This document shows, piece by piece, positions 1 through 64,000 of a DNA stretch of 64,000 nucleotides. How positions within the stretch are numbered: position 1 is the first letter of the stretch; each line of letters starts with the position of its first letter. The position numbers and the translations under genes were made by a program. Location: assembly GCF_947631555.1 (NCBI RefSeq), contig NZ_CANRLT010000001.1, positions 1 to 64,000 of the forward strand, written 5' to 3'. The DNA comes from an uncultured Mailhella sp. GTDB lineage: Bacteria > Desulfobacterota > Desulfovibrionia > Desulfovibrionales > Desulfovibrionaceae. The notes under the pieces were generated by a model. The model was not told the DNA's origin. It saw only the letters and a list, made by a program, of their open reading frames with translations, and did no database searches.

Positions 1-2
1 TC

Positions 3-119
3 AGACGTAGAACCCAAATCGTCACGCGTTCCTTGGATATGTTGAATAAATCTCTGGCGTTGTTTCAGCGATTTCGCATTAATGGCAAGATCGAAGAAAT
101 TTTATCATTATTAAGGTAA
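3..119 (+). CDS. C-terminal end of an ORF entering from the left edge (RRRTQIVTRSLDMLNKSLALFQRFRINGKIEEILSLLR*); possibly transposase-like
   Basis: Open frame from base 3 to TAA at 117-119; product guess rests only on basic composition. Confidence 0.25.
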   Translation, partial: RRRTQIVTRSLDMLNKSLALFQRFRINGKIEEILSLLR

Positions 120-450
120 TACTCTCCCGTCATCCTGCCCCTTAACAGTCGCAAAAATCCGCGCTATTACGATAAATATCTTTCGGCTTCGACACCTTAT
201 TGAAAATGCCTTCCTGGAATTGAAGAGTTGGCGAGGTATCGCCACACAGTATGCGAAAAACACGGCCTCTTTTCTGGCTGCTGTGCATATAAGGTGCACA
301 GCAATTTGAGCTAAAATCAAATGACAACACTATCTAGTTTCCATTAAAAATAGATCAAAAATGAGACTTTTATTTTGTCATGGTCTCTCAACAAGAGCAG
401 AAGTCTTTGGTATTATGTCACCTATCAAAAAATTCCTTCTTATAAAATAG

Positions 451-489
451 AAAAAGCCCGAAGACTGCAATCTCCGGGCTTTCTTTTTC
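451..489 (-). terminator. Intrinsic terminator downstream of gyrA
   Basis: agcccg...cgggct stem with A/T tracts on both sides, just 3' of the gyrA stop on the minus strand. Confidence 0.7.
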
Positions 490-499
490 TGAATATGCT

Positions 500-2932
500 C
501 TATTCTTCTTCGCCGCTGTCCGCTACGGTGTCAAAACCTGAAACAGTGGCACCTTCGTCCAGCTTCACCAGGCGCACTCCCATAGCTGCACGTCCCACGG
601 AACGGACTTCTTCCACTCCCAGGCGGATGATCTTGTTCGTTGAGGTGAGCAAAATCAGCGAATCCGTGTCGGACACGGGCTTGGCATCAATGACTTCTCC
701 TGTCTTGGGCGAAACTTTGAAATTGATGAGGCCTATTCCTCCGCGGCTCTGGATGCGGTAAAGATCTATCTTGGTGCGCTTTCCGTAGCCCAGTGCCGAG
801 ACCGTCATGATCATGGTGGAGCTGTCCTTGTCTCTGACCGTGACGCAGGCGACAACGCGGTCACCGCTGCGCAGGCCAACACCCTTTACGCCGGAGGCGC
901 TGCGGCCCATCGGACGCACGTCCGACATGGCGAAGCGTATGGCCATACCGTGGGCGGTAGCCAGAACCACATGATCGGATTCCGTCACCTCGCGCACGGC
1001 GATAAGCTCATCGCCTTCCCGGAGTCCGAGAGCGATGAGTCCGCTCTTACGGCAACGGGCATACAGGGAGGCGTTGGATCGCTTAACCATACCCTGACGG
1101 CTGGTGAAGAGAAAATATCTGTCTTCCGAAAATTCCCGTACCGTCAGGGCGTTGGCCACCCACTCGTCCTTTTCAAGAGGCAGCAGGTTGGCGATGTGCA
1201 TACCCTTGGCCGTGCGGCTGCCCTCGGGAACCTGATGCACCTTGAGCTGATGCATACGCCCCTTGTTTGTGAACAGCAACAGATACTGATGATTGGTGGT
1301 TGTCAGAAAATCCTGCACAAAGTCGTCTTCAGAGGTATGAAGACCCGCTATCCCCTTGCCGCCTCTCTTCTGCTGCTGATAGTTGGCCAGAGTTGTGCGC
1401 TTGATATACCCACGGCGGGAAAGCGTGATGACCACGTCTTCATCGGGGATGAGATCTTCCACGTCGATGCCACCAAGTTCGTCCATGACGATTTCCGTCC
1501 GGCGCGGCGTGGCGTAGGTATCCTTGATATATCTGGTTTCATCCCGCAGCACGCCGCGCAGTACTTCAGGATCCTCAAGAATGGACGTGAGATAAACGAT
1601 GAGTTTTTCAAGCTCACGGTATTCGTCCATGAGCTTGTCGCGTTCCAGTCCGGTAAGGCGCTGCAAGCGCATATCAAGGATGCTCTGCGCCTGTACATCG
1701 GTGAAGCCGAAACGTTCCATGAGTCCGTTTTTGGCGTCCTGCGGCGTCTGGGAAGCTCGGATCAGAGAAACAATTTCATCAATGATGTCCAGAGCTTTCA
1801 GCAGACCTGCCACAATATGCGCACGAGCCTGAGCCTTGTCGAGATCAAAACGGGTGCGACGGATGACCACTTCACGGCGGTGATCCAGAAAACAGGAAAG
1901 CGCTGAACGCAGGTTGAGCTGCTGAGGCTTGTTGTCCACGACCGCCAGCATATTAATGCCGAAGGACGTTTCAAGGGGTGTGTATTTATACAGTCCGTTG
2001 ATGACCAGTTCAGGAATGGTGCCGCGGCGAAGATCCAGAATGATCCTGATGCCTTTCTTGTCAGAAAGATCACGCAGATCAGTAACGCCGTCGAGCTTGT
2101 GGTCATTGACCAGGGCGGCTATTTTCTGCACCAGCACGGATTTGTTCAGGGCATAGGGTATTTCCCTGATCACCACGGATTGCTGTCCCTTCTTTCTTTC
2201 CTCCACTTCCACTCGGCCGCGTACTTTAACCACGCCGCGGCCGGTACGGTAGGCATCCAGAAGTCCCTGTCCCGCATAGACAAAACCTGCCGTCGGAAAA
2301 TCCGGGCCATGAACGAGGTCAATGAGATCATCCACCGTGCATTCCGGTTCATCAATGAGGCGAAGCATAGCATCGCAGAGTTCACCGAGATTGTGCGGAG
2401 GAATGTTCGTGGCCATACCCACGGCTATGCCGGAGGAACCATTGAGAAGGAGATTCGGAACTTTTGTGGGCAGTACCTCGGGTTCCTGCTCCGAACCATC
2501 GTAGTTCGGCCGGAAGTCCACGGTATTCTTTTCGATATCGTTCAGAAATTCAGAGGCAAGGCGGGACATGCGCACTTCAGTATAACGCATGGCTGCTGCA
2601 GAATCGCCGTCAATGGAACCAAAATTACCCTGTCCGTCTTCCAGCGGATCGCGCATGTTGAAGCTCTGGGCCATACGAACCAGAGCTTCGTATACGGCGA
2701 AATCCCCGTGAGGGTGATATTTGCCGATAACGTCGCCCACAACGCGGGCACTTTTCTTCGTAGGACGGTTATAGGTGTTGGCCATCTGGGACTGTGCAAA
2801 CAGTATGCGCCTGTGTACAGGCTTGAGACCGTCGCGGGCGTCGGGAATGGCTCGACCGATGATCACGCTGAGCGAATACGCCAGATAGGACTGACGAAGC
2901 TCTTTTTCTATATCAACGTTGAATTCAGCCAC
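500..2932 (-). CDS. gyrA: DNA gyrase subunit A
   Basis: 810 aa; [19 protein letters not shown] and [11 protein letters not shown] motifs typical of GyrA. Confidence 0.98.
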
Positions 2933-2950
2933 GATCGTTTATCCTTTTCG

Positions 2951-5431
<2,481 letters not shown>

Positions 5432-5562
5432 TCAAAAATTTTCAATTGAAAGCCTCTGGGGGAACTGTGAGATTCTTTCCTCCGAGCAGGATTATCCCCT
5501 CCTCTTCTTGAAAATGGAAGCATGGCGTTCCCTTTTTTGGAAACGCCATGCTGAAACAGCGG

Positions 5563-6720
5563 TTATTCTTCTTCGGTGTAATAGGCGGACTCCGCTATCT
5601 TCATCGGCATGAGGATAACGTTGTATTCCGCGTCGTCCGCGCCGGTCATGCCGCAAGGCCCTTCCGCACCGGTAAAGACGAAGTCTATCTTTGCCGATTG
5701 GAAGTGGCCTAGAATATCCATAAGGCCTCTTGTTGGGAATGCTATGAGCGAAAGGTCACCCTTGAAGTCTCCTTCCAGATGTTCGGTAGCCGAACCTGTT
5801 TCCTGCCCCTGTGCAGAAAGCACGACTTCAGAAGGCTCAAAGTGGAAATAGGTGCAGCGATCGCTGTCGTTGTTGAAAAGGAGAAGGCGATCAAGAGCAT
5901 CGAGGCTTTCTTTCCTGTCTACTGTGAGCTGTGAGGTATTATCACCCTTGAGACGTGCAAGAAAGCCCAGGTGATCGGGATAAGTGAAGTTGACGCTGCG
6001 TGGAATGCTCAGAGTTTCGTTGCCGGAGCCGGTGCGTATATGGAAACGGCGTTCGCTGATATTGAGCATGATTTCATCACTGCCCAGCCATTTTCGAAGC
6101 TCGTTCACATATTTCTTCTGGATGAGCAGGCCGTTTTCCGGAAGCAGCCTGGCAAGCTCATCGTTGATGAAGCGTACCATGGCGAACTGATGTCCGTTCA
6201 GACCGCAGACATCCACCTTTCCTCCTTCATACGTCTTTAAATAAAGACAGGCCAGACCCTCTGCGCTGTCGTCATCACTGATACAAAAAGAGACGCGGTC
6301 GATAACGTCCTGCAGAAAATCGCCGGACCAGAGTACCGCTCCTTCTTCCGGAAAAGCGGGAAGGGGCTGGAACCAGACAGGGTCCACGGTGGGCAGTTTG
6401 TAGGAACGGCGTCCCTGTTCCACAAGCAGAACATTGGAAGCCTCATCCACGCGAAGGTCTATATCCCCACCTGGGAGGCGGCGCAGAAGTTCCACAAAGG
6501 AACGGCCGTTGACGCCCGCCTGTCCTTCCTCTTTTGTCTTCGCGGGATAGACGCCGGTAAATTCGATGTTTACGTCCGTGGACATGATGGTTATGCCATC
6601 GGATTTCGCCTGAAGCCAGATCGAACGAAGATAGGCTGCTCCTGCCTTGCTTGGAATGATGGAGGCCGCTTTCTGAAGCCCATCGATGATCTGCTCTTTC
6701 TTTACGGTTACGTGCATCAT
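5563..6720 (-). CDS. dnaN: DNA polymerase III beta sliding clamp
   Basis: 385 aa, DnaN-like sequence, directly downstream of dnaA. Confidence 0.95.
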   Translation of the reverse strand: MMHVTVKKEQIIDGLQKAASIIPSKAGAAYLRSIWLQAKSDGITIMSTDVNIEFTGVYPAKTKEEGQAGVNGRSFVELLRRLPGGDIDLRVDEASNVLLVEQGRRSYKLPTVDPVWFQPLPAFPEEGAVLWSGDFLQDVIDRVSFCISDDDSAEGLACLYLKTYEGGKVDVCGLNGHQFAMVRFINDELARLLPENGLLIQKKYVNELRKWLGSDEIMLNISERRFHIRTGSGNETLSIPRSVNFTYPDHLGFLARLKGDNTSQLTVDRKESLDALDRLLLFNNDSDRCTYFHFEPSEVVLSAQGQETGSATEHLEGDFKGDLSLIAFPTRGLMDILGHFQSAKIDFVFTGAEGPCGMTGADDAEYNVILMPMKIAESAYYTEEE

Positions 6721-6758
6721 AGAAATTTTCCTGTTGTAGAGGTTAAGAGTCGGTCACT

Positions 6759-6809
6759 TTGTTCCTAATTCTTTTATCCTTATGATTTTTATGGATAAAT
6801 AAGGAACAA
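6759..6809. repeat. Nested inverted repeat in the dnaA-dnaN intergenic region with DnaA-box-like half sites
   Basis: ttgttcct(6759-6766)/aggaacaa(6802-6809) enclosing tttatcc(6773-6779)/ggataaa(6793-6799). Confidence 0.6.
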
Positions 6810-6822
6810 TAAAAAGAACGTC

Positions 6823-8160
6823 TCATGAAGGGAAGGAACTTTTTTTCCCTTGTGCTCCTTCGCTTCTGCCTTTTTTTAACTGTTTTGTAATCTCTGTGAG
6901 CACCATGTGCGCATCGTTGTTCATAACTTGAATTTTTTCAATTTTTTTGATGGCATACATGATGGTGCTGTGGTCTCTTCCGCCGAAGATAAGTCCTATG
7001 GATGGATAGGATTCTCCGAGAAGTTCACGACAGAGATACATGGCCGCCTGACGAGGAATAGAAAGGTGAGAATTTCTGTTTTTCTCGATAAGCTCCTTTG
7101 AGGTGCAGCCGTAGTGTGAGGCCACTGCTGCGATAATTGATTCCGCATCCAGAGGCTGCGGCGCGCCATGACTGCGCAGAAGAGCGAGGACTTCTTCGCT
7201 TGAAGGAAGTCTGCCTCGCTGAACGTATAAATTTTTTAAGGATGCTATGATTCCACTCAAGGGCCTGAGCTTCAGGCATTGACGTGAAAGCAGAAGAGCC
7301 AGATCACGATTTTCAGGAAGCCCGGCTCTTTCCATATGAAGAAGAGCAAAGCGCATACGAACGTCAAGATCTGGTTCCATGAGTTCAAGAACAAGGTGGG
7401 AACAAAGGCGGTCGTAAAGCTCGGGAATAAGTGTTTCAGACGGCTGATCTATCATGGTAGTGATGAAAAAAGCACGCTTTTCCAAGGCATCTATAAGCGA
7501 TGCAAGGGCGCGCTGTGCCTTTGCATCTTCTGAGAGAAGATGAACGTCATCTATAAGAAAAGCAGCACATCCTTCAAACGTTTCTTCTTTTAATGAGAGA
7601 AAAAAGGAGATATTTTGTCCAGACAATATTCTGACTGAGTGTGACGGATACCGGGAACGCAGTTCCTCGGCTGCGGCTGAGATTAAATGACTCTTCCCTG
7701 TCCCGGAAGGTCCGTGAAGGAGAATAACAGAGGGAGAAAGAGAAAGAGCTTTCCTGAACTGAGTGACAGCGTCCCTGTTGCGACCCCCGGGAAAGAAATC
7801 GTCCCAATTGCTGTGAGAAATTTTTTCCTCATGAGACCTGTGGAGAGAACTTGAGGAAAAAAGCTGTTCGTTTTTTCCCCAGGTATAGCGTACTTCCACA
7901 GTATTGCCGAAAAGATCTCGGCAGGCTGCTTCCAGCCTTTTTTGTCCTTGTTCAGAAAACCAGCGGAAAAAGAGCTGATGTGGAAAACGGACGCTGAGCA
8001 CCCCATCGGAAAGGAAAAAAGTCAGTGGAGAGAACCAGGCTGGTTCATTCTGTGTTTCTCCAAAGAGCTGTAAGGAAAGTTCTTCCCTGAGCTTTTTTTT
8101 GGTCAGGGTAGGCCCCTCGCTTTTTTTCAGTTTTTTTATGTCGGTGTGAGATGCGTTCAT
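6823..8160 (-). CDS. dnaA: Chromosomal replication initiator protein DnaA
   Basis: Walker A GPSGTGKSHL, C-terminal GRDHSTIMYAIKKIEK DnaA signature. Confidence 0.95.
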   Translation of the reverse strand: MNASHTDIKKLKKSEGPTLTKKKLREELSLQLFGETQNEPAWFSPLTFFLSDGVLSVRFPHQLFFRWFSEQGQKRLEAACRDLFGNTVEVRYTWGKNEQLFSSSSLHRSHEEKISHSNWDDFFPGGRNRDAVTQFRKALSLSPSVILLHGPSGTGKSHLISAAAEELRSRYPSHSVRILSGQNISFFLSLKEETFEGCAAFLIDDVHLLSEDAKAQRALASLIDALEKRAFFITTMIDQPSETLIPELYDRLCSHLVLELMEPDLDVRMRFALLHMERAGLPENRDLALLLSRQCLKLRPLSGIIASLKNLYVQRGRLPSSEEVLALLRSHGAPQPLDAESIIAAVASHYGCTSKELIEKNRNSHLSIPRQAAMYLCRELLGESYPSIGLIFGGRDHSTIMYAIKKIEKIQVMNNDAHMVLTEITKQLKKGRSEGAQGKKSSFPS

Positions 8161-8477
8161 CGGCGTTTAAAGGATTCAGATTCAAAGGGAAAGGTTAATA
8201 ATATGATGAAATAAAAAGATAAAGAAACAAATTTTCCCGTTTTCTGAAACGAGAAGGACCTTTAAGCCGCTTAAAAATTTTTATCAAAAACAGCGTCTAT
8301 AAACAAGACTAGTTATAGTAAAAAAATAAGTTTTTCATCAAAAATTCCTTTGTGGTTTGAGACCTCCCCCCTTTCCTTCCCAAAAAGGGAAAAGAGTAGT
8401 TAAAAAGAGGCAAAGCTGATTAAATCCTTTTTCGTAAACTCTCCCCTGGCTGCAGGACGGCGCATGCTCCGCTTATA

Positions 8478-8536
8478 GTGAGCTGGCCGCGTGCCATCTG
8501 GCTTTGCCAGCTCAAGCATGGCTGCGGCCAGCTCAC
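8478..8536. repeat. Large GC-rich hairpin between dnaA and the recombinase-like gene
   Basis: Perfect 13-bp arms gtgagctggccgc (8478-8490)/gcggccagctcac (8524-8536), inner gccat/atggc and an apical ctggc-ttt-gccag hairpin. Confidence 0.75.
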
Positions 8537-8543
8537 GGGGCAT

Positions 8544-8567
8544 GAGGGGTAATCCGCGCGACCCCTC
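8544..8567. repeat. Second hairpin adjacent to the large one
   Basis: gaggggt (8544-8550)/acccctc (8561-8567), 10-nt loop. Confidence 0.6.
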
Positions 8568-8788
8568 TCCGTCGATTGAGGAGGCAATTGGCGGATGGGG
8601 CGACTGTGGATTGAAACATTAAACAGATATAAAAAAGAGTTCGGTCAGCTCCAGAACTCGTGCAATGAGTCAGAACTACGAACGATAGACGAAGCCGAAA
8701 GCCGGCAAAAGAAGAAAAAATTTTTTTTGAGAGTCCGAACGAGGCCTCTTTAAACGGGGTGCACAAAGACCCACGGCACAAGGGTTCG

Positions 8789-8808
8789 TTGACAGATAGA
8801 GTGTCGAT
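8789..8808 (+). repeat. 20-bp repeat, copy A
   Basis: ttgacagatagagtgtcgat; exact reverse complement at 8992-9011. Confidence 0.9.
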
Positions 8809-8833
8809 AAACCCCTGAAGCCGCAGGCATTCA

Positions 8834-8853
8834 TCAACAGATAGAGTGGCAAT
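8834..8853 (+). repeat. 20-bp repeat, degenerate direct copy A'
   Basis: tcaacagatagagtggcaat; shares acagatagagtg core with copy A, 45-bp period. Confidence 0.75.
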
Positions 8854-8991
8854 GAATCGTTGGCAATTCATACCCAAAATTGCCTCCAAGGGCAAGAAAA
8901 TTTTTTGGTACACGTTGTCCTCCAGTTTCACGAAAAAAATATTCTATAAATTCAAAGTATTATAAAATTAAGCCCGGCCATTTCGGCACTC

Positions 8992-9011
8992 ATCGACACT
9001 CTATCTGTCAA
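8992..9011 (-). repeat. 20-bp repeat, inverted copy B
   Basis: atcgacactctatctgtcaa; perfect reverse complement of 8789-8808. Confidence 0.9.
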
Positions 9012-9043
9012 TGAAGTGAACTTACGCAAAGGGTGACGGATTT

Positions 9044-9943
9044 ATGGTACGCGAGACCAAGGGCGGCGTTCCGGCCGCCGAATCGAACACCGTGCTGCAT
9101 GCGGCTCCGCTGTTCAACGACTTTGTTGAGGAGCGCTATCTGCCTTTTGTCCAGCAGAACAAGCGCAGCTGGAAGGTGGACCGCGGCAATCTGCAGCGGC
9201 ATATTCTGCCCTATCTTGGCGGATACCGGCTCTCCGACATTACCGCCGAGACGCTCCAGAGCTGGATTGATGCTCTCAGCCAAAGCGGGCTTGCGCACAG
9301 TACCTGCGTCCGCCAGTACTGGCTGGCCAAATACGTCATGACTTGTGCCATTCGCTGGGGATACCTGCCTGAGGACAGGATGCTCAAGACTCCCAGGTCG
9401 CTCAGTGTATCCACGGAACAAAGCCGCAGCCCCGTGCTGCTGGAGTATTCCGAGCTTGACCGGCTTCTCGGTATACTCAAAAAGTACCCGAACTGGTCCT
9501 CGGCCAACGCCATTTACCTGATGATCCTCACAGGGGCCAGCAAGTCCGAAATTCTCGGCCTTCGCTGGGAAGACGTGGATCTTGCCCGCGGCGTCCTCAC
9601 CGTGACCGCGAACTTTACCGGCCGGCAGCGGCTGATCCCGCTGAGCAGCGAAGCGCAGAAGTTTATTCAGAAGCTGCCGCGGCGCGAGGGCATCCCGTGG
9701 CTGTTCTTCACGAGCCTGGGGACGCACCTCACCTACATCACCCGCGACTGGTATCAGATACGCGAAGAGTTCGGGCATCCTGAACTACGTCTCCAGGATC
9801 TGCGCCATACCTTTGCAAACGTCCTGGTAAGCATGGGCGTCAACCGCGAGGGCCTGCGCACTATTTTAGGTCACTACAAGCCGGCAACGCTGACTTTTTT
9901 AAGCCGGCAGGCCTCTTCTGTTAAAAACGGAGAGGTTGCATGA
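9044..9943 (+). CDS. Tyrosine recombinase/phage integrase family protein, catalytic residues apparently substituted
   Basis: 299 aa; core-binding domain plus catalytic-domain landmarks (LTGASKSEILGLRWEDVD, LQDLRHTFAN, LGHYKPATLTF); stop overlaps ATG of the next gene. Confidence 0.85.
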   Translation: MVRETKGGVPAAESNTVLHAAPLFNDFVEERYLPFVQQNKRSWKVDRGNLQRHILPYLGGYRLSDITAETLQSWIDALSQSGLAHSTCVRQYWLAKYVMTCAIRWGYLPEDRMLKTPRSLSVSTEQSRSPVLLEYSELDRLLGILKKYPNWSSANAIYLMILTGASKSEILGLRWEDVDLARGVLTVTANFTGRQRLIPLSSEAQKFIQKLPRREGIPWLFFTSLGTHLTYITRDWYQIREEFGHPELRLQDLRHTFANVLVSMGVNREGLRTILGHYKPATLTFLSRQASSVKNGEVA

Positions 9944-11043
9944 AAAACATTGTTGTGGGTGCCGGTATTTCAGGAGCGGCAGCAGCTCGCGTGCTTGCCG
10001 AACGCGGGGAGAAGGTGCTTGTCATCGACAAAAGGCCGCATATCGGCGGAACCTGCTATGATTATTACCACGGCAGCGGTATCTGCATTCATCAGTACGG
10101 CCCTCATATTTTTCATACCAACGACAAGTCCGTATGGGACTTTCTTTCCCGCTTCACGGACTGGATTCCGTACATGCACAAGGTCGCTGGCCTTGTGGAC
10201 GGCACTCTTGTCCCCATCCCCTTTAATTTGAACTCCCTGTGTAAAGTTTTTCCACATTCACTGGCGAAATGCCTTGAGGAAAAACTGCTCTCTCGTTTTG
10301 GCTTCAACAAAAGAATTCCTATTCTTGAGCTTCAGAATAACAAGGATAAGGACCTCGCTTTTCTTGCAGCATACATCTACATAAAGGTTTTTCTCCCCTA
10401 CACCATGAAGCAGTGGGGAATAAGGCCCGACGAACTCGATCCTTCCGTCACCGCCCGCGTCCCCGTCTGCCTGAACCGGGACGACCGCTATTTTCAGGAG
10501 CGCTGGCAGGGTATTCCCGCCAGGGGTTACACCGCCATGATGGAGCGGATGCTCAGACACAAAAACATCACCGTGCAAACGGATACCGCCTGGAGTGACG
10601 TAAAGGACGAGTTCCGCGGCTCCCGCGTTCTTTACACCGGTTCTGTGGACGAATTCATGGACTATCAGTTTGGCGAGCTGCCCTATCGGAGTGTCAGGCT
10701 GGAGTTCCGCGAATACGCCCGCGAGTTCTTCCAGACGCACGCCGTGATCAATTATCCCGAAAACTACGATTTTACACGCATCACTGAATACAAGCACTTC
10801 CTTGGCGACAGGGCGTCCGGCACTGTGGTTTCCTTCGAGTATCCCGAGGCGTACCGCCCCGGCGAAAATCTCCCCTTCTACCCTATCCCCGGTCAGAAAA
10901 ACAGCAGGCTGTACGAAAGGTATTGCTCGTCCGTCAAGAAGGACCATGCCGACGTCATTTTCTTCGGACGCCTTGGCGATTACAAGTACTATAACATGGA
11001 CGCGGCTGTTGCCCGTGCCCTGGCCGTGACGAGGGTATGCTGA
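9940..11043 (+). CDS. glf: UDP-galactopyranose mutase
   Basis: FAD motif GAGISGAAAARVLAERG; HIGGTCYDYY and GPHIFHTND Glf motifs. Confidence 0.95.
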   Translation: MKNIVVGAGISGAAAARVLAERGEKVLVIDKRPHIGGTCYDYYHGSGICIHQYGPHIFHTNDKSVWDFLSRFTDWIPYMHKVAGLVDGTLVPIPFNLNSLCKVFPHSLAKCLEEKLLSRFGFNKRIPILELQNNKDKDLAFLAAYIYIKVFLPYTMKQWGIRPDELDPSVTARVPVCLNRDDRYFQERWQGIPARGYTAMMERMLRHKNITVQTDTAWSDVKDEFRGSRVLYTGSVDEFMDYQFGELPYRSVRLEFREYAREFFQTHAVINYPENYDFTRITEYKHFLGDRASGTVVSFEYPEAYRPGENLPFYPIPGQKNSRLYERYCSSVKKDHADVIFFGRLGDYKYYNMDAAVARALAVTRVC

Positions 11044-12053
11044 TGCCCGCGGTGTCTGTTCTCATTCCCTGCTACAATGTGGAAAAATATCTCCGCCAGT
11101 GTCTGGATTCCGTTGTTAAACAGACACTCAGCGATATGGAAATACTCTGTATCAATGACGGCTCAACGGATTCCACGCCTGCCATACTCAGGGAATACGC
11201 TGCACAGGATTCCCGTATCCGCATCATCGACAAGCCGAACTCCGGCTACGGCGACAGCATGAACAGGGGCCTTGAGGAAGCCGCAGGAGAATATATAGGC
11301 ATTGTCGAATCCGATGACTGGGCCGACGCCGACATGTTTGAAACGCTCTATCGCCTTGCCAGAGAACATGACTGCGATATGGCAAAGAGCAATTTCTACG
11401 ACTACCTGGGCGGAAGCTCCACACGCCATGAGATCATCCCTCCCCAGGATGCGGACACGCTTCTGCGGCCTCTGGAGCGAAACGCCATTTTTACCAGCAC
11501 CTGCTACATCTGGACAGCCATCTACCGCCGCTCGTGGCTGAACCAACAGAATATCCGCTTTCTGCCCACGCCTGGGGCGTCCTATCAGGACACGTCCTTC
11601 AATTTCAAGGCCTTGGCCTGCGCCCGCCGCGCGTGGTTCACATGCAGAGCCTTTCTGCACTATCGCCGCGACAACGAAAGTTCCTCCATTTACAGCTCAG
11701 GGAAAGTCTACTGCGTCTGTGACGAATACCATGAGATCGAACGCTTCCTGCGGGAAAGAAGCGAACTCACCCGCCTGCTCCCCGTTGTGCAGAAGATGAA
11801 GTACCAGTCGTACTACTGGAATTTTCGCCGTCTGCCGATCCCGCTGGACAGGGAGTTCGGCTGCCGCGCAGCTTCAGAATTTGCCGAAGCCTTCCGTCTT
11901 GGAGTGATAGAAAAACGCCTGTTCAAGCCGAAACATTATCAGAGACTCAGACTCTGGGCGAATCATCCGTGCCTGTTCTTTCTTCGGGAGTATGTCCACT
12001 CCAATGGAAGAAAAAAGATGATGGCGGCCTTGCAGAAAAGAAGGGAGGACTGA
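11043..12053 (+). CDS. Glycosyltransferase family 2
   Basis: PAVSVLIPCYNVEKYLRQCLDSV...INDGSTDST GT2/GT-A motif; start taken at 11043 inside ORF 11037-12053. Confidence 0.9.
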   Translation: MPAVSVLIPCYNVEKYLRQCLDSVVKQTLSDMEILCINDGSTDSTPAILREYAAQDSRIRIIDKPNSGYGDSMNRGLEEAAGEYIGIVESDDWADADMFETLYRLAREHDCDMAKSNFYDYLGGSSTRHEIIPPQDADTLLRPLERNAIFTSTCYIWTAIYRRSWLNQQNIRFLPTPGASYQDTSFNFKALACARRAWFTCRAFLHYRRDNESSSIYSSGKVYCVCDEYHEIERFLRERSELTRLLPVVQKMKYQSYYWNFRRLPIPLDREFGCRAASEFAEAFRLGVIEKRLFKPKHYQRLRLWANHPCLFFLREYVHSNGRKKMMAALQKRRED

Positions 12054-12054
12054 C

Positions 12055-13251
12055 ATGCCCTCCTATGTCAACTTTTTTGAAAAAGCCGGGCACAGGCTGG
12101 CGCAGCTGCGCAGTTCAAACGCAGCCTCACCGCGCAGAGCGGCGCTCTCCTTCGGACTGTGGAATCTGAAAAAAGCCATCAGTATGCACCTTATGGGCGA
12201 CTATGCTGCGACCAGCTCAAAGGACGACGATTCGCCGCTCAGCATCGCAGCCCTGATACGCGGCGGCATAGGCGACGCGGTTCTTTCCACGGCCTTTCTG
12301 CACGCTCTTGCAGACTATGCGGGCACTCCCGCAGTCATCGATGTTTACGCAGCTTCCTGCCCCGACAGTGTTCGTTCCCTTGTTCATGGACACAGCGTCT
12401 TTCGGCGGATCGCCAGTCTGAAAGACGACATCCGCCAGGAGTACGACATCATCGTCGATATTACCCGCATGGCCTGGTTTCCAGGAGTGAACAAAAGCAA
12501 AACGGGAAGACTGTCGCCAAAGCTCCTCAAATTTATAGAGGACTGCAATACCTTCAGGAATAAAAACGTTCTCTTTTTCACTGATGAAGGGCAGCGCCTG
12601 GGCATGGATTATGCCGATACTGCCGGCAGCTTCCGTGAGTGCCAGATGGACAGAAAAAACATCCTTTGCCTGAAGGAACGTTCGTTTACCATTCTCTGTG
12701 AAAAAGACCCGCAGCATACGCGAGAGACATTCGGCATTCCGGAGAGTTACATTACCATCCACAGAGAATCCGGGAATGCGGGAGAGGACTCCTTAAAGCT
12801 CTGGCCAAAAGCTCATTACCATACGCTGATGGAGCGTCTTAAAGAACAGTATCCTTCTATGGGCATGGTGCTTCTTGGCAGCAGAAAAGACGACAATTTT
12901 AAAAACTGCATTGATCTTAGGGGAAAGACATCATTTCCCGAACTCAAGGCCATCCTCAAAGGGGCGGTGCTTCATATCGGGGGCGAAGGTCTCATGCCTC
13001 ACCTGCGTCATTTTCTGCATGGCGGGCCGTCCATCGTTCTCTTTGGCCCCACGTCATGCAGGCATTACGGTTATGCGGAAAACATCAACCTCAGCGGCAC
13101 CTTGTGCCCTGAAGGATGTGAATGGATTTCACCTGACTGGCAGGTGTCCTGCATAAGAGGCTTCGGTTCCTGCCGCAGTATGGATGAAATATCTGTATCC
13201 CATGTCATGGAAAAGGTATCACAAACTCTTTCTCTTCAATTACCGCAATGA
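12055..13251 (+). CDS. Glycosyltransferase family 9 (heptosyltransferase-like)
   Basis: LIRGGIGDAVLSTAFLHALADY N-terminal motif and GT9-like C-terminal layout. Confidence 0.7.
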   Translation: MPSYVNFFEKAGHRLAQLRSSNAASPRRAALSFGLWNLKKAISMHLMGDYAATSSKDDDSPLSIAALIRGGIGDAVLSTAFLHALADYAGTPAVIDVYAASCPDSVRSLVHGHSVFRRIASLKDDIRQEYDIIVDITRMAWFPGVNKSKTGRLSPKLLKFIEDCNTFRNKNVLFFTDEGQRLGMDYADTAGSFRECQMDRKNILCLKERSFTILCEKDPQHTRETFGIPESYITIHRESGNAGEDSLKLWPKAHYHTLMERLKEQYPSMGMVLLGSRKDDNFKNCIDLRGKTSFPELKAILKGAVLHIGGEGLMPHLRHFLHGGPSIVLFGPTSCRHYGYAENINLSGTLCPEGCEWISPDWQVSCIRGFGSCRSMDEISVSHVMEKVSQTLSLQLPQ

Positions 13252-13259
13252 GGAAAACA

Positions 13260-14042
13260 ATGAAAGTGGCCATTCTTGCTGGCGGACTTGGTACAAGGCT
13301 TGGTGAAGAAACGACCATACGGCCGAAGCCCATGGTCGAGATCGGAGGAAAGCCGATACTCTGGCACATCATGAAGATATATTCATACTACGGATACAAC
13401 GAGTTCGTGGTCTTGTGCGGATATAAGCAGGAATACATCAAGGAATACTTCAGGAATTACTTCATAAATAATTCTGACGTGACCTTCGACCTCGCCGGCG
13501 ACAGCGTCATCGTCCATAAAAAACGTGTGGAACCCTGGAAAATAACATTGCTGGACACCGGTCTGAACACCCTTACCGGCGGCCGCATCAAGCGGGCGCA
13601 GGAAATCCTGGGCGATGCTCCGTTCATGCTCACCTATGGCGACGGCGTTTCCGATGTGGACCTTGCCGCACTTGTGGACTTCCACAAAAAACATAAGCGG
13701 CTGGCTACGGTTACCGCCGTGCAGCCGCAGGGACGTTTCGGGGTGCTGGACATAGACGAGAGCAGCACCATCCAATCCTTTTTGGAAAAGCCCAGAAATG
13801 CGGCCTCGGCATGGATCAATGCGGGTTTCTTCGTGCTGGAGCCACGGGTGTTCGACTACATAACCGAGGGCGACAAGACCATCTGGGAGCGCACGCCCCT
13901 CACCCGTCTTGCCCGGGCAGGAGAACTTAAAGCCTATAAGCATGAAGGCTTCTGGCATCCTATGGATATGCCCAGGGACAAGGTCGAGCTGAATGAATTG
14001 TGGGCTTCCGGCAGCGCGCCCTGGAAGGTATGGGAGGATTGA
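13260..14042 (+). CDS. rfbF: Glucose-1-phosphate cytidylyltransferase
   Basis: MKVAILAGGLGTRLGEETTIRPKPMVEIGGKPILWHIMKIYS signature. Confidence 0.95.
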   Translation: MKVAILAGGLGTRLGEETTIRPKPMVEIGGKPILWHIMKIYSYYGYNEFVVLCGYKQEYIKEYFRNYFINNSDVTFDLAGDSVIVHKKRVEPWKITLLDTGLNTLTGGRIKRAQEILGDAPFMLTYGDGVSDVDLAALVDFHKKHKRLATVTAVQPQGRFGVLDIDESSTIQSFLEKPRNAASAWINAGFFVLEPRVFDYITEGDKTIWERTPLTRLARAGELKAYKHEGFWHPMDMPRDKVELNELWASGSAPWKVWED

Positions 14043-14048
14043 ACCGTC

Positions 14049-15122
14049 ATGGATTTCTCTCTCGATTTCTTCCGCGGCAAAAGGATTCTGGTCACCGGGC
14101 ATACCGGCTTCAAGGGAAGCTGGCTGTGCCGGACGCTCATCGGCGCGGGTGCGGAAGTGACAGGCTACAGTCTGCCCGCACCCACGGAACCGAACCTGTT
14201 TTCTCTGGCTGGTCTGGAAGGAAGAATGACCAGTGTCCCTGGAGACATCCGCAATTTTTCTCTGCTGAGGGAAACGTTTGAAAAGGCTCAGCCGGAAATC
14301 GTCATCCACCTGGCAGCCCAGCCCCTTGTGCGCGATTCTTACAGGATTCCGCGCTGCACCTATGAGACCAATGTCATGGGCACGGTGAATCTCATGGAAT
14401 GCGTGCGTCTTTCCTCCTGCGTCAAGAGCCTGCTCAACGTCACCACGGACAAGGTCTATCAGAATAACGAATGGTGCTGGGGCTATCGGGAGAACGAGCC
14501 GCTTGACGGCTTTGACCCCTACTCAAACAGTAAAAGCTGCTCTGAGCTGGTGACGCACAGCTACAAGAACAGCTTCTTTGCCGATGGCAGAGTTTCCATA
14601 AGCACGGCCCGCGCGGGTAACGTCATCGGCGGCGGCGACTTTGCCCATGACCGCATCATTCCCGACTGCATACGCGCCCAGCAGGCGGACAGCGTCATCG
14701 GGGTACGTAATCCCTGCTCCATAAGGCCGTATCAGCATGTTCTCGAACCCATCATGGCCTATCTCAGGATCGTTCAGGCCCAGTGGGAAAAGCCTGCGCT
14801 TGCCGGCTGGTACAACGTAGGACCGGATGACTGCGACTGCGTCACCACCGGAGAGCTTGTGGAGCTTTTCTGCCGCATCTGGGGTAACGGAGCCAGCTGG
14901 AAAAATCAGTCCGAAGCCGATGCCCCGCACGAGGCAAACTTCCTCAAGCTCGACTGCACCAGAATCAAAACGGCCCTTGCCTGGTCCCCGCGCTGGCATA
15001 TCGCTGAAGCCGTGGAAAAAACCTGCGCATGGACGAAGGTGTGGCTGAATGGAGGCGACATTCCCGCAGAGATGGACGAGCAGATTGCAGAGTTTACCGA
15101 TACTGATGTGGTAACTTGTTAA
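14049..15122 (+). CDS. rfbG: CDP-glucose 4,6-dehydratase
   Basis: SDR motif GHTGFKGSWL, YQNNEWCWGYRENEPLDGFDPYSNSK; next to rfbF. Confidence 0.95.
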   Translation: MDFSLDFFRGKRILVTGHTGFKGSWLCRTLIGAGAEVTGYSLPAPTEPNLFSLAGLEGRMTSVPGDIRNFSLLRETFEKAQPEIVIHLAAQPLVRDSYRIPRCTYETNVMGTVNLMECVRLSSCVKSLLNVTTDKVYQNNEWCWGYRENEPLDGFDPYSNSKSCSELVTHSYKNSFFADGRVSISTARAGNVIGGGDFAHDRIIPDCIRAQQADSVIGVRNPCSIRPYQHVLEPIMAYLRIVQAQWEKPALAGWYNVGPDDCDCVTTGELVELFCRIWGNGASWKNQSEADAPHEANFLKLDCTRIKTALAWSPRWHIAEAVEKTCAWTKVWLNGGDIPAEMDEQIAEFTDTDVVTC

Positions 15123-15153
15123 AAAAACAATAAAACAAAGGGAGGTTGGTGTT

Positions 15154-16341
15154 ATGCGTACATGCAGAAAGTGTTTTGAGTATGCGTATGTTTTTGTTGG
15201 GGGAGATGTGCGGTGCTGTCCCTGGAATGGCATTGTTATCGGAAATCTTCTGAAAAATACCCTTGAAGAAATCTGGCAAGGCGAAAAAATAGAGGAAATT
15301 CGTCAAGCGTTCATGCGGGGAGAGCTTTTAGGATGTAATGAACAATATTGTCCTGATTGTATTAATGATACTGATAATATAAAAATATCAGAAGAGGAAA
15401 TGAAAATGCTTTATGATAAGCATTCTTCATGTCCAGAGTTTATTAGTTTGGCATATGATGAAAGATGCAACCATGCTTGCCCTAGCTGCCGACATGATTT
15501 TTTTCATCCAAATAAAGATTATATAGAGAATCTGCATAAAATTACAAAAAATATTGAGCCATATTTAGCGGGGGCGTCGCATATAGCAACCAATGGTATT
15601 GGAGACTTATTTGTATCCACAGAATTATTGGACATGATATCTAGATTTCATCCAGTCCGAAAGGACTTTAGTATGTTTATAGAAACAAACGGCGTGTTGT
15701 TCAAGGATAACTTGCATAAGCTGGAGCATTTGGCTGCATATCCCATAACGGTGTCCGTCACTCCGAACAGCTTTGATCGTGAGACATACAGATATCTGGC
15801 AGGAAGAGACGATTTGGCAAAATTTGAAGAGAGTATGTCGTTTATAAGCAATTTGAAGAGATCGGGAAAAATTCGCAGGATCCGGATGATCATGGTTATT
15901 CAGGACAGCAATTTCCGCCAGATTCCTGATTTTATTGCAAGATGTATTGACTACGATGCGGATGACATTGTGCTGCGTCCCATATTTCACTGGTTTGGCT
16001 CAACAGAGGATGAGATTCTGTACAAGAATGTACTCAACCCCTGTCATCCTTATCATAAGGAATATTGTGAGATACTTGAAAATCCGCTTTGCAAGGATTC
16101 AAGAGTTTTTAACTGGGGGTTTAATGTTCCGCAGGAAGCTATACCGTTTCCTACTTTGGCCATGAAGAGACGTTTCGAAAAATCTGATGAAGTATTAAAT
16201 CAGATACATTGCAGACTGGATGAAATGACAAGTTCGATAGACAGGTTATCGCGTTATCCCAAATGGCTTGTCAACTTGGGGGCTTGCTTTATTCCCAAAA
16301 AGAATAACAGGGTTCACCTCAGAAAGAAGTATTCTCGCTAG
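15154..16341 (+). CDS. Radical SAM protein with an N-terminal SPASM-like Cys cluster
   Basis: CxxxCxxC in DERCNHACPSCRHDF; N-terminal CRKC...CCPWNGIVIGNLLKNTLEEIWQGEK...CPDC resembles SPASM. Confidence 0.75.
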   Translation: MRTCRKCFEYAYVFVGGDVRCCPWNGIVIGNLLKNTLEEIWQGEKIEEIRQAFMRGELLGCNEQYCPDCINDTDNIKISEEEMKMLYDKHSSCPEFISLAYDERCNHACPSCRHDFFHPNKDYIENLHKITKNIEPYLAGASHIATNGIGDLFVSTELLDMISRFHPVRKDFSMFIETNGVLFKDNLHKLEHLAAYPITVSVTPNSFDRETYRYLAGRDDLAKFEESMSFISNLKRSGKIRRIRMIMVIQDSNFRQIPDFIARCIDYDADDIVLRPIFHWFGSTEDEILYKNVLNPCHPYHKEYCEILENPLCKDSRVFNWGFNVPQEAIPFPTLAMKRRFEKSDEVLNQIHCRLDEMTSSIDRLSRYPKWLVNLGACFIPKKNNRVHLRKKYSR

Positions 16342-16477
16342 TTTTGTGAAAGAGGTGGTAGGGGTACAGATTTTTCCCGCTTGAGTGTGCGTGCGGAGTG
16401 AATGAAAGGTTATGGCAGGAGGAAAGAAAAGAAAATCAAATAAGGCAGCAATGCCCTTCAGGGCTTTGTGCCTGGGC

Positions 16478-16503
16478 TTGAGAGAGGGGGTATCCTCTCT
16501 CAA
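16478..16503. repeat. Hairpin upstream of the nudix gene
   Basis: ttgagagagg (16478-16487)/cctctctcaa (16494-16503), 6-nt loop. Confidence 0.6.
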
Positions 16504-16598
16504 ACTTTCGCCCTCTGAAACTACGCCCGCACACCGCCTGGGATCAGAGGGGATGTCTTTGGTTTTCGTCCGGAGTCTCAAATCATAGAGGAAGAAAG

Positions 16599-17150
16599 AT
16601 GACAGAACTTTCGCATGAGCTTTTGCAGGCGGTCGAGATTTTGCGCTGCGCACATGTGGATGGACGCCAAGGTCTGCCGGAAAAGTTGTTTCTTCTGGTC
16701 TCCTCAGTGGTACCGCTTCCCAACGTCGATTTGCTGATAACGGATAAAGCCGGAAGGCTGTTGCTCGCCCGCCGAAATGACGGTTTTTTTGAAAACAGCT
16801 GGCATATCCCGGGTGGCTGTATGCGTTATGGCGAAACGCTGGAACATTGTCTGCAGCGCACGGCACGGCGCGAGATCGGATGCGAGGTGCTGCATGAAGA
16901 AGCGCCAGTGGCAGTGCGCAGCGTGTTCCGTGGCCCGAATCCTGATTTACTGCATCCAAATGAACGCGGGCATAATATCGCAATATTGTATCGCTGTGCA
17001 CTTCCTGATTCCTTTTTGCCGGATAACGGAAAACTCAACGAAAGTGATGCTGGCTATTTGAAGTGGTTCCATACGCTTCCACAGGACTTTATGTCCATTC
17101 AGCATGTGTATGATGATGTCCTTACACCGTGGACAGGAGATCAGAGGTAA
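16599..17150 (+). CDS. NUDIX hydrolase, GDP-mannose mannosyl hydrolase-like
   Basis: [30 protein letters not shown] nudix box variant. Confidence 0.8.
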
Positions 17151-17154
17151 TACC

Positions 17155-18501
17155 ATGGCAATCTGGAAAGAAGAAGCAGAGGCGCGGAGTGCCATAAAGG
17201 ACATGGTTGCAGAGTATTACAGACAGTTTAAGTCTTCTGTCAGACCATTCACTCCCGGAGACAGGATCAGTTACGCCTCCCGCGTTTTTGATGAAAGGGA
17301 AATGTGTGCGCTGACGGATGCCATGCTCGATTTCTGGCTGACGACAGGACGCTTTGCTTCTGAATTTGAAAGAGAATTTGCTTCCTGGCTCAACGTCCGT
17401 TTCGCCCATCTTGTGAATAGCGGTTCTTCCGCCAATCTGATCGCGTTTATGGCGCTCACCGCGCCGGAGCTGGGTGAGCGGCAAATACGGCCGGGAGATG
17501 AGGTCATCACCGTGGCCTGCGGTTTTCCCACCACCGTGACGCCCATTCTTCAATATGGCGCTGTCCCTGTCTTCGTGGACGTGACCATTCCGCAGTACAA
17601 TATTGACGTTTTGCAGCTGGAAGCTGCGCTGAGTGAAAAGACGAAAGCCGTGATGGCCGCCCACACGCTGGGAAACCCTTTCGATCTTGCTGCGGTGAAG
17701 GCCTTCTGCGAAAAGCATGGTCTCTGGCTTGTGGAAGACAACTGCGATGCCCTCGGCTCGCAGTATACGCTGAATGGCGAAACCCGGTTCACAGGCACCT
17801 GGGGCGACCTGGGAACATCCAGCTTCTATCCGCCTCATCACATGACCATGGGGGAAGGCGGCTGCGTCTATACAAACAATTCCCGTTTAAGCCGCCTTAT
17901 CCTCAGCTTCAGAGATTGGGGGCGTGACTGCGTCTGTCCTTCCGGTCAGGATAATTTTTGCCGGCATCGCTTTACCGGTCAATTTGGCGAGCTTCCCCAG
18001 GGCTATGACCACAAATATGTATACAGTCACTTCGGCTATAACCTGAAAGTAACGGATATGCAGGCTGCCGTGGGCTGTGAGCAGCTGAAAAAGCTCCCGA
18101 ACTTTATCGAACGCCGTCAACATAACTGGCAGCGCCTGCACGAGGCCCTGTCCACCGCTTCCGACCGACTCATCCTCCCGGAAGCGGCTCCCTGCAGCAG
18201 CCCTTCCTGGTTTGGATTTCTTATCAGCCTGCGGCCGGAATCCGGGCTGAAGCGCAATGCCGTCACGTCCTTCGTGGAATCTCGCAACATACAGACACGT
18301 CTTCTGTTCAGCGGGAATCTCATCAAGCATCCCTGCTTTGACCAGATACGCGGAACCTCGGCGTACCGCATTGCGGGCAGTCTCGCCAACACGGACTTTA
18401 TTATGAACAACAGTTTCTGGGTGGGGGTCTGTCCCGGCATGACGGATGCCATGATCGACTATGAGGCGGAAACCATTCTGGAAGCTCTGGAGGCAAGATA
18501 A
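17155..18501 (+). CDS. rfbH: CDP-4-keto-6-deoxy-D-glucose 3-dehydrase
   Basis: DegT/AHBA fold; [14 protein letters not shown] with His replacing the PLP lysine, typical of RfbH/E1. Confidence 0.93.
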
Positions 18502-19355
18502 TGTCCCTCAGCAGTAAGCGTGAGCTTGAACAAATGGCGCTCAACATACGTTTGGGTATTATACGGGCCATCACATCAAATCATGGCGGACACATAGGCG
18601 GTTCGTTCGATCTCGCTGAAATGCTGGCCGTGGTCTATTCGGACTTCATGCGCGTCAATCCGGAAAAGCCGGACTGGGATCAGCGCGACTTCATGATTTT
18701 TTCTAAGGGACATGCCGGCCCCGCCCTTTACGCAGCTCTGGCGCTGAAAGGCTTTTTCCCAGAAGAACGCCTTGAGAATCTGAATAATCCCAATTCGCTG
18801 CTTCCGGGGCACTGCGATCGTAACCATGTGCCAGGCGTTGACGCGACTACGGGCAGTCTCGGCCAGGGGCTTTCCATCGCCTGCGGGGCGGCCCTTGCCG
18901 GGAAACTGCGCGGCACGGATCAGAGGGTGTTTTGCGTAACCGGTGACGGGGAATCCGCGGAAGGCCAGATATGGGAGGCCGCGCAGTTTGCTGCGCATTA
19001 CAGTCTGGACAATCTGATCGCCTTTCTGGACTGGAACAAGATGCAGATAGACGGCAGCAATGACGAAGTCATGCGCCTTGGGGATCCTGTGCGCAAATAT
19101 CAGGCGTTCGGCTGGAATGCCTGCCTTGTGAAAGGGAATGAGGTCATGGCCATTCAGCGTGCCGTGCGCCGGGCTGTGGAAGAGCCGAACGGCAAGCCCT
19201 CCATGATTGTGCTGGATACGGTAAAGGGAGAGGGGGCGCGCTGTATTGTGGAGATGGCAAACAACCACTGCATAGGATTCTCTGATGAATTGTGCGGCAA
19301 GGTCATGGAGGAACTGCGGGAACAGGGGCGGAAGCTCGGCATGGAGGTGGAATAA
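18501..19355 (+). CDS. Transketolase N-terminal (ThDP-binding) subunit, pair 1
   Basis: SKGHAGPALYAAL, GSLGQGLSIACGAAL, GDGESAEGQIWEA. Confidence 0.92.
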   Translation: MSLSSKRELEQMALNIRLGIIRAITSNHGGHIGGSFDLAEMLAVVYSDFMRVNPEKPDWDQRDFMIFSKGHAGPALYAALALKGFFPEERLENLNNPNSLLPGHCDRNHVPGVDATTGSLGQGLSIACGAALAGKLRGTDQRVFCVTGDGESAEGQIWEAAQFAAHYSLDNLIAFLDWNKMQIDGSNDEVMRLGDPVRKYQAFGWNACLVKGNEVMAIQRAVRRAVEEPNGKPSMIVLDTVKGEGARCIVEMANNHCIGFSDELCGKVMEELREQGRKLGMEVE

Positions 19356-19356
19356 G

Positions 19357-20325
19357 ATGAAGATCCGCTATACCGGGCAGAAGGCTGAAAAAGAGGTCTT
19401 TCAGGTTTTTAATGAAACCATGCGGCAGCTCATCGAGCAGGATGCAAGGGTCGTCTATCTGGATGCCGATCTCATGGGTTCGCTGAAAACACAGGAGCTT
19501 TGGAAACGTTATCCCGGGAACGTCCTGAACACCGGCATCCAGGAAGCCAATATGGTGGGCGTGGCCTGCGGGCTTTATCTGAATGGCTTTAAGCCCTATG
19601 TTCACAGCTTTTCTCCCTTTGCCAGCCGCCGTGTGTTTGATCAGGTTTTTCTCAGTGTGGGCTATGGCCGGAAGAGCGTGCGCGTGATCGGGTCGGATGC
19701 GGGGATCATGGCCACACACAATGGCGGCACCCACATGTGCTTTGAAGATATCGCCATGATGCGGACGGTACCGGGCGCGTGTGTGGTTGACATCAGCGAT
19801 CCGGTCATGTGCGGGGCATTTCTGAAAATGACGAGGGATCGCCCCGGCCTGACCTATATCCGTATGCCGCGCCGTGACTTGCCGGATATCTATCCGCCGG
19901 AAACAGCGTTCGCAGAAGGCAGGGGAATGCTGCTTCGGGAAGGTTCGGACATTACGCTTGTCGGCTGCGGCATCATGGTCGCCACCTGCCTTCAGGCGGC
20001 AGAACTTCTTGCCTCTGACGGTATAGAGGCTCGCGTCATAGATATTGTCACGGTAAAGCCTCTGGATGAGGAATTGCTCCTGGACAGCGCAGGAAGGACC
20101 GGAGCTGTGGTCACGGCCGAGAACGCCAGTGTCCTGGGCGGACTGGGCAGCGCTGTCGCAGAATACCTTTCCTCTGTTCATCCTGTTCCCGTGCTGAAGG
20201 TTGGGATCCAGGATTCTTTCGGCCGGGTAGGGACGGAATCTTTTCTGCGGAAGGCGTACGGTCTCACGCCGGAGTCTGTGGCCCTGCGCGCCAGGGAAGC
20301 TCTGAAATTGAAACAAGCCCTCTGA
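19357..20325 (+). CDS. Transketolase C-terminal subunit, pair 1
   Basis: NTGIQEANMVGVACGLYLNG...HSFSPFASRRVFDQ; ATG at 19357 directly after upstream stop. Confidence 0.9.
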   Translation: MKIRYTGQKAEKEVFQVFNETMRQLIEQDARVVYLDADLMGSLKTQELWKRYPGNVLNTGIQEANMVGVACGLYLNGFKPYVHSFSPFASRRVFDQVFLSVGYGRKSVRVIGSDAGIMATHNGGTHMCFEDIAMMRTVPGACVVDISDPVMCGAFLKMTRDRPGLTYIRMPRRDLPDIYPPETAFAEGRGMLLREGSDITLVGCGIMVATCLQAAELLASDGIEARVIDIVTVKPLDEELLLDSAGRTGAVVTAENASVLGGLGSAVAEYLSSVHPVPVLKVGIQDSFGRVGTESFLRKAYGLTPESVALRAREALKLKQAL

Positions 20326-20345
20326 GGGATACAAGGGATGATTTC

Positions 20346-21353
20346 ATGGGAACGCTGAAACTTCTGGACTGCACCTTGCGGGATGGCGGGTACGTTAATG
20401 ACTGGAATTTTGGACAGTCCGCCATTGAAGATATGGTTCGCAAGCTTGAACAGACCCATGTGGAGATACTGGAACTGGGATTCATCAAGGATGAGCCGTA
20501 TAACGAAGACCGCACCGTCTTTAATGATATAGAGCAGGTTAAAAAAATCATTCCTCAGAAAGCGTCGGGGATTGAATATGCGGTTATGGCCGAAGTAGTA
20601 AACCCGCTTCCGCTGGAGAAACTGGCTCCTGCCGATGCAGACGGGCCGGAGATCATCCGCGTTATCGTGTGGAAGCGCATGCTTAAGGAAGGTTTTGAAT
20701 ATTGCAGGGGAATTGTGGAAAAGGGCTACAAGCTCTGTGTGCAGCCCGCGCGCGTCAGCCAGTATTCTGATGAGGAATTTATAGAAATGGTTGAGCTGTT
20801 CAATCAGCTCGATCCCATGGCGGTGTATGTAGTGGACAGCTGGGGCACCATGTATGCCGATACGCTGCTTCACTACATGAAACTTGCGGAGGAGCACCTG
20901 AAACCGGGAATTGCCATAGGATACCATGGCCATAACAATATGATGCAGGCCTTTGCTGTGGCCTGCGACTTTGCCCGGCAGGAGACCGGCCGTGACATCT
21001 TCATCGACGCCAGCGTTTACGGCATAGGCCGTGGGGCGGGCAATCTCAATCTGGAGCTTTTTGCCAAATACCTGAACGATACCATGGGGAGAAACTACGA
21101 TCTTGCCCCCATGATGCAGATGTATGATTCCTATATAAAGAAGATATATGAAGAGCACCCGTGGGGATTTTCTCTGCCGTACTTCATTTCTGCAAAGTAT
21201 AACTGCAATCCGAATTTTGCGGAGTATTATATATCAAAAGGTATTAATATAAGTAGGATAGAGAAAATTATATCTTTCATGCCGCAAGATGAACGAATCA
21301 TATTTTTATCTTCAAATGCAGAAAAATATTCCAGATATGGAGTTGGTATATGA
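20346..21353 (+). CDS. DRE-TIM metallolyase / 4-hydroxy-2-oxovalerate aldolase-like protein
   Basis: LLDCTLRDGGYVNDWNF and GYHGHNNMMQAF (HxH) motifs. Confidence 0.85.
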   Translation: MGTLKLLDCTLRDGGYVNDWNFGQSAIEDMVRKLEQTHVEILELGFIKDEPYNEDRTVFNDIEQVKKIIPQKASGIEYAVMAEVVNPLPLEKLAPADADGPEIIRVIVWKRMLKEGFEYCRGIVEKGYKLCVQPARVSQYSDEEFIEMVELFNQLDPMAVYVVDSWGTMYADTLLHYMKLAEEHLKPGIAIGYHGHNNMMQAFAVACDFARQETGRDIFIDASVYGIGRGAGNLNLELFAKYLNDTMGRNYDLAPMMQMYDSYIKKIYEEHPWGFSLPYFISAKYNCNPNFAEYYISKGINISRIEKIISFMPQDERIIFLSSNAEKYSRYGVGI

Positions 21354-22519
21354 AAAATATTATTAATTATGAAGCAAATATTGATTGCTTTGCGATGCAT
21401 AGGAATGTGAAATTGAACGCTCTTTATGAGCAGCGGGCCTCTGATTATGACGGAAAACCATGGATTACCGTTTTTATTCCGACATACAAAAGATATGACC
21501 TGTTTAAAGAAGCGTTGAAAAGCGTGATGAGGCAGAAGCCTGTTGATTTTCAATGGGATATCCTGGTTGTGGATAATGAACCGTATGAAGGGACTCCCAA
21601 TGCCGTGGAAGAGTATATCAGAACGCTTTCCGATATAACCATTCGCTACTTCCGTAATACGACAAATTTACGTCCCGGAGATAATTTTAATCGGGGAATC
21701 TATCTGGCGCGGGGAGAGTGGGTCATGATGCTTCATGATGATGATCTCTTATTCCCGAATAGTCTTGAAAAGATGGGCAGGGCCATACGCTTTCTGGAAA
21801 AGCAGGATAAAAAGCCTCTGGGGGGAATAGCCGCACAATATCAGTGTTTCTTACATGATCCGGAACAACCTCATGGAAACGATACCATGTTTAGACAGGT
21901 TGAAAACTTGGTATTAAATGAGCCGATGTCGTGGAGATTTTATAAATTAACGCACGCGAAAGTCTTGTTCACCGGTCATCCTGGAGGAAATATCCCCAGT
22001 ATAGGAACAACGTACAGGAGAGATGCGGTGCTTGAGGTCGGTGGATTCAATGATGATTTTGGAATTTCCGCCGATCTTATACTGTTTTATTGTCTGGAAA
22101 ATAAATTTTCAGTATATTCTACTTTGGAACCATATGGTTTTTACAGATTTGGAATAAATACAATGGTAAAAAAAGAATCAACATATAAAACAATTAAGGC
22201 AGGTTTTGATTTTAGAGAATATGTATATAATAAAAATATATTTCATAAATTATGGGGCTGGCTATTCAGGAGTGCTCATTACTATTTTTTCACAGAAGCA
22301 GTTCTCAATCAAAGGAAAATTGGTTCCAGAAAGTTTATACGATTCAGCGATTATGCTTCAATTTATGATAAAAAACCAAATAAATTTTTTTATAAACACA
22401 TATATAAACATGGAGTATTGAATGCATATAACAAGATAAAACGTTGGGAAGTTAAACGCCTTGAAAAAAGAGCAAGGCAGGAAGGTTTGGTGAAGAAAAA
22501 TGAAGAATATTTTTCGTAA
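21350..22519 (+). CDS. Glycosyltransferase family 2
   Basis: PWITVFIPTYKRYDLFKEALKSV, MLHDDDLLF. Confidence 0.88.
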   Translation: MKNIINYEANIDCFAMHRNVKLNALYEQRASDYDGKPWITVFIPTYKRYDLFKEALKSVMRQKPVDFQWDILVVDNEPYEGTPNAVEEYIRTLSDITIRYFRNTTNLRPGDNFNRGIYLARGEWVMMLHDDDLLFPNSLEKMGRAIRFLEKQDKKPLGGIAAQYQCFLHDPEQPHGNDTMFRQVENLVLNEPMSWRFYKLTHAKVLFTGHPGGNIPSIGTTYRRDAVLEVGGFNDDFGISADLILFYCLENKFSVYSTLEPYGFYRFGINTMVKKESTYKTIKAGFDFREYVYNKNIFHKLWGWLFRSAHYYFFTEAVLNQRKIGSRKFIRFSDYASIYDKKPNKFFYKHIYKHGVLNAYNKIKRWEVKRLEKRARQEGLVKKNEEYFS

Positions 22520-23294
22520 TCTTCGCAAGGATGCTCTGTATCTGTCCCATAAATGTCGGGACGGCAACCTTCAGAGCGTGTTTTCCTGTCTTGATATTGT
22601 CTGGGTGCTGTATGACAGGATCATGAACTGGTCTCCGGAAAAGGCACAGGACGCGGACCGTGATTTCTTCATCATCAGCAAGGGGCAGGCAACGCTGGCC
22701 CTGTACCCAGTGCTGATTGAGAAGGGGTTCTTTGACAAGGAAGAGGTAGCCTCCGAAATCGGCCTGTTTAACAGCCGCTATTGCATACAGACGGATGTCA
22801 CCAAGTTCTCCGGCGGCGTGGAAAACAGCGCCGGCTCGCTGGGGCATGGGCTGCCGTTTGCCGTAGGTATTGCCTATGCCGGCAGGATTAAAGGGTCGCC
22901 CTCTCAGACCTTTGTGCTGTGCGGTGACGGCGAGTTCTGTGAAGGCACCATGTGGGAAGCCTGCCTTTTTGCCGCGGCGAAGAAGCTGGATAACCTGTGC
23001 GTGATCGTGGACGACAATGATTCCGTCGGGGCCATGATCGACATGGGCAGCATGCGTCTCAAGCTGGAAGCCTTCGGTTTCGATGTCTTTTCCGTCAACG
23101 GGCATGATCCTGATGCGCTGGAAGCCGTGTTCCGCAGGGCGGGAGGCCTCAAGAACGGCAGGCCCAAGGCCGTGCTGGCCAGAACCGTGCGCGGATACGG
23201 CAGTCCGACCATGATGGAGCACGACATCTGGTTCCACAAGGCGCCTGACGCCGAAGAACTGGCGATGCTGGAGAAGGAGGTGGAGGCGTTTTGA
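22500..23294 (+). CDS. Transketolase N-terminal subunit, pair 2
   Basis: ISKGQATLALYPVL, GSLGHGLPFAVGIAYAG, CGDGEFCEGTMWEA. Confidence 0.9.
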   Translation: MKNIFRNLRKDALYLSHKCRDGNLQSVFSCLDIVWVLYDRIMNWSPEKAQDADRDFFIISKGQATLALYPVLIEKGFFDKEEVASEIGLFNSRYCIQTDVTKFSGGVENSAGSLGHGLPFAVGIAYAGRIKGSPSQTFVLCGDGEFCEGTMWEACLFAAAKKLDNLCVIVDDNDSVGAMIDMGSMRLKLEAFGFDVFSVNGHDPDALEAVFRRAGGLKNGRPKAVLARTVRGYGSPTMMEHDIWFHKAPDAEELAMLEKEVEAF

Positions 23295-24172
23295 GGCGTG
23301 CCTTTTTGAAGCGTGTGGCGGACATGATCCGCAAGGAAGAGGACACGGCGTTCTTCACTGTGGATATCGGCATGTGGGCCATCCGGGACGTACTGGCCGA
23401 ATTTCCCGAGCGCTGCATGAATGTGGGCATCTACGAGGATGGTATGTTCAGCATCGCGGCGGGTATGGCCAGCCGCGGTCTCGTGCCGACCATTTTCGGC
23501 ATTCAGCCCTACCTCATCGAGCGCACACTGGAACAGATCAAGATGGATCTTGCGTACCAGAAGCGCGGCGTCAACGTGGTCGGGACCGGCGCGGCTGTGG
23601 ATTATTCCAAATACGGGTATTCCCACTACTGCGCCGAGGATGTGCAGCTCATCAAGATGCTGCCGGGCTGCGAGTTCGTGGCTCCGGGCACGGCAAAGCA
23701 GTTTCTCCAGCTTTTCAACGCCTCGTACCGGAATGGACATCCCACTTTTTTCCGGATCAGCGATCACCCCAACCTGCGGTATGACCCGGATGTTCGCTTC
23801 GGAAAGGCCGAGGTGATGCAGACGGGAAGCCGGGCCACGGTGCTGGCGGTTTCCGTCATGCTGGACATGGTCATGGAAGCCTGCGCCGGGGAAGATGTCA
23901 CCGTGCTCTATTACACCACGCTGGAGCCTTTCGACTGGGAAACACTGGCGGAGAACTGCCCTTCCGGCAAGCTTTTGCTTGTTGAGCCGGAGTATGAAGG
24001 GAGCCTGCTTCACGACGTACACAAGGCCCTGCCGGGCCGCGCCCTGCGGGTGGAACAGGTGGCCTTTCCGCGCGAAATTTTCCGGAATTACGGAACCTAT
24101 GACGAAAAGATGCGGCATTACGGGCTGGGTTCTTTGAACATCGCCGCGAAGCTGAGAGCGTTGCGGGACTGA
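23291..24172 (+). CDS. Transketolase C-terminal subunit, pair 2
   Basis: MNVGIYEDGMFSIAAGMASRG; TTG start overlapping upstream stop (TTGA). Confidence 0.88.
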   Translation: MRRAFLKRVADMIRKEEDTAFFTVDIGMWAIRDVLAEFPERCMNVGIYEDGMFSIAAGMASRGLVPTIFGIQPYLIERTLEQIKMDLAYQKRGVNVVGTGAAVDYSKYGYSHYCAEDVQLIKMLPGCEFVAPGTAKQFLQLFNASYRNGHPTFFRISDHPNLRYDPDVRFGKAEVMQTGSRATVLAVSVMLDMVMEACAGEDVTVLYYTTLEPFDWETLAENCPSGKLLLVEPEYEGSLLHDVHKALPGRALRVEQVAFPREIFRNYGTYDEKMRHYGLGSLNIAAKLRALRD

Positions 24173-24194
24173 ATCCGGAATGCAGGGGAAACAT

Positions 24195-24935
24195 ATGGAA
24201 AAGCTGAAAGGAAAGGTCGCCCTGGTGACCGGCGCAACATCCGGCATTGGCGAGGCCTGCGCAAAATTGTTTGCCGCTCACGGGGCCAGGGTTGTGCTCT
24301 CCGGGCGGAATGAGGAAAGGGGGCAGGCCGTTGCACGGGATATTCGTGCGGCGGGCGGCGAGGCGAAGTTCATCGCCTGCAATGTCGCTTCGGAAGAGCA
24401 GGTCAAGGCACTGGTCCACGATGCTGCTGCAAGTTATGCCGGACTGGACATCCTGTTTAACAATGCCGGCGTCATGCTGCCTTCCATGGAAATAGAGCGC
24501 ATGCCTGTGGAAGATTGGCGCGAGACGCTGGATACCAACCTGACAGGATATTTTCTGATCACACGCTGCGCAAAGCCGTATTTGCTGGCCAGCCGCGGCG
24601 TCATCCTCAACAACGCATCCATCGCAGGCCTTCAGCACTATGCCGCCGGGCGTTCCTACGCCTACAGCGCGGCAAAGGCCGCCGTCATCCAGTTTTCGCA
24701 CCAGATGGCAAAAAACTATGGAGAAGAGGGTGTGCGGGTCAACTGCATTTGCCCGGGCATTATCCAGACGCCGATTCTCCACGGCCGCGATCCCAAACTG
24801 TATGAAGACCGTATCCCGCTTGGACGGGTGGGAACGCCTGAGGATGTGGCAAAAGCCGCGTTGTTTCTTGTTTCGGATGAGTCCGCCTATCTGACGGGAG
24901 TTGTCCTGCCTGTGGATGGAGGGGCGTCGCTTTGA
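24195..24935 (+). CDS. Short-chain dehydrogenase/reductase
   Basis: VALVTGATSGIGEACA Rossmann motif, YAYSAAKAAV active site; start taken at second Met. Confidence 0.92.
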   Translation: MEKLKGKVALVTGATSGIGEACAKLFAAHGARVVLSGRNEERGQAVARDIRAAGGEAKFIACNVASEEQVKALVHDAAASYAGLDILFNNAGVMLPSMEIERMPVEDWRETLDTNLTGYFLITRCAKPYLLASRGVILNNASIAGLQHYAAGRSYAYSAAKAAVIQFSHQMAKNYGEEGVRVNCICPGIIQTPILHGRDPKLYEDRIPLGRVGTPEDVAKAALFLVSDESAYLTGVVLPVDGGASL

Positions 24936-26047
24936 CCGGATCTTTTATGAAAATACACTCATTTGATCCAAATTGCATAGAAAAGAGTTTTAATGAAATA
25001 GATATATTTCGTGATTCTTTTTCTATGACAGATTCCATCGTATCAGATTTAATGTGTGGAGTTATAGATAAAGAAGTTGAACCATATATTTCCGTCATTA
25101 TTCCAACATATAACAGGCGTGCCGTGCTCCGAGAAGCCCTGGAAAGCGTTCTTCGTCAGAAACATGTTGATGTTGAATGGGAACTTCTGGTCGTTGACAA
25201 CACTCCGCTGGATGAGAGCGGTATGACGCCGGCCCTGCGTCTTATACAGAAAATCGGTGATAGCCGTATCCAGTATTACCACAACAGGGAAAATATTGGT
25301 GCAGGCAACAACTGGAACCGCGGCGTGCGGCTGGCACGGGGAAAATGGGTCTGCTTTCTGCATGACGATGATGTGCTCTGTTCCGATGCGCTTTTTCAGA
25401 TCGCAAATATCATCCGGCGCCATGAGAAGCTGCGCAAGCCGCTGGGCTATATTCATGCGCGCCGTCTGGATTTTACGGGAACGTTTGACGAGCAGGAGGC
25501 CGGAAAACACGATAAACCCTATGAACGGGAACTGACGCGCACGGGCGCACTTATTCACGGGCATACGCGCACCGGCGCCCCTTCCTGTGGAACTACTATT
25601 CTGAAGGAAGCCTATCTGCGCACGGGTGGTGTCCATGACGGCTTCGGCACCGTTGCGGATGCCGTGCTGGGCTATCAGATCATGCGCGATTATACCGTGC
25701 TGGAATCGGGAAAGGTGCTGGGGGGCTACCGCTGGCAGGAGAATGCCACCCTGAGGAAAGAGACGCTTCAGAGTCTGGTTGAGGCGGATCTGCTGTTTGC
25801 GCGCTACCGCTATGGCCGGACGCCGGCGTCCCGGATTTTCGGCATGCTGTTCGAACGTGTGCAGCACAACAGGAATGTGGATGGAAAGCTCGCTCTGGCG
25901 AGAAAAGCTCACCTTGCGATGAGTGTCCATGATTTTGAACAGATCCTGCCCTACAAAAAGTCCGGCAGAGTTGTTTCCTTTTTATACACGATGATACGGC
26001 AAGCCTATCACCAGATAGAAAAAGGTAACAGGTATTATCCGCGGTAA
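24932..26047 (+). CDS. Glycosyltransferase family 2
   Basis: PYISVIIPTYNRRAVLREALESVL, FLHDDDVL. Confidence 0.88.
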   Translation: MTGSFMKIHSFDPNCIEKSFNEIDIFRDSFSMTDSIVSDLMCGVIDKEVEPYISVIIPTYNRRAVLREALESVLRQKHVDVEWELLVVDNTPLDESGMTPALRLIQKIGDSRIQYYHNRENIGAGNNWNRGVRLARGKWVCFLHDDDVLCSDALFQIANIIRRHEKLRKPLGYIHARRLDFTGTFDEQEAGKHDKPYERELTRTGALIHGHTRTGAPSCGTTILKEAYLRTGGVHDGFGTVADAVLGYQIMRDYTVLESGKVLGGYRWQENATLRKETLQSLVEADLLFARYRYGRTPASRIFGMLFERVQHNRNVDGKLALARKAHLAMSVHDFEQILPYKKSGRVVSFLYTMIRQAYHQIEKGNRYYPR

Positions 26048-26099
26048 TTATGGCTAAGCACAGCTTTCGTCATACCTGTTTAATGCATAAGGAGGAATC

Positions 26100-27206
26100 A
26101 TGTCTCTGAAGAACTGGCTGCATACCATGAAGGGCAAGTGCCTGCCGCCGTCAGCGCGTAAGGTTATGCGTATGGAAAAGACGCTTCTTTGCCGTTTGGA
26201 TGAATTGTCAGCGCAGCACGGCTATCTCGATAGGCAGATTAAGGCACTATCGGCAAGAAATGATCTGCTGTTCTGGTTTTCGCAGATGCGCGAAGGTGAA
26301 GGCCTCGCACGAACCAAACGAAATTTCTTTGAAGGGCTTGTCCCCGAAGAAGGCCTTATTCGGGGAACGCAGCTTGTTATGTTGAATTTAATGGACTTCA
26401 TTGATGATGTTTGTACAGAAAACGGGCTTACCTATTTTTTATCTCATGGCACACTTATAGGCGCGGTCAGGCATAAAGGCTTTATACCATGGGATGATGA
26501 TACTGATGTCAGCATGATGCGCGAGGACTTTTTAAAATTTAAGAATATCATAAAAACGCAGTCGCGGTATCGTCTTGTGGATTATTATGAGGCAGGATGC
26601 AGAAAAGAGTCCTGTGGTCGTTTTGCAAAATTGGTAGATACAAATCTGCCTTTGCATATTTTTGTTGATGTTTTTGTTTATGACTGGGAGGACACGAAGA
26701 GTGACGAGGAAGCCTCTCGGAAATATTATGCCAAAAGAACAGAATTAGGTGAGAGAATATGGGAGACAGCGCAGAGATCAGGCTGCGCGGCAGAATCTCG
26801 GCCCATTGAAGACCCGGCTATTAAATCTCAGCTTGATGCTGTTTTTGATGAGTATGTCTATCCTTATCCAAAAGAGGGAACAGGCATTCAGTGGGGAGTG
26901 GATTTGTTTTGGAAGCGAAATATTTATTGCATAAAGAAAGAATATGTCTTTCCTGTCAAACGCATGCCGTTTGAGGCAAATGTTCTTAGAGAGGACGAGC
27001 GAGCGTCTGGTAAAAAAGAAAAGAAGAGAGAATTTTGTGTGCCGCAGAATCCTGAAGTGCTTCTCTCTCTCGCTTATGGTAACATCATGGAAATTCCAGC
27101 TCGCTGTTATGCCTATTTTCATGCAAAGTATTTTGATTTTTACGGCAAGGAAGACATTATAGAGGAATATCTTAAAACATGGGGCTGCGCTGATCAAAAG
27201 GGGTAA
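26100..27206 (+). CDS. LicD-family phosphotransferase, paralogue 1
   Basis: FLSHGTLIGAVRHKGFIPWDDDTDVSMMREDF LicD signature; N-terminal coiled-coil-like extension. Confidence 0.9.
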   Translation: MSLKNWLHTMKGKCLPPSARKVMRMEKTLLCRLDELSAQHGYLDRQIKALSARNDLLFWFSQMREGEGLARTKRNFFEGLVPEEGLIRGTQLVMLNLMDFIDDVCTENGLTYFLSHGTLIGAVRHKGFIPWDDDTDVSMMREDFLKFKNIIKTQSRYRLVDYYEAGCRKESCGRFAKLVDTNLPLHIFVDVFVYDWEDTKSDEEASRKYYAKRTELGERIWETAQRSGCAAESRPIEDPAIKSQLDAVFDEYVYPYPKEGTGIQWGVDLFWKRNIYCIKKEYVFPVKRMPFEANVLREDERASGKKEKKREFCVPQNPEVLLSLAYGNIMEIPARCYAYFHAKYFDFYGKEDIIEEYLKTWGCADQKG

Positions 27207-27286
27207 GGTATGGAAGGTAGGGGCATGGTTAAATCCATGCTCCCTTTACAACATTGCCGAACTGAAATTCACCAGGGGGCAAGACA

Positions 27287-27480
27287 GTGGTTATCTGAAT
27301 AATCGGGCTGTCCGGGATGGGAAAGACCACCCTTGCGGAAGAAGTTGTGCGCCTTGCCAGACAGGACGGCAGGACCGTGACGCTGCTGGATGGCGATGTC
27401 ATGCGCAGAGTGTGGGGCGACAACCTCGGGCATATGCTGGAGGTGCGCAAAAAAACTCAGGCCGTGTCCACGAGAGGATA
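27287..27480 (+). pseudogene. Truncated remnant of the APS-kinase-like gene between the two licD copies
   Basis: Near-identical to start of 28665-29726 gene, but ATG->GTG, in-frame TGA at codon 4 (ctgg->ctga), and breaks off after about 190 bp. Confidence 0.85.
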
Positions 27481-27512
27481 CGTCAACCCTGTTTAATGCA
27501 TAAGGAGGAAAC

Positions 27513-28592
27513 ATGTCTCTGAAGAACTGGCTGCATACCATGAAGAGTAAGTGCCTGCCGCCGTCGGCGCGTAAGGTTATGCGTATGGAAAAGACGCTTC
27601 TTTGCCGTTTGGATGAATTGTCAGCGCAGCACGGCTATCTCGACGGGCAGATTAAAGCGCTATCGGCAAGAAATGATCTGCTGTTCTGGTTTTCGCAGAT
27701 GCGCGAAGGGGAAGGCCTAGCGCGAACCAAACGAAATTTCTTTGAAAGACTTGTCCCCGAAGAAGGTCTTATTCGGGGGGGGCAGCTTATTATGTTGAAT
27801 TTGTTGGATTTTTTGGATGATGTTTGCACAGAAAACGGACTTGCCTATGTTTTAGCTCATGGAACACTCTTAGGCGCGGTCAGGCATAAGGGCTTTATTC
27901 CATGGGATGATGATGTTGATATATTCATGATGCGTGAAGACTTTTTAAAATTCGAGAAAATAATAAAAAATCAGTCAAGATATTGTATTATGGATTTATA
28001 TTTTGTGGATGATAAAAAAAATAAATGTGCTCGTAGTAAAGTGTTAAGAGATACAAAGATTAATTTGAATATTTGGATTGATATACTAATTCTTGACAAC
28101 ACAATAATTGATGATGAGTCATCCCGTAAAAAACAAGCCAAAAGAATAGAATTAAGTAAGAAAGTGTGGGATATTACGCAAAAATCAGGCTGGGCGGTAA
28201 AGTTTTACCCTATTTATAACCTGGCTATTAAATCTAAACTTGATGCTGTTTTTGATGAGTATATATATCCTTGTCAAAAAGAGGGAACATTTATTGAGTC
28301 CGTGTGGGGCTGGTATTCATTTAAGAAAGAAGATGTTTTTCCCGTCAAACGTATGCCGTTTGAGGCAAATGTTCTCAGGGAGGATGAGCGAGCGTCTGGT
28401 AAAAAAAAGAAAAAGAGAGAATTTTGTGTGCCAAAGAATCCTGAAGCACTTCTCTCTCGTTATGGTGACATCATGAAAATTCCGGATGGACCTTATTCCT
28501 ATAGACATGCAAAGTATTTTGATTTTTACGGCAAGGAAGACATTATAGAGGAATATCTTAAAACATGGGGCTGCGCTGATCAAAAGGGGTAA
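27513..28592 (+). CDS. LicD-family phosphotransferase, paralogue 2 (contains G8 tract)
   Basis: Near-identical N- and C-termini to paralogue 1; VLAHGTLLGAVRHKGFIPWDDDVDIFMM. Confidence 0.9.
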   Translation: MSLKNWLHTMKSKCLPPSARKVMRMEKTLLCRLDELSAQHGYLDGQIKALSARNDLLFWFSQMREGEGLARTKRNFFERLVPEEGLIRGGQLIMLNLLDFLDDVCTENGLAYVLAHGTLLGAVRHKGFIPWDDDVDIFMMREDFLKFEKIIKNQSRYCIMDLYFVDDKKNKCARSKVLRDTKINLNIWIDILILDNTIIDDESSRKKQAKRIELSKKVWDITQKSGWAVKFYPIYNLAIKSKLDAVFDEYIYPCQKEGTFIESVWGWYSFKKEDVFPVKRMPFEANVLREDERASGKKKKKREFCVPKNPEALLSRYGDIMKIPDGPYSYRHAKYFDFYGKEDIIEEYLKTWGCADQKG

Positions 28593-28664
28593 GGTGTGGG
28601 CATGGTTAAATCCATGCTCCCTTTACAACATTGACGAACTGAAATTCACCAGGGGGGCAACACA

Positions 28665-29726
28665 ATGGTTATCTGGATAATCGGACTGTCCGGAGTGGGT
28701 AAGACTACTCTTGCTGAAGAAGTTGTGCGCCTTGCCAGGCAGGACGGCAAGACCGTGGCGCAGCTGGATGGCGATGTCATGCGCAGCGTATGGGGCGACA
28801 ACCTCGGGCATACGCTGGAGGATCGCAAAAAAAACGCCGACCGTCTCCACGGATTATGCCGATACCTGGAAGGAGAGGGCGTGCATGTGGTGGCACCGGT
28901 TCTATCCCTGTTTCAGGAAACTAGGGACAAGAACAGGCGGGAACTGCGCGATTACTATGAGGTATACATCAAGTGCCCCATGGAGAACCTGGTTCTGCGG
29001 GATTCCAAGGGACTGTATGCTCGGGCAAGGCGGGGTGAAATCGAGCTGCCCGGAGTCAACATGCGTTTTGAAGAACCATGCGCTCCCGATCTGGTTATTG
29101 AAAATGCGGGTTCCCGTAACGAATTGCTGAGTTACGCCCCCATGCTGGCTCAAAAGCTGGTCCGGTCGGGAAGGATGGCCTATTCCTACACTGCGAGGGA
29201 TTTATTGCATGAGCCGGAAAACTATTTTTACGCGCCGTTTGGCGGCAAGGATTTTGTCAAGGCATGGAAGCGGTGCCGGGAAGAATCATTGACCGCCTGG
29301 GCCGGAGCGGAAGCCATGGGACCCTGCCCCGGCGATTTGACGGAAACGGAGCGTGAATTGTGGCGACTGGCTTCAACAGGCCAGAAACCGACAGGGAAGG
29401 ATGCCGTCCTGATTGAAGGATTGCTCCGGCGTTTTGAGGTCAGTAAAAAACTGCCTGCCACTCTGGTGCCGCCACGGTATTCCTGTGTGCGGGCGAGTGA
29501 CCGTTTGACCCGTCCTCATGCCTACGCCTGCCTTGGGGCGATTCTGGCCTTGAGCGCTGCGGAAGAACCGGACATGCGCCAGCTCAACTGCCTTTTGAAA
29601 ATCAATGACCTTCTTTGCTCGCTGTCCAGCCTTCCCTCTGAACTTTTTCCCCTTGCCCGCCGCGCTCTTGCCGGCGAGCTGACTGCCGTTCAGGGCTGGG
29701 CGCAAAGGAGCCATCTATGCAAATAA
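28665..29726 (+). CDS. APS-kinase-like protein, likely CDP-phosphoramidate kinase (Cj1415-like) with C-terminal extension
   Basis: P-loop GLSGVGKTTLAEEV, LDGDVMR, RARRGEIELPGVNMRFEEP; co-located with Cj1416-1418-like genes. Confidence 0.8.
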   Translation: MVIWIIGLSGVGKTTLAEEVVRLARQDGKTVAQLDGDVMRSVWGDNLGHTLEDRKKNADRLHGLCRYLEGEGVHVVAPVLSLFQETRDKNRRELRDYYEVYIKCPMENLVLRDSKGLYARARRGEIELPGVNMRFEEPCAPDLVIENAGSRNELLSYAPMLAQKLVRSGRMAYSYTARDLLHEPENYFYAPFGGKDFVKAWKRCREESLTAWAGAEAMGPCPGDLTETERELWRLASTGQKPTGKDAVLIEGLLRRFEVSKKLPATLVPPRYSCVRASDRLTRPHAYACLGAILALSAAEEPDMRQLNCLLKINDLLCSLSSLPSELFPLARRALAGELTAVQGWAQRSHLCK

Positions 29727-30451
29727 GCGATGTTGCGCTTGTATGCGCGGACAATGTTCGGGCGCGCTGCTATATGCAGGCATTCACGGCGCGGAAACTG
29801 TTGCCCTCCTTCTGCTTGATATTGCCCGCTGCGGAATCGGGAAATCCGGACCCGAGACGGAGGCGTCTGTCACCGGCAGAGGTTCCCTGGGGCAGATTTG
29901 ATCCTGAGCGGGGCATCCGGGAGCTGTGTGAGGAAGCGGGTGTCCCTTGCGAGTTTGCGCCGGCTCATGACATCAACGCGCCGGAGACGATACGGCACAT
30001 TGCCGAACTTACACAGCAGGTCTGTGTGTATGCGGGATTTGGCGGCGTTATTCTACGGGCCGATCTTTTAAACTGCGGGAAGAAATTTCTGCACGCCCAT
30101 GGCGGCTGGCTTCCCTCTTATAAAGGAAGTACCACTAACTATTACAGTGCGCTGCAGGAAAACTTCTGTGCCGCTTCCGCCATGTTCCTGAATGAGGAGA
30201 TCGACCGTGGCGTGGTGTTGTGCCGCCGCCGCTTTGCTGTGCCCGCAGATATGTCACTCATGGATTATGTGCATGACAATGTTTTCCGGGCCGAAGTGCT
30301 GTGCGAAGTGTTGGCCGCGCATGTGAAAAGCCGGGGCTGGCCGGAGTCCGTTGTCGAAAATACCCCGACCAATCCCTATTTCGTCATGCATCCGCTTTTA
30401 AGACATATGGCTATTCTTGGTAGTAAAGGAGCAGATTTGCCATGCGCATAA
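29717..30451 (+). CDS. Formyltransferase-fold protein
   Basis: HAHGGWLPSYKGSTTNYYSAL resembles the formyltransferase HPxxLPxYRG motif; EEIDRGVVL. Confidence 0.65.
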   Translation: MQISDVALVCADNVRARCYMQAFTARKLLPSFCLILPAAESGNPDPRRRRLSPAEVPWGRFDPERGIRELCEEAGVPCEFAPAHDINAPETIRHIAELTQQVCVYAGFGGVILRADLLNCGKKFLHAHGGWLPSYKGSTTNYYSALQENFCAASAMFLNEEIDRGVVLCRRRFAVPADMSLMDYVHDNVFRAEVLCEVLAAHVKSRGWPESVVENTPTNPYFVMHPLLRHMAILGSKGADLPCA

Positions 30452-31245
30452 CGTATCGAAAAAATGATTCGCTTGCTTACTGGACACAGCGTTGGGCCGA
30501 TGTTGAAGCGGACGAACCGATGGAAAACCGTGCCTCATATCCCTTGAAATACGCTCTGGAAGCAGTGGCCCGCTCATCAGCGCCAAGGGGTGGACGTATC
30601 TGTGAAGCCGGGTGCGGCAATGGGCGGCTGGTACGCTATTTTATGCGCAGCGGCTGCAATATAAGAGGTTTTGATTTTATTCCCGAGGCCATCAGTAAAA
30701 TTAAAAGCGTTGAACCTGATGCCGAAGTGGAAACAGGAGACATTCTTAATCTTTCCTATCCCGATGAATATTTTGATACCTTTCTTGCCTTTGGATTGTA
30801 TCACAGCTTGCCGTATGAACTTCAGGATCAGGCGATGCAGGAAACGTTCAGGGTTTTAAAACCTGGTGGCGTTTTGTGTGCATCGTTTCGGGCGGACAAC
30901 CTGTGTACTCGTATATCAGACTATCTGCGGCAACCTGCCCGGAAGGAAGAGAAAAAGAAGTTCCACAAGCTTAATCTGACACGTCGTGAATGGGAACATG
31001 TTTTACTTCGGAATGGTTTTACTGTAGAAAAGATGGACTGTGTTGTTAATATGCCTATACTCTATAAATTTAAATGCTTTCGACATGCAACACACAAAAA
31101 TTTTGATGAACATAAAGGTCGTTGTGAAGGGTATTTGCTTAACTTACCTGGTAAATTACTGTGGAAAGTTTTATATATAATTTTCGGGGGGGGGAGATGT
31201 GTAATGTTTTTGTTGTTCAGGCTCGAAAAATCAAGAGTTAAATAG
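30442..31245 (+). CDS. Class I SAM-dependent methyltransferase (contains G9 tract near the 3' end)
   Basis: GRICEAGCGNGRLVRYF motif I, FDTFLAFGLYHSLPYE, ETFRVLKPGGVLCASF. Confidence 0.88.
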   Translation: MRITYRKNDSLAYWTQRWADVEADEPMENRASYPLKYALEAVARSSAPRGGRICEAGCGNGRLVRYFMRSGCNIRGFDFIPEAISKIKSVEPDAEVETGDILNLSYPDEYFDTFLAFGLYHSLPYELQDQAMQETFRVLKPGGVLCASFRADNLCTRISDYLRQPARKEEKKKFHKLNLTRREWEHVLLRNGFTVEKMDCVVNMPILYKFKCFRHATHKNFDEHKGRCEGYLLNLPGKLLWKVLYIIFGGGRCVMFLLFRLEKSRVK

Positions 31246-31269
31246 ACCTTAATCTTTCTTGAGGCCATC

Positions 31270-33651
31270 ATGAATACACCTGCCTTTTCTTTCACCTCCA
31301 AGGCCGACACTCTGCTTGCCCTTTCTGCCCACGAAGAGTTGCACATTCCGCCTGTGCATGTTTTTACCGTGGCGCAGTGGCAGTCCGGACAGGAGGCTGT
31401 CCTCCGCAGGCTGGCGGAGGCATTTTCCCCGGAGGAAGTGCTGGCCGTGCGCTCATCCTGCCGCAGAGAGGATTCTGCCGAGTCATCCGCCGCCGGAGCC
31501 TATCTCTCCATCCTCAATGTTGCGCTCTCGGATCCAGTCGCCCTGCGCGATGCCGTGGAGAAGGTCATGGTCTCCTACGGCGGGGCGGAACCCGATGATC
31601 AGGTGCTGTGCCAATCCATGATCCGGAATGTCACCGTCACCGGCGTCATCATGACCCGTGCGCTCAATGACGGCGCACCGTATTACGTCATCAACTACGA
31701 TGATGAATCGGGCCGGACAGACACCATCACGGGCGGACACAGCGTCAGCAAAACGGTTTCCGTGTACCGTGGGGTAAGCGACCGCGACTTTGATTCTCCC
31801 CGCCTGCGCGGTTTTGTAGCGCTGGCCCGCCGCCTGGAAGAGCTGTGCGGCAGTGACAGCCTGGACATCGAATTCTGTCAGGACGCGGATAATGTCCTGC
31901 ATCTGCTCCAGGTCCGGCCCATGTGCACACAGCGGCACTGGCCGGAACAGAACGAGTCCATCCGCGAGTTCATCGGGTATGGCGCGGACTTTATCGCGGC
32001 GCGAACCGGCCCGTCTTCAAACCTGTTCGGACAGCGGGCCATTCTGGGAGTGATGCCGGACTGGAATCCGGCGGAGATCATCGGCCTGCTGCCGCATCCG
32101 CTGGCAAGCTCGCTGTACCGCAGCCTGATCACCGCGCGGGTATGGAGCGAAGCGAGGGAACGCATGGGCTACCGTCCCCTGCCCGCCACGGAACTCATGG
32201 TTCTGCTGCTCGGCCGTCCCTATATTGACACCCGCGCAAGCTTCAATTCCTTTTTGCCGAACGGCCTTGATCCCGTTACATGCGAAGCTCTGGTGTCTGC
32301 CTGGCTGGAACGGCTTGAGGCGCAGCCCCAGCTGCATGACAAAATTGAGTTTGAAATCGCGCAGACGGTCCTGGACTTCTGCTTTGACACTCATTTGGAC
32401 GAGCGTTATCCGGGACTGCTCAGCTCCCAAAGGCGCGAGGAGTTCCGGGACTCGCTCCGGCATCTGACCGTCCGCTGTCTGGACGAGTCTCCTTCCGGCT
32501 CCATGAAGCAGGCCTTTGACGCCGTGACCGAACTGCGCAACCGGCAGGCGGGCAGAATTCAGGTCGGGCCGGAACAGCGCCTTCCCCTGTCCGCCGTCAA
32601 CGCACTGCTGGAAGAATGCCGCGAGTTAGGTACCCTGCCCTTTTCCATTCTGGCCCGCCATGCCTTCATGGCGGAAAGCCTGCTGCGCACGGCAGTGAAG
32701 CGGGGCGCGCTGCTGCCCGAGCGGATGCGGGCGTTCAAACTGTCCGTCAAAACCATTTCCGGGGAACTGTCCGGCGAATTTCTGGAGGTGTGCAAGGGCC
32801 AGAGGGACGCTTTGGGCTTTATGCGCAAGTACGGCCATCTGCGGCCGAGCAGCTATGACATCTTATCTCCCCGCTACGCGGATCGCGAAAATCTTTTCAG
32901 CGATGCGCAGGACCTTGTTGTCAGGGAACAGCCCAACGAAGTCTTTGCTCCCAGCCCGGAAGAGCGGCGCGACCTTCAGCTTCTGCTGACGGAAAGCGGC
33001 CTGCCTGTCACGCCGGAAGGTCTGTTCCATTATGCACGCCGGGCCATTGCGGGGCGGGAACTGGCCAAGTTTGTCTTCAGCCGGAATCTGTCGGACGTGC
33101 TGGAAATCGTGGCGCTGTGGGGCGAGGATATGGGGTTCAGCCGGGACGACGTGTCCTTCATGGATATACAGGCCATTCTGGACTCGATTACCCATCTCTG
33201 CCCGGAGACACCCAGGGAGCATTTTGCCCGGCATATAGCGGCCAACAGGGAAATTTTTGCCAAAAGCGAAAATATCAGACTCGGCTACCTGATCCGCTCC
33301 GTCAGAGATGTTTATATCGTTCCCCAGCACAGGGCCGAACCCAACTACATCGGCGCGGGCCGGATAGAGGGAAGCCTCGTGCGGTTGTTTGCCGACAGCC
33401 CCTGCAGCATGGATCTGTCGGGAAAGATTGTGTGCATTGAAAACGCCGATCCCGGCTTTGACTGGATTTTCACGCGACAGATTGCGGGGCTTGTCACCAA
33501 GTTTGGAGGCACAAACTCCCATATGGCCATACGCTGCGCCGAATACGGCCTGCCCGCCGCCATCGGTGTGGGCGAGCAGATCTTTCAGTCTCTGGCCGGA
33601 GCCAAAAGGGCGCTGCTTGCCCCTCAGTCTGCCACACTCAAACCCTGCTGA
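31270..33651 (+). CDS. PEP-synthase/PPDK-related kinase, likely L-glutamine kinase (Cj1418-like)
   Basis: N-terminal ATP-grasp RSSCRREDSAESSAAGAYLSILNV; C-terminal phospho-His motif GGTNSHMAIRCAEYGLPAAIGVG; neighbours match the Cj1415-1418 set. Confidence 0.82.
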   Translation: MNTPAFSFTSKADTLLALSAHEELHIPPVHVFTVAQWQSGQEAVLRRLAEAFSPEEVLAVRSSCRREDSAESSAAGAYLSILNVALSDPVALRDAVEKVMVSYGGAEPDDQVLCQSMIRNVTVTGVIMTRALNDGAPYYVINYDDESGRTDTITGGHSVSKTVSVYRGVSDRDFDSPRLRGFVALARRLEELCGSDSLDIEFCQDADNVLHLLQVRPMCTQRHWPEQNESIREFIGYGADFIAARTGPSSNLFGQRAILGVMPDWNPAEIIGLLPHPLASSLYRSLITARVWSEARERMGYRPLPATELMVLLLGRPYIDTRASFNSFLPNGLDPVTCEALVSAWLERLEAQPQLHDKIEFEIAQTVLDFCFDTHLDERYPGLLSSQRREEFRDSLRHLTVRCLDESPSGSMKQAFDAVTELRNRQAGRIQVGPEQRLPLSAVNALLEECRELGTLPFSILARHAFMAESLLRTAVKRGALLPERMRAFKLSVKTISGELSGEFLEVCKGQRDALGFMRKYGHLRPSSYDILSPRYADRENLFSDAQDLVVREQPNEVFAPSPEERRDLQLLLTESGLPVTPEGLFHYARRAIAGRELAKFVFSRNLSDVLEIVALWGEDMGFSRDDVSFMDIQAILDSITHLCPETPREHFARHIAANREIFAKSENIRLGYLIRSVRDVYIVPQHRAEPNYIGAGRIEGSLVRLFADSPCSMDLSGKIVCIENADPGFDWIFTRQIAGLVTKFGGTNSHMAIRCAEYGLPAAIGVGEQIFQSLAGAKRALLAPQSATLKPC

Positions 33652-33656
33652 AAAAC

Positions 33657-34304
33657 ATGACCATGATCGCCATAACCATGCGCATGATGCGCCACAGCTA
33701 CGCCAGCGGCACACAGGAAGTACGGGACGCGCTGGCCCAGGACTGGTGGAGTTTTCTGAACCGTGCCCTGCCGGGCGTGCCGGTACTGCCGCTGCCCAAC
33801 ATCGGCAGCGAAGCCGTGGCCCTGGCGCAGGCGCTTTCCGTGTCCGGTCTGATCCTCACAGGCGGGGATGACTGGGGGGTGTTTCCCCGGCGGGATGCCA
33901 CTGAAGAAGCCCTGTTCCGCTGGGCGGAACGGAAGAATTTGCCCGTTCTCGGGGTGTGCCGGGGCGCGCAGATGATCAACCGTTTTATGGGGGGGCGTAC
34001 GAGTTTCGGCTTTGGAGCAGAACATGCGGGCACCCGCCATGCGCTCCACGTCGTTCCCCGCGCCGGAGAATTGCCGCTTTCCCCGGTGCCTCCGGAGGTC
34101 AACTCCTGGCACAACGGCGGCATACGGCCGGACGATCTTGCTACCGGTCTCATCCCGTGGGCCTTTGCCCCGGACGGCAGCGTGGAAGGCTTTTGCCGTG
34201 CGGATGGCAGCATAACGGGCATCATGTGGCATCCGGAGAGGGAACAAACGGCACAGGCTCACGATATTAACCTTTTTCAGATCTTGAATCGGGGGAACGC
34301 ATGA
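33657..34304 (+). CDS. Class I glutamine amidotransferase-fold hydrolase, likely gamma-glutamyl-CDP-amidate hydrolase (Cj1417-like)
   Basis: Nucleophile motif LGVCRGAQMIN and GIMWHPERE His/Glu; G7 tract between them. Confidence 0.82.
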   Translation: MTMIAITMRMMRHSYASGTQEVRDALAQDWWSFLNRALPGVPVLPLPNIGSEAVALAQALSVSGLILTGGDDWGVFPRRDATEEALFRWAERKNLPVLGVCRGAQMINRFMGGRTSFGFGAEHAGTRHALHVVPRAGELPLSPVPPEVNSWHNGGIRPDDLATGLIPWAFAPDGSVEGFCRADGSITGIMWHPEREQTAQAHDINLFQILNRGNA

Positions 34305-35080
34305 AAGCAGCAGGAATTATTCTGGCGGCAGGGCGCGGATCGCGCATGAGGAATCTGACGGAGGAACGCCCCAAGTGCATGGTGGAGCTGGCGGGCAAGC
34401 CCTTGCTGCACTGGCAGCTGAGTGCCCTGCGAAGGGCAGGAATCAGCAGCATTCTGGTCGTGCGCGGATATCTGGCCGGGTGCCTTGAGGCAAGCGCCGC
34501 CACGGGTGAGTTTGCCACCGCGGAAAATCCGCGCTGGGAGCGGACGAACATGCTGTCCACACTGCTGTGCGCGGACGAGTTTGCCCGTAAGAGCTTTGCC
34601 CTTGGCGTGGAGCGCCTCATCGTCTCCTATTCGGATATCGTCTATCACTGGGAGCATATAGGTGCGCTGCTGTCGTGTCCCGAGGATATCGCCATTACCT
34701 ATGACACAGAATGGGAAGCCCTGTGGACATTGCGCTTCGGCGATCCGCTGCTGGACGCGGAAACCTTTCGTCAGGAACATGGGCTGCTGCGCGAAATCGG
34801 CGGCAAGCCGGCTTCCCTGGCGGATATACACGGCCAGTACATGGGGCTTTTGAGTTTCAGTCAGACCGGATGGAACATCATGACCAAGCTGTGCGCTGAC
34901 CTGGGCGAGGCGGTGGACAAAACGGATATGACCAGCTTTTTGCGCCTGCTGCTGTCCAGGTCAATCGAGGTTGGCGCGGTGTCTGTGGCCGGCAAATGGT
35001 GCGAGGCAGACAGCGGCGCGGATATCCAGGTATACGAAAAGGCGCTGGAGCAGAGGGGCTGGTCCCATGACTGGCGATAA
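34301..35080 (+). CDS. Nucleotidyltransferase, likely CTP:phosphoglutamine cytidylyltransferase (Cj1416-like)
   Basis: GIILAAGRGSRMRNLTEERPKCMVELAGKPLLHWQL NTP-transferase motif; ATGA overlap with upstream gene. Confidence 0.82.
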   Translation: MKAAGIILAAGRGSRMRNLTEERPKCMVELAGKPLLHWQLSALRRAGISSILVVRGYLAGCLEASAATGEFATAENPRWERTNMLSTLLCADEFARKSFALGVERLIVSYSDIVYHWEHIGALLSCPEDIAITYDTEWEALWTLRFGDPLLDAETFRQEHGLLREIGGKPASLADIHGQYMGLLSFSQTGWNIMTKLCADLGEAVDKTDMTSFLRLLLSRSIEVGAVSVAGKWCEADSGADIQVYEKALEQRGWSHDWR

Positions 35081-35312
35081 AAGCAGACTGCTGCGAAACA
35101 GGAAAATGTTACAAGTGCAAGCGGCCTTTAATCTGGCTGTGGATGTATTCGCACGGAAGATACGGCCACTTTGCAAGCTGCGAAGAGGGAACATATGCTT
35201 TGTATTTAAAAATATACATAGATTAAATTCTTTAAAAATGTGGTTTGAAGCATATTTTTGCAGGTTTTATGAGAGAGTTGTCAGAAACAGAGCTGTTTTT
35301 ATGGCAGCATGA
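35067..35312 (+). CDS. Small basic ORF overlapping the preceding gene; possibly a remnant
   Basis: 81 aa frame starting MTGDKSRLLRNRKMLQ. Confidence 0.35.
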   Translation: MTGDKSRLLRNRKMLQVQAAFNLAVDVFARKIRPLCKLRRGNICFVFKNIHRLNSLKMWFEAYFCRFYERVVRNRAVFMAA

Positions 35313-35399
35313 TTTGATCATAGTTTTCTTTTTTTAAGGTTGATTTTTTTTAAGATAAAGCAGACATAGGGAGGGAGAAAACTTCTTTGCAGGAATACG

Positions 35400-36500
35400 A
35401 TGAAAGAGCCGTCCGCCGCTGATTTTCAGCTTTCAAGCTATGACTACGCCTTGCCGGAAGAACGGATAGCGCAGTTTCCTCCCGAGGAGCGTGGCGCTTC
35501 CCGCCTCATGGTTGTGGACAGGAAGTCGGGGGAAAATATCCATACTGCGTTTGCGCAGCTTCCTGACTTTATCCCGGAAGGGGCGCTTCTTGTGGCCAAC
35601 AACTCCCTGGTCGTGCCCGCACGTCTTCCGGGCTTCCGCCCTTCTGGAGGAAAGGCGGAACTTCTCCTCCTCACCCCGCCCCCGCTTTTAATTTCCGCAG
35701 CAGAGGAAGAGGACGGCTGGAAGCACGCCCGCGCTGAAGTCCTGCTCAAGCCGGGAAGGGCCATCCGTGTGGGAGACCGGCTGACCTTCGGCGACAGTAT
35801 TGCAGCCGAAGTACTGGCCAAGAAGGAATACGGCCGGCACGACGTGAAACTGTTCTGGAAGGGGGAGCTTGTGAAAGAGATGAAGAGCATCGGCCGCATT
35901 CCCCTGCCCCCCTATATAAAAAGGGAACAGCGCAGCGAGGATCTTTCCCGCTATCAGACGCTGTACGCCAGGCGCGACAAGGCAGGCAGCGTCGCTGCTC
36001 CCACGGCGGGACTGCATTTCACCGAGGCCATGCGCCGGACGCTGGAGGAGCGGGGGTTTTCCTGGGCGGAAGTCACCCTGCACGTCGGTTACGGAACCTT
36101 CAGTCCCGTGCGGGAAGATGATATTCGCCGTCACACCCTGCACGGCGAGTTTGTGGAAATTTCTCCCGAGACCGCTCAGACTGTACGCCGTGCCGTGAGG
36201 GACGGGCGTCCGGTTGTGGCCGTGGGCACGACTTCCTGCCGCACACTCGAAGGCTGCTTTCAGCTGCACGGGGAGATTCCGGAACAGGGATGGCACGGCT
36301 GGACAAATATCTTCATCTATCCCGGCTATACGTTCCGCGTCGTCGAACACCTCATCACGAATTTTCATCTGCCCCAGTCTTCGCTTATCATGCTAGTCGC
36401 CGCCCTGTGCGGAAGAGAACGCATTCTTGACGCCTACGCGGAAGCCGTGGAAAGAAAATACCGCTTCTTTTCCTATGGGGATGCCATGTTGGTACGCTGA
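35400..36500 (+). CDS. queA: S-adenosylmethionine:tRNA ribosyltransferase-isomerase
   Basis: FQLSSYDYALPEERIAQFPPEERGASRLMV; AAPTAGLHFT; GTTSCRTLE. Confidence 0.97.
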   Translation: MKEPSAADFQLSSYDYALPEERIAQFPPEERGASRLMVVDRKSGENIHTAFAQLPDFIPEGALLVANNSLVVPARLPGFRPSGGKAELLLLTPPPLLISAAEEEDGWKHARAEVLLKPGRAIRVGDRLTFGDSIAAEVLAKKEYGRHDVKLFWKGELVKEMKSIGRIPLPPYIKREQRSEDLSRYQTLYARRDKAGSVAAPTAGLHFTEAMRRTLEERGFSWAEVTLHVGYGTFSPVREDDIRRHTLHGEFVEISPETAQTVRRAVRDGRPVVAVGTTSCRTLEGCFQLHGEIPEQGWHGWTNIFIYPGYTFRVVEHLITNFHLPQSSLIMLVAALCGRERILDAYAEAVERKYRFFSYGDAMLVR

Positions 36501-36722
36501 AGAAAGGTTCAGCGGGAGGAGCGCACGGCGGAGCGGGAAGCGGACGAGGGGCTTGCCGGGCAAGGGCTATTTCGTTACCATATTCTGGCTTTCAGCCATT
36601 TTTCAGAAAAGAAAGGTGGCTGAAAGGGGTAAGTTTGTGCTGTCCGGGGCGTCGGCTTTGCGGCCCTGTAAAACACCGTGAGCGCCTGCCGGCGCGCCAC
36701 ACAGAGAGAAGCAGGTTTGACA

Positions 36723-38524
36723 TGGACAAGAGGGGTGAGGAAAGAGGAAGATTTTCCAACGGGCGTGCTTTTGAACGGAACAGCGAGAAAAAGCGCGGAA
36801 CAGAAGCCTCCGGCGCGTTCCAGCGCTTTGAGCCGGGTGAAAACAGGGAAAAGGGGAGAGACTTTCCTCAGGAAGAGAGAAGAGACGGCGCCCGGCGCCC
36901 TTCCCGCGGAGACCTGGGCGCAATCATGGATATTGACGCCGACATCCTGCACCTCATCGCCCGCCGTTCCCACCTTCTTTCCCGCCTGAGTTCCGGCGGC
37001 CGTCTGGCCTCAGAAAAGGAAAAAATCCTGCGCCTGGCCTGGGAGAGCAAGGCCGCCCGCCTTTCCCGCGACAGCCGTCTTTCCCGCGATTTCTTCGTGC
37101 TTCTTCAGTCCATTGAGATTCTGTCCCGCGCCGAAGAGGAACAGGGGGGATATAACCTGGCTCCTTCATTTGAGGCCGTGGACATCCGCCTGCCCGCGCC
37201 CACGGATCTGATGGCGGCCCGCTGCTGGCTGGCGCTTGCCGCGGCTTCCGGTCAGAAGCTCATGGTGGAGCGCCTGCCCCTCACGAACGCCGTGGTCAGC
37301 GCCATCAAGGCGCTGAATCAGATGGGGGGACAGATCGGGTGGGATGACGATGGCGTGATACAGAGCCGAGGCGGAAGCGGCCTTACCCGCAATATGGACA
37401 AGGTGATCCATATTGGTGACGACGCCTTTAATTTCTGGCTTGTTCTCGCCTTTTCTGCAGGTATGCCTACCCGGCTGAAGATCACGGGAGAGAATTCCCT
37501 GCGTTTTCTCAACCTCGCTCCGGTTCGTCACTTCCTGCCCCAGCTTGGTGTACGTCTGACCAATGTCATACCCTCCCAGGACGGCCTTCCCGTCCGCATC
37601 GAGTGTTCGGGCCTGACGCCTCCCGAGGTAACGCTTCCTGACGACATTCCCGAAGACTTTGCCGCGGCACTTGTGCTTGCCTCTGCCTTCTGGGAACATC
37701 CCTGCCGCATCGTTTTTTCCGAAAGAGCGCCCCGCTTGCTGCCGCTGGTGCTGAGTATTCTTGAAGTTTCCGGAGCGGCGGTACGTTACGAGGAAGGAGC
37801 GGTCAAGGTGGAGCGCGGAACCCTCTCCCTTCCCGAAAAACCGGTGATTCCCGTGGATCCGATGGTCGCAGCCGTGCTGTTGATGCTTCCGGGATTCAAC
37901 GGCGGACGGGTTGAGCTTTCCGGTGGCTGGGGACATTTCCGCGCACATGGGCTGGTGGAGAAAATGCTTCAGGACGCGGGTCTGGACGTTGCCTATGCCG
38001 CGGATTCCGTAGTCTGTTCCGGCAAGAGCCGGGCAACGGCGGCTCCAACGGCCGCAGATCTTGCCGCCATTCTTGAGGTCTGCCCGGAGCTTTTGCCTCT
38101 GGCGGCGCTGATCACGGCCGCGGCGGTGTGTGAGGGCGAGAAAACCGGTATGCCTGAACTTTCCGGCGAAGACCGGCACCTGTTTACGGCGTTTTCAGCC
38201 GTGTGCGGCGTGGAGGAGCGCGATGGGGTCCTTGTCTGCGGCGGGAAGGACGCGCCCGGCTTCTGGGTAGCCCCCTCGGCGTCCTGGGCCATGGCCTACG
38301 CTCTGGCGGCCTTCCTGCGGCCCAATATCCGGCTTTCCAATCCCGGCATCGTTTTCGGACGCTTCCCTTCCTTCTGGAAAATCTATAATGCCCTGCCCTG
38401 CCCGGACCTGACAGGCAGGGAGAGACAGGAGACTGAAGATGTCAGACCTGCCCGCAGACGTGTCATCGCTCAGGGAGTCTATGGAGAGCTTCCTCCAGAA
38501 CCCCCTGCCGGAGACGATTTCTGA
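36723..38524 (+). CDS. EPSP-synthase-fold protein with chorismate-mutase-like N-terminal helix; catalytic motifs apparently degenerate
   Basis: DIDADILHLIARRSHLLSRL (CM-like) then EPSPS-like repeats; start chosen at ATG 36723. Confidence 0.7.
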
Positions 38525-38735
38525 GCTTGAAGCGCAGATCGCCGTCATCGAAGCTGAACAAAAGCGCTGTGCAGATACCATAAAGGAACTGATGGCGCGT
38601 GAAGATTTTGCCAAAGGCATCTATTACGCACAGGAGATACACGAGCTGCATCAGCAGAAGAACATGCTGGAGACTCATAAACAGTACCGCCGTGTGCGCA
38701 TCGGCCGTCTGAATTTTGAGCGCGGCTCGTTCTGA
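38439..38735 (+). CDS. Small conserved-looking coiled-coil hypothetical protein
   Basis: 98 aa, RBS-like ggagactgaag before ATG; overlaps upstream CDS by about 86 bp. Confidence 0.6.
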   Translation: MSDLPADVSSLRESMESFLQNPLPETISELEAQIAVIEAEQKRCADTIKELMAREDFAKGIYYAQEIHELHQQKNMLETHKQYRRVRIGRLNFERGSF

Positions 38736-38751
38736 AGAGGCTGGGAGAGTT

Positions 38752-39444
38752 ATGAGCGAAGAACACAAGTGCCGGCAGTGCGGAACCTGCTGCCGAAAGG
38801 GTGGCCCCGCCCTGCACCGGGAAGATTTTCCCCTGCTGGCAGAGGGCGTGCTTCAGCTTCAGGATTTGTGTACGTTCCGTGCCGGAGAGCTGGTGCGGGA
38901 TACGTCCGATGGCAGCGTGGTGCCCCTGCCCGAGGAGATCGTCAAAATCGCTCCGGCTCATGGGGCCCGCCCAGACGACTGGACCTGCCGCTTTCTGACG
39001 GGAAACGGCCGCTGCTTCATCCACGACCGCGCTCCTGCGGAGTGCCGCGCCCTGTTCTGTGACGATCCTTCGGCGCTTCTGGCCATGCACTGGGAGGATC
39101 GCCTGGACAGAAAAACCATTCTTGAGCAGCTCGAAGCGCCGGCGTGGCTTCTGGAATCAGTTCAAGCGCATGAGGAGCGCTGCGGCTATCAGGAACTCAC
39201 CGAGCTGGCCTCGCGGCTGGAAACGCAGGAACAAGCCCGCAGGGAGCTGGTGGAAGTTGTGGAGTACGACCGTGCCTTCCGCGACCTGGTAGCGGAAAAG
39301 GGCAAGGTGCGCCGGGAAATGCTGGATTTTCTGTTCGGGCGTCCGCTCCTGCACACGGTCGTCATGTTTGGCATCGACGCCCGGCGTCATGCCGACGGAA
39401 GTGTCACTCTCGTCCAGACCACGAAAGCCACCCTCAAGAGGTAG
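38752..39444 (+). CDS. YkgJ-family cysteine-cluster protein
   Basis: CRQCGTCCRKGGPALHREDF...CRFLTGNGRCFIHDRAPAECR. Confidence 0.88.
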   Translation: MSEEHKCRQCGTCCRKGGPALHREDFPLLAEGVLQLQDLCTFRAGELVRDTSDGSVVPLPEEIVKIAPAHGARPDDWTCRFLTGNGRCFIHDRAPAECRALFCDDPSALLAMHWEDRLDRKTILEQLEAPAWLLESVQAHEERCGYQELTELASRLETQEQARRELVEVVEYDRAFRDLVAEKGKVRREMLDFLFGRPLLHTVVMFGIDARRHADGSVTLVQTTKATLKR

Positions 39445-39448
39445 AAGC

Positions 39449-40429
39449 ATGATTATCGTCACTGGAGGCGCCGGACTCATCGGCGCGAACATGATCTGGG
39501 AGCTGAACCGTCAGGGAGAGGACGACATCCTCGTGGTGGATAACCTCGCTTCTACAGAAAAATGGAAAAATTTGTCTCATCTGCGCTACAGCAATTATCT
39601 GCACCGTGACCGCTTTCTTGAGCAGCTCCGTTCCGGCCATAAACTTGAAGGCGTGGAAGCTGTGATCCACATGGGCGCGTGTTCTTCCACCACGGAGAGC
39701 AACGCCGATTTTCTCATGGAGAACAATTTTCACTACACCGTGGAATTGTGTCTTGCCGCACTGGAAGCCGGAGCGCGCTTCATCACGGCGAGCAGTGCGG
39801 CCACCTACGGGGACGGGGAACTGGGCTTTTCCGACGACCTGGAGCTTATGCCGAAGCTGCGCCCGCTGAACATGTACGGCTATTCCAAAAAGCTGTTCGA
39901 CCTGTGGTGCCTGCGCCATCATCTGCTTGATGAAGTCGTGAATCTGAAGTTCTTCAACGTCTACGGCCCGGATGAATACCACAAAGGCGGCATGATGAGC
40001 ATGGTTTGCCGTGCCGTTCCACAGGTGCGCGAGACGGGCAGAATACGCCTTTTCAAGTCCGGCAGCGAAAAATACGGGGACGGGGAATCCGTGCGCGACT
40101 TCGTCTATTCCAAAGACTGCGCGGCCCTCATGCGCTGGTTCATTGAACAGCGTTCCTGCTGCGGCATCTTCAATGTAGGCACGGGAAAGGCGCGCTCCTG
40201 GAACGACCTGGCCCGCGCCGTGTTTGCCGCCATGGATCTGCCGGAACATATCGAGTATTTCGATATGCCTGAACACCTTAAGGGCAAGTATCAGTACTTT
40301 ACGGAAGCGGACATGTCCTGGATGGAGCGCGAGCACTGCCCCATACGTTTCCACAGCCTTGAAGAGGGCGTGGACGACTATGTGCGGAACTACCTGACCC
40401 GGGAAGACCCGTACCTCTGTTCACTCTAG
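39449..40429 (+). CDS. hldD: ADP-L-glycero-D-manno-heptose 6-epimerase
   Basis: MIIVTGGAGLIGANMIWELNRQGEDDILVVDNL; HMGACSSTTE. Confidence 0.92.
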   Translation: MIIVTGGAGLIGANMIWELNRQGEDDILVVDNLASTEKWKNLSHLRYSNYLHRDRFLEQLRSGHKLEGVEAVIHMGACSSTTESNADFLMENNFHYTVELCLAALEAGARFITASSAATYGDGELGFSDDLELMPKLRPLNMYGYSKKLFDLWCLRHHLLDEVVNLKFFNVYGPDEYHKGGMMSMVCRAVPQVRETGRIRLFKSGSEKYGDGESVRDFVYSKDCAALMRWFIEQRSCCGIFNVGTGKARSWNDLARAVFAAMDLPEHIEYFDMPEHLKGKYQYFTEADMSWMEREHCPIRFHSLEEGVDDYVRNYLTREDPYLCSL

Positions 40430-40437
40430 GCAGCATA

Positions 40438-40476
40438 AAAAAACGCTGTTCTCCTGCTGGAACGGCGTCTTTTGTT
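40438..40476. terminator. Bidirectional terminator between hldD and thiL
   Basis: cgctgttc (40444-40451)/gaacggcg (40460-40467) flanked by A and T tracts. Confidence 0.75.
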
Positions 40477-40487
40477 ATGGGAAGATT

Positions 40488-41513
40488 TCAGGCTCCGAAG
40501 TGGTCGAAGCCTTTCATGACAACGAGTTTCCCGTTCAGGAAAAAAGGCCCCTTGCGCACCTGTCCCAGCACAAGAGGGCGGATCGAGGCGTTCTGAAGGC
40601 AGGTACGCAGGTCAGGCCAGAGCGCCTGCGGGCAGGTACAGGCCAGGGCGTAGTCTTCTCCGCCTTCAAGGGCGAAGGCTGCTGCGTCCAGTCCGCGGCT
40701 TTCCGCATAGGTTCTCACCTCGCTGTGGAGCGACTGTTCGGGGAGGAAGAGTTCCGCCCCCAGGCCACTGCCTGGGCTGGCAAGCAGGCGGGGCAGGTCG
40801 CGGGCCAGGCCGTCGGACACATCCATGAGGCCGAGGCGTTCTCCGGCATCGTGTTCCACCGCAAAGCGTCCCAGAAGCGCCCCTTCCCGAACCAGAGGCT
40901 GGGGACGCAGGTGGCGGGAACAGGCTTCGGGCCAGAGGGCTTTCACCCTTGCCGCCGCGCTTGCGTCCGGATCAGAGAGCGTTTGTTCGAGGACGGCAAG
41001 CCCCAGGCGGGCGAGGCCGATGTCACCCAGCAGGATCACGAGATCGCCTTCTTTGGCCACGCCGCGGCGCAGTCCTTGAGGCAGACCGGCGGGCAGTTCG
41101 CCCCAGGCCGTGATGCAGACGTTCAGGAGTGCAGAACGGGAGAGATCGCCGCCGGACACGCAGAGGTCGAAACGCCGGCTCAGCGCGGCCATGCCTTCGC
41201 AGAAGGCGTCGAGCCACGCGGCGTCTTCGCGGCCGGTGAGCGTCAGTCCTATGCTGAAGCCCGTGGGACGCGCGCCGGCAGCCCCGATGTCACTCAGGTT
41301 GACCGCGAGGGCCTTGAAGCCGATGTCGCAGGGAGTGAAATAGCGGCGGCGAAAATGGGAGTCTTCCACAAAAATATCGGTGCTGACGGCCAGCGGACCA
41401 GAGGGGCGCAGAACGGCGCAGTCGTCTCCCCGCCCCAGAAGGAGCGAGGGGTGAACGCGGGGAAAATGCCGGTCCACGATGGAAAGAATGTCGTCTTCGC
41501 CGGCGGGTTTCAT
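40488..41513 (-). CDS. thiL: Thiamine-monophosphate kinase
   Basis: GRGDDCAVL, VSTDIFVEDSHF, MDVSDGLARDL. Confidence 0.92.
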   Translation of the reverse strand: MKPAGEDDILSIVDRHFPRVHPSLLLGRGDDCAVLRPSGPLAVSTDIFVEDSHFRRRYFTPCDIGFKALAVNLSDIGAAGARPTGFSIGLTLTGREDAAWLDAFCEGMAALSRRFDLCVSGGDLSRSALLNVCITAWGELPAGLPQGLRRGVAKEGDLVILLGDIGLARLGLAVLEQTLSDPDASAAARVKALWPEACSRHLRPQPLVREGALLGRFAVEHDAGERLGLMDVSDGLARDLPRLLASPGSGLGAELFLPEQSLHSEVRTYAESRGLDAAAFALEGGEDYALACTCPQALWPDLRTCLQNASIRPLVLGQVRKGPFFLNGKLVVMKGFDHFGA

Positions 41514-43807
41514 GGCTTCTCCAGAATAAGGTAGTCGGCCAGAATAATTTTCAGTCCCAGCCCGGGGAAATTGACGCGGTATTTGTCCGGCGGGATTTCT
41601 TCGACGATTTTACCTCTTCCGAAAATGCGGTGACGGCAGAAACCGAGCCTTGAAGGATCCTTGCGTTCGGCTTTCGGCGTTTCCCATTCATCCGCCCCTT
41701 CTTCCCCCTTTTCTTCCCCATGCTGCGCTGCGGTCGAAGGCGGAATATCCGGTTTCCATGCGGTTCTTTCCCGTTGGGGCGGCCATGCACCGGAGCGTTC
41801 TTCTTCGTCCCGGCGCTGGAGCCTGGAAGAAGTTTCGTCCGGAGTGCCGTACTGTCCTGAAAAGCGTCGTTCGGAGCGCGGAGGTTCAAGGACGGTTCGC
41901 CGCGAGAGAACTCCCCCGTAGCCTTCGTAGATTTCGTCCAGCCTATCCGGGGACAGTTCGCGGATAAAGGTGCTGGGGGTCGCTGGTTCCTGCCCGCCAA
42001 ACGCCCTGTTGTACAGAGTGAGCGGGGAAAAAAGATCCAGCGTGTCCTTTGCGCGTGTGCAGGCCACATACATGAGCCGCCGCTCTTCTTCGAAGTCCTC
42101 CGGACGCACCGCGGCGTGGCGCGAGGGGAAGCGGTCTTCCACGAGGTCGATGATGAGCACACAGGGCCATTCCAGCCCCTTGGCGGAATGGACGGTGGAC
42201 AGGGTGACGCTCCTGCCGCCGTCGTCTTCCTGATCTTCTTCGGGATTGTCCAGCGAAATATCAGCCACGAAGAGCTGAAGATCCTCGTAGCCTGAAGCTA
42301 TGGAGGACATTTCCTCAAGGCCCTGAAGGCGCCTCGGCCAGTCGTCGGGAAAAAGCTCCTCCATCTTCGGACGGTAGTGTTCGAGGATGCGCAGAACAGC
42401 GTCTTCCGGCTTGACTTTCTCCATGCGCAATCCGGCGATGAGCGCCATGTTTTCCCTGAAGTCGGGCCAGCGGCCGCAGGCCTTGTTCAGCGCCTGTTCG
42501 TCGCCGCGGCAGGAGAGTTCGAAAAGCCTGCGCGAGGTCTTTGGCCCTATGCCCTTCGAAAGGGCGGCGATGCGGTCAAAGGAGGGCAGATCAAGGGGAT
42601 TGACCACGAGCCTGGCGAAGGCCATGACATCTTTGACATGGGCCGCTTCCGCATAACGCAGTCCGCCGTATTTGCGGAAGCCCACGGCGCGTTTCTTCAA
42701 TTCTACTTCCAGATGGTAGGACTGGTAGCCGGAGCGGAAAAGTACGGCAATATCGCCGGGCTGATGCGTTTCGAGCAGTTCTTCGATGCGCCGCGCCGCA
42801 AGCTGGGCCTGACTGAGGTCGCTGAGCGGCCGGTAGAGGGTGACGGCCTTTTCTTCTGGTACAGGACGGCGGGAGAAAAGGTGCTTCTGATAGCCCTCTG
42901 TACTGTGAGCCAGCAGGTCGTTGGCCACATCCAGCACAGGCTGCACCGAGCGGTAATTTTCTTCCAGACGGATGATATGCGTTCCTTCAAAGAGCTTGGG
43001 AAACTCCAGAATGTTGCGCACCGTGGCCCCGCGAAAGGCGTAGATGGACTGGGCGTCGTCACCCACGGCCATGACATTGCCCCGTTCTCCGGCGAGGAGA
43101 CGCACCAGACGCGCCTGCACCTTGTTGGTGTCCTGATATTCGTCCACCATGACTTGATGGAAACGCAGCTGCTGGGCGCGAAGGATTTCCGGTTGTTCCA
43201 GAAAGAGCCGTTCCAGTTCGAAAAGCAGGTCGTCGTAGTCCAGGAGCGCGTGTTCGCGCTTGTAGTTCTGGTAGGCTTCGGCCAGCTGTTCGAGGTCGGA
43301 GGCATGGGGCAGGAGGTGCTGCGCCTCGCGTGAGAGCACGTCTTCGAGGGGCAGTTCCTTGTTGCGTGCCTTGCTGATGAGGGCGAGCACGGCCTGTTTT
43401 TGCGGGAAGGTGCGGTCGCCCTTGCCAATATTAAGGGTGTCCTTGCAGGTTTTCAGGGCAGCCGTACTGTCCGCCGTGTCCATGATGCTGATCGGGCCGC
43501 GGCTCCAGGAGGGCGGATAGCGCCGCAGCACGGAAAAGGCGAAGCTGTGGAACGTGCCCCCCTGCACGCCAAGGAGCTGCTCATCCAGAAGCTGGGAAGC
43601 CCGGTGCAGCATCTCCTGTGCGGCCTTGCGCGTGAAGGTAAGCAGCAGCATGGAGTGAGGGGCGCAGCCCTGTTCGGCGAGCCAGGCCAGACGGTAGACA
43701 ATGGTTCTTGTCTTGCCGCTTCCCGCGCCGGCTATGACCAGCAGCGGGCCTTCCGGAGCCGTCACGGCTTCTTTTTGAGGCTTGTTCAGAAGGGAGAGAT
43801 CAAGCAT
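41510..43807 (-). CDS. UvrD/PcrA-family ATP-dependent DNA helicase
   Basis: GAGSGKTRTIVYRLAWL, DEYQDTN, VTLSTVHSAKGLEW. Confidence 0.95.
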   Translation of the reverse strand: MLDLSLLNKPQKEAVTAPEGPLLVIAGAGSGKTRTIVYRLAWLAEQGCAPHSMLLLTFTRKAAQEMLHRASQLLDEQLLGVQGGTFHSFAFSVLRRYPPSWSRGPISIMDTADSTAALKTCKDTLNIGKGDRTFPQKQAVLALISKARNKELPLEDVLSREAQHLLPHASDLEQLAEAYQNYKREHALLDYDDLLFELERLFLEQPEILRAQQLRFHQVMVDEYQDTNKVQARLVRLLAGERGNVMAVGDDAQSIYAFRGATVRNILEFPKLFEGTHIIRLEENYRSVQPVLDVANDLLAHSTEGYQKHLFSRRPVPEEKAVTLYRPLSDLSQAQLAARRIEELLETHQPGDIAVLFRSGYQSYHLEVELKKRAVGFRKYGGLRYAEAAHVKDVMAFARLVVNPLDLPSFDRIAALSKGIGPKTSRRLFELSCRGDEQALNKACGRWPDFRENMALIAGLRMEKVKPEDAVLRILEHYRPKMEELFPDDWPRRLQGLEEMSSIASGYEDLQLFVADISLDNPEEDQEDDGGRSVTLSTVHSAKGLEWPCVLIIDLVEDRFPSRHAAVRPEDFEEERRLMYVACTRAKDTLDLFSPLTLYNRAFGGQEPATPSTFIRELSPDRLDEIYEGYGGVLSRRTVLEPPRSERRFSGQYGTPDETSSRLQRRDEEERSGAWPPQRERTAWKPDIPPSTAAQHGEEKGEEGADEWETPKAERKDPSRLGFCRHRIFGRGKIVEEIPPDKYRVNFPGLGLKIILADYLILEKP

Positions 43808-44456
43808 GTTCAGGAGCGCCCGTGGAAATTTCCGCGTTTAACGGAGTTTCGGCAGTGCGTCCAGCTTCGCGCAGGCGCACCCAGAGTTCATCAAGTCCCA
43901 TGCGGGTTACGGACGAGACGACGACAGGTTTGTCTCCCAGAAGGCGTTCCCAGGTTTTTGCCTGTGCCGCCCGTTCCTGAAGTCTGCATTTGTCCGCCTT
44001 TGTCAGCACACCGATGACGGGCAGGCTGCGGGCGCGGGCAAACTCGGCCATGATGCGGTCGGATTCCTGTGTGGGAATGCGGCAGTCGATGAGCAGGGCC
44101 AGTGCGCGCAGGGAGGGTGTATGCTCAAGGTAGCGCTGGATGAGGGCGGCCCAGGCTTTGCGCTCTTCCTGACCGCGGCGGGCGTAGCCGTAGCCGGGGA
44201 GATCAGTGAGGCAGAAGCCGTCGGGGTGGACTTTGAACAGGTTCACGGAGCGGGTCTTGCCCGGTTCGGAGCTGACTTTGGCCAGCGTTTTCCTGCGGGC
44301 CAGAGCGTTGATGAGGGACGATTTGCCCACGTTGGAACGTCCGGCAAAGGCGATCTGCGGAAGGTCGTGTGCTGCGGATTCCAGCTGATTCAGGGTGTAG
44401 AGCGTGGCCAGAAGTTCCAGCGAAGGCGTATTTTTTTTGTCGGACTGGTCGGGCAT
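43800..44456 (-). CDS. engB: Ribosome biogenesis GTP-binding protein YihA/EngB
   Basis: IAFAGRSNVGKSSLINALARR, DLPGYGYA; start may be upstream (ORF to 44498). Confidence 0.93.
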   Translation of the reverse strand: MPDQSDKKNTPSLELLATLYTLNQLESAAHDLPQIAFAGRSNVGKSSLINALARRKTLAKVSSEPGKTRSVNLFKVHPDGFCLTDLPGYGYARRGQEERKAWAALIQRYLEHTPSLRALALLIDCRIPTQESDRIMAEFARARSLPVIGVLTKADKCRLQERAAQAKTWERLLGDKPVVVSSVTRMGLDELWVRLREAGRTAETPLNAEISTGAPEHA

Positions 44457-44650
44457 ACGGCTCCCCGTGAGTTGACAAAGTGAGGCAGTATCGGACAATA
44501 TATCTTGCTTTTTGGAAAGGACAGAGTAGCCCGCTCTCTTGGAAAAGGCAAATCCCTGTTCTCGTTCCAGCAGGGCGGCCGGAACGGGTCCCGACAGCGC
44601 TGGGGTTGCCGTCCGTCCTGGTCTGCATAAGAATTTTGCCTGGAGGCATC

Positions 44651-45208
44651 ATGTATTCTACTACCGACTTCCGCCGCGGCCTGAAGATTGAGCTTGACGG
44701 CACCCCCTACGAAATCATTGAATTTCAGCATTTCAAGCCCGGCAAGGGCGGCGCTATGGTGCGTACCAAGCTGCGCAATATCCTGAATGGCCGCGTGGTG
44801 GACAACACCTTCCGTTCCGGAGAAAAAGTAGGCAAGCCCGACATGGAACAGCGCGACATGCAGTACCTGTACCGTGAAGGCTCCGATCTTGTGTTCATGG
44901 ATATGACCACCTACGAACAAATCAGCCTGCCGGAGAAGGACACCGACGGGAAATCCGAATTTCTGCTGGAGTCCCAGCAGTGCCGCGTTCTGCTCTACAA
45001 CGGCCAGCCCATCGATATCGAAATCCCTGTGAGCCTCGTGCTGACCGTGACGAAAACCGAACCCGGCGTCAAGGGCGACACCGTGTCCAACGTGACCAAG
45101 CCCGCCACGCTTGAGACCGGCGTGACCATTCAGGTGCCGATCTTTGTGAACGAAGGAGACCGCGTCAAGGTGGACACCCGCACTCGCGAATACCTCGGCC
45201 GCGACTAG
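44651..45208 (+). CDS. efp: Translation elongation factor P
   Basis: [46 protein letters not shown] tggaggc before ATG. Confidence 0.97.
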
Positions 45209-45394
45209 TCCGCAGCCTTGCACTGCCGAACTGCCGCAAGGCCGCTCCGCGTCCTTACGGCGGTTTTGTTTAACTGCGAATGCAAAAACAAGTCTGACGC
45301 GGCCGCCTCGCGGTAAACTGAAAGCCGCGTTTCTGGCGTACCTGTTCCCTGCGGGGCACGGGGATTCGGCGTTTTTGAACTATCAAGGTGAAGT

Positions 45395-48300
45395 ATGTAC
45401 GGACACAGACTGCTGCGTGAGCTTTTCGGGCTGCTCTTTCTTTTCTGCGGGCTGCTGATGCTGCTCAGTCTGTGGAGCTACAATGCCGCTGACCCCACGT
45501 TCAACCAGGCCACCAACGTTGCCCCCATCCATAACGCCGCCGGGCAGTTCGGCGCGTATCTTGCCGGTTTTCTGGTGGATCTGTTCGGGATAGCTTCCTT
45601 TCTCTGGGTACTGTTCTTTCTGGCCGTGGGAGCAGGACTGGTTTCCCGCTGGCTGGTGCTCAAGTGGTATCGCTGGATCGGCTACCTGCTGCTCTATCTC
45701 TGCACACTAGTCTTTTTCTCGGCTGCCGGTATGGCGTTCCATGGTATGACCGGCGGTGGTTTTGCGGGCAGGCAGCTCTGTGAGATTTCCTACCGCTTCC
45801 TCAGTCCTTACGGTTCTGTGCTGCTCTGGGTCTTCGCCTTCCTTATTGCCATGGAACTCTCCTTCAGTGTTTCCTGGCTGACGCTTCTCGGCCGCTTTGT
45901 CTCCCGGGCCATTACTCTCGTTCCCTCCTTTGGTGAAACCTTCGATCTTCCCGGCGCACATCTGGGAGAAACGCTGAAGAACTTTTCTCTTCCGTCATTC
46001 TCCATAAAGACAGTATTGGAAAAACTGAAGCTCAAAAAGGAAGCGATTCCGCACCCAACACTGGACATCCTTTCCGAGAAAAAAACGGAAAAAAGCCCTG
46101 CACCGAACGCGCCTGGTCTGACGCTTGACCTTGAGGGCGTTTCCGCTGCCGGATCTTCTCACGAGCTTGGAGAGTCGCAGAAGGAGCTTGCCGAACCTGC
46201 GCAGAATTCTGCTGTGCCTGCCCCGGCGGAAGTGAATGACGAGGTCTTGTCCGTCGATCCGGGGTTGACACTGGTGGACGAACCTGAAAGGCTCATGCCG
46301 GACGCACATGCTGAAGAAATGGCCTCTTCCACTGAGCCGGACGACGAGTTTGTCCTTGTGCTTGAAGAGGAAGTGGAATCTGCGTCTGTTCCGTTCCAAA
46401 CAGGTCCGGTACCCGAAGCAGAGGTGAGCGCTTCGGCCCAGACGCCCGACCCGCTTCCACGGGAAGACACCGCACAGAAAGAAAACGAACCTGTGGAGCC
46501 GATAGCCATTCCTGCCTCTGCGGACATGGAGACGGACGACTTCCCGGCCATGTTCACGGCGGCCTCAGGGCTGGAGAAATCTGAAGCACCAGCGGATTCC
46601 TCTCAGGCGGTTTCAGTGCCGGAAGCTGTATCTCTTCCTGACGCTGCGCCCGCCGATGAGCCGGGAGTCACCTCTGTTGCCTCTGTTGCAGCCCCCTCCT
46701 CCGCTTCTGTGGGGGCAGCGAACCTGGAGGAGTCCCCGACTCTGTCCGAAAGTCCGGTACAGACGCCGTCTGCTCCGCAGGAACTGCGGCCCGATGCGTC
46801 TTCGCCCTTCGGCACAAGGACTATCCTCCCCGATCCCGAACCCGCACGGGGAAGCGCGTCCGCATCCTCAGCCATCCCGTCTTCTGCAGAAAACCGGCAG
46901 GGCGGAGAGGCACGTCCCGCACCGCCCTTCCCTTACGCAAGGATTATCCGGCCGGCACCGGGGCATGAAGCGGCGTCTTCTGCCGAACCAGCCGCCCTTG
47001 CCTCCACGTCTGCCGCGCCCGAAGCGGCGGGGAAATTTCCGCAGGATGAGGAATACGCTTCCGTGGCCGTTGCTGTGTCGCAGGCTATGGCGGCGCAGCA
47101 CTCTGAAGAGCAGCCCGCTCCTGCACCTGCGCCCGCACTTCCGGAACACCGTGTTTTGCCTCTGCCGCCGCTGGAGCTGCTGGATCCCCTGTCGGACACG
47201 GCGATACAGGAGCGCCCGGACAGCGACGTGCTGGAGCGTCAGGGCGAGGCCGTCATCACCTGCCTCAAGAATTTCAACGTCCACGCGACGCTGGCCAGGA
47301 TTACGCCCGGCCCTGTGATTACCATGTTTGAAGTGCGTCCGGCTCCGGGGGTGAAGGCCACGCGCATCACCAACCTTGCCGACGATCTGGCCATGTCACT
47401 CAAGGCCACGGCCGTGCGTATGCAGGCGCCTGTACCCGGTACGGACACCGTGGGCGTGGAGGTTCCCAATCCGAAGCGTGCCACCGTGTTTTTCCGCGAG
47501 ATTGTGGAAGACGAGACCTTCCGCGGGGCGGAATCTCTGCTTACTGTTGCCCTGGGCAAGGACACGGGCGGGCGGCCCTTCTCGGCCGACCTTGCGCGTA
47601 TGCCGCATCTGCTGGTGGCCGGCGCCACGGGTCAGGGCAAGAGCGTGTGCCTGAACGCCATTTTGCTCAGCCTCCTCTGCCGAGCCCGCCCGGATGAGGT
47701 ACAGCTCATTCTTGTAGATCCCAAGCGCGTGGAATTTTCCATGTACGCCGACCTTCCCCACCTTGTTCACCCCGTGGTCACGGACATGGATCTCACCAAG
47801 AACGCGCTGCTCTGGGCCATCGACGAAATGACCCGCCGACTCTCGCTGTTCTCGAAGGTGCAGGTGCGCAACATCACGGGCTACAACGAGCGCCAGGCAA
47901 GACTGCGGGAAGCGGTGGAGGCCGGAGGCCCCGTGCCCGTAGATCCGGAGACCGGTGAACCGGAAGACCTTGCCAACATGCCGTTTCTGGTCATCGTTGT
48001 GGACGAGCTGGCCGACCTCATGATGATCAAGCGCAAGGAAGTCGAAGGCAGTATCGTCCGGCTGGCCCAGCTTGCCCGTGCCGCGGGCATACACCTTATT
48101 CTTGCCACGCAGCGCCCCAGCGTGGACGTGGTGACCGGTCTGATCAAGGTCAATTTTCCATGCCGTATAGCCTTCAAGGTGACCAGCAGTCAGGATTCGC
48201 GCACCATCCTTGACGGCGTGGGAGCGGAAAAGCTCCTGGGCATGGGTGACATGCTGTTCAAGGCCAGTACGGGTATGGTGAAGCGCATCCACGGGGCCTT

Positions 48301-48637
48301 TGTGAGCGACTCCGAAGTTTCGGCGCTGGTGGACTACTGGAAAAAACTTCAGAAGCCCAACTACAAGGTGGACTTCGCGGAATTTGGCAGCGAGGAAGAG
48401 GACTCTTCCGATGATGTTGGGCAGATCGGCTCACGGGGCAACGATATTGTGGACGATCCCATGTACTCCGAGGCCGTACAGTTCGCTCTGGAGAACGGCA
48501 AGGTATCCATTTCCCTGCTTCAGCGCCGCTTCCGCATAGGCTTCAACCGCGCCGCCCGCTTTGTGGATCAGATGGAGCGCGACGGCATACTGAGCGAGGC
48601 CGACGGCACCAGACCGCGCAGTGTCGTTCGCCGGTAG
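45395..48637 (+). CDS. ftsK: DNA translocase FtsK/SpoIIIE
   Basis: N-terminal TM region, long acidic Pro/Ala linker, LVAGATGQGKSVCLNAILLSLL, C-terminal gamma domain. Confidence 0.97.
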   Translation: MYGHRLLRELFGLLFLFCGLLMLLSLWSYNAADPTFNQATNVAPIHNAAGQFGAYLAGFLVDLFGIASFLWVLFFLAVGAGLVSRWLVLKWYRWIGYLLLYLCTLVFFSAAGMAFHGMTGGGFAGRQLCEISYRFLSPYGSVLLWVFAFLIAMELSFSVSWLTLLGRFVSRAITLVPSFGETFDLPGAHLGETLKNFSLPSFSIKTVLEKLKLKKEAIPHPTLDILSEKKTEKSPAPNAPGLTLDLEGVSAAGSSHELGESQKELAEPAQNSAVPAPAEVNDEVLSVDPGLTLVDEPERLMPDAHAEEMASSTEPDDEFVLVLEEEVESASVPFQTGPVPEAEVSASAQTPDPLPREDTAQKENEPVEPIAIPASADMETDDFPAMFTAASGLEKSEAPADSSQAVSVPEAVSLPDAAPADEPGVTSVASVAAPSSASVGAANLEESPTLSESPVQTPSAPQELRPDASSPFGTRTILPDPEPARGSASASSAIPSSAENRQGGEARPAPPFPYARIIRPAPGHEAASSAEPAALASTSAAPEAAGKFPQDEEYASVAVAVSQAMAAQHSEEQPAPAPAPALPEHRVLPLPPLELLDPLSDTAIQERPDSDVLERQGEAVITCLKNFNVHATLARITPGPVITMFEVRPAPGVKATRITNLADDLAMSLKATAVRMQAPVPGTDTVGVEVPNPKRATVFFREIVEDETFRGAESLLTVALGKDTGGRPFSADLARMPHLLVAGATGQGKSVCLNAILLSLLCRARPDEVQLILVDPKRVEFSMYADLPHLVHPVVTDMDLTKNALLWAIDEMTRRLSLFSKVQVRNITGYNERQARLREAVEAGGPVPVDPETGEPEDLANMPFLVIVVDELADLMMIKRKEVEGSIVRLAQLARAAGIHLILATQRPSVDVVTGLIKVNFPCRIAFKVTSSQDSRTILDGVGAEKLLGMGDMLFKASTGMVKRIHGAFVSDSEVSALVDYWKKLQKPNYKVDFAEFGSEEEDSSDDVGQIGSRGNDIVDDPMYSEAVQFALENGKVSISLLQRRFRIGFNRAARFVDQMERDGILSEADGTRPRSVVRR

Positions 48638-48658
48638 CAAGGCGGTTCAGTGGGGGAG

Positions 48659-49423
48659 TCAGCGCCGGGCTTCCAGCGTTTTCCAGCGGCAGAGCACCTT
48701 TTCCAGTATATGGCAGGTCTCGTAGACGGCCAGCCCCAGCAGACTCATGGAGAGAATGCCTGAAAACATCTCAAGCTGATCGCCGCGCCCCCAGGCATCC
48801 ATGATGAGGAAGCCGAGTCCCTTGCGTGTGGCGAAGGATTCGGCCATGAAGAGTACGGCTACGGCCGTACCGCTGGCCACCTTCAGGGCGGTCATGGCAT
48901 CAGGCAGCGCCGCGGGGACGAGGACATGGCGCACGAGCTGCGCGGGTGTGCCGCCCAGGGTGCGGAAGGCATCCAGACAGCGGGCGTCAAGATGGCGCAG
49001 ACTGTCCCGTGTGACCACGAGGAGCTGATAGCCGGTGGTCAGGGCGATGAGCAGTATCTTCGGAAGGTCGCCCAGACCGAACAAGGTCAGAAACACGGGT
49101 AGAAGTACGATTTTCGGCAGGGGATAGGTCAGAAAGACCAGGGGCGAAAGCACCCTGTCCAGACGGCGGCGGCAGCCCAGAAGCAGTCCCAGCGGAAAGG
49201 CGGCGGCGAAGGCCAGCAGCATGGCCGTGACGACGCGGCGGGCACTGCTCAGAATATGTCCCGGCAGATCCGGGCCACGGAGTGCGGCACTCCAGGCGTG
49301 GAGCACGTCCAGCGGCGCGGGCAGAAGGTATGGTCCCAAAGTCCATGCTCCAATCTGCCAGAGCAGGAGCAGCGCGGCAAAGGCCAGAGCGTAACGGCTC
49401 AGGATGGAGAACAGACGCTTCAC
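48659..49423 (-). CDS. ABC transporter permease (SsuC/TauC/NitT type)
   Basis: BPD permease-like membrane segments; operon with ATPase and SBP. Confidence 0.88.
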   Translation of the reverse strand: MKRLFSILSRYALAFAALLLLWQIGAWTLGPYLLPAPLDVLHAWSAALRGPDLPGHILSSARRVVTAMLLAFAAAFPLGLLLGCRRRLDRVLSPLVFLTYPLPKIVLLPVFLTLFGLGDLPKILLIALTTGYQLLVVTRDSLRHLDARCLDAFRTLGGTPAQLVRHVLVPAALPDAMTALKVASGTAVAVLFMAESFATRKGLGFLIMDAWGRGDQLEMFSGILSMSLLGLAVYETCHILEKVLCRWKTLEARR

Positions 49424-50160
49424 TGTCCTGCCTCCGATGAGCTGCCTTTATCCAGTACGCGGCGGACGCGCTCCGCGATGGCCGCTCCCGCCGCGCCGCT
49501 GCGTGCGGAGTCGCTTCCGAAGCAGGGATTGTCCAGCCACAATGCGGGCCGTGCCGGACGTCCGCGCAGAACCATGATGTATCTACCCAGAAAAACCGCT
49601 TCAGAGACGTTGTGCGTCACGAGGACGAAGGACATGGCACGGCGTTTCCAGAGAGCCAGAAGCAGTTCCTGAAGCCGCTCGCGGGCGATGGCGTCCAGCG
49701 CGGCGAAAGGTTCGTCCATGAGCAGGAGGTCAGGGCGGGCGATGAGGGCGCGGCCTATGGCCACGCGCTGCCTTTGCCCGCCCGAGAGCTGCGCCGGAAA
49801 ACGGCGCTCCAGCCCGCATAGTCCCATTTCTTCCAGCATGGCACGGGCGGCCACCTGCGTTTCGCGGCGGCCCGTCCCCTTGAGCTGGAGCGGAAGCACA
49901 AGATTGTCGTACACGGTCTTCCAGGGGAACAGACCGTAATCCTGCAGGATGAAGGCTGTGCGGCAGGTCTCGGGAAGCTCAACACTGCCCCGGCTGGCTT
50001 TGGTGAGACCGGAGAGCAGGGAAAGCAGGGTGGACTTGCCGCAGCCGGAAGGCCCGATCACGGCGAGCGATGCGCCTGCTTCCAGCGTGAAGCTCACGCC
50101 ATCGAGCACGGAACCGGAGGGGAAGTCCTTCCCCAGATCTGTGACGCGCAGCGAACCCAT
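49420..50160 (-). CDS. ABC transporter ATP-binding protein (SsuB/TauB type)
   Basis: GPSGCGKSTLLSLLSGL, LSGGQRQRVAIGRAL, LLMDEPF. Confidence 0.95.
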   Translation of the reverse strand: MGSLRVTDLGKDFPSGSVLDGVSFTLEAGASLAVIGPSGCGKSTLLSLLSGLTKASRGSVELPETCRTAFILQDYGLFPWKTVYDNLVLPLQLKGTGRRETQVAARAMLEEMGLCGLERRFPAQLSGGQRQRVAIGRALIARPDLLLMDEPFAALDAIARERLQELLLALWKRRAMSFVLVTHNVSEAVFLGRYIMVLRGRPARPALWLDNPCFGSDSARSGAAGAAIAERVRRVLDKGSSSEAGQ

Positions 50161-51096
50161 TCAACGTTCCTGAAACACAATGTCTGTCCTGTCGGGCAGA
50201 CCTTTTTTGAGCAGTCCTTTCCGTTCCATCCAGGCGGCGTACCGGTCAAGGTCGCTTTCTGTGGGAAGAGCGGAAGTATCGCCGAAACGGGGGGCACGGT
50301 AGTTCGCCTCGGCCTTTTCGGGAAGCAGCCGAAATGCTTTCAGCAGGGCCGTGCGCTTCTCCGGCCTGGCGTCCAGTGTCCCGGCTTCTTCCGCGAGGGC
50401 GGCGCGAAAGCGTATGACTTTGTCCGCAAAGGCATTGTCCACGCCGTTTTCCGGCCTGCGCAGAGCGATGACCGCCAGCGTGATGTCCAGATCCTGGTCG
50501 TCCAGGAGGACGCGTGCTCCCGATGCCTCCACCAGAGACAGGAGAGGTTCCGGAAGCAGCGCGGAGTCCATGCGCCCGGCCAGCAGCATCTGGACACGCA
50601 CGGGAATCTGGCGGATGTCCTGTTTCTCCGGCGCGTCCGCTCTGCCGCCCGTACGTGCAAGCAGTTCATCCAGTATAAACTCCACGATGGTGGCACGGCC
50701 GATAGCGCAGGTACGGCCTGTGAGTTCGTCCGGACTGCTGATTTTCGAGTGAGGACTCACGGCCAGACCGAAATATCTGGCCTCAGGCGCGGAATGGGAC
50801 GTGGTGGCAACGATGACCTGGGGTGCATCGGTCTCGTTCTGCATCAGCACGTTGATGATGTCGCCGAAATGCCCATCCAGTGCACCCGCCCGCATGGCGG
50901 CTCCCAGTTCCAGCGCACTCTGGAAGGGCACAATGTCCACGTCCAGACCGTGTCGGGCGAAGACGCCGTCTTCACGGGCGGCGTAGAGCAGTACGGAGTC
51001 TGCAGCGGGAAGCGTGCCGATTTTCAGAACGTCCGCGGCAAGCGCGGGCGCGGCCAGAACGCAGGCCAGCAGGGCGGAGAGTACGATGTTCAGCAT
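50161..51096 (-). CDS. ABC transporter substrate-binding protein (NMT1/SsuA-like)
   Basis: Signal peptide, LKIGTLPAADSVLLYAAREDGVFARHGLDVDIVPF. Confidence 0.88.
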   Translation of the reverse strand: MLNIVLSALLACVLAAPALAADVLKIGTLPAADSVLLYAAREDGVFARHGLDVDIVPFQSALELGAAMRAGALDGHFGDIINVLMQNETDAPQVIVATTSHSAPEARYFGLAVSPHSKISSPDELTGRTCAIGRATIVEFILDELLARTGGRADAPEKQDIRQIPVRVQMLLAGRMDSALLPEPLLSLVEASGARVLLDDQDLDITLAVIALRRPENGVDNAFADKVIRFRAALAEEAGTLDARPEKRTALLKAFRLLPEKAEANYRAPRFGDTSALPTESDLDRYAAWMERKGLLKKGLPDRTDIVFQER

Positions 51097-51210
51097 GGCA
51101 TGATCCTCGTTGCCTTGGTGGGGTTGGTTGCGGGGAGAGTGAAAGGAGAAGAAATCAGGGGGAGCGTCTTGCGTTTCATGCGCTGCGCCTGAAATTTTCC
51201 GGGGGACGCA

Positions 51211-51816
51211 TCAGGAGCAGAGACCCGTGGCTTTGGCCTTTTCCCAGGGGCCGCATACGCCCAGGGCACAGCCCTTTTCAAGCCCGGCGCAGGCGTCCTT
51301 CGGGCGTTTTTCCAGAAAGGCCGCCGAAGCCCGGTAAATATGGAGAAGAGGCTCGTTCGGGTTCAGTTTTTCAGCGTACTCGAAGTCACGGCGCGCACCG
51401 GCGGGGCGGTTCATTTTGAGGCAAAGCAGTCCGCGTGTGGCATAGCTTTCCGCTGTGGGGGAAAGCTGTATGGCCCGTGTGATGTCTGCAAAGGCTTCTT
51501 CCAGATAGCCCTGATCGCTCAGAGAACGGCTGCGCAGTATGAGCGGTGCCGGATCCAGGGGGTCGAGCTGCACAGCCTTGTCCAGAAGGCGGGTCGCTTC
51601 TTCCGCATCGATACATTCCCCGGAGTCCGTCCAGAGGGTGCGGGCTTCTTCCAGAATCTGGCGGGCTTCGGGCGAGACTGTGGAGGAGGAAAGACGCCCG
51701 TGCGTCTGTGCCGCCGGAGCTTCAGGAGAAGCAGAGCCGAAGAGGCCGAAGCCGCTGAACAGGGAACAGCCGGAAAGGAGGAGGGAGAGGAAAAGCAGGA
51801 GGGCGCGGGAAGTCAT
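51211..51816 (-). CDS. TPR-like lipoprotein
   Basis: Lipobox LLSGCSLF after MTSRALLLFLSL; helical repeats. Confidence 0.7.
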   Translation of the reverse strand: MTSRALLLFLSLLLSGCSLFSGFGLFGSASPEAPAAQTHGRLSSSTVSPEARQILEEARTLWTDSGECIDAEEATRLLDKAVQLDPLDPAPLILRSRSLSDQGYLEEAFADITRAIQLSPTAESYATRGLLCLKMNRPAGARRDFEYAEKLNPNEPLLHIYRASAAFLEKRPKDACAGLEKGCALGVCGPWEKAKATGLCS

Positions 51817-52199
51817 GGATACTCCGGGCCGGTGGAAAGAAAAAGGGGCAGCGCACATAAGGCTATGTGCAAACGGCGTTTTCGTCAAATCCTTCCTGTG
51901 AGCTTTTTCCTCTTTTTGTTAACATGCGCAGAAATCGGCAAGTAAAAGGTAACGAGTTGTTTTTCCTGTTTTGGATATTGACAGGCAAAAACGGAAACGC
52001 TTTAATGTCTACATTCGACTTAAGGCCTGTTTGCTCTGCCGGGCTCCGGTGAACCGGGTCATCGCGCTTCCGCCCCGTGTCAACAGGAGATTTTGTTGTC
52101 AGCAGGACAGGCATCCGCACAGTCGATACGAGAAAGCGACGGAGACAACCAGGGTGTGCGGTTTCGGTGAAACATCATTCAAACTGGGAGGTACAGCGT

Positions 52200-53420
52200 A
52201 TGCAATCCCGAATGAGTCTTCCTGTTCAAATGGCCATAGGTATGGTGCTCGGCATCATTGCAGGCTGCCTGGCGTCCAGCGCCGGCGTGGCCGCCGGCTG
52301 GTTCAAGCCGCTGGGTGATCTCTTTATCACGCTGGTGCGTATGGTCGTTGTGCCTCTTGTGTTCACCACACTCGTGGCCGGCGCTGCCAGCGTCTACGAT
52401 GTCAGAGAGCTGGGACGCGTGGCCACCAAGACCATTGTCTACTATTTGCTCACCACCACGGTGGCCGTCATTATCGGCCTTCTCCTGGCCAATCTCATCC
52501 ATCCAGGCGCGGGACTTGACCTGTCGCTGGAAGGCCTGAAGGCCAAGGAAGCCGCTGCTCCGCCGCTGGTCAAGGTGCTGATGGACATCGTGCCGATTAA
52601 CCCCGTCGAAGCGCTTGCCAAGGGCAATATGCTTCAGGTTATCTTCTTCGCCATCCTCTTCGGTTTTGCGCTCAGCATGCTGGGGGAAAAGGGCAAGCCC
52701 GCCTTCGTGTTCTTTGATTCCTGCGCCGAGGTCATGATCAAGATTACCGGCATCGTCATGTACTACGCACCCATCGGTGTGTTCGGTCTCATGGCGTTCA
52801 CCGTGGCCAACCACGGGCTTGGAGTGCTCCTGCCGCTCATCAAGCTGGTCGGGGTCATGTTCGCAGCATCCATCCTCCAGATACTCATCGTTTACCTGCC
52901 CTGTGTGCGTGTGGCCGGTCTCCGTCCGGGAACCTTCCTGAAGGGGATTTCCGAACCTCTGATGATCGCCTTCACCACCTGCTCCAGTGCAGCGGCTCTG
53001 TCCTCAAACCTGCTCTCCGTGGAAAAGCTCGGTGCGCGCAAATCCGTGGCCAGCTTCTCTATCCCCCTGGGCAATACCATCAACATGGACGGTGCTGCCA
53101 TCTACATGGGCGTGGCCGCCATTTTCGCCGCTGACATCTACGGCATCCCCATGCCCATAGATAAGCAGCTTACCGTCATTCTGATGGCCGTTCTGGCCTC
53201 CATCGGCTCGATGGGCGTGCCCGGGGCGGCCTTGGTCATGATTACCATGGTCTTCACGCAGGTGGGCATTCCGCTGGAAGCCATTGCCATCATTGCCGGC
53301 GTTGACCGCATCATGGACATGGCTCGTACGTCAATCAACGTCCTCGGCGACGCTGCCGGCGCCTTGCTGGTCTCCAGGCTTGAGCGCGGCCGCGCCGATT
53401 CTGCTCCCGCAAATATCTGA
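52200..53420 (+). CDS. Dicarboxylate/amino acid:cation symporter (DAACS family)
   Basis: MAIGMVLGIIAGCL, PLGNTINMDGAAIYMGVAAIFAA signature. Confidence 0.93.
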   Translation: MQSRMSLPVQMAIGMVLGIIAGCLASSAGVAAGWFKPLGDLFITLVRMVVVPLVFTTLVAGAASVYDVRELGRVATKTIVYYLLTTTVAVIIGLLLANLIHPGAGLDLSLEGLKAKEAAAPPLVKVLMDIVPINPVEALAKGNMLQVIFFAILFGFALSMLGEKGKPAFVFFDSCAEVMIKITGIVMYYAPIGVFGLMAFTVANHGLGVLLPLIKLVGVMFAASILQILIVYLPCVRVAGLRPGTFLKGISEPLMIAFTTCSSAAALSSNLLSVEKLGARKSVASFSIPLGNTINMDGAAIYMGVAAIFAADIYGIPMPIDKQLTVILMAVLASIGSMGVPGAALVMITMVFTQVGIPLEAIAIIAGVDRIMDMARTSINVLGDAAGALLVSRLERGRADSAPANI

Positions 53421-53435
53421 CCGGTTCATTTCGCT

Positions 53436-54230
53436 ATGCTCGCCAGCAACGATATGGAAAATTGCAGCGGCGAAAGGCTCCGCGTCATCGGTGTGGTCGG
53501 CGGCCTCGGGCCTTTCGCCGGACTGGATCTGGTTCGCAAGATCCTTCGCCATACGGCTGCGCGCAAAGATCAGGAGCATCTGCCGCTCATGCTCTGTTCT
53601 TTTCCCGGAAAGGTTCCTGAGCGTCCGACCTTTCTCCTCGGTCAAAGCAGCGAAAATCCGGGAGATGCTATCGGGGACATCATGTGCCGTCTCGCCCGGG
53701 GCGGTGCGGAGGTCATCGGTATGCCGTGCAATACGGCGCACAGTCCCGGAATACTGGACAGAGCGCTGGAAAAGTTGTACCGGACATCGCCGGAGATACG
53801 TTTTATCTCCATCATCCGCAGTGCCGTGGAGCATATCCGTGCCTTGCAGCCAGCAGGCGGACCTGTTGGTCTCATGGGGACGGAAGCCACACTGCGTACA
53901 GGGCTTTATCAGAATGCTCTGGCGGAAGCCGGGCTGGAAGCCGTTATCCCCGATGGTGAAGACTGTGAGCTGATGCAGAAGGCCATCAGTGATACACGGT
54001 TCGGCATCAAAGCCTTCTCAGACCCCGTTACGCAGGAGGCAAGGACTGCCCTTCTCAGTGTGGCTCAGCGCTTGATTGCAGAAAAGCACGTCTCTCTCCT
54101 GCTTCTTGGCTGCACAGAGATCCCTCTGGCCGTCACGGAAACATTGTTTCAGGATATTCCCGTTGTGGACGCCACAGACGCCCTCGCACGGGAACTCGTT
54201 CGGGCGAGTTGTCCCGAACGGCTTGCTTGA
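53436..54230 (+). CDS. Aspartate/glutamate racemase family protein
   Basis: GVVGGLGPFAGLDL, GMPCNTAH, LLLGCTEIPL. Confidence 0.9.
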   Translation: MLASNDMENCSGERLRVIGVVGGLGPFAGLDLVRKILRHTAARKDQEHLPLMLCSFPGKVPERPTFLLGQSSENPGDAIGDIMCRLARGGAEVIGMPCNTAHSPGILDRALEKLYRTSPEIRFISIIRSAVEHIRALQPAGGPVGLMGTEATLRTGLYQNALAEAGLEAVIPDGEDCELMQKAISDTRFGIKAFSDPVTQEARTALLSVAQRLIAEKHVSLLLLGCTEIPLAVTETLFQDIPVVDATDALARELVRASCPERLA

Positions 54231-54257
54231 CATCAACAGAAAGAAAGGTAGTTACTC

Positions 54258-55259
54258 ATGAATCTCGCCAAGTTTCCACGCCGCGGTTATGTGAAGGAAC
54301 CCACGCCCATCGAATACCTGCCGAATTTTTCCGCAGCATTGGGCAGCAAGGTCAACGTGTACATCAAGCGTGACGATCTGCTCCCTGGCTGCGGCGGTGG
54401 CAACAAAACCCGCAAACTCGACTTCTCCATCGCCGATGCGCTGAAACAGGGGGCGGACACGGTCATCACCTGCGGTGCGGTGCAGTCCAACCATTGCCGT
54501 CTGACCCTGGCCTGGGCTGTCCATGAAGGTCTGGACTGTCATCTCGTACTCGAAGAACGCGTGAAGAATAGCTATAACCCCGAAGCCTCCGGCAATAACT
54601 TCCTGTACCAGCTTATGGGCGTGAAGAGTATTACCGTAGTTCCTGGCGGCTCCCCCATGCTGGAAGAAATGGAAAAAGTTGCGGCCAAGCTGCGTGCTGA
54701 GGGCAAAAAGCCCTATATTATCCCAGGAGGTGCATCCAATCCTGTCGGCGCGCTCGGCTACGTTGCCTGTGCGCAGGAGACCGCCCAGCAGCTTTTCGAT
54801 ATGGGCCTCAGCATCGACCATGTTATCGTACCCAGCGGCAGCGCAGGAACCCATGCCGGCATGATCGCCGGTTTCGTGGGCAATAACATTGATATCCCCA
54901 TGTCCGGTATCGACGTGAGCCGCCCCCACGATGTACAGGAAAACCTGGTGTACAATCTTGCGCAGAACACGCTGAACCACATCGGCGTGAACGTCACTCT
55001 GCCCCGTGAGAAAGTAGTCTGCTATGATGCCTACTATCAGCCTGGCTACTCTCTGCCCAACCCCGGCATGATCGAAGCAGTGAAGCTGCTTGCTCAGACC
55101 GAAGCCATCCTGCTTGACCCCGTGTACAGCGGCAAGGCTATGGCCGGTATGATTGACCTCATCCGCAAGGATCACTTCCCGCAGGGTGCCAACGTGCTCT
55201 TCCTGCACACCGGCGGTTCTCCCGCGCTCTACGCGTACCTGTCCACGTTCCGCGGATAG
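54258..55259 (+). CDS. D-cysteine desulfhydrase / L-cysteate sulfo-lyase (DcyD/CuyA) family, PLP-dependent
   Basis: IKRDDLLPGCGGGNKTRKLDF, CGAVQSNHCR, PSGSAGTHAG. Confidence 0.9.
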   Translation: MNLAKFPRRGYVKEPTPIEYLPNFSAALGSKVNVYIKRDDLLPGCGGGNKTRKLDFSIADALKQGADTVITCGAVQSNHCRLTLAWAVHEGLDCHLVLEERVKNSYNPEASGNNFLYQLMGVKSITVVPGGSPMLEEMEKVAAKLRAEGKKPYIIPGGASNPVGALGYVACAQETAQQLFDMGLSIDHVIVPSGSAGTHAGMIAGFVGNNIDIPMSGIDVSRPHDVQENLVYNLAQNTLNHIGVNVTLPREKVVCYDAYYQPGYSLPNPGMIEAVKLLAQTEAILLDPVYSGKAMAGMIDLIRKDHFPQGANVLFLHTGGSPALYAYLSTFRG

Positions 55260-55284
55260 TTTTCCGCATCTTTGGAGCAGTGTG

Positions 55285-55322
55285 CGAGCCTTCCCGCGAA
55301 CGTGGGAAGGCTCGTTTTTTTT
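55285..55322 (+). terminator. Strong intrinsic terminator
   Basis: cgagccttccc (55285-55295)/gggaaggctcg (55304-55314) followed by T8. Confidence 0.92.
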
Positions 55323-55466
55323 GGAACGACGGCGTTTTTCGCTCTGGTTTTCTCTGTTTCCAACGCCGAAAAAAAAGTATATCCTTGATTGTCATGCCGT
55401 CAGGACGGTTGATTTTCAACCTTCATCCCCGCTGCTTTTGGCAAGCACCAGCCCTCGAGTACAAAA

Positions 55467-56138
55467 ATGCACTTCAAGAAAGAGACGTACAGCATCCAGG
55501 CCGCCGAATATATCCAGAATATGATCCGCTCCGGTCGTCTGGCCCCAGGCGCCCCCGTCAAGGAAGCCGCTTTGTCCGAAGAACTCCACATCAGCCGCGC
55601 TCCCGTGCGTGAAGCACTGCTCCTCCTCGGACAGCGGGGGCTTATCGTCTCTGAACCCCAGAAAGGAAAATATGTGCGCGCGCTGAGCGCTGCGGAGATC
55701 CGTGACAGCTACGCCGTGGCCGGCATTCTTGAAGGCGCTGGTGTCGTCCAGTCGCTCCGGCTCTGGACAAAAAAACAGGAAAATGCCTTTGCAGAAGTGT
55801 GCCGGCGTCTGGATGCGGAAATCAACCACGCCACGCAGCTCGATACCCTCGCCGATCTTGACGAGCAGTTTCACATGACGCTGCTTTCGGCCTGCCCAAA
55901 CACTTATCTTATCCATCTTGCCCGTACGTCCTGTTCATCGCTGGCCAAATTCCTCTACTATCACTACTGGCGTACTCTGTTTACCCCCAAGGAATTTTAC
56001 GACCGTCACATCATGATCGCCGACGCCGTGAACAGCAGGGATCTTCTGCGCATAGAAGAGATCCTGCGTCAGCACTACATCGAAGTCGGAGACTTACTCT
56101 CCGAACTGGTACATGAAGACGGCGAAAACAGACACTGA
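55467..56138 (+). CDS. GntR-family transcriptional regulator (FadR-like)
   Basis: wHTH SGRLAPGAPVKEAALSEELHISRAPVREALLLLGQRGLI. Confidence 0.92.
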   Translation: MHFKKETYSIQAAEYIQNMIRSGRLAPGAPVKEAALSEELHISRAPVREALLLLGQRGLIVSEPQKGKYVRALSAAEIRDSYAVAGILEGAGVVQSLRLWTKKQENAFAEVCRRLDAEINHATQLDTLADLDEQFHMTLLSACPNTYLIHLARTSCSSLAKFLYYHYWRTLFTPKEFYDRHIMIADAVNSRDLLRIEEILRQHYIEVGDLLSELVHEDGENRH

Positions 56139-56150
56139 CGGAGAATCCGC

Positions 56151-57806
56151 ATGAACTACTGTGTTTCTCCTTCGCACAGCGTCGGTCCTGAGGCCATGCA
56201 GGGCATGGTCACAGCTCCGCACTATCTGGCGGCTCAGGCAGGGCTGGATATTCTGCGCCGCGGCGGGAACGCCGTGGATGCAGCTATTGCCACGGCGGCA
56301 GTGCTGTCCGTGGTCTATCCCCACATGTGCACACTGGGCGGGGACAATTTCTGGCTCATCTTCGATTCCGCAACGCAGACGCTCCGCGGACTCAACGCCA
56401 GCGGACGGGCAGCGGCACGCGCCTCGATGGAATATTATGCGGAAAAAGGCCTTTCGCGCATTCCCTCCCGCGGCTGGGACTCGGCCATCACCGTGCCCGG
56501 CGCAGTGTCAGGCTGGGATGAGGCATTCCGCTTTGCCCGCGAAACCATGCGCCGCGGTCTGCCATGGTGCGAACTTTTCGCCTCGGCCATTGCCTACGCA
56601 CGGCATGGCTGTCCGGTGAGTACCTCTCTTGCCCAGCTAAGCGCCGTAAACGCTACGCCGGACGAGACGGGCATCCGCTTCCTCCAGCGTTTTCCGGAAC
56701 TGGCTCGTATCTTCTTCCCCGGTGGCCGTGCTCTCCGGCAGGGCACGATACTGCGCCAGCCAGACCTTGCCTGCACCCTCGAAAGTCTCGCTCAGGGCGG
56801 GGCCGCAGAGTTCTATACCGGCGCATTCGCCCGTGCCGTGGCTGAAGACATGGCCAGGAACGGCGGGCTTCTGTCCCTCGAGGACTTTGCCACGCACCGT
56901 GCCGGCTGGGTTAAGCCTCTTTCTGTGAACTATCGGGATTTTTCCGCCTGCAATCTGCCTCCCAATACACAGGGACTGGCCTCGCTGGAAATTCTCAATA
57001 TTCTCCAGAACTTCGATGTGCAGAGCCTGGGTGAATCCAGTGCCGATTGTGTCCACGCCATTGTGGAAGCCACAAAGGAAGCCTTCCTGGACAGGGACGC
57101 ATGGGTCTCGGATCCCGATTTCGTCCAGGCGCCTCTGGACGTCCTGCTCTCCCCGGAGCACGGTAAACGGCAGGCGGCACGACTGGATATGCGCCGAGCC
57201 GGGACACCCCTCGCCCTTCTCGATCCCCACGGCGATACAGTGTGGCTGGGCGTCGTGGACGGAGACGGCAACGCCGTGTCACTTATCCAGAGCATCTACC
57301 ATGACTTCGGATCGGGTATTGTACCTGCAGGGACGGGCGTCCTGCTCCAGGACCGGGGCTGCTTCTTCTCTCTGCGGCCCGGTCATGTCAACGCGCTTGA
57401 GCCTGGGAAAAGAACCATGCATACGCTGAATCCGGCCATGCTTCTCAAGGACGGAAAGCCCTGGCTGGTCTACGGGACGATGGGCGGTGAAGGCCAGCCG
57501 CAGACCCAGGCCGCCATGATAACACGCATCGTGGACTTCGGCATGACGCCGCAGGAAGCCATAGCCGCACCGCGCTGGCTCTACGGCCGCGCCTGGGGAG
57601 CGGAGTGCAATGATCTCCGCCTGGAAGGGCGTTTCGCGCAGGAAGTATTTGAGGAGCTGAAACGCCGCGGGCATAGGGTGAACAGGGTGGAAGACTACGC
57701 GCACACCATGGGGCACGCCGGTGCCATACGCATAGACGCGGAGACCGGCTTGCTTCAGGGGGGCTGCGATCCCCGCAGCGACGGTCTTTCCGCCGTGGGC
57801 TATTGA
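56151..57806 (+). CDS. Gamma-glutamyltransferase family protein, no obvious signal peptide
   Basis: RRGGNAVDAAIATA; DTVWLGVVDGDGNAVSLIQS with candidate nucleophilic Thr. Confidence 0.9.
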   Translation: MNYCVSPSHSVGPEAMQGMVTAPHYLAAQAGLDILRRGGNAVDAAIATAAVLSVVYPHMCTLGGDNFWLIFDSATQTLRGLNASGRAAARASMEYYAEKGLSRIPSRGWDSAITVPGAVSGWDEAFRFARETMRRGLPWCELFASAIAYARHGCPVSTSLAQLSAVNATPDETGIRFLQRFPELARIFFPGGRALRQGTILRQPDLACTLESLAQGGAAEFYTGAFARAVAEDMARNGGLLSLEDFATHRAGWVKPLSVNYRDFSACNLPPNTQGLASLEILNILQNFDVQSLGESSADCVHAIVEATKEAFLDRDAWVSDPDFVQAPLDVLLSPEHGKRQAARLDMRRAGTPLALLDPHGDTVWLGVVDGDGNAVSLIQSIYHDFGSGIVPAGTGVLLQDRGCFFSLRPGHVNALEPGKRTMHTLNPAMLLKDGKPWLVYGTMGGEGQPQTQAAMITRIVDFGMTPQEAIAAPRWLYGRAWGAECNDLRLEGRFAQEVFEELKRRGHRVNRVEDYAHTMGHAGAIRIDAETGLLQGGCDPRSDGLSAVGY

Positions 57807-57856
57807 AAGGCGTCCTGCGCTTTCAGAAAAACACTCCTTGGTTCTGTTCCGCCCTA

Positions 57857-57913
57857 CAAAAACGCCCGCCGTCTCCCCTTTCAAGAACAGAAGGGAGGCC
57901 AGCGGGGCGTTTT
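57857..57913. terminator. Bidirectional terminator between the GGT gene and the TRAP operon
   Basis: aaaacgcccgc...gcggggcgtttt with inner ctcccctt/aagggag pairing. Confidence 0.75.
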
Positions 57914-57929
57914 GTGTCCTGATGACGGC

Positions 57930-59225
57930 TTACAGCCCGAGAATGCGGGGCAGGAACAGCGAAATCTCCGGAAAGAGTACGATCACGGCCAGCGCCAGCA
58001 TGGACGCTACCAGCATGGGCAGTACGGGCGGCGTGATCTGTTCCATGGTCAGGTTGCTGATCTTGGCACCAACGTAAAGGTTGACCGCTACGGGCGGCGT
58101 CACCTGCCCCACGGCCAGGTTGATGGTCATCATGACGCCGAACCACACGGGATCCCAACCGAAATGACTCATGATGGGCAGCAGGAAGGGCAGCAGGACG
58201 TAGTAGATGGAAATGGCGTCCAGCAGCATTCCCGCAATGAACAGGATCACGTTGATGAGCAGGAGCAGAACCCAGGGATTGTCGGAGAGCGCAAGAAGGA
58301 CAGCCGCCCCGCGTTCGACAAGCCCCACCGTACTGGCTACCCAGGCGTAAAGACCTGCGCAGGTAACTACGAACATGATTACGGCCGTGGCCTTCACGGA
58401 TTCTACCAGAACCTCGGCAAGAATGCTCAGGGAATCAATGGTCCGGTAGACGAACACCCCCACGAAAAGGCCGTAGAAAATGGCCACGGCCGCAGCTTCC
58501 GTGGGTGTGAACACGCCGCCGTAGATACCGCCCAGAATGACCACGGGTGTCATGATGCCCCAGAAGGCTTCGCGCAGCGCCCGGCTCACGGGGATCCGGC
58601 GTTTTGCTCCGTGGTAGCCCTTTTTCCGGGAAGTCAGGTACACGGAACCCATGAGGAACAGGGCCACCACCATGCCGGGCAGAAAGCCCGCTGCAAAGAG
58701 CGCGGGCACGGAAACATCGGCGATGCCGCCGTAGACGATGAAGGCGATGCTCGGCGGGATGACGATGGCCAGCCCTGAGGATACGGACATCGTGGCTGCG
58801 GCAAAGGGCTTGTCATAGCCGCCCTTGACCATGGCGGGGATGAGGATCAGTCCCAAGGCTGCAACCGTGGCCGGGCCGGAGCCGCTCACCGCGCCCCAGA
58901 ACGTGGCGACACCTACCGTAGCAACGGCCAGTCCTCCGGTCATATCTCCCACAAGGGTCTCGACCAGAAGCACGATGCGGGAAGCTATGCCCGCCCGCTC
59001 CATGATGAAGCCCGCCAGAATGAAGAACGGGATGGCCAGCAGCGGAACCTTGGCCACGCCCGCGAAGAAATTATAGGAGAGCATGTCCACGCCCATGTCC
59101 CACACCCAGGCCACGAGCAGGGCGGAGAGTCCCAGAGAGATGGCGATGGGTACGCGGAAAACGAGCGGGACGACAAAGGCGACGAGCAGCCAGAACGCCG
59201 GATCGTGAAAAAGCGAAAGCTCCAT
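57930..59225 (-). CDS. TRAP transporter large permease (DctM)
   Basis: GLSALLVAWVWDMG; IPFFILAGFIMERAGIASRIV; DctM-like. Confidence 0.94.
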   Translation of the reverse strand: MELSLFHDPAFWLLVAFVVPLVFRVPIAISLGLSALLVAWVWDMGVDMLSYNFFAGVAKVPLLAIPFFILAGFIMERAGIASRIVLLVETLVGDMTGGLAVATVGVATFWGAVSGSGPATVAALGLILIPAMVKGGYDKPFAAATMSVSSGLAIVIPPSIAFIVYGGIADVSVPALFAAGFLPGMVVALFLMGSVYLTSRKKGYHGAKRRIPVSRALREAFWGIMTPVVILGGIYGGVFTPTEAAAVAIFYGLFVGVFVYRTIDSLSILAEVLVESVKATAVIMFVVTCAGLYAWVASTVGLVERGAAVLLALSDNPWVLLLLINVILFIAGMLLDAISIYYVLLPFLLPIMSHFGWDPVWFGVMMTINLAVGQVTPPVAVNLYVGAKISNLTMEQITPPVLPMLVASMLALAVIVLFPEISLFLPRILGL

Positions 59226-59234
59226 CCCGTCCCC

Positions 59235-59705
59235 CTAGTAGTTGTTCGTGCGGAAGTCCTCGCGTACCTTCTGGAAAAGGCGCACGAGAATGAGCAGAGA
59301 GAAGAGGGGTGTCGCCGCGGTGTACAGCCACACCGGGATCGCCAGGGATTCCGACACCACGTCCAGACTGTATTCGTCCATGACCTCAAGGGAGCCTTCG
59401 CAGACCAGGGCGAGGAAGAAGGCCGCGCTGCACGCCGTGCCGAAGAGGTAGAGGATGAGCCTGATTCTGCGGGGCATGGCATCGTAGAGGACGTTCATGC
59501 AGAAGTTGTGCCCTTCACGGAAGGCACGGGCCGTCCCCAGCAGCACGACCCACACGAACAGATTGACGGTCAGCTCTTCGGATGAAGAAAAGGAAAAGTT
59601 GGTGCAGTAGCGTACGATCACGTTGATGAACGCGATAGACGCCATGACTGCCAAAACTACTGCGCCGAGAAGTTCCTCGAAGCGTCTGTTCAGAAAGTCC
59701 CACAT
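59235..59705 (-). CDS. TRAP transporter small permease (DctQ)
   Basis: MWDFLNRRFEELLGAVVLAVMASIAFINVIVRY; operon position. Confidence 0.88.
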   Translation of the reverse strand: MWDFLNRRFEELLGAVVLAVMASIAFINVIVRYCTNFSFSSSEELTVNLFVWVVLLGTARAFREGHNFCMNVLYDAMPRRIRLILYLFGTACSAAFFLALVCEGSLEVMDEYSLDVVSESLAIPVWLYTAATPLFSLLILVRLFQKVREDFRTNNY

Positions 59706-59759
59706 GATTTCCTCGAGCGTTGCGGGAGCGGCCTTCCGCCGCTCCCGGACAGGCAAAGC

Positions 59760-60836
59760 CTACTGTGCGGCCTTCATGTCTTCTTCGGCCGCCTTGACGA
59801 GTTCGACGCCGATCTTCGTGGTCCAGGTGTCCCGCACACCCTGGGTGGCCTTATAGAACTCGGCGATCTGCTCAGGCGTAAAGCGGGTCACCGTCATACC
59901 TTTCTCTTCCATGACCTTATACGGATCCGTAACGGCGGGAACCATGCCGATGCTTTCCAGATACCGGAGCGCGGAGCCGTCATCGAAGCCGAGGCGGGAA
60001 AGAGCCTTGCCGTACTTTTCCGCGTCTTTCGCACAGTCCAGAATGATTTTCTGATCTTCCGCGGAGAAGCTCTTCCAGACCTTGTCGTTCACCGTGAGGA
60101 ACAGGGGGTCGATCATGTAATGCCAATCGGTGTGGTACTTGTGCCAGGTCCAGATCTGAAGCGGAATATTGATGCCGTTGGTGGGGTTTTCCTGCCCGTC
60201 CACAATGCCCTGCTGGAAGCCGGTCACGGCCTCTGACCAGTTGATGGCCTGGGGGTTCGAGCCGAGAGCGGTGAAAATGTCGGCGAAGATAGGCGTGCCG
60301 CACACGCGCAGCTTCATGCCCTTCATATCTTCAGGCTTGTTGATGGGGCCCTTGCTCGTGGTCAGTTCGCGGAAACCGTTTTCCGACCAGCCGAGGAACT
60401 TCACGCCGGTCTTTTCGATGGCGGCTTCCAGCATCTTGCCGGATTTGCCGGCTTCGATGGCATCCATCGCCTTGTACCGATCCGGGTTGTTCGCGATGAA
60501 GAACGGCAGGGCCGGCAGATTCAGTTCTTCGATCTGAGGCGACCAGTTGATGGTGGACGCCAGTGCAAAGTCGATGGCGCCGCGGCGGACGAGCAGAAGC
60601 TCCGAGGTCTGCTTGCCGGCCATGAGCTGCGCTCCGAAGTAGACCTTGATGTTCACGCGGCCCTGAGTCCGTTCGCGAACCTGATCGGCAAAGTAGGTGC
60701 CGGTCAGGCCCCAGCCGGACGTGGCACTGGGGACGACGCTCAGTTTGTACTCGTTCTTGTAGGCGGCAGCAGCGGGCGCCGAGAGCAGGCCGAGACAGAT
60801 GGCGGCCAGGAGAACGGTGCGGACAGGATTCTTCAT
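59760..60836 (-). CDS. TRAP transporter substrate-binding protein (DctP)
   Basis: Signal peptide, GKQTSELLLVRRGAIDFAL, LRVCGTPIFADIFTALGSNP. Confidence 0.94.
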   Translation of the reverse strand: MKNPVRTVLLAAICLGLLSAPAAAAYKNEYKLSVVPSATSGWGLTGTYFADQVRERTQGRVNIKVYFGAQLMAGKQTSELLLVRRGAIDFALASTINWSPQIEELNLPALPFFIANNPDRYKAMDAIEAGKSGKMLEAAIEKTGVKFLGWSENGFRELTTSKGPINKPEDMKGMKLRVCGTPIFADIFTALGSNPQAINWSEAVTGFQQGIVDGQENPTNGINIPLQIWTWHKYHTDWHYMIDPLFLTVNDKVWKSFSAEDQKIILDCAKDAEKYGKALSRLGFDDGSALRYLESIGMVPAVTDPYKVMEEKGMTVTRFTPEQIAEFYKATQGVRDTWTTKIGVELVKAAEEDMKAAQ

Positions 60837-60932
60837 GTTTCCTCCTCAGGATGTTTTGACGGGGCGAACCCCGCCGGACTGACAAAAAACAGTACGCTCC
60901 GCCCCTGGAGGCGGGAGCAGGTTTGCGGCCGC

Positions 60933-61898
60933 CTACAGCAGCGGCAGGATAATGACGAGCGCAGGCAGCACGGCCACCAGCGCAGCGGTGGTCAGCAGCC
61001 AGCAGGCATTGGCCAGATCCAGATCCAGCCGAAACAGCGATGGCAGGATCAGCGCATTCATGGCTACGGGCATGGCGGAGAGGACGGCCGCCACCTTGAG
61101 CGGAAGACCGCCGTCGATATGACCCAGACCCGACAGTCTGGCCGCAAACACGACGGCCACGGGCACACACACGAATTTGACAAGAGACAGAACCGCCGCC
61201 TGCGGAATGTAGCAGGTGATGCGTGACAGCCGAAGCCCCATGCCGATGGTGAACAAAAAGCAGACCGTGCCGAGGATCATGGCCGCCGTAGACAACGCTC
61301 CGAACATGGCCGGACGGCGGATGCCCAGCAGGTTGAGCACAATGCCCAGCCCCAGTGCCAGAACGATGATTTTCAGCACCGGCCCCACGCGAAACGCCGA
61401 ACGCTCCTGAGCATCGTCGCCAGAGCCGTACCAGCGGGCCACAGGGCAGGCCACGCCGAAGTAGAACAGTTCTTCGCAGAGGCGGAAAAGCGAAGAGAGG
61501 GCGATGGACTGCTCCCCGAACTGCATCACCGCGACCAGCGAACCCACGGCGCCGATGTTGATGAATGAGCCGCAGCAGTACATACTGCCCGTCTGGACAC
61601 GGGAAAGCCCCATAAGCCGTGACACCAGCACGGCCAGCGCTCCGCCGAGACTCCAGGCAAAAACACCCAGCACGGGAAGTGCCAGCAGGCGGCTGTCCGG
61701 CGAAGGCAGGCCCCACAGGGAGAGCATGGCGGAAAAGGGAATCAGTCCGAACATGGCGGCCTTCTGGAGGGAAAGGCGCATCCGGGAAGAACGTTCTTCC
61801 ATTATCATGGAACGCCCCGACGCCACCCGCCGCTGAAAGGCGTATCCGGCGGCGATGCTCACAAAGATGATGGCGAGGGTCAAGACGAGCCGTTCCAT
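60933..61898 (-). CDS. AEC-family (auxin efflux carrier-like) transporter
   Basis: Hydrophobic protein MERLVLTLAIIFVSIAAGYAFQRR; start chosen at 61898 inside longer ORF. Confidence 0.75.
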   Translation of the reverse strand: MERLVLTLAIIFVSIAAGYAFQRRVASGRSMIMEERSSRMRLSLQKAAMFGLIPFSAMLSLWGLPSPDSRLLALPVLGVFAWSLGGALAVLVSRLMGLSRVQTGSMYCCGSFINIGAVGSLVAVMQFGEQSIALSSLFRLCEELFYFGVACPVARWYGSGDDAQERSAFRVGPVLKIIVLALGLGIVLNLLGIRRPAMFGALSTAAMILGTVCFLFTIGMGLRLSRITCYIPQAAVLSLVKFVCVPVAVVFAARLSGLGHIDGGLPLKVAAVLSAMPVAMNALILPSLFRLDLDLANACWLLTTAALVAVLPALVIILPLL

Positions 61899-62152
61899 GA
61901 TGAAACCAAGGCAGAAGGTTGAAAGATAAACCGCCGGCAGGGAAAACGTTCCCCAGCCATCCCGGGCTGCGGACAGAGATAATGAAGATGAGTGTGTCAG
62001 TTTATGCCTATTCAGGAATTTGTCAAATCTTCTTCCGCCGTTGAATGAGTCTCCGAGGCGCAGACAGGCCCATTTTTTGCCAGTCCTTTCGATGGTGGTC
62101 ACGGTTTCTGCGGAAAGGAAATCCCTGACCTGCCGGGAGCTGCGTTTTTCGG

Positions 62153-62872
62153 TCAGCCGCGATAGGGCAGCTCGCCGCTGTAGCGTATGCCGTCTTCTTC
62201 CACACGCACAACCGCCGTATGGACTTCCACTCCGCACTGGATAGCCTCGCGCAAGGTATCGGCATAGAGCGGGTCGATGTAGTCGGCGGCGCGGAAACAG
62301 TTCCCGTCCGGCCGTTGTATGATGTAAAGCATGGCCGCCCTATGCCCTTCTTCCCTAAGTCTCATCAGCGTATGCAGATGTTTGGCCCCGCGGCTGGTCA
62401 CGGCGTCCGGAAAGGCCGCCGCGCCGTCTTCCACCAGAGTGACGTTCTTGCATTCCACCCAGAGCAAAGGCAGTCCGCCACCGGAAAAAAGACCGTCCAG
62501 GCGGCTTTCCCCGTTCACAGCCTCACGCTTCAGTGTTTCGTAACCCTCTGCCCACGGCAGCAGTCCCTGCCTGAACAGTGCCGCCAGCAGACGGTTGGGT
62601 GTCAGCGTGTTTACCCCGACCCAGAAGCGTTTCCCGAACCTGCCCTGTCCCAGCGCCTCCACAGTCCAGCGCAGGCGGCGCTTCGGATCCTCGGCCGGAG
62701 ACAGCAGAACCGGCGCGCCGTGACGCAGCAACCCCAGCATGGAACCGGTATTGTTGGTGTGCGCAATGACTTCCCGGCCATCCAGCAGAGCATAGACAAA
62801 GAATCGCTTCTCACGGCGCAGAAAGGTTGCCACTCGGCAGCCTTCGGGATAACGCAGCAGTATTTCGTCCAC
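62153..62872 (-). CDS. sfsA: SfsA family protein
   Basis: REVIAHTNNTGSMLGL, VGVNTLTPNRL, VECKNVTLVEDG. Confidence 0.93.
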   Translation of the reverse strand: MDEILLRYPEGCRVATFLRREKRFFVYALLDGREVIAHTNNTGSMLGLLRHGAPVLLSPAEDPKRRLRWTVEALGQGRFGKRFWVGVNTLTPNRLLAALFRQGLLPWAEGYETLKREAVNGESRLDGLFSGGGLPLLWVECKNVTLVEDGAAAFPDAVTSRGAKHLHTLMRLREEGHRAAMLYIIQRPDGNCFRAADYIDPLYADTLREAIQCGVEVHTAVVRVEEDGIRYSGELPYRG

Positions 62873-63029
62873 GTTCGCTCTTCCTCACTCCTCTGCGCGG
62901 AACGGCGCAGAACGCGGCCTCGCGGTGGAAAGGCAGAGGCATCGGCAATTTACATACTGTTCTGAAACTGATACCTTTATTCAGTTCTCAGTTCCGCCGT
63001 GCAGTCCATTTTCAAAGGAGCGCATCTCC

Positions 63030-64000
63030 ATGAAGTTTGCCGAAAGAATGAAAAATATCAAGCCGTCAGCCACCATGGCCATGAACACGAAAACCATGGA
63101 ACTGAAGGCTCAGGGAGTTCAGGTTACCAGTCTTGCCGTGGGCGAGCCGGATGCGGCTGCGCCGCTCCACATTCGGGAAGCCGCAAAAAAGGCCATTGAT
63201 GAAAATTTCTCCAAATATACTCCTGTGAACAGTATTCTGGAACTTCGCCAGGCTGTATGTCATTACTTTAAGCGGCTGCACAACGTTGACGCTGCTCCAG
63301 AGAATGTCATCCTCACAAACGGCGGCAAGCAGTCCCTGGTGGACACCATGCTCGTTCTGCTCAATGACGGAGACGACGTGCTTCTGCCCTGCCCGTACTG
63401 GACCAGCTACCCGGACATGATCCGCCTTGCCGGAGGCAATCCCGTCCTCGTGCCTTCCACTGCGGCCCGCGCTTTCCATATTGATGTGAGCGACCTTGAA
63501 AAGGCTGTGACCCCTGGAACCAGAATGCTGATCTTCAACAGTCCTTCCAATCCCACGGGCGCGGCATATTCACAGGAAGAAATGGATGCCGTCCTTGAAT
63601 GGTGTCTCGCCCATGACATCTTCGTGATCTCGGACGAGATGTACAGTCTGCTTGTCTACGACAGCGCACCCGTCAGCGCCGCCGGTTGGTGGGCGAAGCA
63701 CCCCGAAAGCGTCGCTGTGCTCAACGGTCTGTCAAAGTCGTTTGCCATGCCTGGCTGGCGTGTGGGCTATACGCTCGCCCACGCCGATCTTATTAAACAG
63801 TGTTCCAAACTTCAGGTGCAGGTCACGTCCCATATCTGTTCGATCGCTCAGAAGGCCGCTGTCGCCGCTCTCGATGGCCCTTATGACTGTGTGGAGGAAA
63901 TGCGGCTTTCCTTTCTGCGCCGCCGTGACATGGCCGTAGCAGAGATTTCCACCTGGCCGGGCGTGATCTGCCCCAAGCCCGCGGGCGCGTTTTATCTCTT
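63030..64000 (+). CDS. Pyridoxal-phosphate aminotransferase (aspartate aminotransferase-like), runs off right edge
   Basis: SLAVGEPD, NGGKQSLVDTML, FNSPSNPTGAAYS, SKSFAMPGWRVGY; absent from the ORF track because no stop in window. Confidence 0.93.
   Translation, partial: MKFAERMKNIKPSATMAMNTKTMELKAQGVQVTSLAVGEPDAAAPLHIREAAKKAIDENFSKYTPVNSILELRQAVCHYFKRLHNVDAAPENVILTNGGKQSLVDTMLVLLNDGDDVLLPCPYWTSYPDMIRLAGGNPVLVPSTAARAFHIDVSDLEKAVTPGTRMLIFNSPSNPTGAAYSQEEMDAVLEWCLAHDIFVISDEMYSLLVYDSAPVSAAGWWAKHPESVAVLNGLSKSFAMPGWRVGYTLAHADLIKQCSKLQVQVTSHICSIAQKAAVAALDGPYDCVEEMRLSFLRRRDMAVAEISTWPGVICPKPAGAFYL

Follow-up and report, generated by a model that had tools for sequence, protein, structure and literature searches.

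An operon of an uncultured Mailhella sp. predicted to supply an activated phosphoramidate donor, with LicD genes and a formyltransferase-fold partner

The O-methyl phosphoramidate (MeOPN) decoration of Campylobacter jejuni affects host-cell invasion and phage infection, and the same chemistry, if it operates in many other bacteria, would therefore represent a general surface-coat strategy. A 2019 review (PMC6429109) presents MeOPN on surface sugars as a speciality of Campylobacter, and unmethylated phosphoramidate has been reported in the LPS of Xanthomonas and Shewanella (PMC3907429). In Campylobacter, the methylation and transfer of the phosphoramidate were still open in 2025 (PMC11800397, PMC12409886), and no function is assigned to Cj1419/Cj1420 (PMC11800397). 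A second set of described systems, the LicA-LicB-LicC-LicD phosphocholine and PntC phosphonate pathways (PMC6697681), uses the logic of a LicC-like cytidylyltransferase coupled to a LicD phosphotransferase.

We analysed a window of 64,000 nucleotides from an uncultured Mailhella sp., a sulfate-reducing bacterium (contig NZ_CANRLT010000001.1, positions 1 to 64,000). One tight run at 28665-35080 encodes an APS-kinase-family protein, a formyltransferase-fold protein, a methyltransferase, a PEP-utiliser-type kinase (KIN), a class I GATase and a LicC-like cytidylyltransferase (NTP), all on the plus strand. Successive genes are spaced by -10, -10, +24, +5 and -4 bp, an operon-like arrangement; scans for promoters and terminators gave no more matches than expected by chance. 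The ORFs of the original prediction are all present at its coordinates, and the motifs it quoted (GGTNSHMAIRCAEYG, GVCRGAQ and WHPERE) match the window. Its four enzyme families stand, but it omitted the formyltransferase-fold gene (29717-30451) between the APS kinase and the methyltransferase. With a helical domain X, described below, the full order is APSK-X-FMT-MT-KIN-GAT-NTP.

The window shares with the C. jejuni MeOPN locus (Cj1415-Cj1418) the four enzyme families, the KIN-GAT-NTP order, a phospho-His swivel kinase, the GATase and cytidylyltransferase folds, a nearby methyltransferase and the setting in a surface polysaccharide cluster. It differs in that the APS kinase is fused to X, in the His-x-His formyltransferase-fold partner and in having a LicD pair rather than a recognisable Cj1421/Cj1422 homologue; these likenesses are judged from family models. 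The kinase, GATase and cytidylyltransferase follow the order Cj1418-Cj1417-Cj1416 and keep their catalytic residues, and (3'-phospho-)CDP-phosphoramidate is the product that we infer for the module. Orthology to Cj1415-Cj1418 is likewise suggested by family models and gene order. We put the probability at roughly 0.8 that the operon follows the C. jejuni route and so provides a surface glycan with its activated phosphoramidate donor. The reading as a CDP-phosphoramidate module is upheld at the level of families, gene order and active sites, but not the label 'MeOPN-type', the implied rarity and the completeness.

Relatives of the kinase occur in at least 576 stretches of public genomes, and the four families co-occur in many phyla and on plasmids, which removes the rarity implied by the description 'outside Campylobacter'. 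Among the 52 loci with full context (5 kb or more of sequence to either side), the GATase and cytidylyltransferase accompany the kinase in 49, of which 39 also contain an APS kinase; an APS kinase lies alongside the kinase in 40 of the 52. Since the kinase, GATase and cytidylyltransferase are found together so consistently, their grouping is not due to chance. In one locus (L027) the kinase and GATase are fused, joining two steps of the pathway. Viral contigs yielded one relative only, and the module is therefore not a phage trait; Campylobacter was absent from the best 80 matches of one contig scan. These stretches form a comparative set in which testable partners recur: methyltransferases of two families, transferases of the sulfotransferase-fold, TagF-like and LicD kinds, and the new X/formyltransferase-fold pair.

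The kinase gene (31270-33651) encodes a predicted Cj1418-like L-glutamine kinase with PPDK_N and PEP-utilizers mobile domains, as identified by profile search. The protein scores 900 bits against NF004508 (cut-off 501) versus 30.7 bits against the canonical PEP synthase model TIGR01418 (cut-off 739.75), and the domain profile search found no PEP/pyruvate barrel (PEP-utilizers_C). These profiles indicate a PPDK-like, ATP-dependent enzyme distinct from canonical PEP synthase and PPDK. His751 is kept in 89 of 90 relatives; the enzyme is thus neither nearer to PpsA/PPDK nor devoid of its catalytic His, the two findings that were expected to count against a phosphoramidate pathway. Rifampin phosphotransferase-type and PEP synthase structures (PDB 5FBS, 5HV1, 2OLS) share its ATP-grasp and phospho-His swivel architecture, whereas its middle substrate domain is largely without a match in them. 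The motifs H751, VRSS, MPDWNPAE, HDKxEF and GHLRP are conserved in about 90 sequences. We propose that the kinase would phosphorylate the amide nitrogen of L-glutamine via a phospho-His751 intermediate.

NF004508 is a model of an uncharacterised protein, so a match to it is not enough to name the substrate. What the profiles establish is the fold family, and PPDK/RPH-type kinases vary widely in their acceptors. The kinase could act on an amide or amine other than glutamine, giving a CDP-activated small molecule other than a phosphoramidate; some modules, such as that of Agrobacterium vitis (L026), lie beside a CDP-alcohol transferase and exporters, not glycan genes. We nevertheless regard a different payload as improbable. 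The kinase is constantly paired with the GATase (49/52), whose best-matching family is a gamma-glutamyl-CDP-amidate hydrolase, and the motifs of the kinase middle domain are invariant in about 90 sequences, which argues for a single shared substrate. We therefore favour glutamine as the probable substrate and a phosphoramidate as the probable glycan decoration.

The GATase gene (33657-34304) contains a Peptidase_C26/GATase domain by profile search and is predicted to encode a Cj1417-like gamma-glutamyl-CDP-amidate hydrolase. Its best NCBIfam match is the model of that name, NF045546, at 91.5 bits (runner-up 46.4), which is well under the equivalog cut-off of 250 bits; the GATases of other modules score between 75 and 127. 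The residues C101, H192 and E194 are present in 82 of 83 sequences. As the best family and the catalytic triad agree and the score falls below the cut-off, we suggest that the protein works like a gamma-glutamyl-CDP-amidate hydrolase, not that it is the curated equivalog. The cytidylyltransferase gene (34301-35080) shares 4 bp with the GATase gene, carries an NTP_transf_3 domain and has LicC (PDB 1jyk) as its nearest solved structure; in the tree it is sister to its counterpart in the second module of the genome. Its product, a predicted CTP:phosphoglutamine cytidylyltransferase (Cj1416-like), would join the product of the kinase to CTP, after which the GATase-fold hydrolase would yield CDP-phosphoramidate by splitting off the glutamyl group.

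The APS-kinase-family gene (28665-29726) was described originally as coding for an 'APS-kinase-like protein'. The family assignment is borne out (PF01583, 115.6 bits), and the protein has two domains: the APS kinase occupies residues 1-150 (28665-29114) and is followed by a separate helical domain, X (29115-29726). The P-loop and other residues of the APS-kinase domain are conserved in 60 sequences. At the family level, the domain is a plausible CDP-phosphoramidate 3'-kinase (Cj1415-like), which would phosphorylate the 3'-OH to give a PAPS-like donor. Membership of the APS_kinase family, together with the sulfotransferase-fold proteins near several related modules, would also fit a supply of PAPS for sulfated glycans, independent of the other genes. 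We consider such a role very unlikely: the protein scores 140.8 bits against NF004041 (cut-off 127) but stays under the cut-offs of the true apsK models, the only APS-kinase genes of the genome are those of the two modules and one remnant, and the APS kinase stands beside the kinase in 40 of the 52 full-context loci.

Domain X, fused to the APS kinase here and a separate gene elsewhere, was delineated from a 32-row alignment and an all-helical AlphaFold2 model (pLDDT 86.7), a search with which matched no fold in the PDB at E<=0.001. X is present in eight of the 247 family genomes, all of them among the 28 that bear the kinase (hypergeometric P 1e-8, ignoring kinship). Its neighbour, the formyltransferase-fold protein (29717-30451; PF00551, 29.6 bits), is modelled with a pLDDT of 88.6 and has the ArnA/Fmt fold (E about 1e-12). 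His126, His128 and Asp163 are invariant in 31 sequences; the triad of N10-formyl-THF formyltransferases is thus altered, a His-x-His replacing the catalytic Asn-x-His with His128 and Asp163 retained. X and this protein form a conserved extension of the module.

Given the confirmed fold, the frequency of amino sugar formylation in polysaccharide loci and the canonical-type formyltransferases found in the same relatives (L053:15276-16094), the pair might carry out ordinary sugar N-formylation, as ArnA and FdtF do, next to the module. We think this rather unlikely, because His replaces the catalytic Asn in 31 of 31 members and the pair accompanies the phosphoramidate module across phyla, X without the kinase occurring in none of the 247 family genomes; it would concern the extension only and leave the core unaffected. 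A bolder reading, which we rate as somewhat less likely than not, is that X and the His-x-His protein constitute an undescribed additional step of phosphoramidate metabolism and act here with a LicD-type transferase, so that this genome would make two chemically different phosphoramidate decorations from its two modules. The step might, for instance, modify the P-NH2 group with a C1 or acyl unit or transfer the group itself, and the pair is conserved from Desulfovibrionaceae to Pseudomonas.

The third tailoring gene (30442-31245) encodes a class I SAM methyltransferase (PF08241, 63.1 bits) of a family, MTc12, that is also found in distant X-type modules. It is a candidate for O-methylation of the phosphoramidate or for another tailoring reaction. 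The label 'MeOPN-type' goes too far, however, since this family differs from those of the two-methyltransferase modules most like the C. jejuni locus. The tailoring cassette of X, the altered-triad enzyme and the methyltransferase probably modifies the P-N group or helps its transfer. Cluster c17 (about 415 aa), from APSK-MTc12 modules without X and the formyltransferase-fold protein, was considered as their replacement; it was not equated with them because FGDSYTF/GGHFS and an N-terminal hydrophobic stretch, read by eye, suggest an SGNH-type membrane protein.

Just upstream of the operon lie two LicD family genes, LicD 1 (26100-27206; PF04991, 95.9 bits) and LicD 2 (27513-28592; 93.5 bits), both over the gathering cut-off of 22.6; 72 bp lie between LicD 2 and the intact APS-kinase gene that follows it. 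Between them is a truncated APS-kinase remnant (27284-27472) with a PF01583 match, about the first 60 codons and one in-frame TGA. The unit 26068-27472 is 82% identical to 27481-28851 (blastn); LicD was duplicated in tandem as one unit with the first part of the APS-kinase gene. The two LicD genes are the only ones in the genome. The pair is the best candidate for transferring the group onto the polysaccharide that the genes at about 10-25 kb make, and a candidate functional replacement for a Cj1421/Cj1422-type transferase. No Cj1421/1422-like transferase was identified, and the pathway was thus called complete too readily. LicD lies near a module at only two other loci (L047, L055), at neither in the position that it has here; relatives without it have TagF-like, CDP-alcohol or sulfotransferase-fold transferases nearby.

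The adjoining LicD genes and the LicC-like structure could also denote phosphocholine or phosphonate decoration, with 34301-35080 as LicC/PntC, LicD as the transferase and the kinase and GATase as unrelated passengers. This is extremely improbable, as the cytidylyltransferase tracks the kinase and GATase across phyla, with LicD almost never there. Activation in the window, unlike that in the Lic and PntC systems, would run via the kinase/GATase pair, and both readings were rejected since choline kinase and PEP mutase are absent from the genome.

Elsewhere in the genome, on the minus strand of G000:C1 at about 96.06-99.79 kb, a second phosphoramidate module has the layout KIN-GAT-NTP-MT-MT-APSK. 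It and its relatives L137, L139 and L028 possess an APS kinase and a KIN-GAT-NTP triad 60-76% identical to that of the window, but differ in this layout and in their 'MTc5' methyltransferases. X, the formyltransferase-fold protein and LicD are absent from these four modules, the second module being cut by the contig end. Conversely, L063 (a distant proteobacterium) and L120 (Desulfovibrionaceae) have the gene order of the window, APSK-X-FMT-MTc12-KIN-GAT-NTP, but with X as a separate gene, without LicD and with an only distantly related triad. The module in the window is a hybrid between the two types, and the presence of two modules in one genome provides an internal comparison.

Two LicD genes (26100-27206 and 27513-28592), separated by an APS-kinase remnant (27284-27472), are followed by genes for a two-domain APS-kinase/X protein (28665-29726), a formyltransferase-fold protein (29717-30451), a class I methyltransferase (30442-31245), a PEP-utiliser-type kinase (31270-33651), a GATase (33657-34304) and a cytidylyltransferase (34301-35080), all on the plus strand. 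From 28665 to 35080 the genes overlap or lie ≤ 24 bp apart, and the open reading frames of the window bear out the coordinates of the original prediction. The next gene 3′ of the module, 319 bp downstream, is queA by its reading. The region upstream (∼ 10-25 kb) is a surface-polysaccharide cluster, encoding homologues of UDP-galactopyranose mutase, of RfbF, RfbG and RfbH (CDP-sugar pathway) and glycosyltransferases. Two split transketolase pairs (18501-20325 and 22500-24172) and an aldolase-like gene sit beside the CDP-sugar genes and may yield an unusual branched or higher-carbon sugar. The cluster also holds a radical SAM-type protein (15154-16341) with a weak match to a tungsten cofactor oxidoreductase maturase. 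As judged from translations, gyrA-, gyrB-, dnaN- and dnaA-like genes, followed by one for a tyrosine recombinase (9044-9943), lie directly ahead of it; this replication-origin neighbourhood (500-9943) has a lower GC content (0.51 versus 0.60 downstream).

The original prediction, which placed the kinase with Cj1418 of the Campylobacter jejuni MeOPN donor pathway rather than with canonical PpsA/PPDK, was not refuted by comparison with family models and by the catalytic His. The protein matches NF004508 over its full length (900 bits, cut-off 501) and the PEP synthase model TIGR01418 with 30.7 bits; a Pfam search recognized an ATP-grasp region and a phospho-His mobile domain, and no PEP/pyruvate barrel. 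Among 90 kinase sequences the motifs VRSS, MPDWNPAE, HDKxEF, GHLRP and GGxxSHMAIR, the last with His751, are almost invariant. Since NF004508 is named 'hypothetical protein', the match is no proof of a glutamine substrate. A search of structures with the kinase profile reaches PEP synthase-type entries, among them rifampin phosphotransferase. Nine comparison loci (L003, L004, L023, L024, L092, L095, L098, L102 and L106) encode kinases with an extra N-terminal region of ∼ 200-250 residues, nucleotidyltransferase-like in several; their modules often have no APS kinase nearby.

The best NCBIfam family for the GATase is gamma-glutamyl-CDP-amidate hydrolase (91.5 bits versus 46.4 for the next), at a score under the 250-bit equivalog cut-off; in every other module tested, the GATase likewise scores below it (75-127 bits). 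Cys101, His192 and Glu194 are kept in 82 of 83 sequences. The closest solved relative of the cytidylyltransferase is LicC. The APS-kinase domain scores over the cut-off of NF004041 and under those of the true apsK models, a pattern repeated by the other module APS kinases tested.

Domain X (residues 151-353 of the APS-kinase protein) matches a separate gene in other genomes, mostly located between the APS-kinase and formyltransferase-fold genes. As a stand-alone protein, it matched no Pfam family; its model is all-helical and confident (pLDDT 86.7), and no PDB structure matches it at E ≤ 0.001. Of 31 X loci, 30 also carry the formyltransferase-fold gene. In a search that did not start from the kinase, X was found in 8 of 247 Desulfovibrionaceae genomes, all eight kinase-positive (hypergeometric P 1e-8, ignoring kinship); X lies < 4 kb from the kinase in seven, the other being a fragmented assembly. 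Two of 321 gammaproteobacterial genomes carry X, both with a kinase close by, one of them being the chosen centre of the search. The formyltransferase-fold protein has an ArnA/Fmt structure with LHxHxGxLP in place of the canonical NxHxSLLP: His occupies the position of the catalytic Asn in 31/31 proteins, and the second His and the Asp are kept. We infer from these sequences an altered chemistry. In modules without X, a protein of ∼ 415 residues that shows SGNH-like motifs and matches no Pfam family (L070:14503-15744; homologues in L064, L074, L078 and L083) is encoded between APS kinase and methyltransferase.

The same genome carries a second, different module outside the window (G000:C1:96064-99790, equivalent to L115:16064-19790), on the minus strand and cut by the contig end. 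Its kinase is reduced to 62 C-terminal residues, which share 76% identity with the window kinase; it further encodes a GATase (60%), a cytidylyltransferase (73%), a pair of methyltransferases and an APS kinase, in the layout of locus L139 and close to that of L137 and L028. APS-kinase genes occur in the whole genome only in these two modules, plus the remnant. A 45-residue kinase-like piece, 76% identical to residues 311-355, lies at another contig start (G000:C66:3-137, L116) and is an assembly break or a remnant. In a tree of cytidylyltransferases, the window sequence has the second-module copy as its sister (97/92), within a clade of 12 whose other 11 members are of the type with the MTc5 methyltransferase family; the APS-kinase, formyltransferase-fold and methyltransferase proteins are nearest to X-type modules. 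GC content varies accordingly: 0.60-0.63 for the kinase, GATase and cytidylyltransferase genes, 0.44 for the methyltransferase and 0.39-0.44 for LicD, although the genes for the APS kinase and the formyltransferase-fold protein are intermediate (0.56). Thus, the window module is a hybrid of two module types, and the genome probably provides for two phosphoramidate donors or decorations.

By analogy with C. jejuni, the module would synthesize the core donor; X, the formyltransferase-fold protein, the methyltransferase and LicD would act after it, as their position and conservation suggest. Phosphoramidate without methyl has been reported for the LPS of Xanthomonas and Shewanella (PMC3907429), which provides a chemical precedent for the P-N group outside Campylobacter and means that methylation in this organism is not to be assumed. 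The only two LicD genes of the genome are both at the module. The sequences 26068-27472 and 27481-28851 share 82% identity, and each extends from ahead of LicD into the APS-kinase gene, whose middle copy, in the first of the two, is truncated. LicD was therefore duplicated together with the start of apsK, in a single unit. As neither choline kinase nor PEP mutase was found in the genome, LicD would need another donor, for which the CDP-linked product of the module is the obvious candidate. Transferases of other families (TagF-like, CDP-alcohol transferase and sulfotransferase-fold) lie near related modules. The sulfotransferase-fold proteins, found beside APS-kinase-bearing modules (L028:6903-9676, L072:16480-17706, L080:9012-9983 and L128:12190-13281), could fit a 3′-phospho-CDP-phosphoramidate as a PAPS-like donor.

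In a single scan covering 85,462 species genomes, at least 576 stretches encode a kinase relative. The 80 loci kept for comparison span Desulfovibrionaceae, Pseudomonadota, Bacteroidota, Verrucomicrobiota, Planctomycetota, Omnitrophota, Acidobacteriota, a DPANN archaeon and others; the module also occurs on plasmids. Apart from the two X searches, co-occurrence was counted in kinase-centred loci: where ≥ 5 kb was available on both sides, GATase and cytidylyltransferase accompany it in 49 of 52 loci and all four families are present in 39. The distribution in Desulfovibrionaceae is patchy (28/247 genomes, 12/44 genera), with no kinase in the 18 listed congeners of this organism. We found no description of the module's distribution in the open PMC papers searched, which is weak evidence of absence. 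Kinase and GATase are fused on a phage-labelled faecal scaffold (L027:652-3684), and the reading frame of L036:1973-5188 suggests the same fusion. A complete module (L105:8707-13849; APS kinase, methyltransferase, kinase, cytidylyltransferase and GATase) lies on a contig assigned by binning to a DPANN archaeon. On an Agrobacterium vitis plasmid (L026:7914-13003), kinase, GATase and cytidylyltransferase are accompanied by LysE exporters and a CDP-alcohol phosphatidyltransferase, with no glycan genes nearby; the product here may be a soluble phosphoramidate compound. In a Pseudomonas (L101:3958-7704) the module adjoins FlgK and flagellin genes, hinting at decoration of a flagellin glycan.

Follow-up and report, generated by a model that had tools for sequence, protein, structure and literature searches.

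A nine-guanine tract near the end of a phosphoramidate-module methyltransferase gene as a probable contingency locus

A run of nine guanines lies near the 3' end of a methyltransferase gene (MT) in an uncultured Mailhella sp. of the family Desulfovibrionaceae, within a stretch of 64 kb that was analysed as a whole and is called the window here. The locus raises the question of whether this run acts as a switch and, if so, in which state of the switch the gene was assembled. The features concerned are as follows.

30442..31245, + strand: class I SAM-dependent methyltransferase, as assembled (267 aa, G9 frame; Pfam Methyltransf_11, E 4e-17)
31186..31194, + strand: G9 homopolymer, proposed slippage site (direct reading; longest G/C run in the window)
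31194..31241, + strand: conserved last-strand coding segment, EMCNVFVVQARKIKS then stop (profile tail score and motif), in the gene's reading frame at lengths 7 and 10 but not at G9

The tract is read as codons GGG GGG GGG and the assembled product ends in YIIFGGGRCVMFLLFRLEKSRVK. Translation of tract-length variants gives a tail of GGGEMCNVFVVQARKIKS at G10 and of GGGDV at G8, each followed by a stop codon. The first-pass annotation had described nine G at 31186-31194 encoding Gly-Gly-Gly near the MT C-terminus, which direct reading confirmed, and its G10 and G8 tails proved exact on re-translation. Changes in tract length lead to three different C-termini, one of which is the native end of the family.

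The tract is a simple repeat within a gene and is longer than expected by chance. A run of at least nine appeared in 0.6% of synonymous-codon shuffles of MT (window codon usage), and shuffles of this kind predict about 0.065 such runs in total for 15 window genes. The only other G/C runs of at least seven in the 64 kb window are a G8 at 27775 and a G7 at 33989. The genome (2.58 Mb, 154 contigs) has 24 G/C runs of at least nine, with lengths including 10, 10, 10, 15 and 19, many of them intergenic or in non-surface genes, for example hemB; the run in MT is therefore uncommon, with a length that is suggestive only. Tract length alone was rejected as proof of a switch, since such runs also occur in every genome of the genus (4 to 47 apiece in the 18 others).

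Comparison with the family can reveal which tract allele works. The last beta strand of MT homologues carries an [FM]CN[IVL] ending in 29 of 30 proteins (28 of 29 distinct). The lone exception (L116) has an early stop as read, with [FM]CN[IVL] still present in its downstream part; this stop is a nonsense codon, and a G-tract effect was rejected as its cause. Orthologues 44-50% identical to MT are located in similar modules, and three from the same taxonomic family (L097, L098 and L099; 44-47% identical) end in APxQMCNVTVCLARK or APDQFCNIYVLIAQK. The window encodes EMCNVFVVQARK only in the frame given by tract lengths 7 and 10. Homologue protein length is exactly that of the G7 product, and is matched by the G10 product with one extra glycine. 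Scored against a profile built without the window sequence, G7 reached 340.3 bits, G10 335.7, G9 323.6, G8 321.0 and a protein cut before the tract 320.5, so that the tail adds 15-20 bits in the G7/G10 frame versus 3 bits at G9. The motif is seen a single time in the window's 128,000 six-frame residues, which puts the chance for a tail of this length at about 1 in 10,000.

Because the conserved ending is found only in the frame of lengths 7 and 10, the assembled G9 is the frame-shifted allele and is probably disabled rather than tuned. The earlier view of G9 as the normal state thus receives no support from the family.

Structure prediction is consistent with a damaged C-terminus at G9. MT carries an EAGCGxGR motif, and a Rossmann-like domain with this SAM motif and a C-terminal strand was found. 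The AlphaFold model of the orthologue L098 has its last strand at residues 255-262 with pLDDT 90-97 (block values 97 and 90). Over its whole length this model can be aligned with known class I methyltransferase structures (Z up to 19.4, rmsd 3.8 over 214 residues). For the window G9 protein, modelled from an alignment that included the same family, pLDDT is 58 and 54 in the final two blocks and the strand comprises four residues. The G8 product would be without the last strand altogether. As the G7/G10 tail is the conserved last strand, both G9 (strand altered) and G8 (strand absent) would be expected to be impaired, and loss of stability or activity is the likely effect of these tails. The G9 tail is still hydrophobic, and such a late frameshift may leave some activity.

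It had also been proposed that slippage would merely modulate the enzyme or alter its coupling to the downstream gene. The residues that change are those of the conserved last beta strand, which does not fit mere modulation. Between G9 and G10 a change in coupling is unlikely: the two stop codons end at 31245 and 31241, only 4 bases apart and 25-29 bases 5' of the next start. Modulation and downstream coupling were both rejected as the main effect on these grounds.

The genes around MT appear to form a phosphoramidate-type module.

28665..29726, + strand: APS-kinase-like gene, candidate CDP-phosphoramidate kinase, with a C-terminal extension (Pfam APS_kinase; NCBIfam PRK05541 above cut-off)
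29717..30451, + strand: formyltransferase-fold gene whose 3' end overlaps the MT start (Pfam Formyl_trans_N)
31270..33651, + strand: glutamine-kinase-like PEP-synthase relative (PPDK_N, PEP-utilizers; NCBIfam PRK05849)
33657..34304, + strand: class C26 glutamine amidotransferase-like gene, candidate gamma-glutamyl-CDP-amidate hydrolase (Pfam Peptidase_C26)
34301..35080, + strand: nucleotidyltransferase, candidate phosphoglutamine cytidylyltransferase (Pfam NTP_transf_3)
27775..27782, + strand: G8 tract in the second LicD-family gene (27513-28592), in frame as assembled

The equivalog match of the glutamine-kinase-like protein to PRK05849 is above cut-off (900 bits), and the model bears no functional name. 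The best NCBIfam model for the C26 protein is GCDPHdlase, at 91.5 bits and below its cut-off of 250. The nearest solved structure to the nucleotidyltransferase is the CTP:phosphocholine cytidylyltransferase 1jyk. Much of this gene set surrounds MT in most homologous loci, across many phyla, and the formyltransferase-fold gene adjoins MT in many other loci too. Pfam, NCBIfam and the kept gene neighbourhood support the annotated placing of a class I methyltransferase inside a phosphoramidate-type module. The set is a candidate match to that expected for making a CDP-phosphoramidate donor as in Campylobacter jejuni.

Two LicD genes and glycosyltransferases precede the module, and the LicD proteins are candidate phosphoramidate transferases. 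The G8 tract in the second LicD gene may be another switch in this surface cluster: gain or loss of one base would leave a protein of about 95-102 aa. Its tandem paralogue (26100-27206) is without the G8 tract.

Among the genus genomes searched, only this one has the candidate glutamine kinase, which suggests that the module was acquired by transfer. No close MT orthologue was found among the 18 other genomes of the genus, and a phylum sample of 395 held none besides the window's own; viral contigs gave remote methyltransferases only. The genome has dsrA, whose nearest solved relatives are dissimilatory sulfite reductases, and the organism is therefore very likely a sulfate reducer.

Runs of G recur in orthologous methyltransferases. 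L105 and L113 have G10 tracts (6498-6507 and 6409-6418, respectively) and L125 has a G9 tract (4903-4911); all three are in frame as assembled, and a change of one base truncates the protein. They come from other lineages, namely a proteobacterial MAG, a KSB1 MAG and a Desulfobacterales MAG. They share with the window MT the enzyme family, the kind of module and an intragenic run of 9-10 G. In contrast, their tracts fall near residues 166, 137 and 35 in the protein alignment and not near the C-terminus, and slippage in them would cause early truncation, whereas the window G9 is in a shifted frame and affects the last strand only.

At genome-contig loci, with the window's own tract excluded, runs of at least nine numbered three in 20.9 kb of MT sequence versus one in 286 kb of flank (Fisher P = 0.0012), in a test that was devised post hoc, after the data were seen, and that rests on three loci. 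Per-gene synonymous shuffles gave P of 0.002-0.009, and the other five module genes, 101 kb in all, had no run of at least nine. The enrichment counts exclude L120, which has the same protein sequence as L098. A C10 run (L126:3700-3709; G10 in sense) was seen in an antisense-strand ORF near the phosphoramidate module of a Nomurabacteria genome.

A second phosphoramidate module is present at the end of the window's own contig (L096, C1:92000-99792), with genes for glutamine kinase (cut by the contig end), a C26 protein, a nucleotidyltransferase, two methyltransferase-like proteins and an APS-kinase-like protein. The first of these methyltransferase genes (L096:5359-6225, - strand, about C1:97358-98224) contains a perfect in-frame (AG)14 at 6045-6073, where a change of one or two units reduces the methyltransferase to 63-69 aa. 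The genome has 242 overlapping matches to (AG)8, amounting to at least 14 arrays when counted by their ends, and its number of AG arrays exceeds that of every other genome of the genus.

Contigs C2, C6, C18, C22, C33, C36, C38, C42, C66 and C130: (AG)n array loci (L157-L166)

In the parts of the genome read around repeats, arrays of 10-27 AG units were observed in or beside genes resembling those for sugar, surface and secretion functions, and one of 26.5 units splits an apparent acyltransferase. Homopolymers were also noted elsewhere. A C15 run (L057:3043-3057) separates ORFs of 184 and 221 aa, seemingly halves of one gene, neither of which gave a Pfam match. Sense-strand G9 runs occur in two Acyl_transf_3 genes, in frame as assembled (L063:3002-3010 and L074:3001-3009). 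Another G9 (L062:2997-3005) lies in an ORF of 1280 aa, between a radical SAM domain and a FrhB/polysaccharide pyruvyl transferase part; slippage there might therefore join or separate two genes. The longest G/C run of the genome is a C19 just past the end of a glycerophosphodiester phosphodiesterase gene (L075:211-229).

Plausibly, then, this organism uses slippage repeats, and the repertoire raises the prior that the G9 tract in MT is a switch.

The best reading of the tract, which we hold with reasonable though far from full confidence, is that it acts as a phase-variation (contingency) locus by which MT gains or loses its native last beta strand, in analogy to cj1420 of C. jejuni. The annotated view of the tract as phase-variable is kept in that form. 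Replication slippage in the population would change the number of Gs. With 7 or 10 Gs (lengths of 1 modulo 3) MT would end in its native beta strand; of the remaining frames, one would put a different tail in place of the strand, as in the assembled G9, and one would omit it. A methyltransferase without its native strand is expected to be unstable or inactive; its predicted substrate, the phosphoramidate decoration, would then be without its methyl group or left incomplete, and the cell surface would change reversibly. The locus would probably be an on/off switch, with the assembled allele off. Against this reading, nine Gs are at the short end for an unstable tract, and further runs of nine in this genome occur in non-surface genes and in intergenic DNA.

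Chief among the alternatives is an error of one base in sequencing or assembly, such that the genome really has G10 (or G7) and an intact, maybe stable, gene. Homopolymer length is a common error, the assembly is a draft of 154 contigs, and the coding region is otherwise intact with the native tail immediately in the adjacent frame. Such an error would account for the frame. It would leave unexplained why there is a tract at all, why three orthologues have tracts and why the second module has a repeat, and we consider it unlikely. It is also compatible with phase variation, as it would alter the present state of the tract and not its nature. Somewhat more doubtful still is a fixed one-base shift that has left a decayed or slightly altered MT with a new C-terminus and no reversible switching. 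A G9 frame out of register with the family, a tract only nine long and runs of nine outside surface genes in the same genome all agree with it. However, MT is free of further stops and frameshifts, and the native tail beyond the tract is well preserved, so that any shift is recent or reversible, and the recurrent tracts of the family are left unexplained.

Slippage by RNA polymerase or the ribosome on the G run, programmed or by chance, would yield a fixed mixture of native and shifted protein with no switching of the DNA. The adjacent frame stays open and encodes the native tail, and according to a survey of A and T runs, some bacterial genes, such as those of IS elements, use slippage on mononucleotide runs (PMC1088944). 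This explanation offers no gain for the in-frame tracts of three orthologues or for the AG repeat of the second module, which DNA slippage fits better, and we give it very little weight.

Contingency repeats may have arisen repeatedly and convergently in methyltransferases of phosphoramidate modules in different bacterial phyla, a proposal that we regard as evenly poised. It is made because four lineages of a single orthologous family have poly-G, each at its own place in the gene, the methyltransferase of the second module has an AG repeat, and cj1420, which we take to encode a methyltransferase, has a poly-G tract. The pattern suggests that cells have repeatedly evolved on/off flipping of a surface modification by methyltransferases. 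If true, convergence would imply strong general selection to switch phosphoramidate methylation, for example by phages that bind the decoration; in Campylobacter, phosphoramidate decorations affect phage sensitivity. To our knowledge, work on such decorations and their switching has been confined almost entirely to Campylobacter. A switch of this kind in a sulfate reducer and, independently, in orthologues from other phyla would make the generality of the strategy testable.

A literature search found no paper joining Desulfovibrio with simple-sequence-repeat phase variation, and Desulfovibrio, phase variation and homopolymeric occurred together only in a Campylobacter paper, although such absence is weak evidence.

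The Campylobacter parallel drawn in the first-pass annotation is real: in the capsule locus of C. jejuni, phase-variable poly-G tracts are found in cj1420, cj1421 and cj1422 (PMC8437040). The C. jejuni phosphoramidate capsule pathway has glutamine kinase as its first step (PMC6429109), and in both systems poly-G is found in genes of a phosphoramidate-type module, the glutamine kinase of the window being a candidate. The two differ in organism and in the formyltransferase-fold gene that the window module also has. In the window the tract is in the last 20 codons and alters the final beta strand only. Length variation has been demonstrated in C. jejuni, whereas the window tract is known from the assembled sequence. 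In other Campylobacter species, poly-G occurs in many methyltransferases and in a gene with a formyltransferase domain (PMC6321876).

C-terminal switching by poly-G has been proposed in Helicobacter canadensis (PMC2823697). The evidence there is of length ranges in sequencing reads, whereas in the window the native frame comes from orthologues and impairment of the enzyme is predicted. As in the window, the H. canadensis tracts are at the 3' end of the ORF and slippage swaps the C-terminus while expression is not stopped, and a C-terminal beta sheet is predicted to change in two of the genes (PMC2823697).
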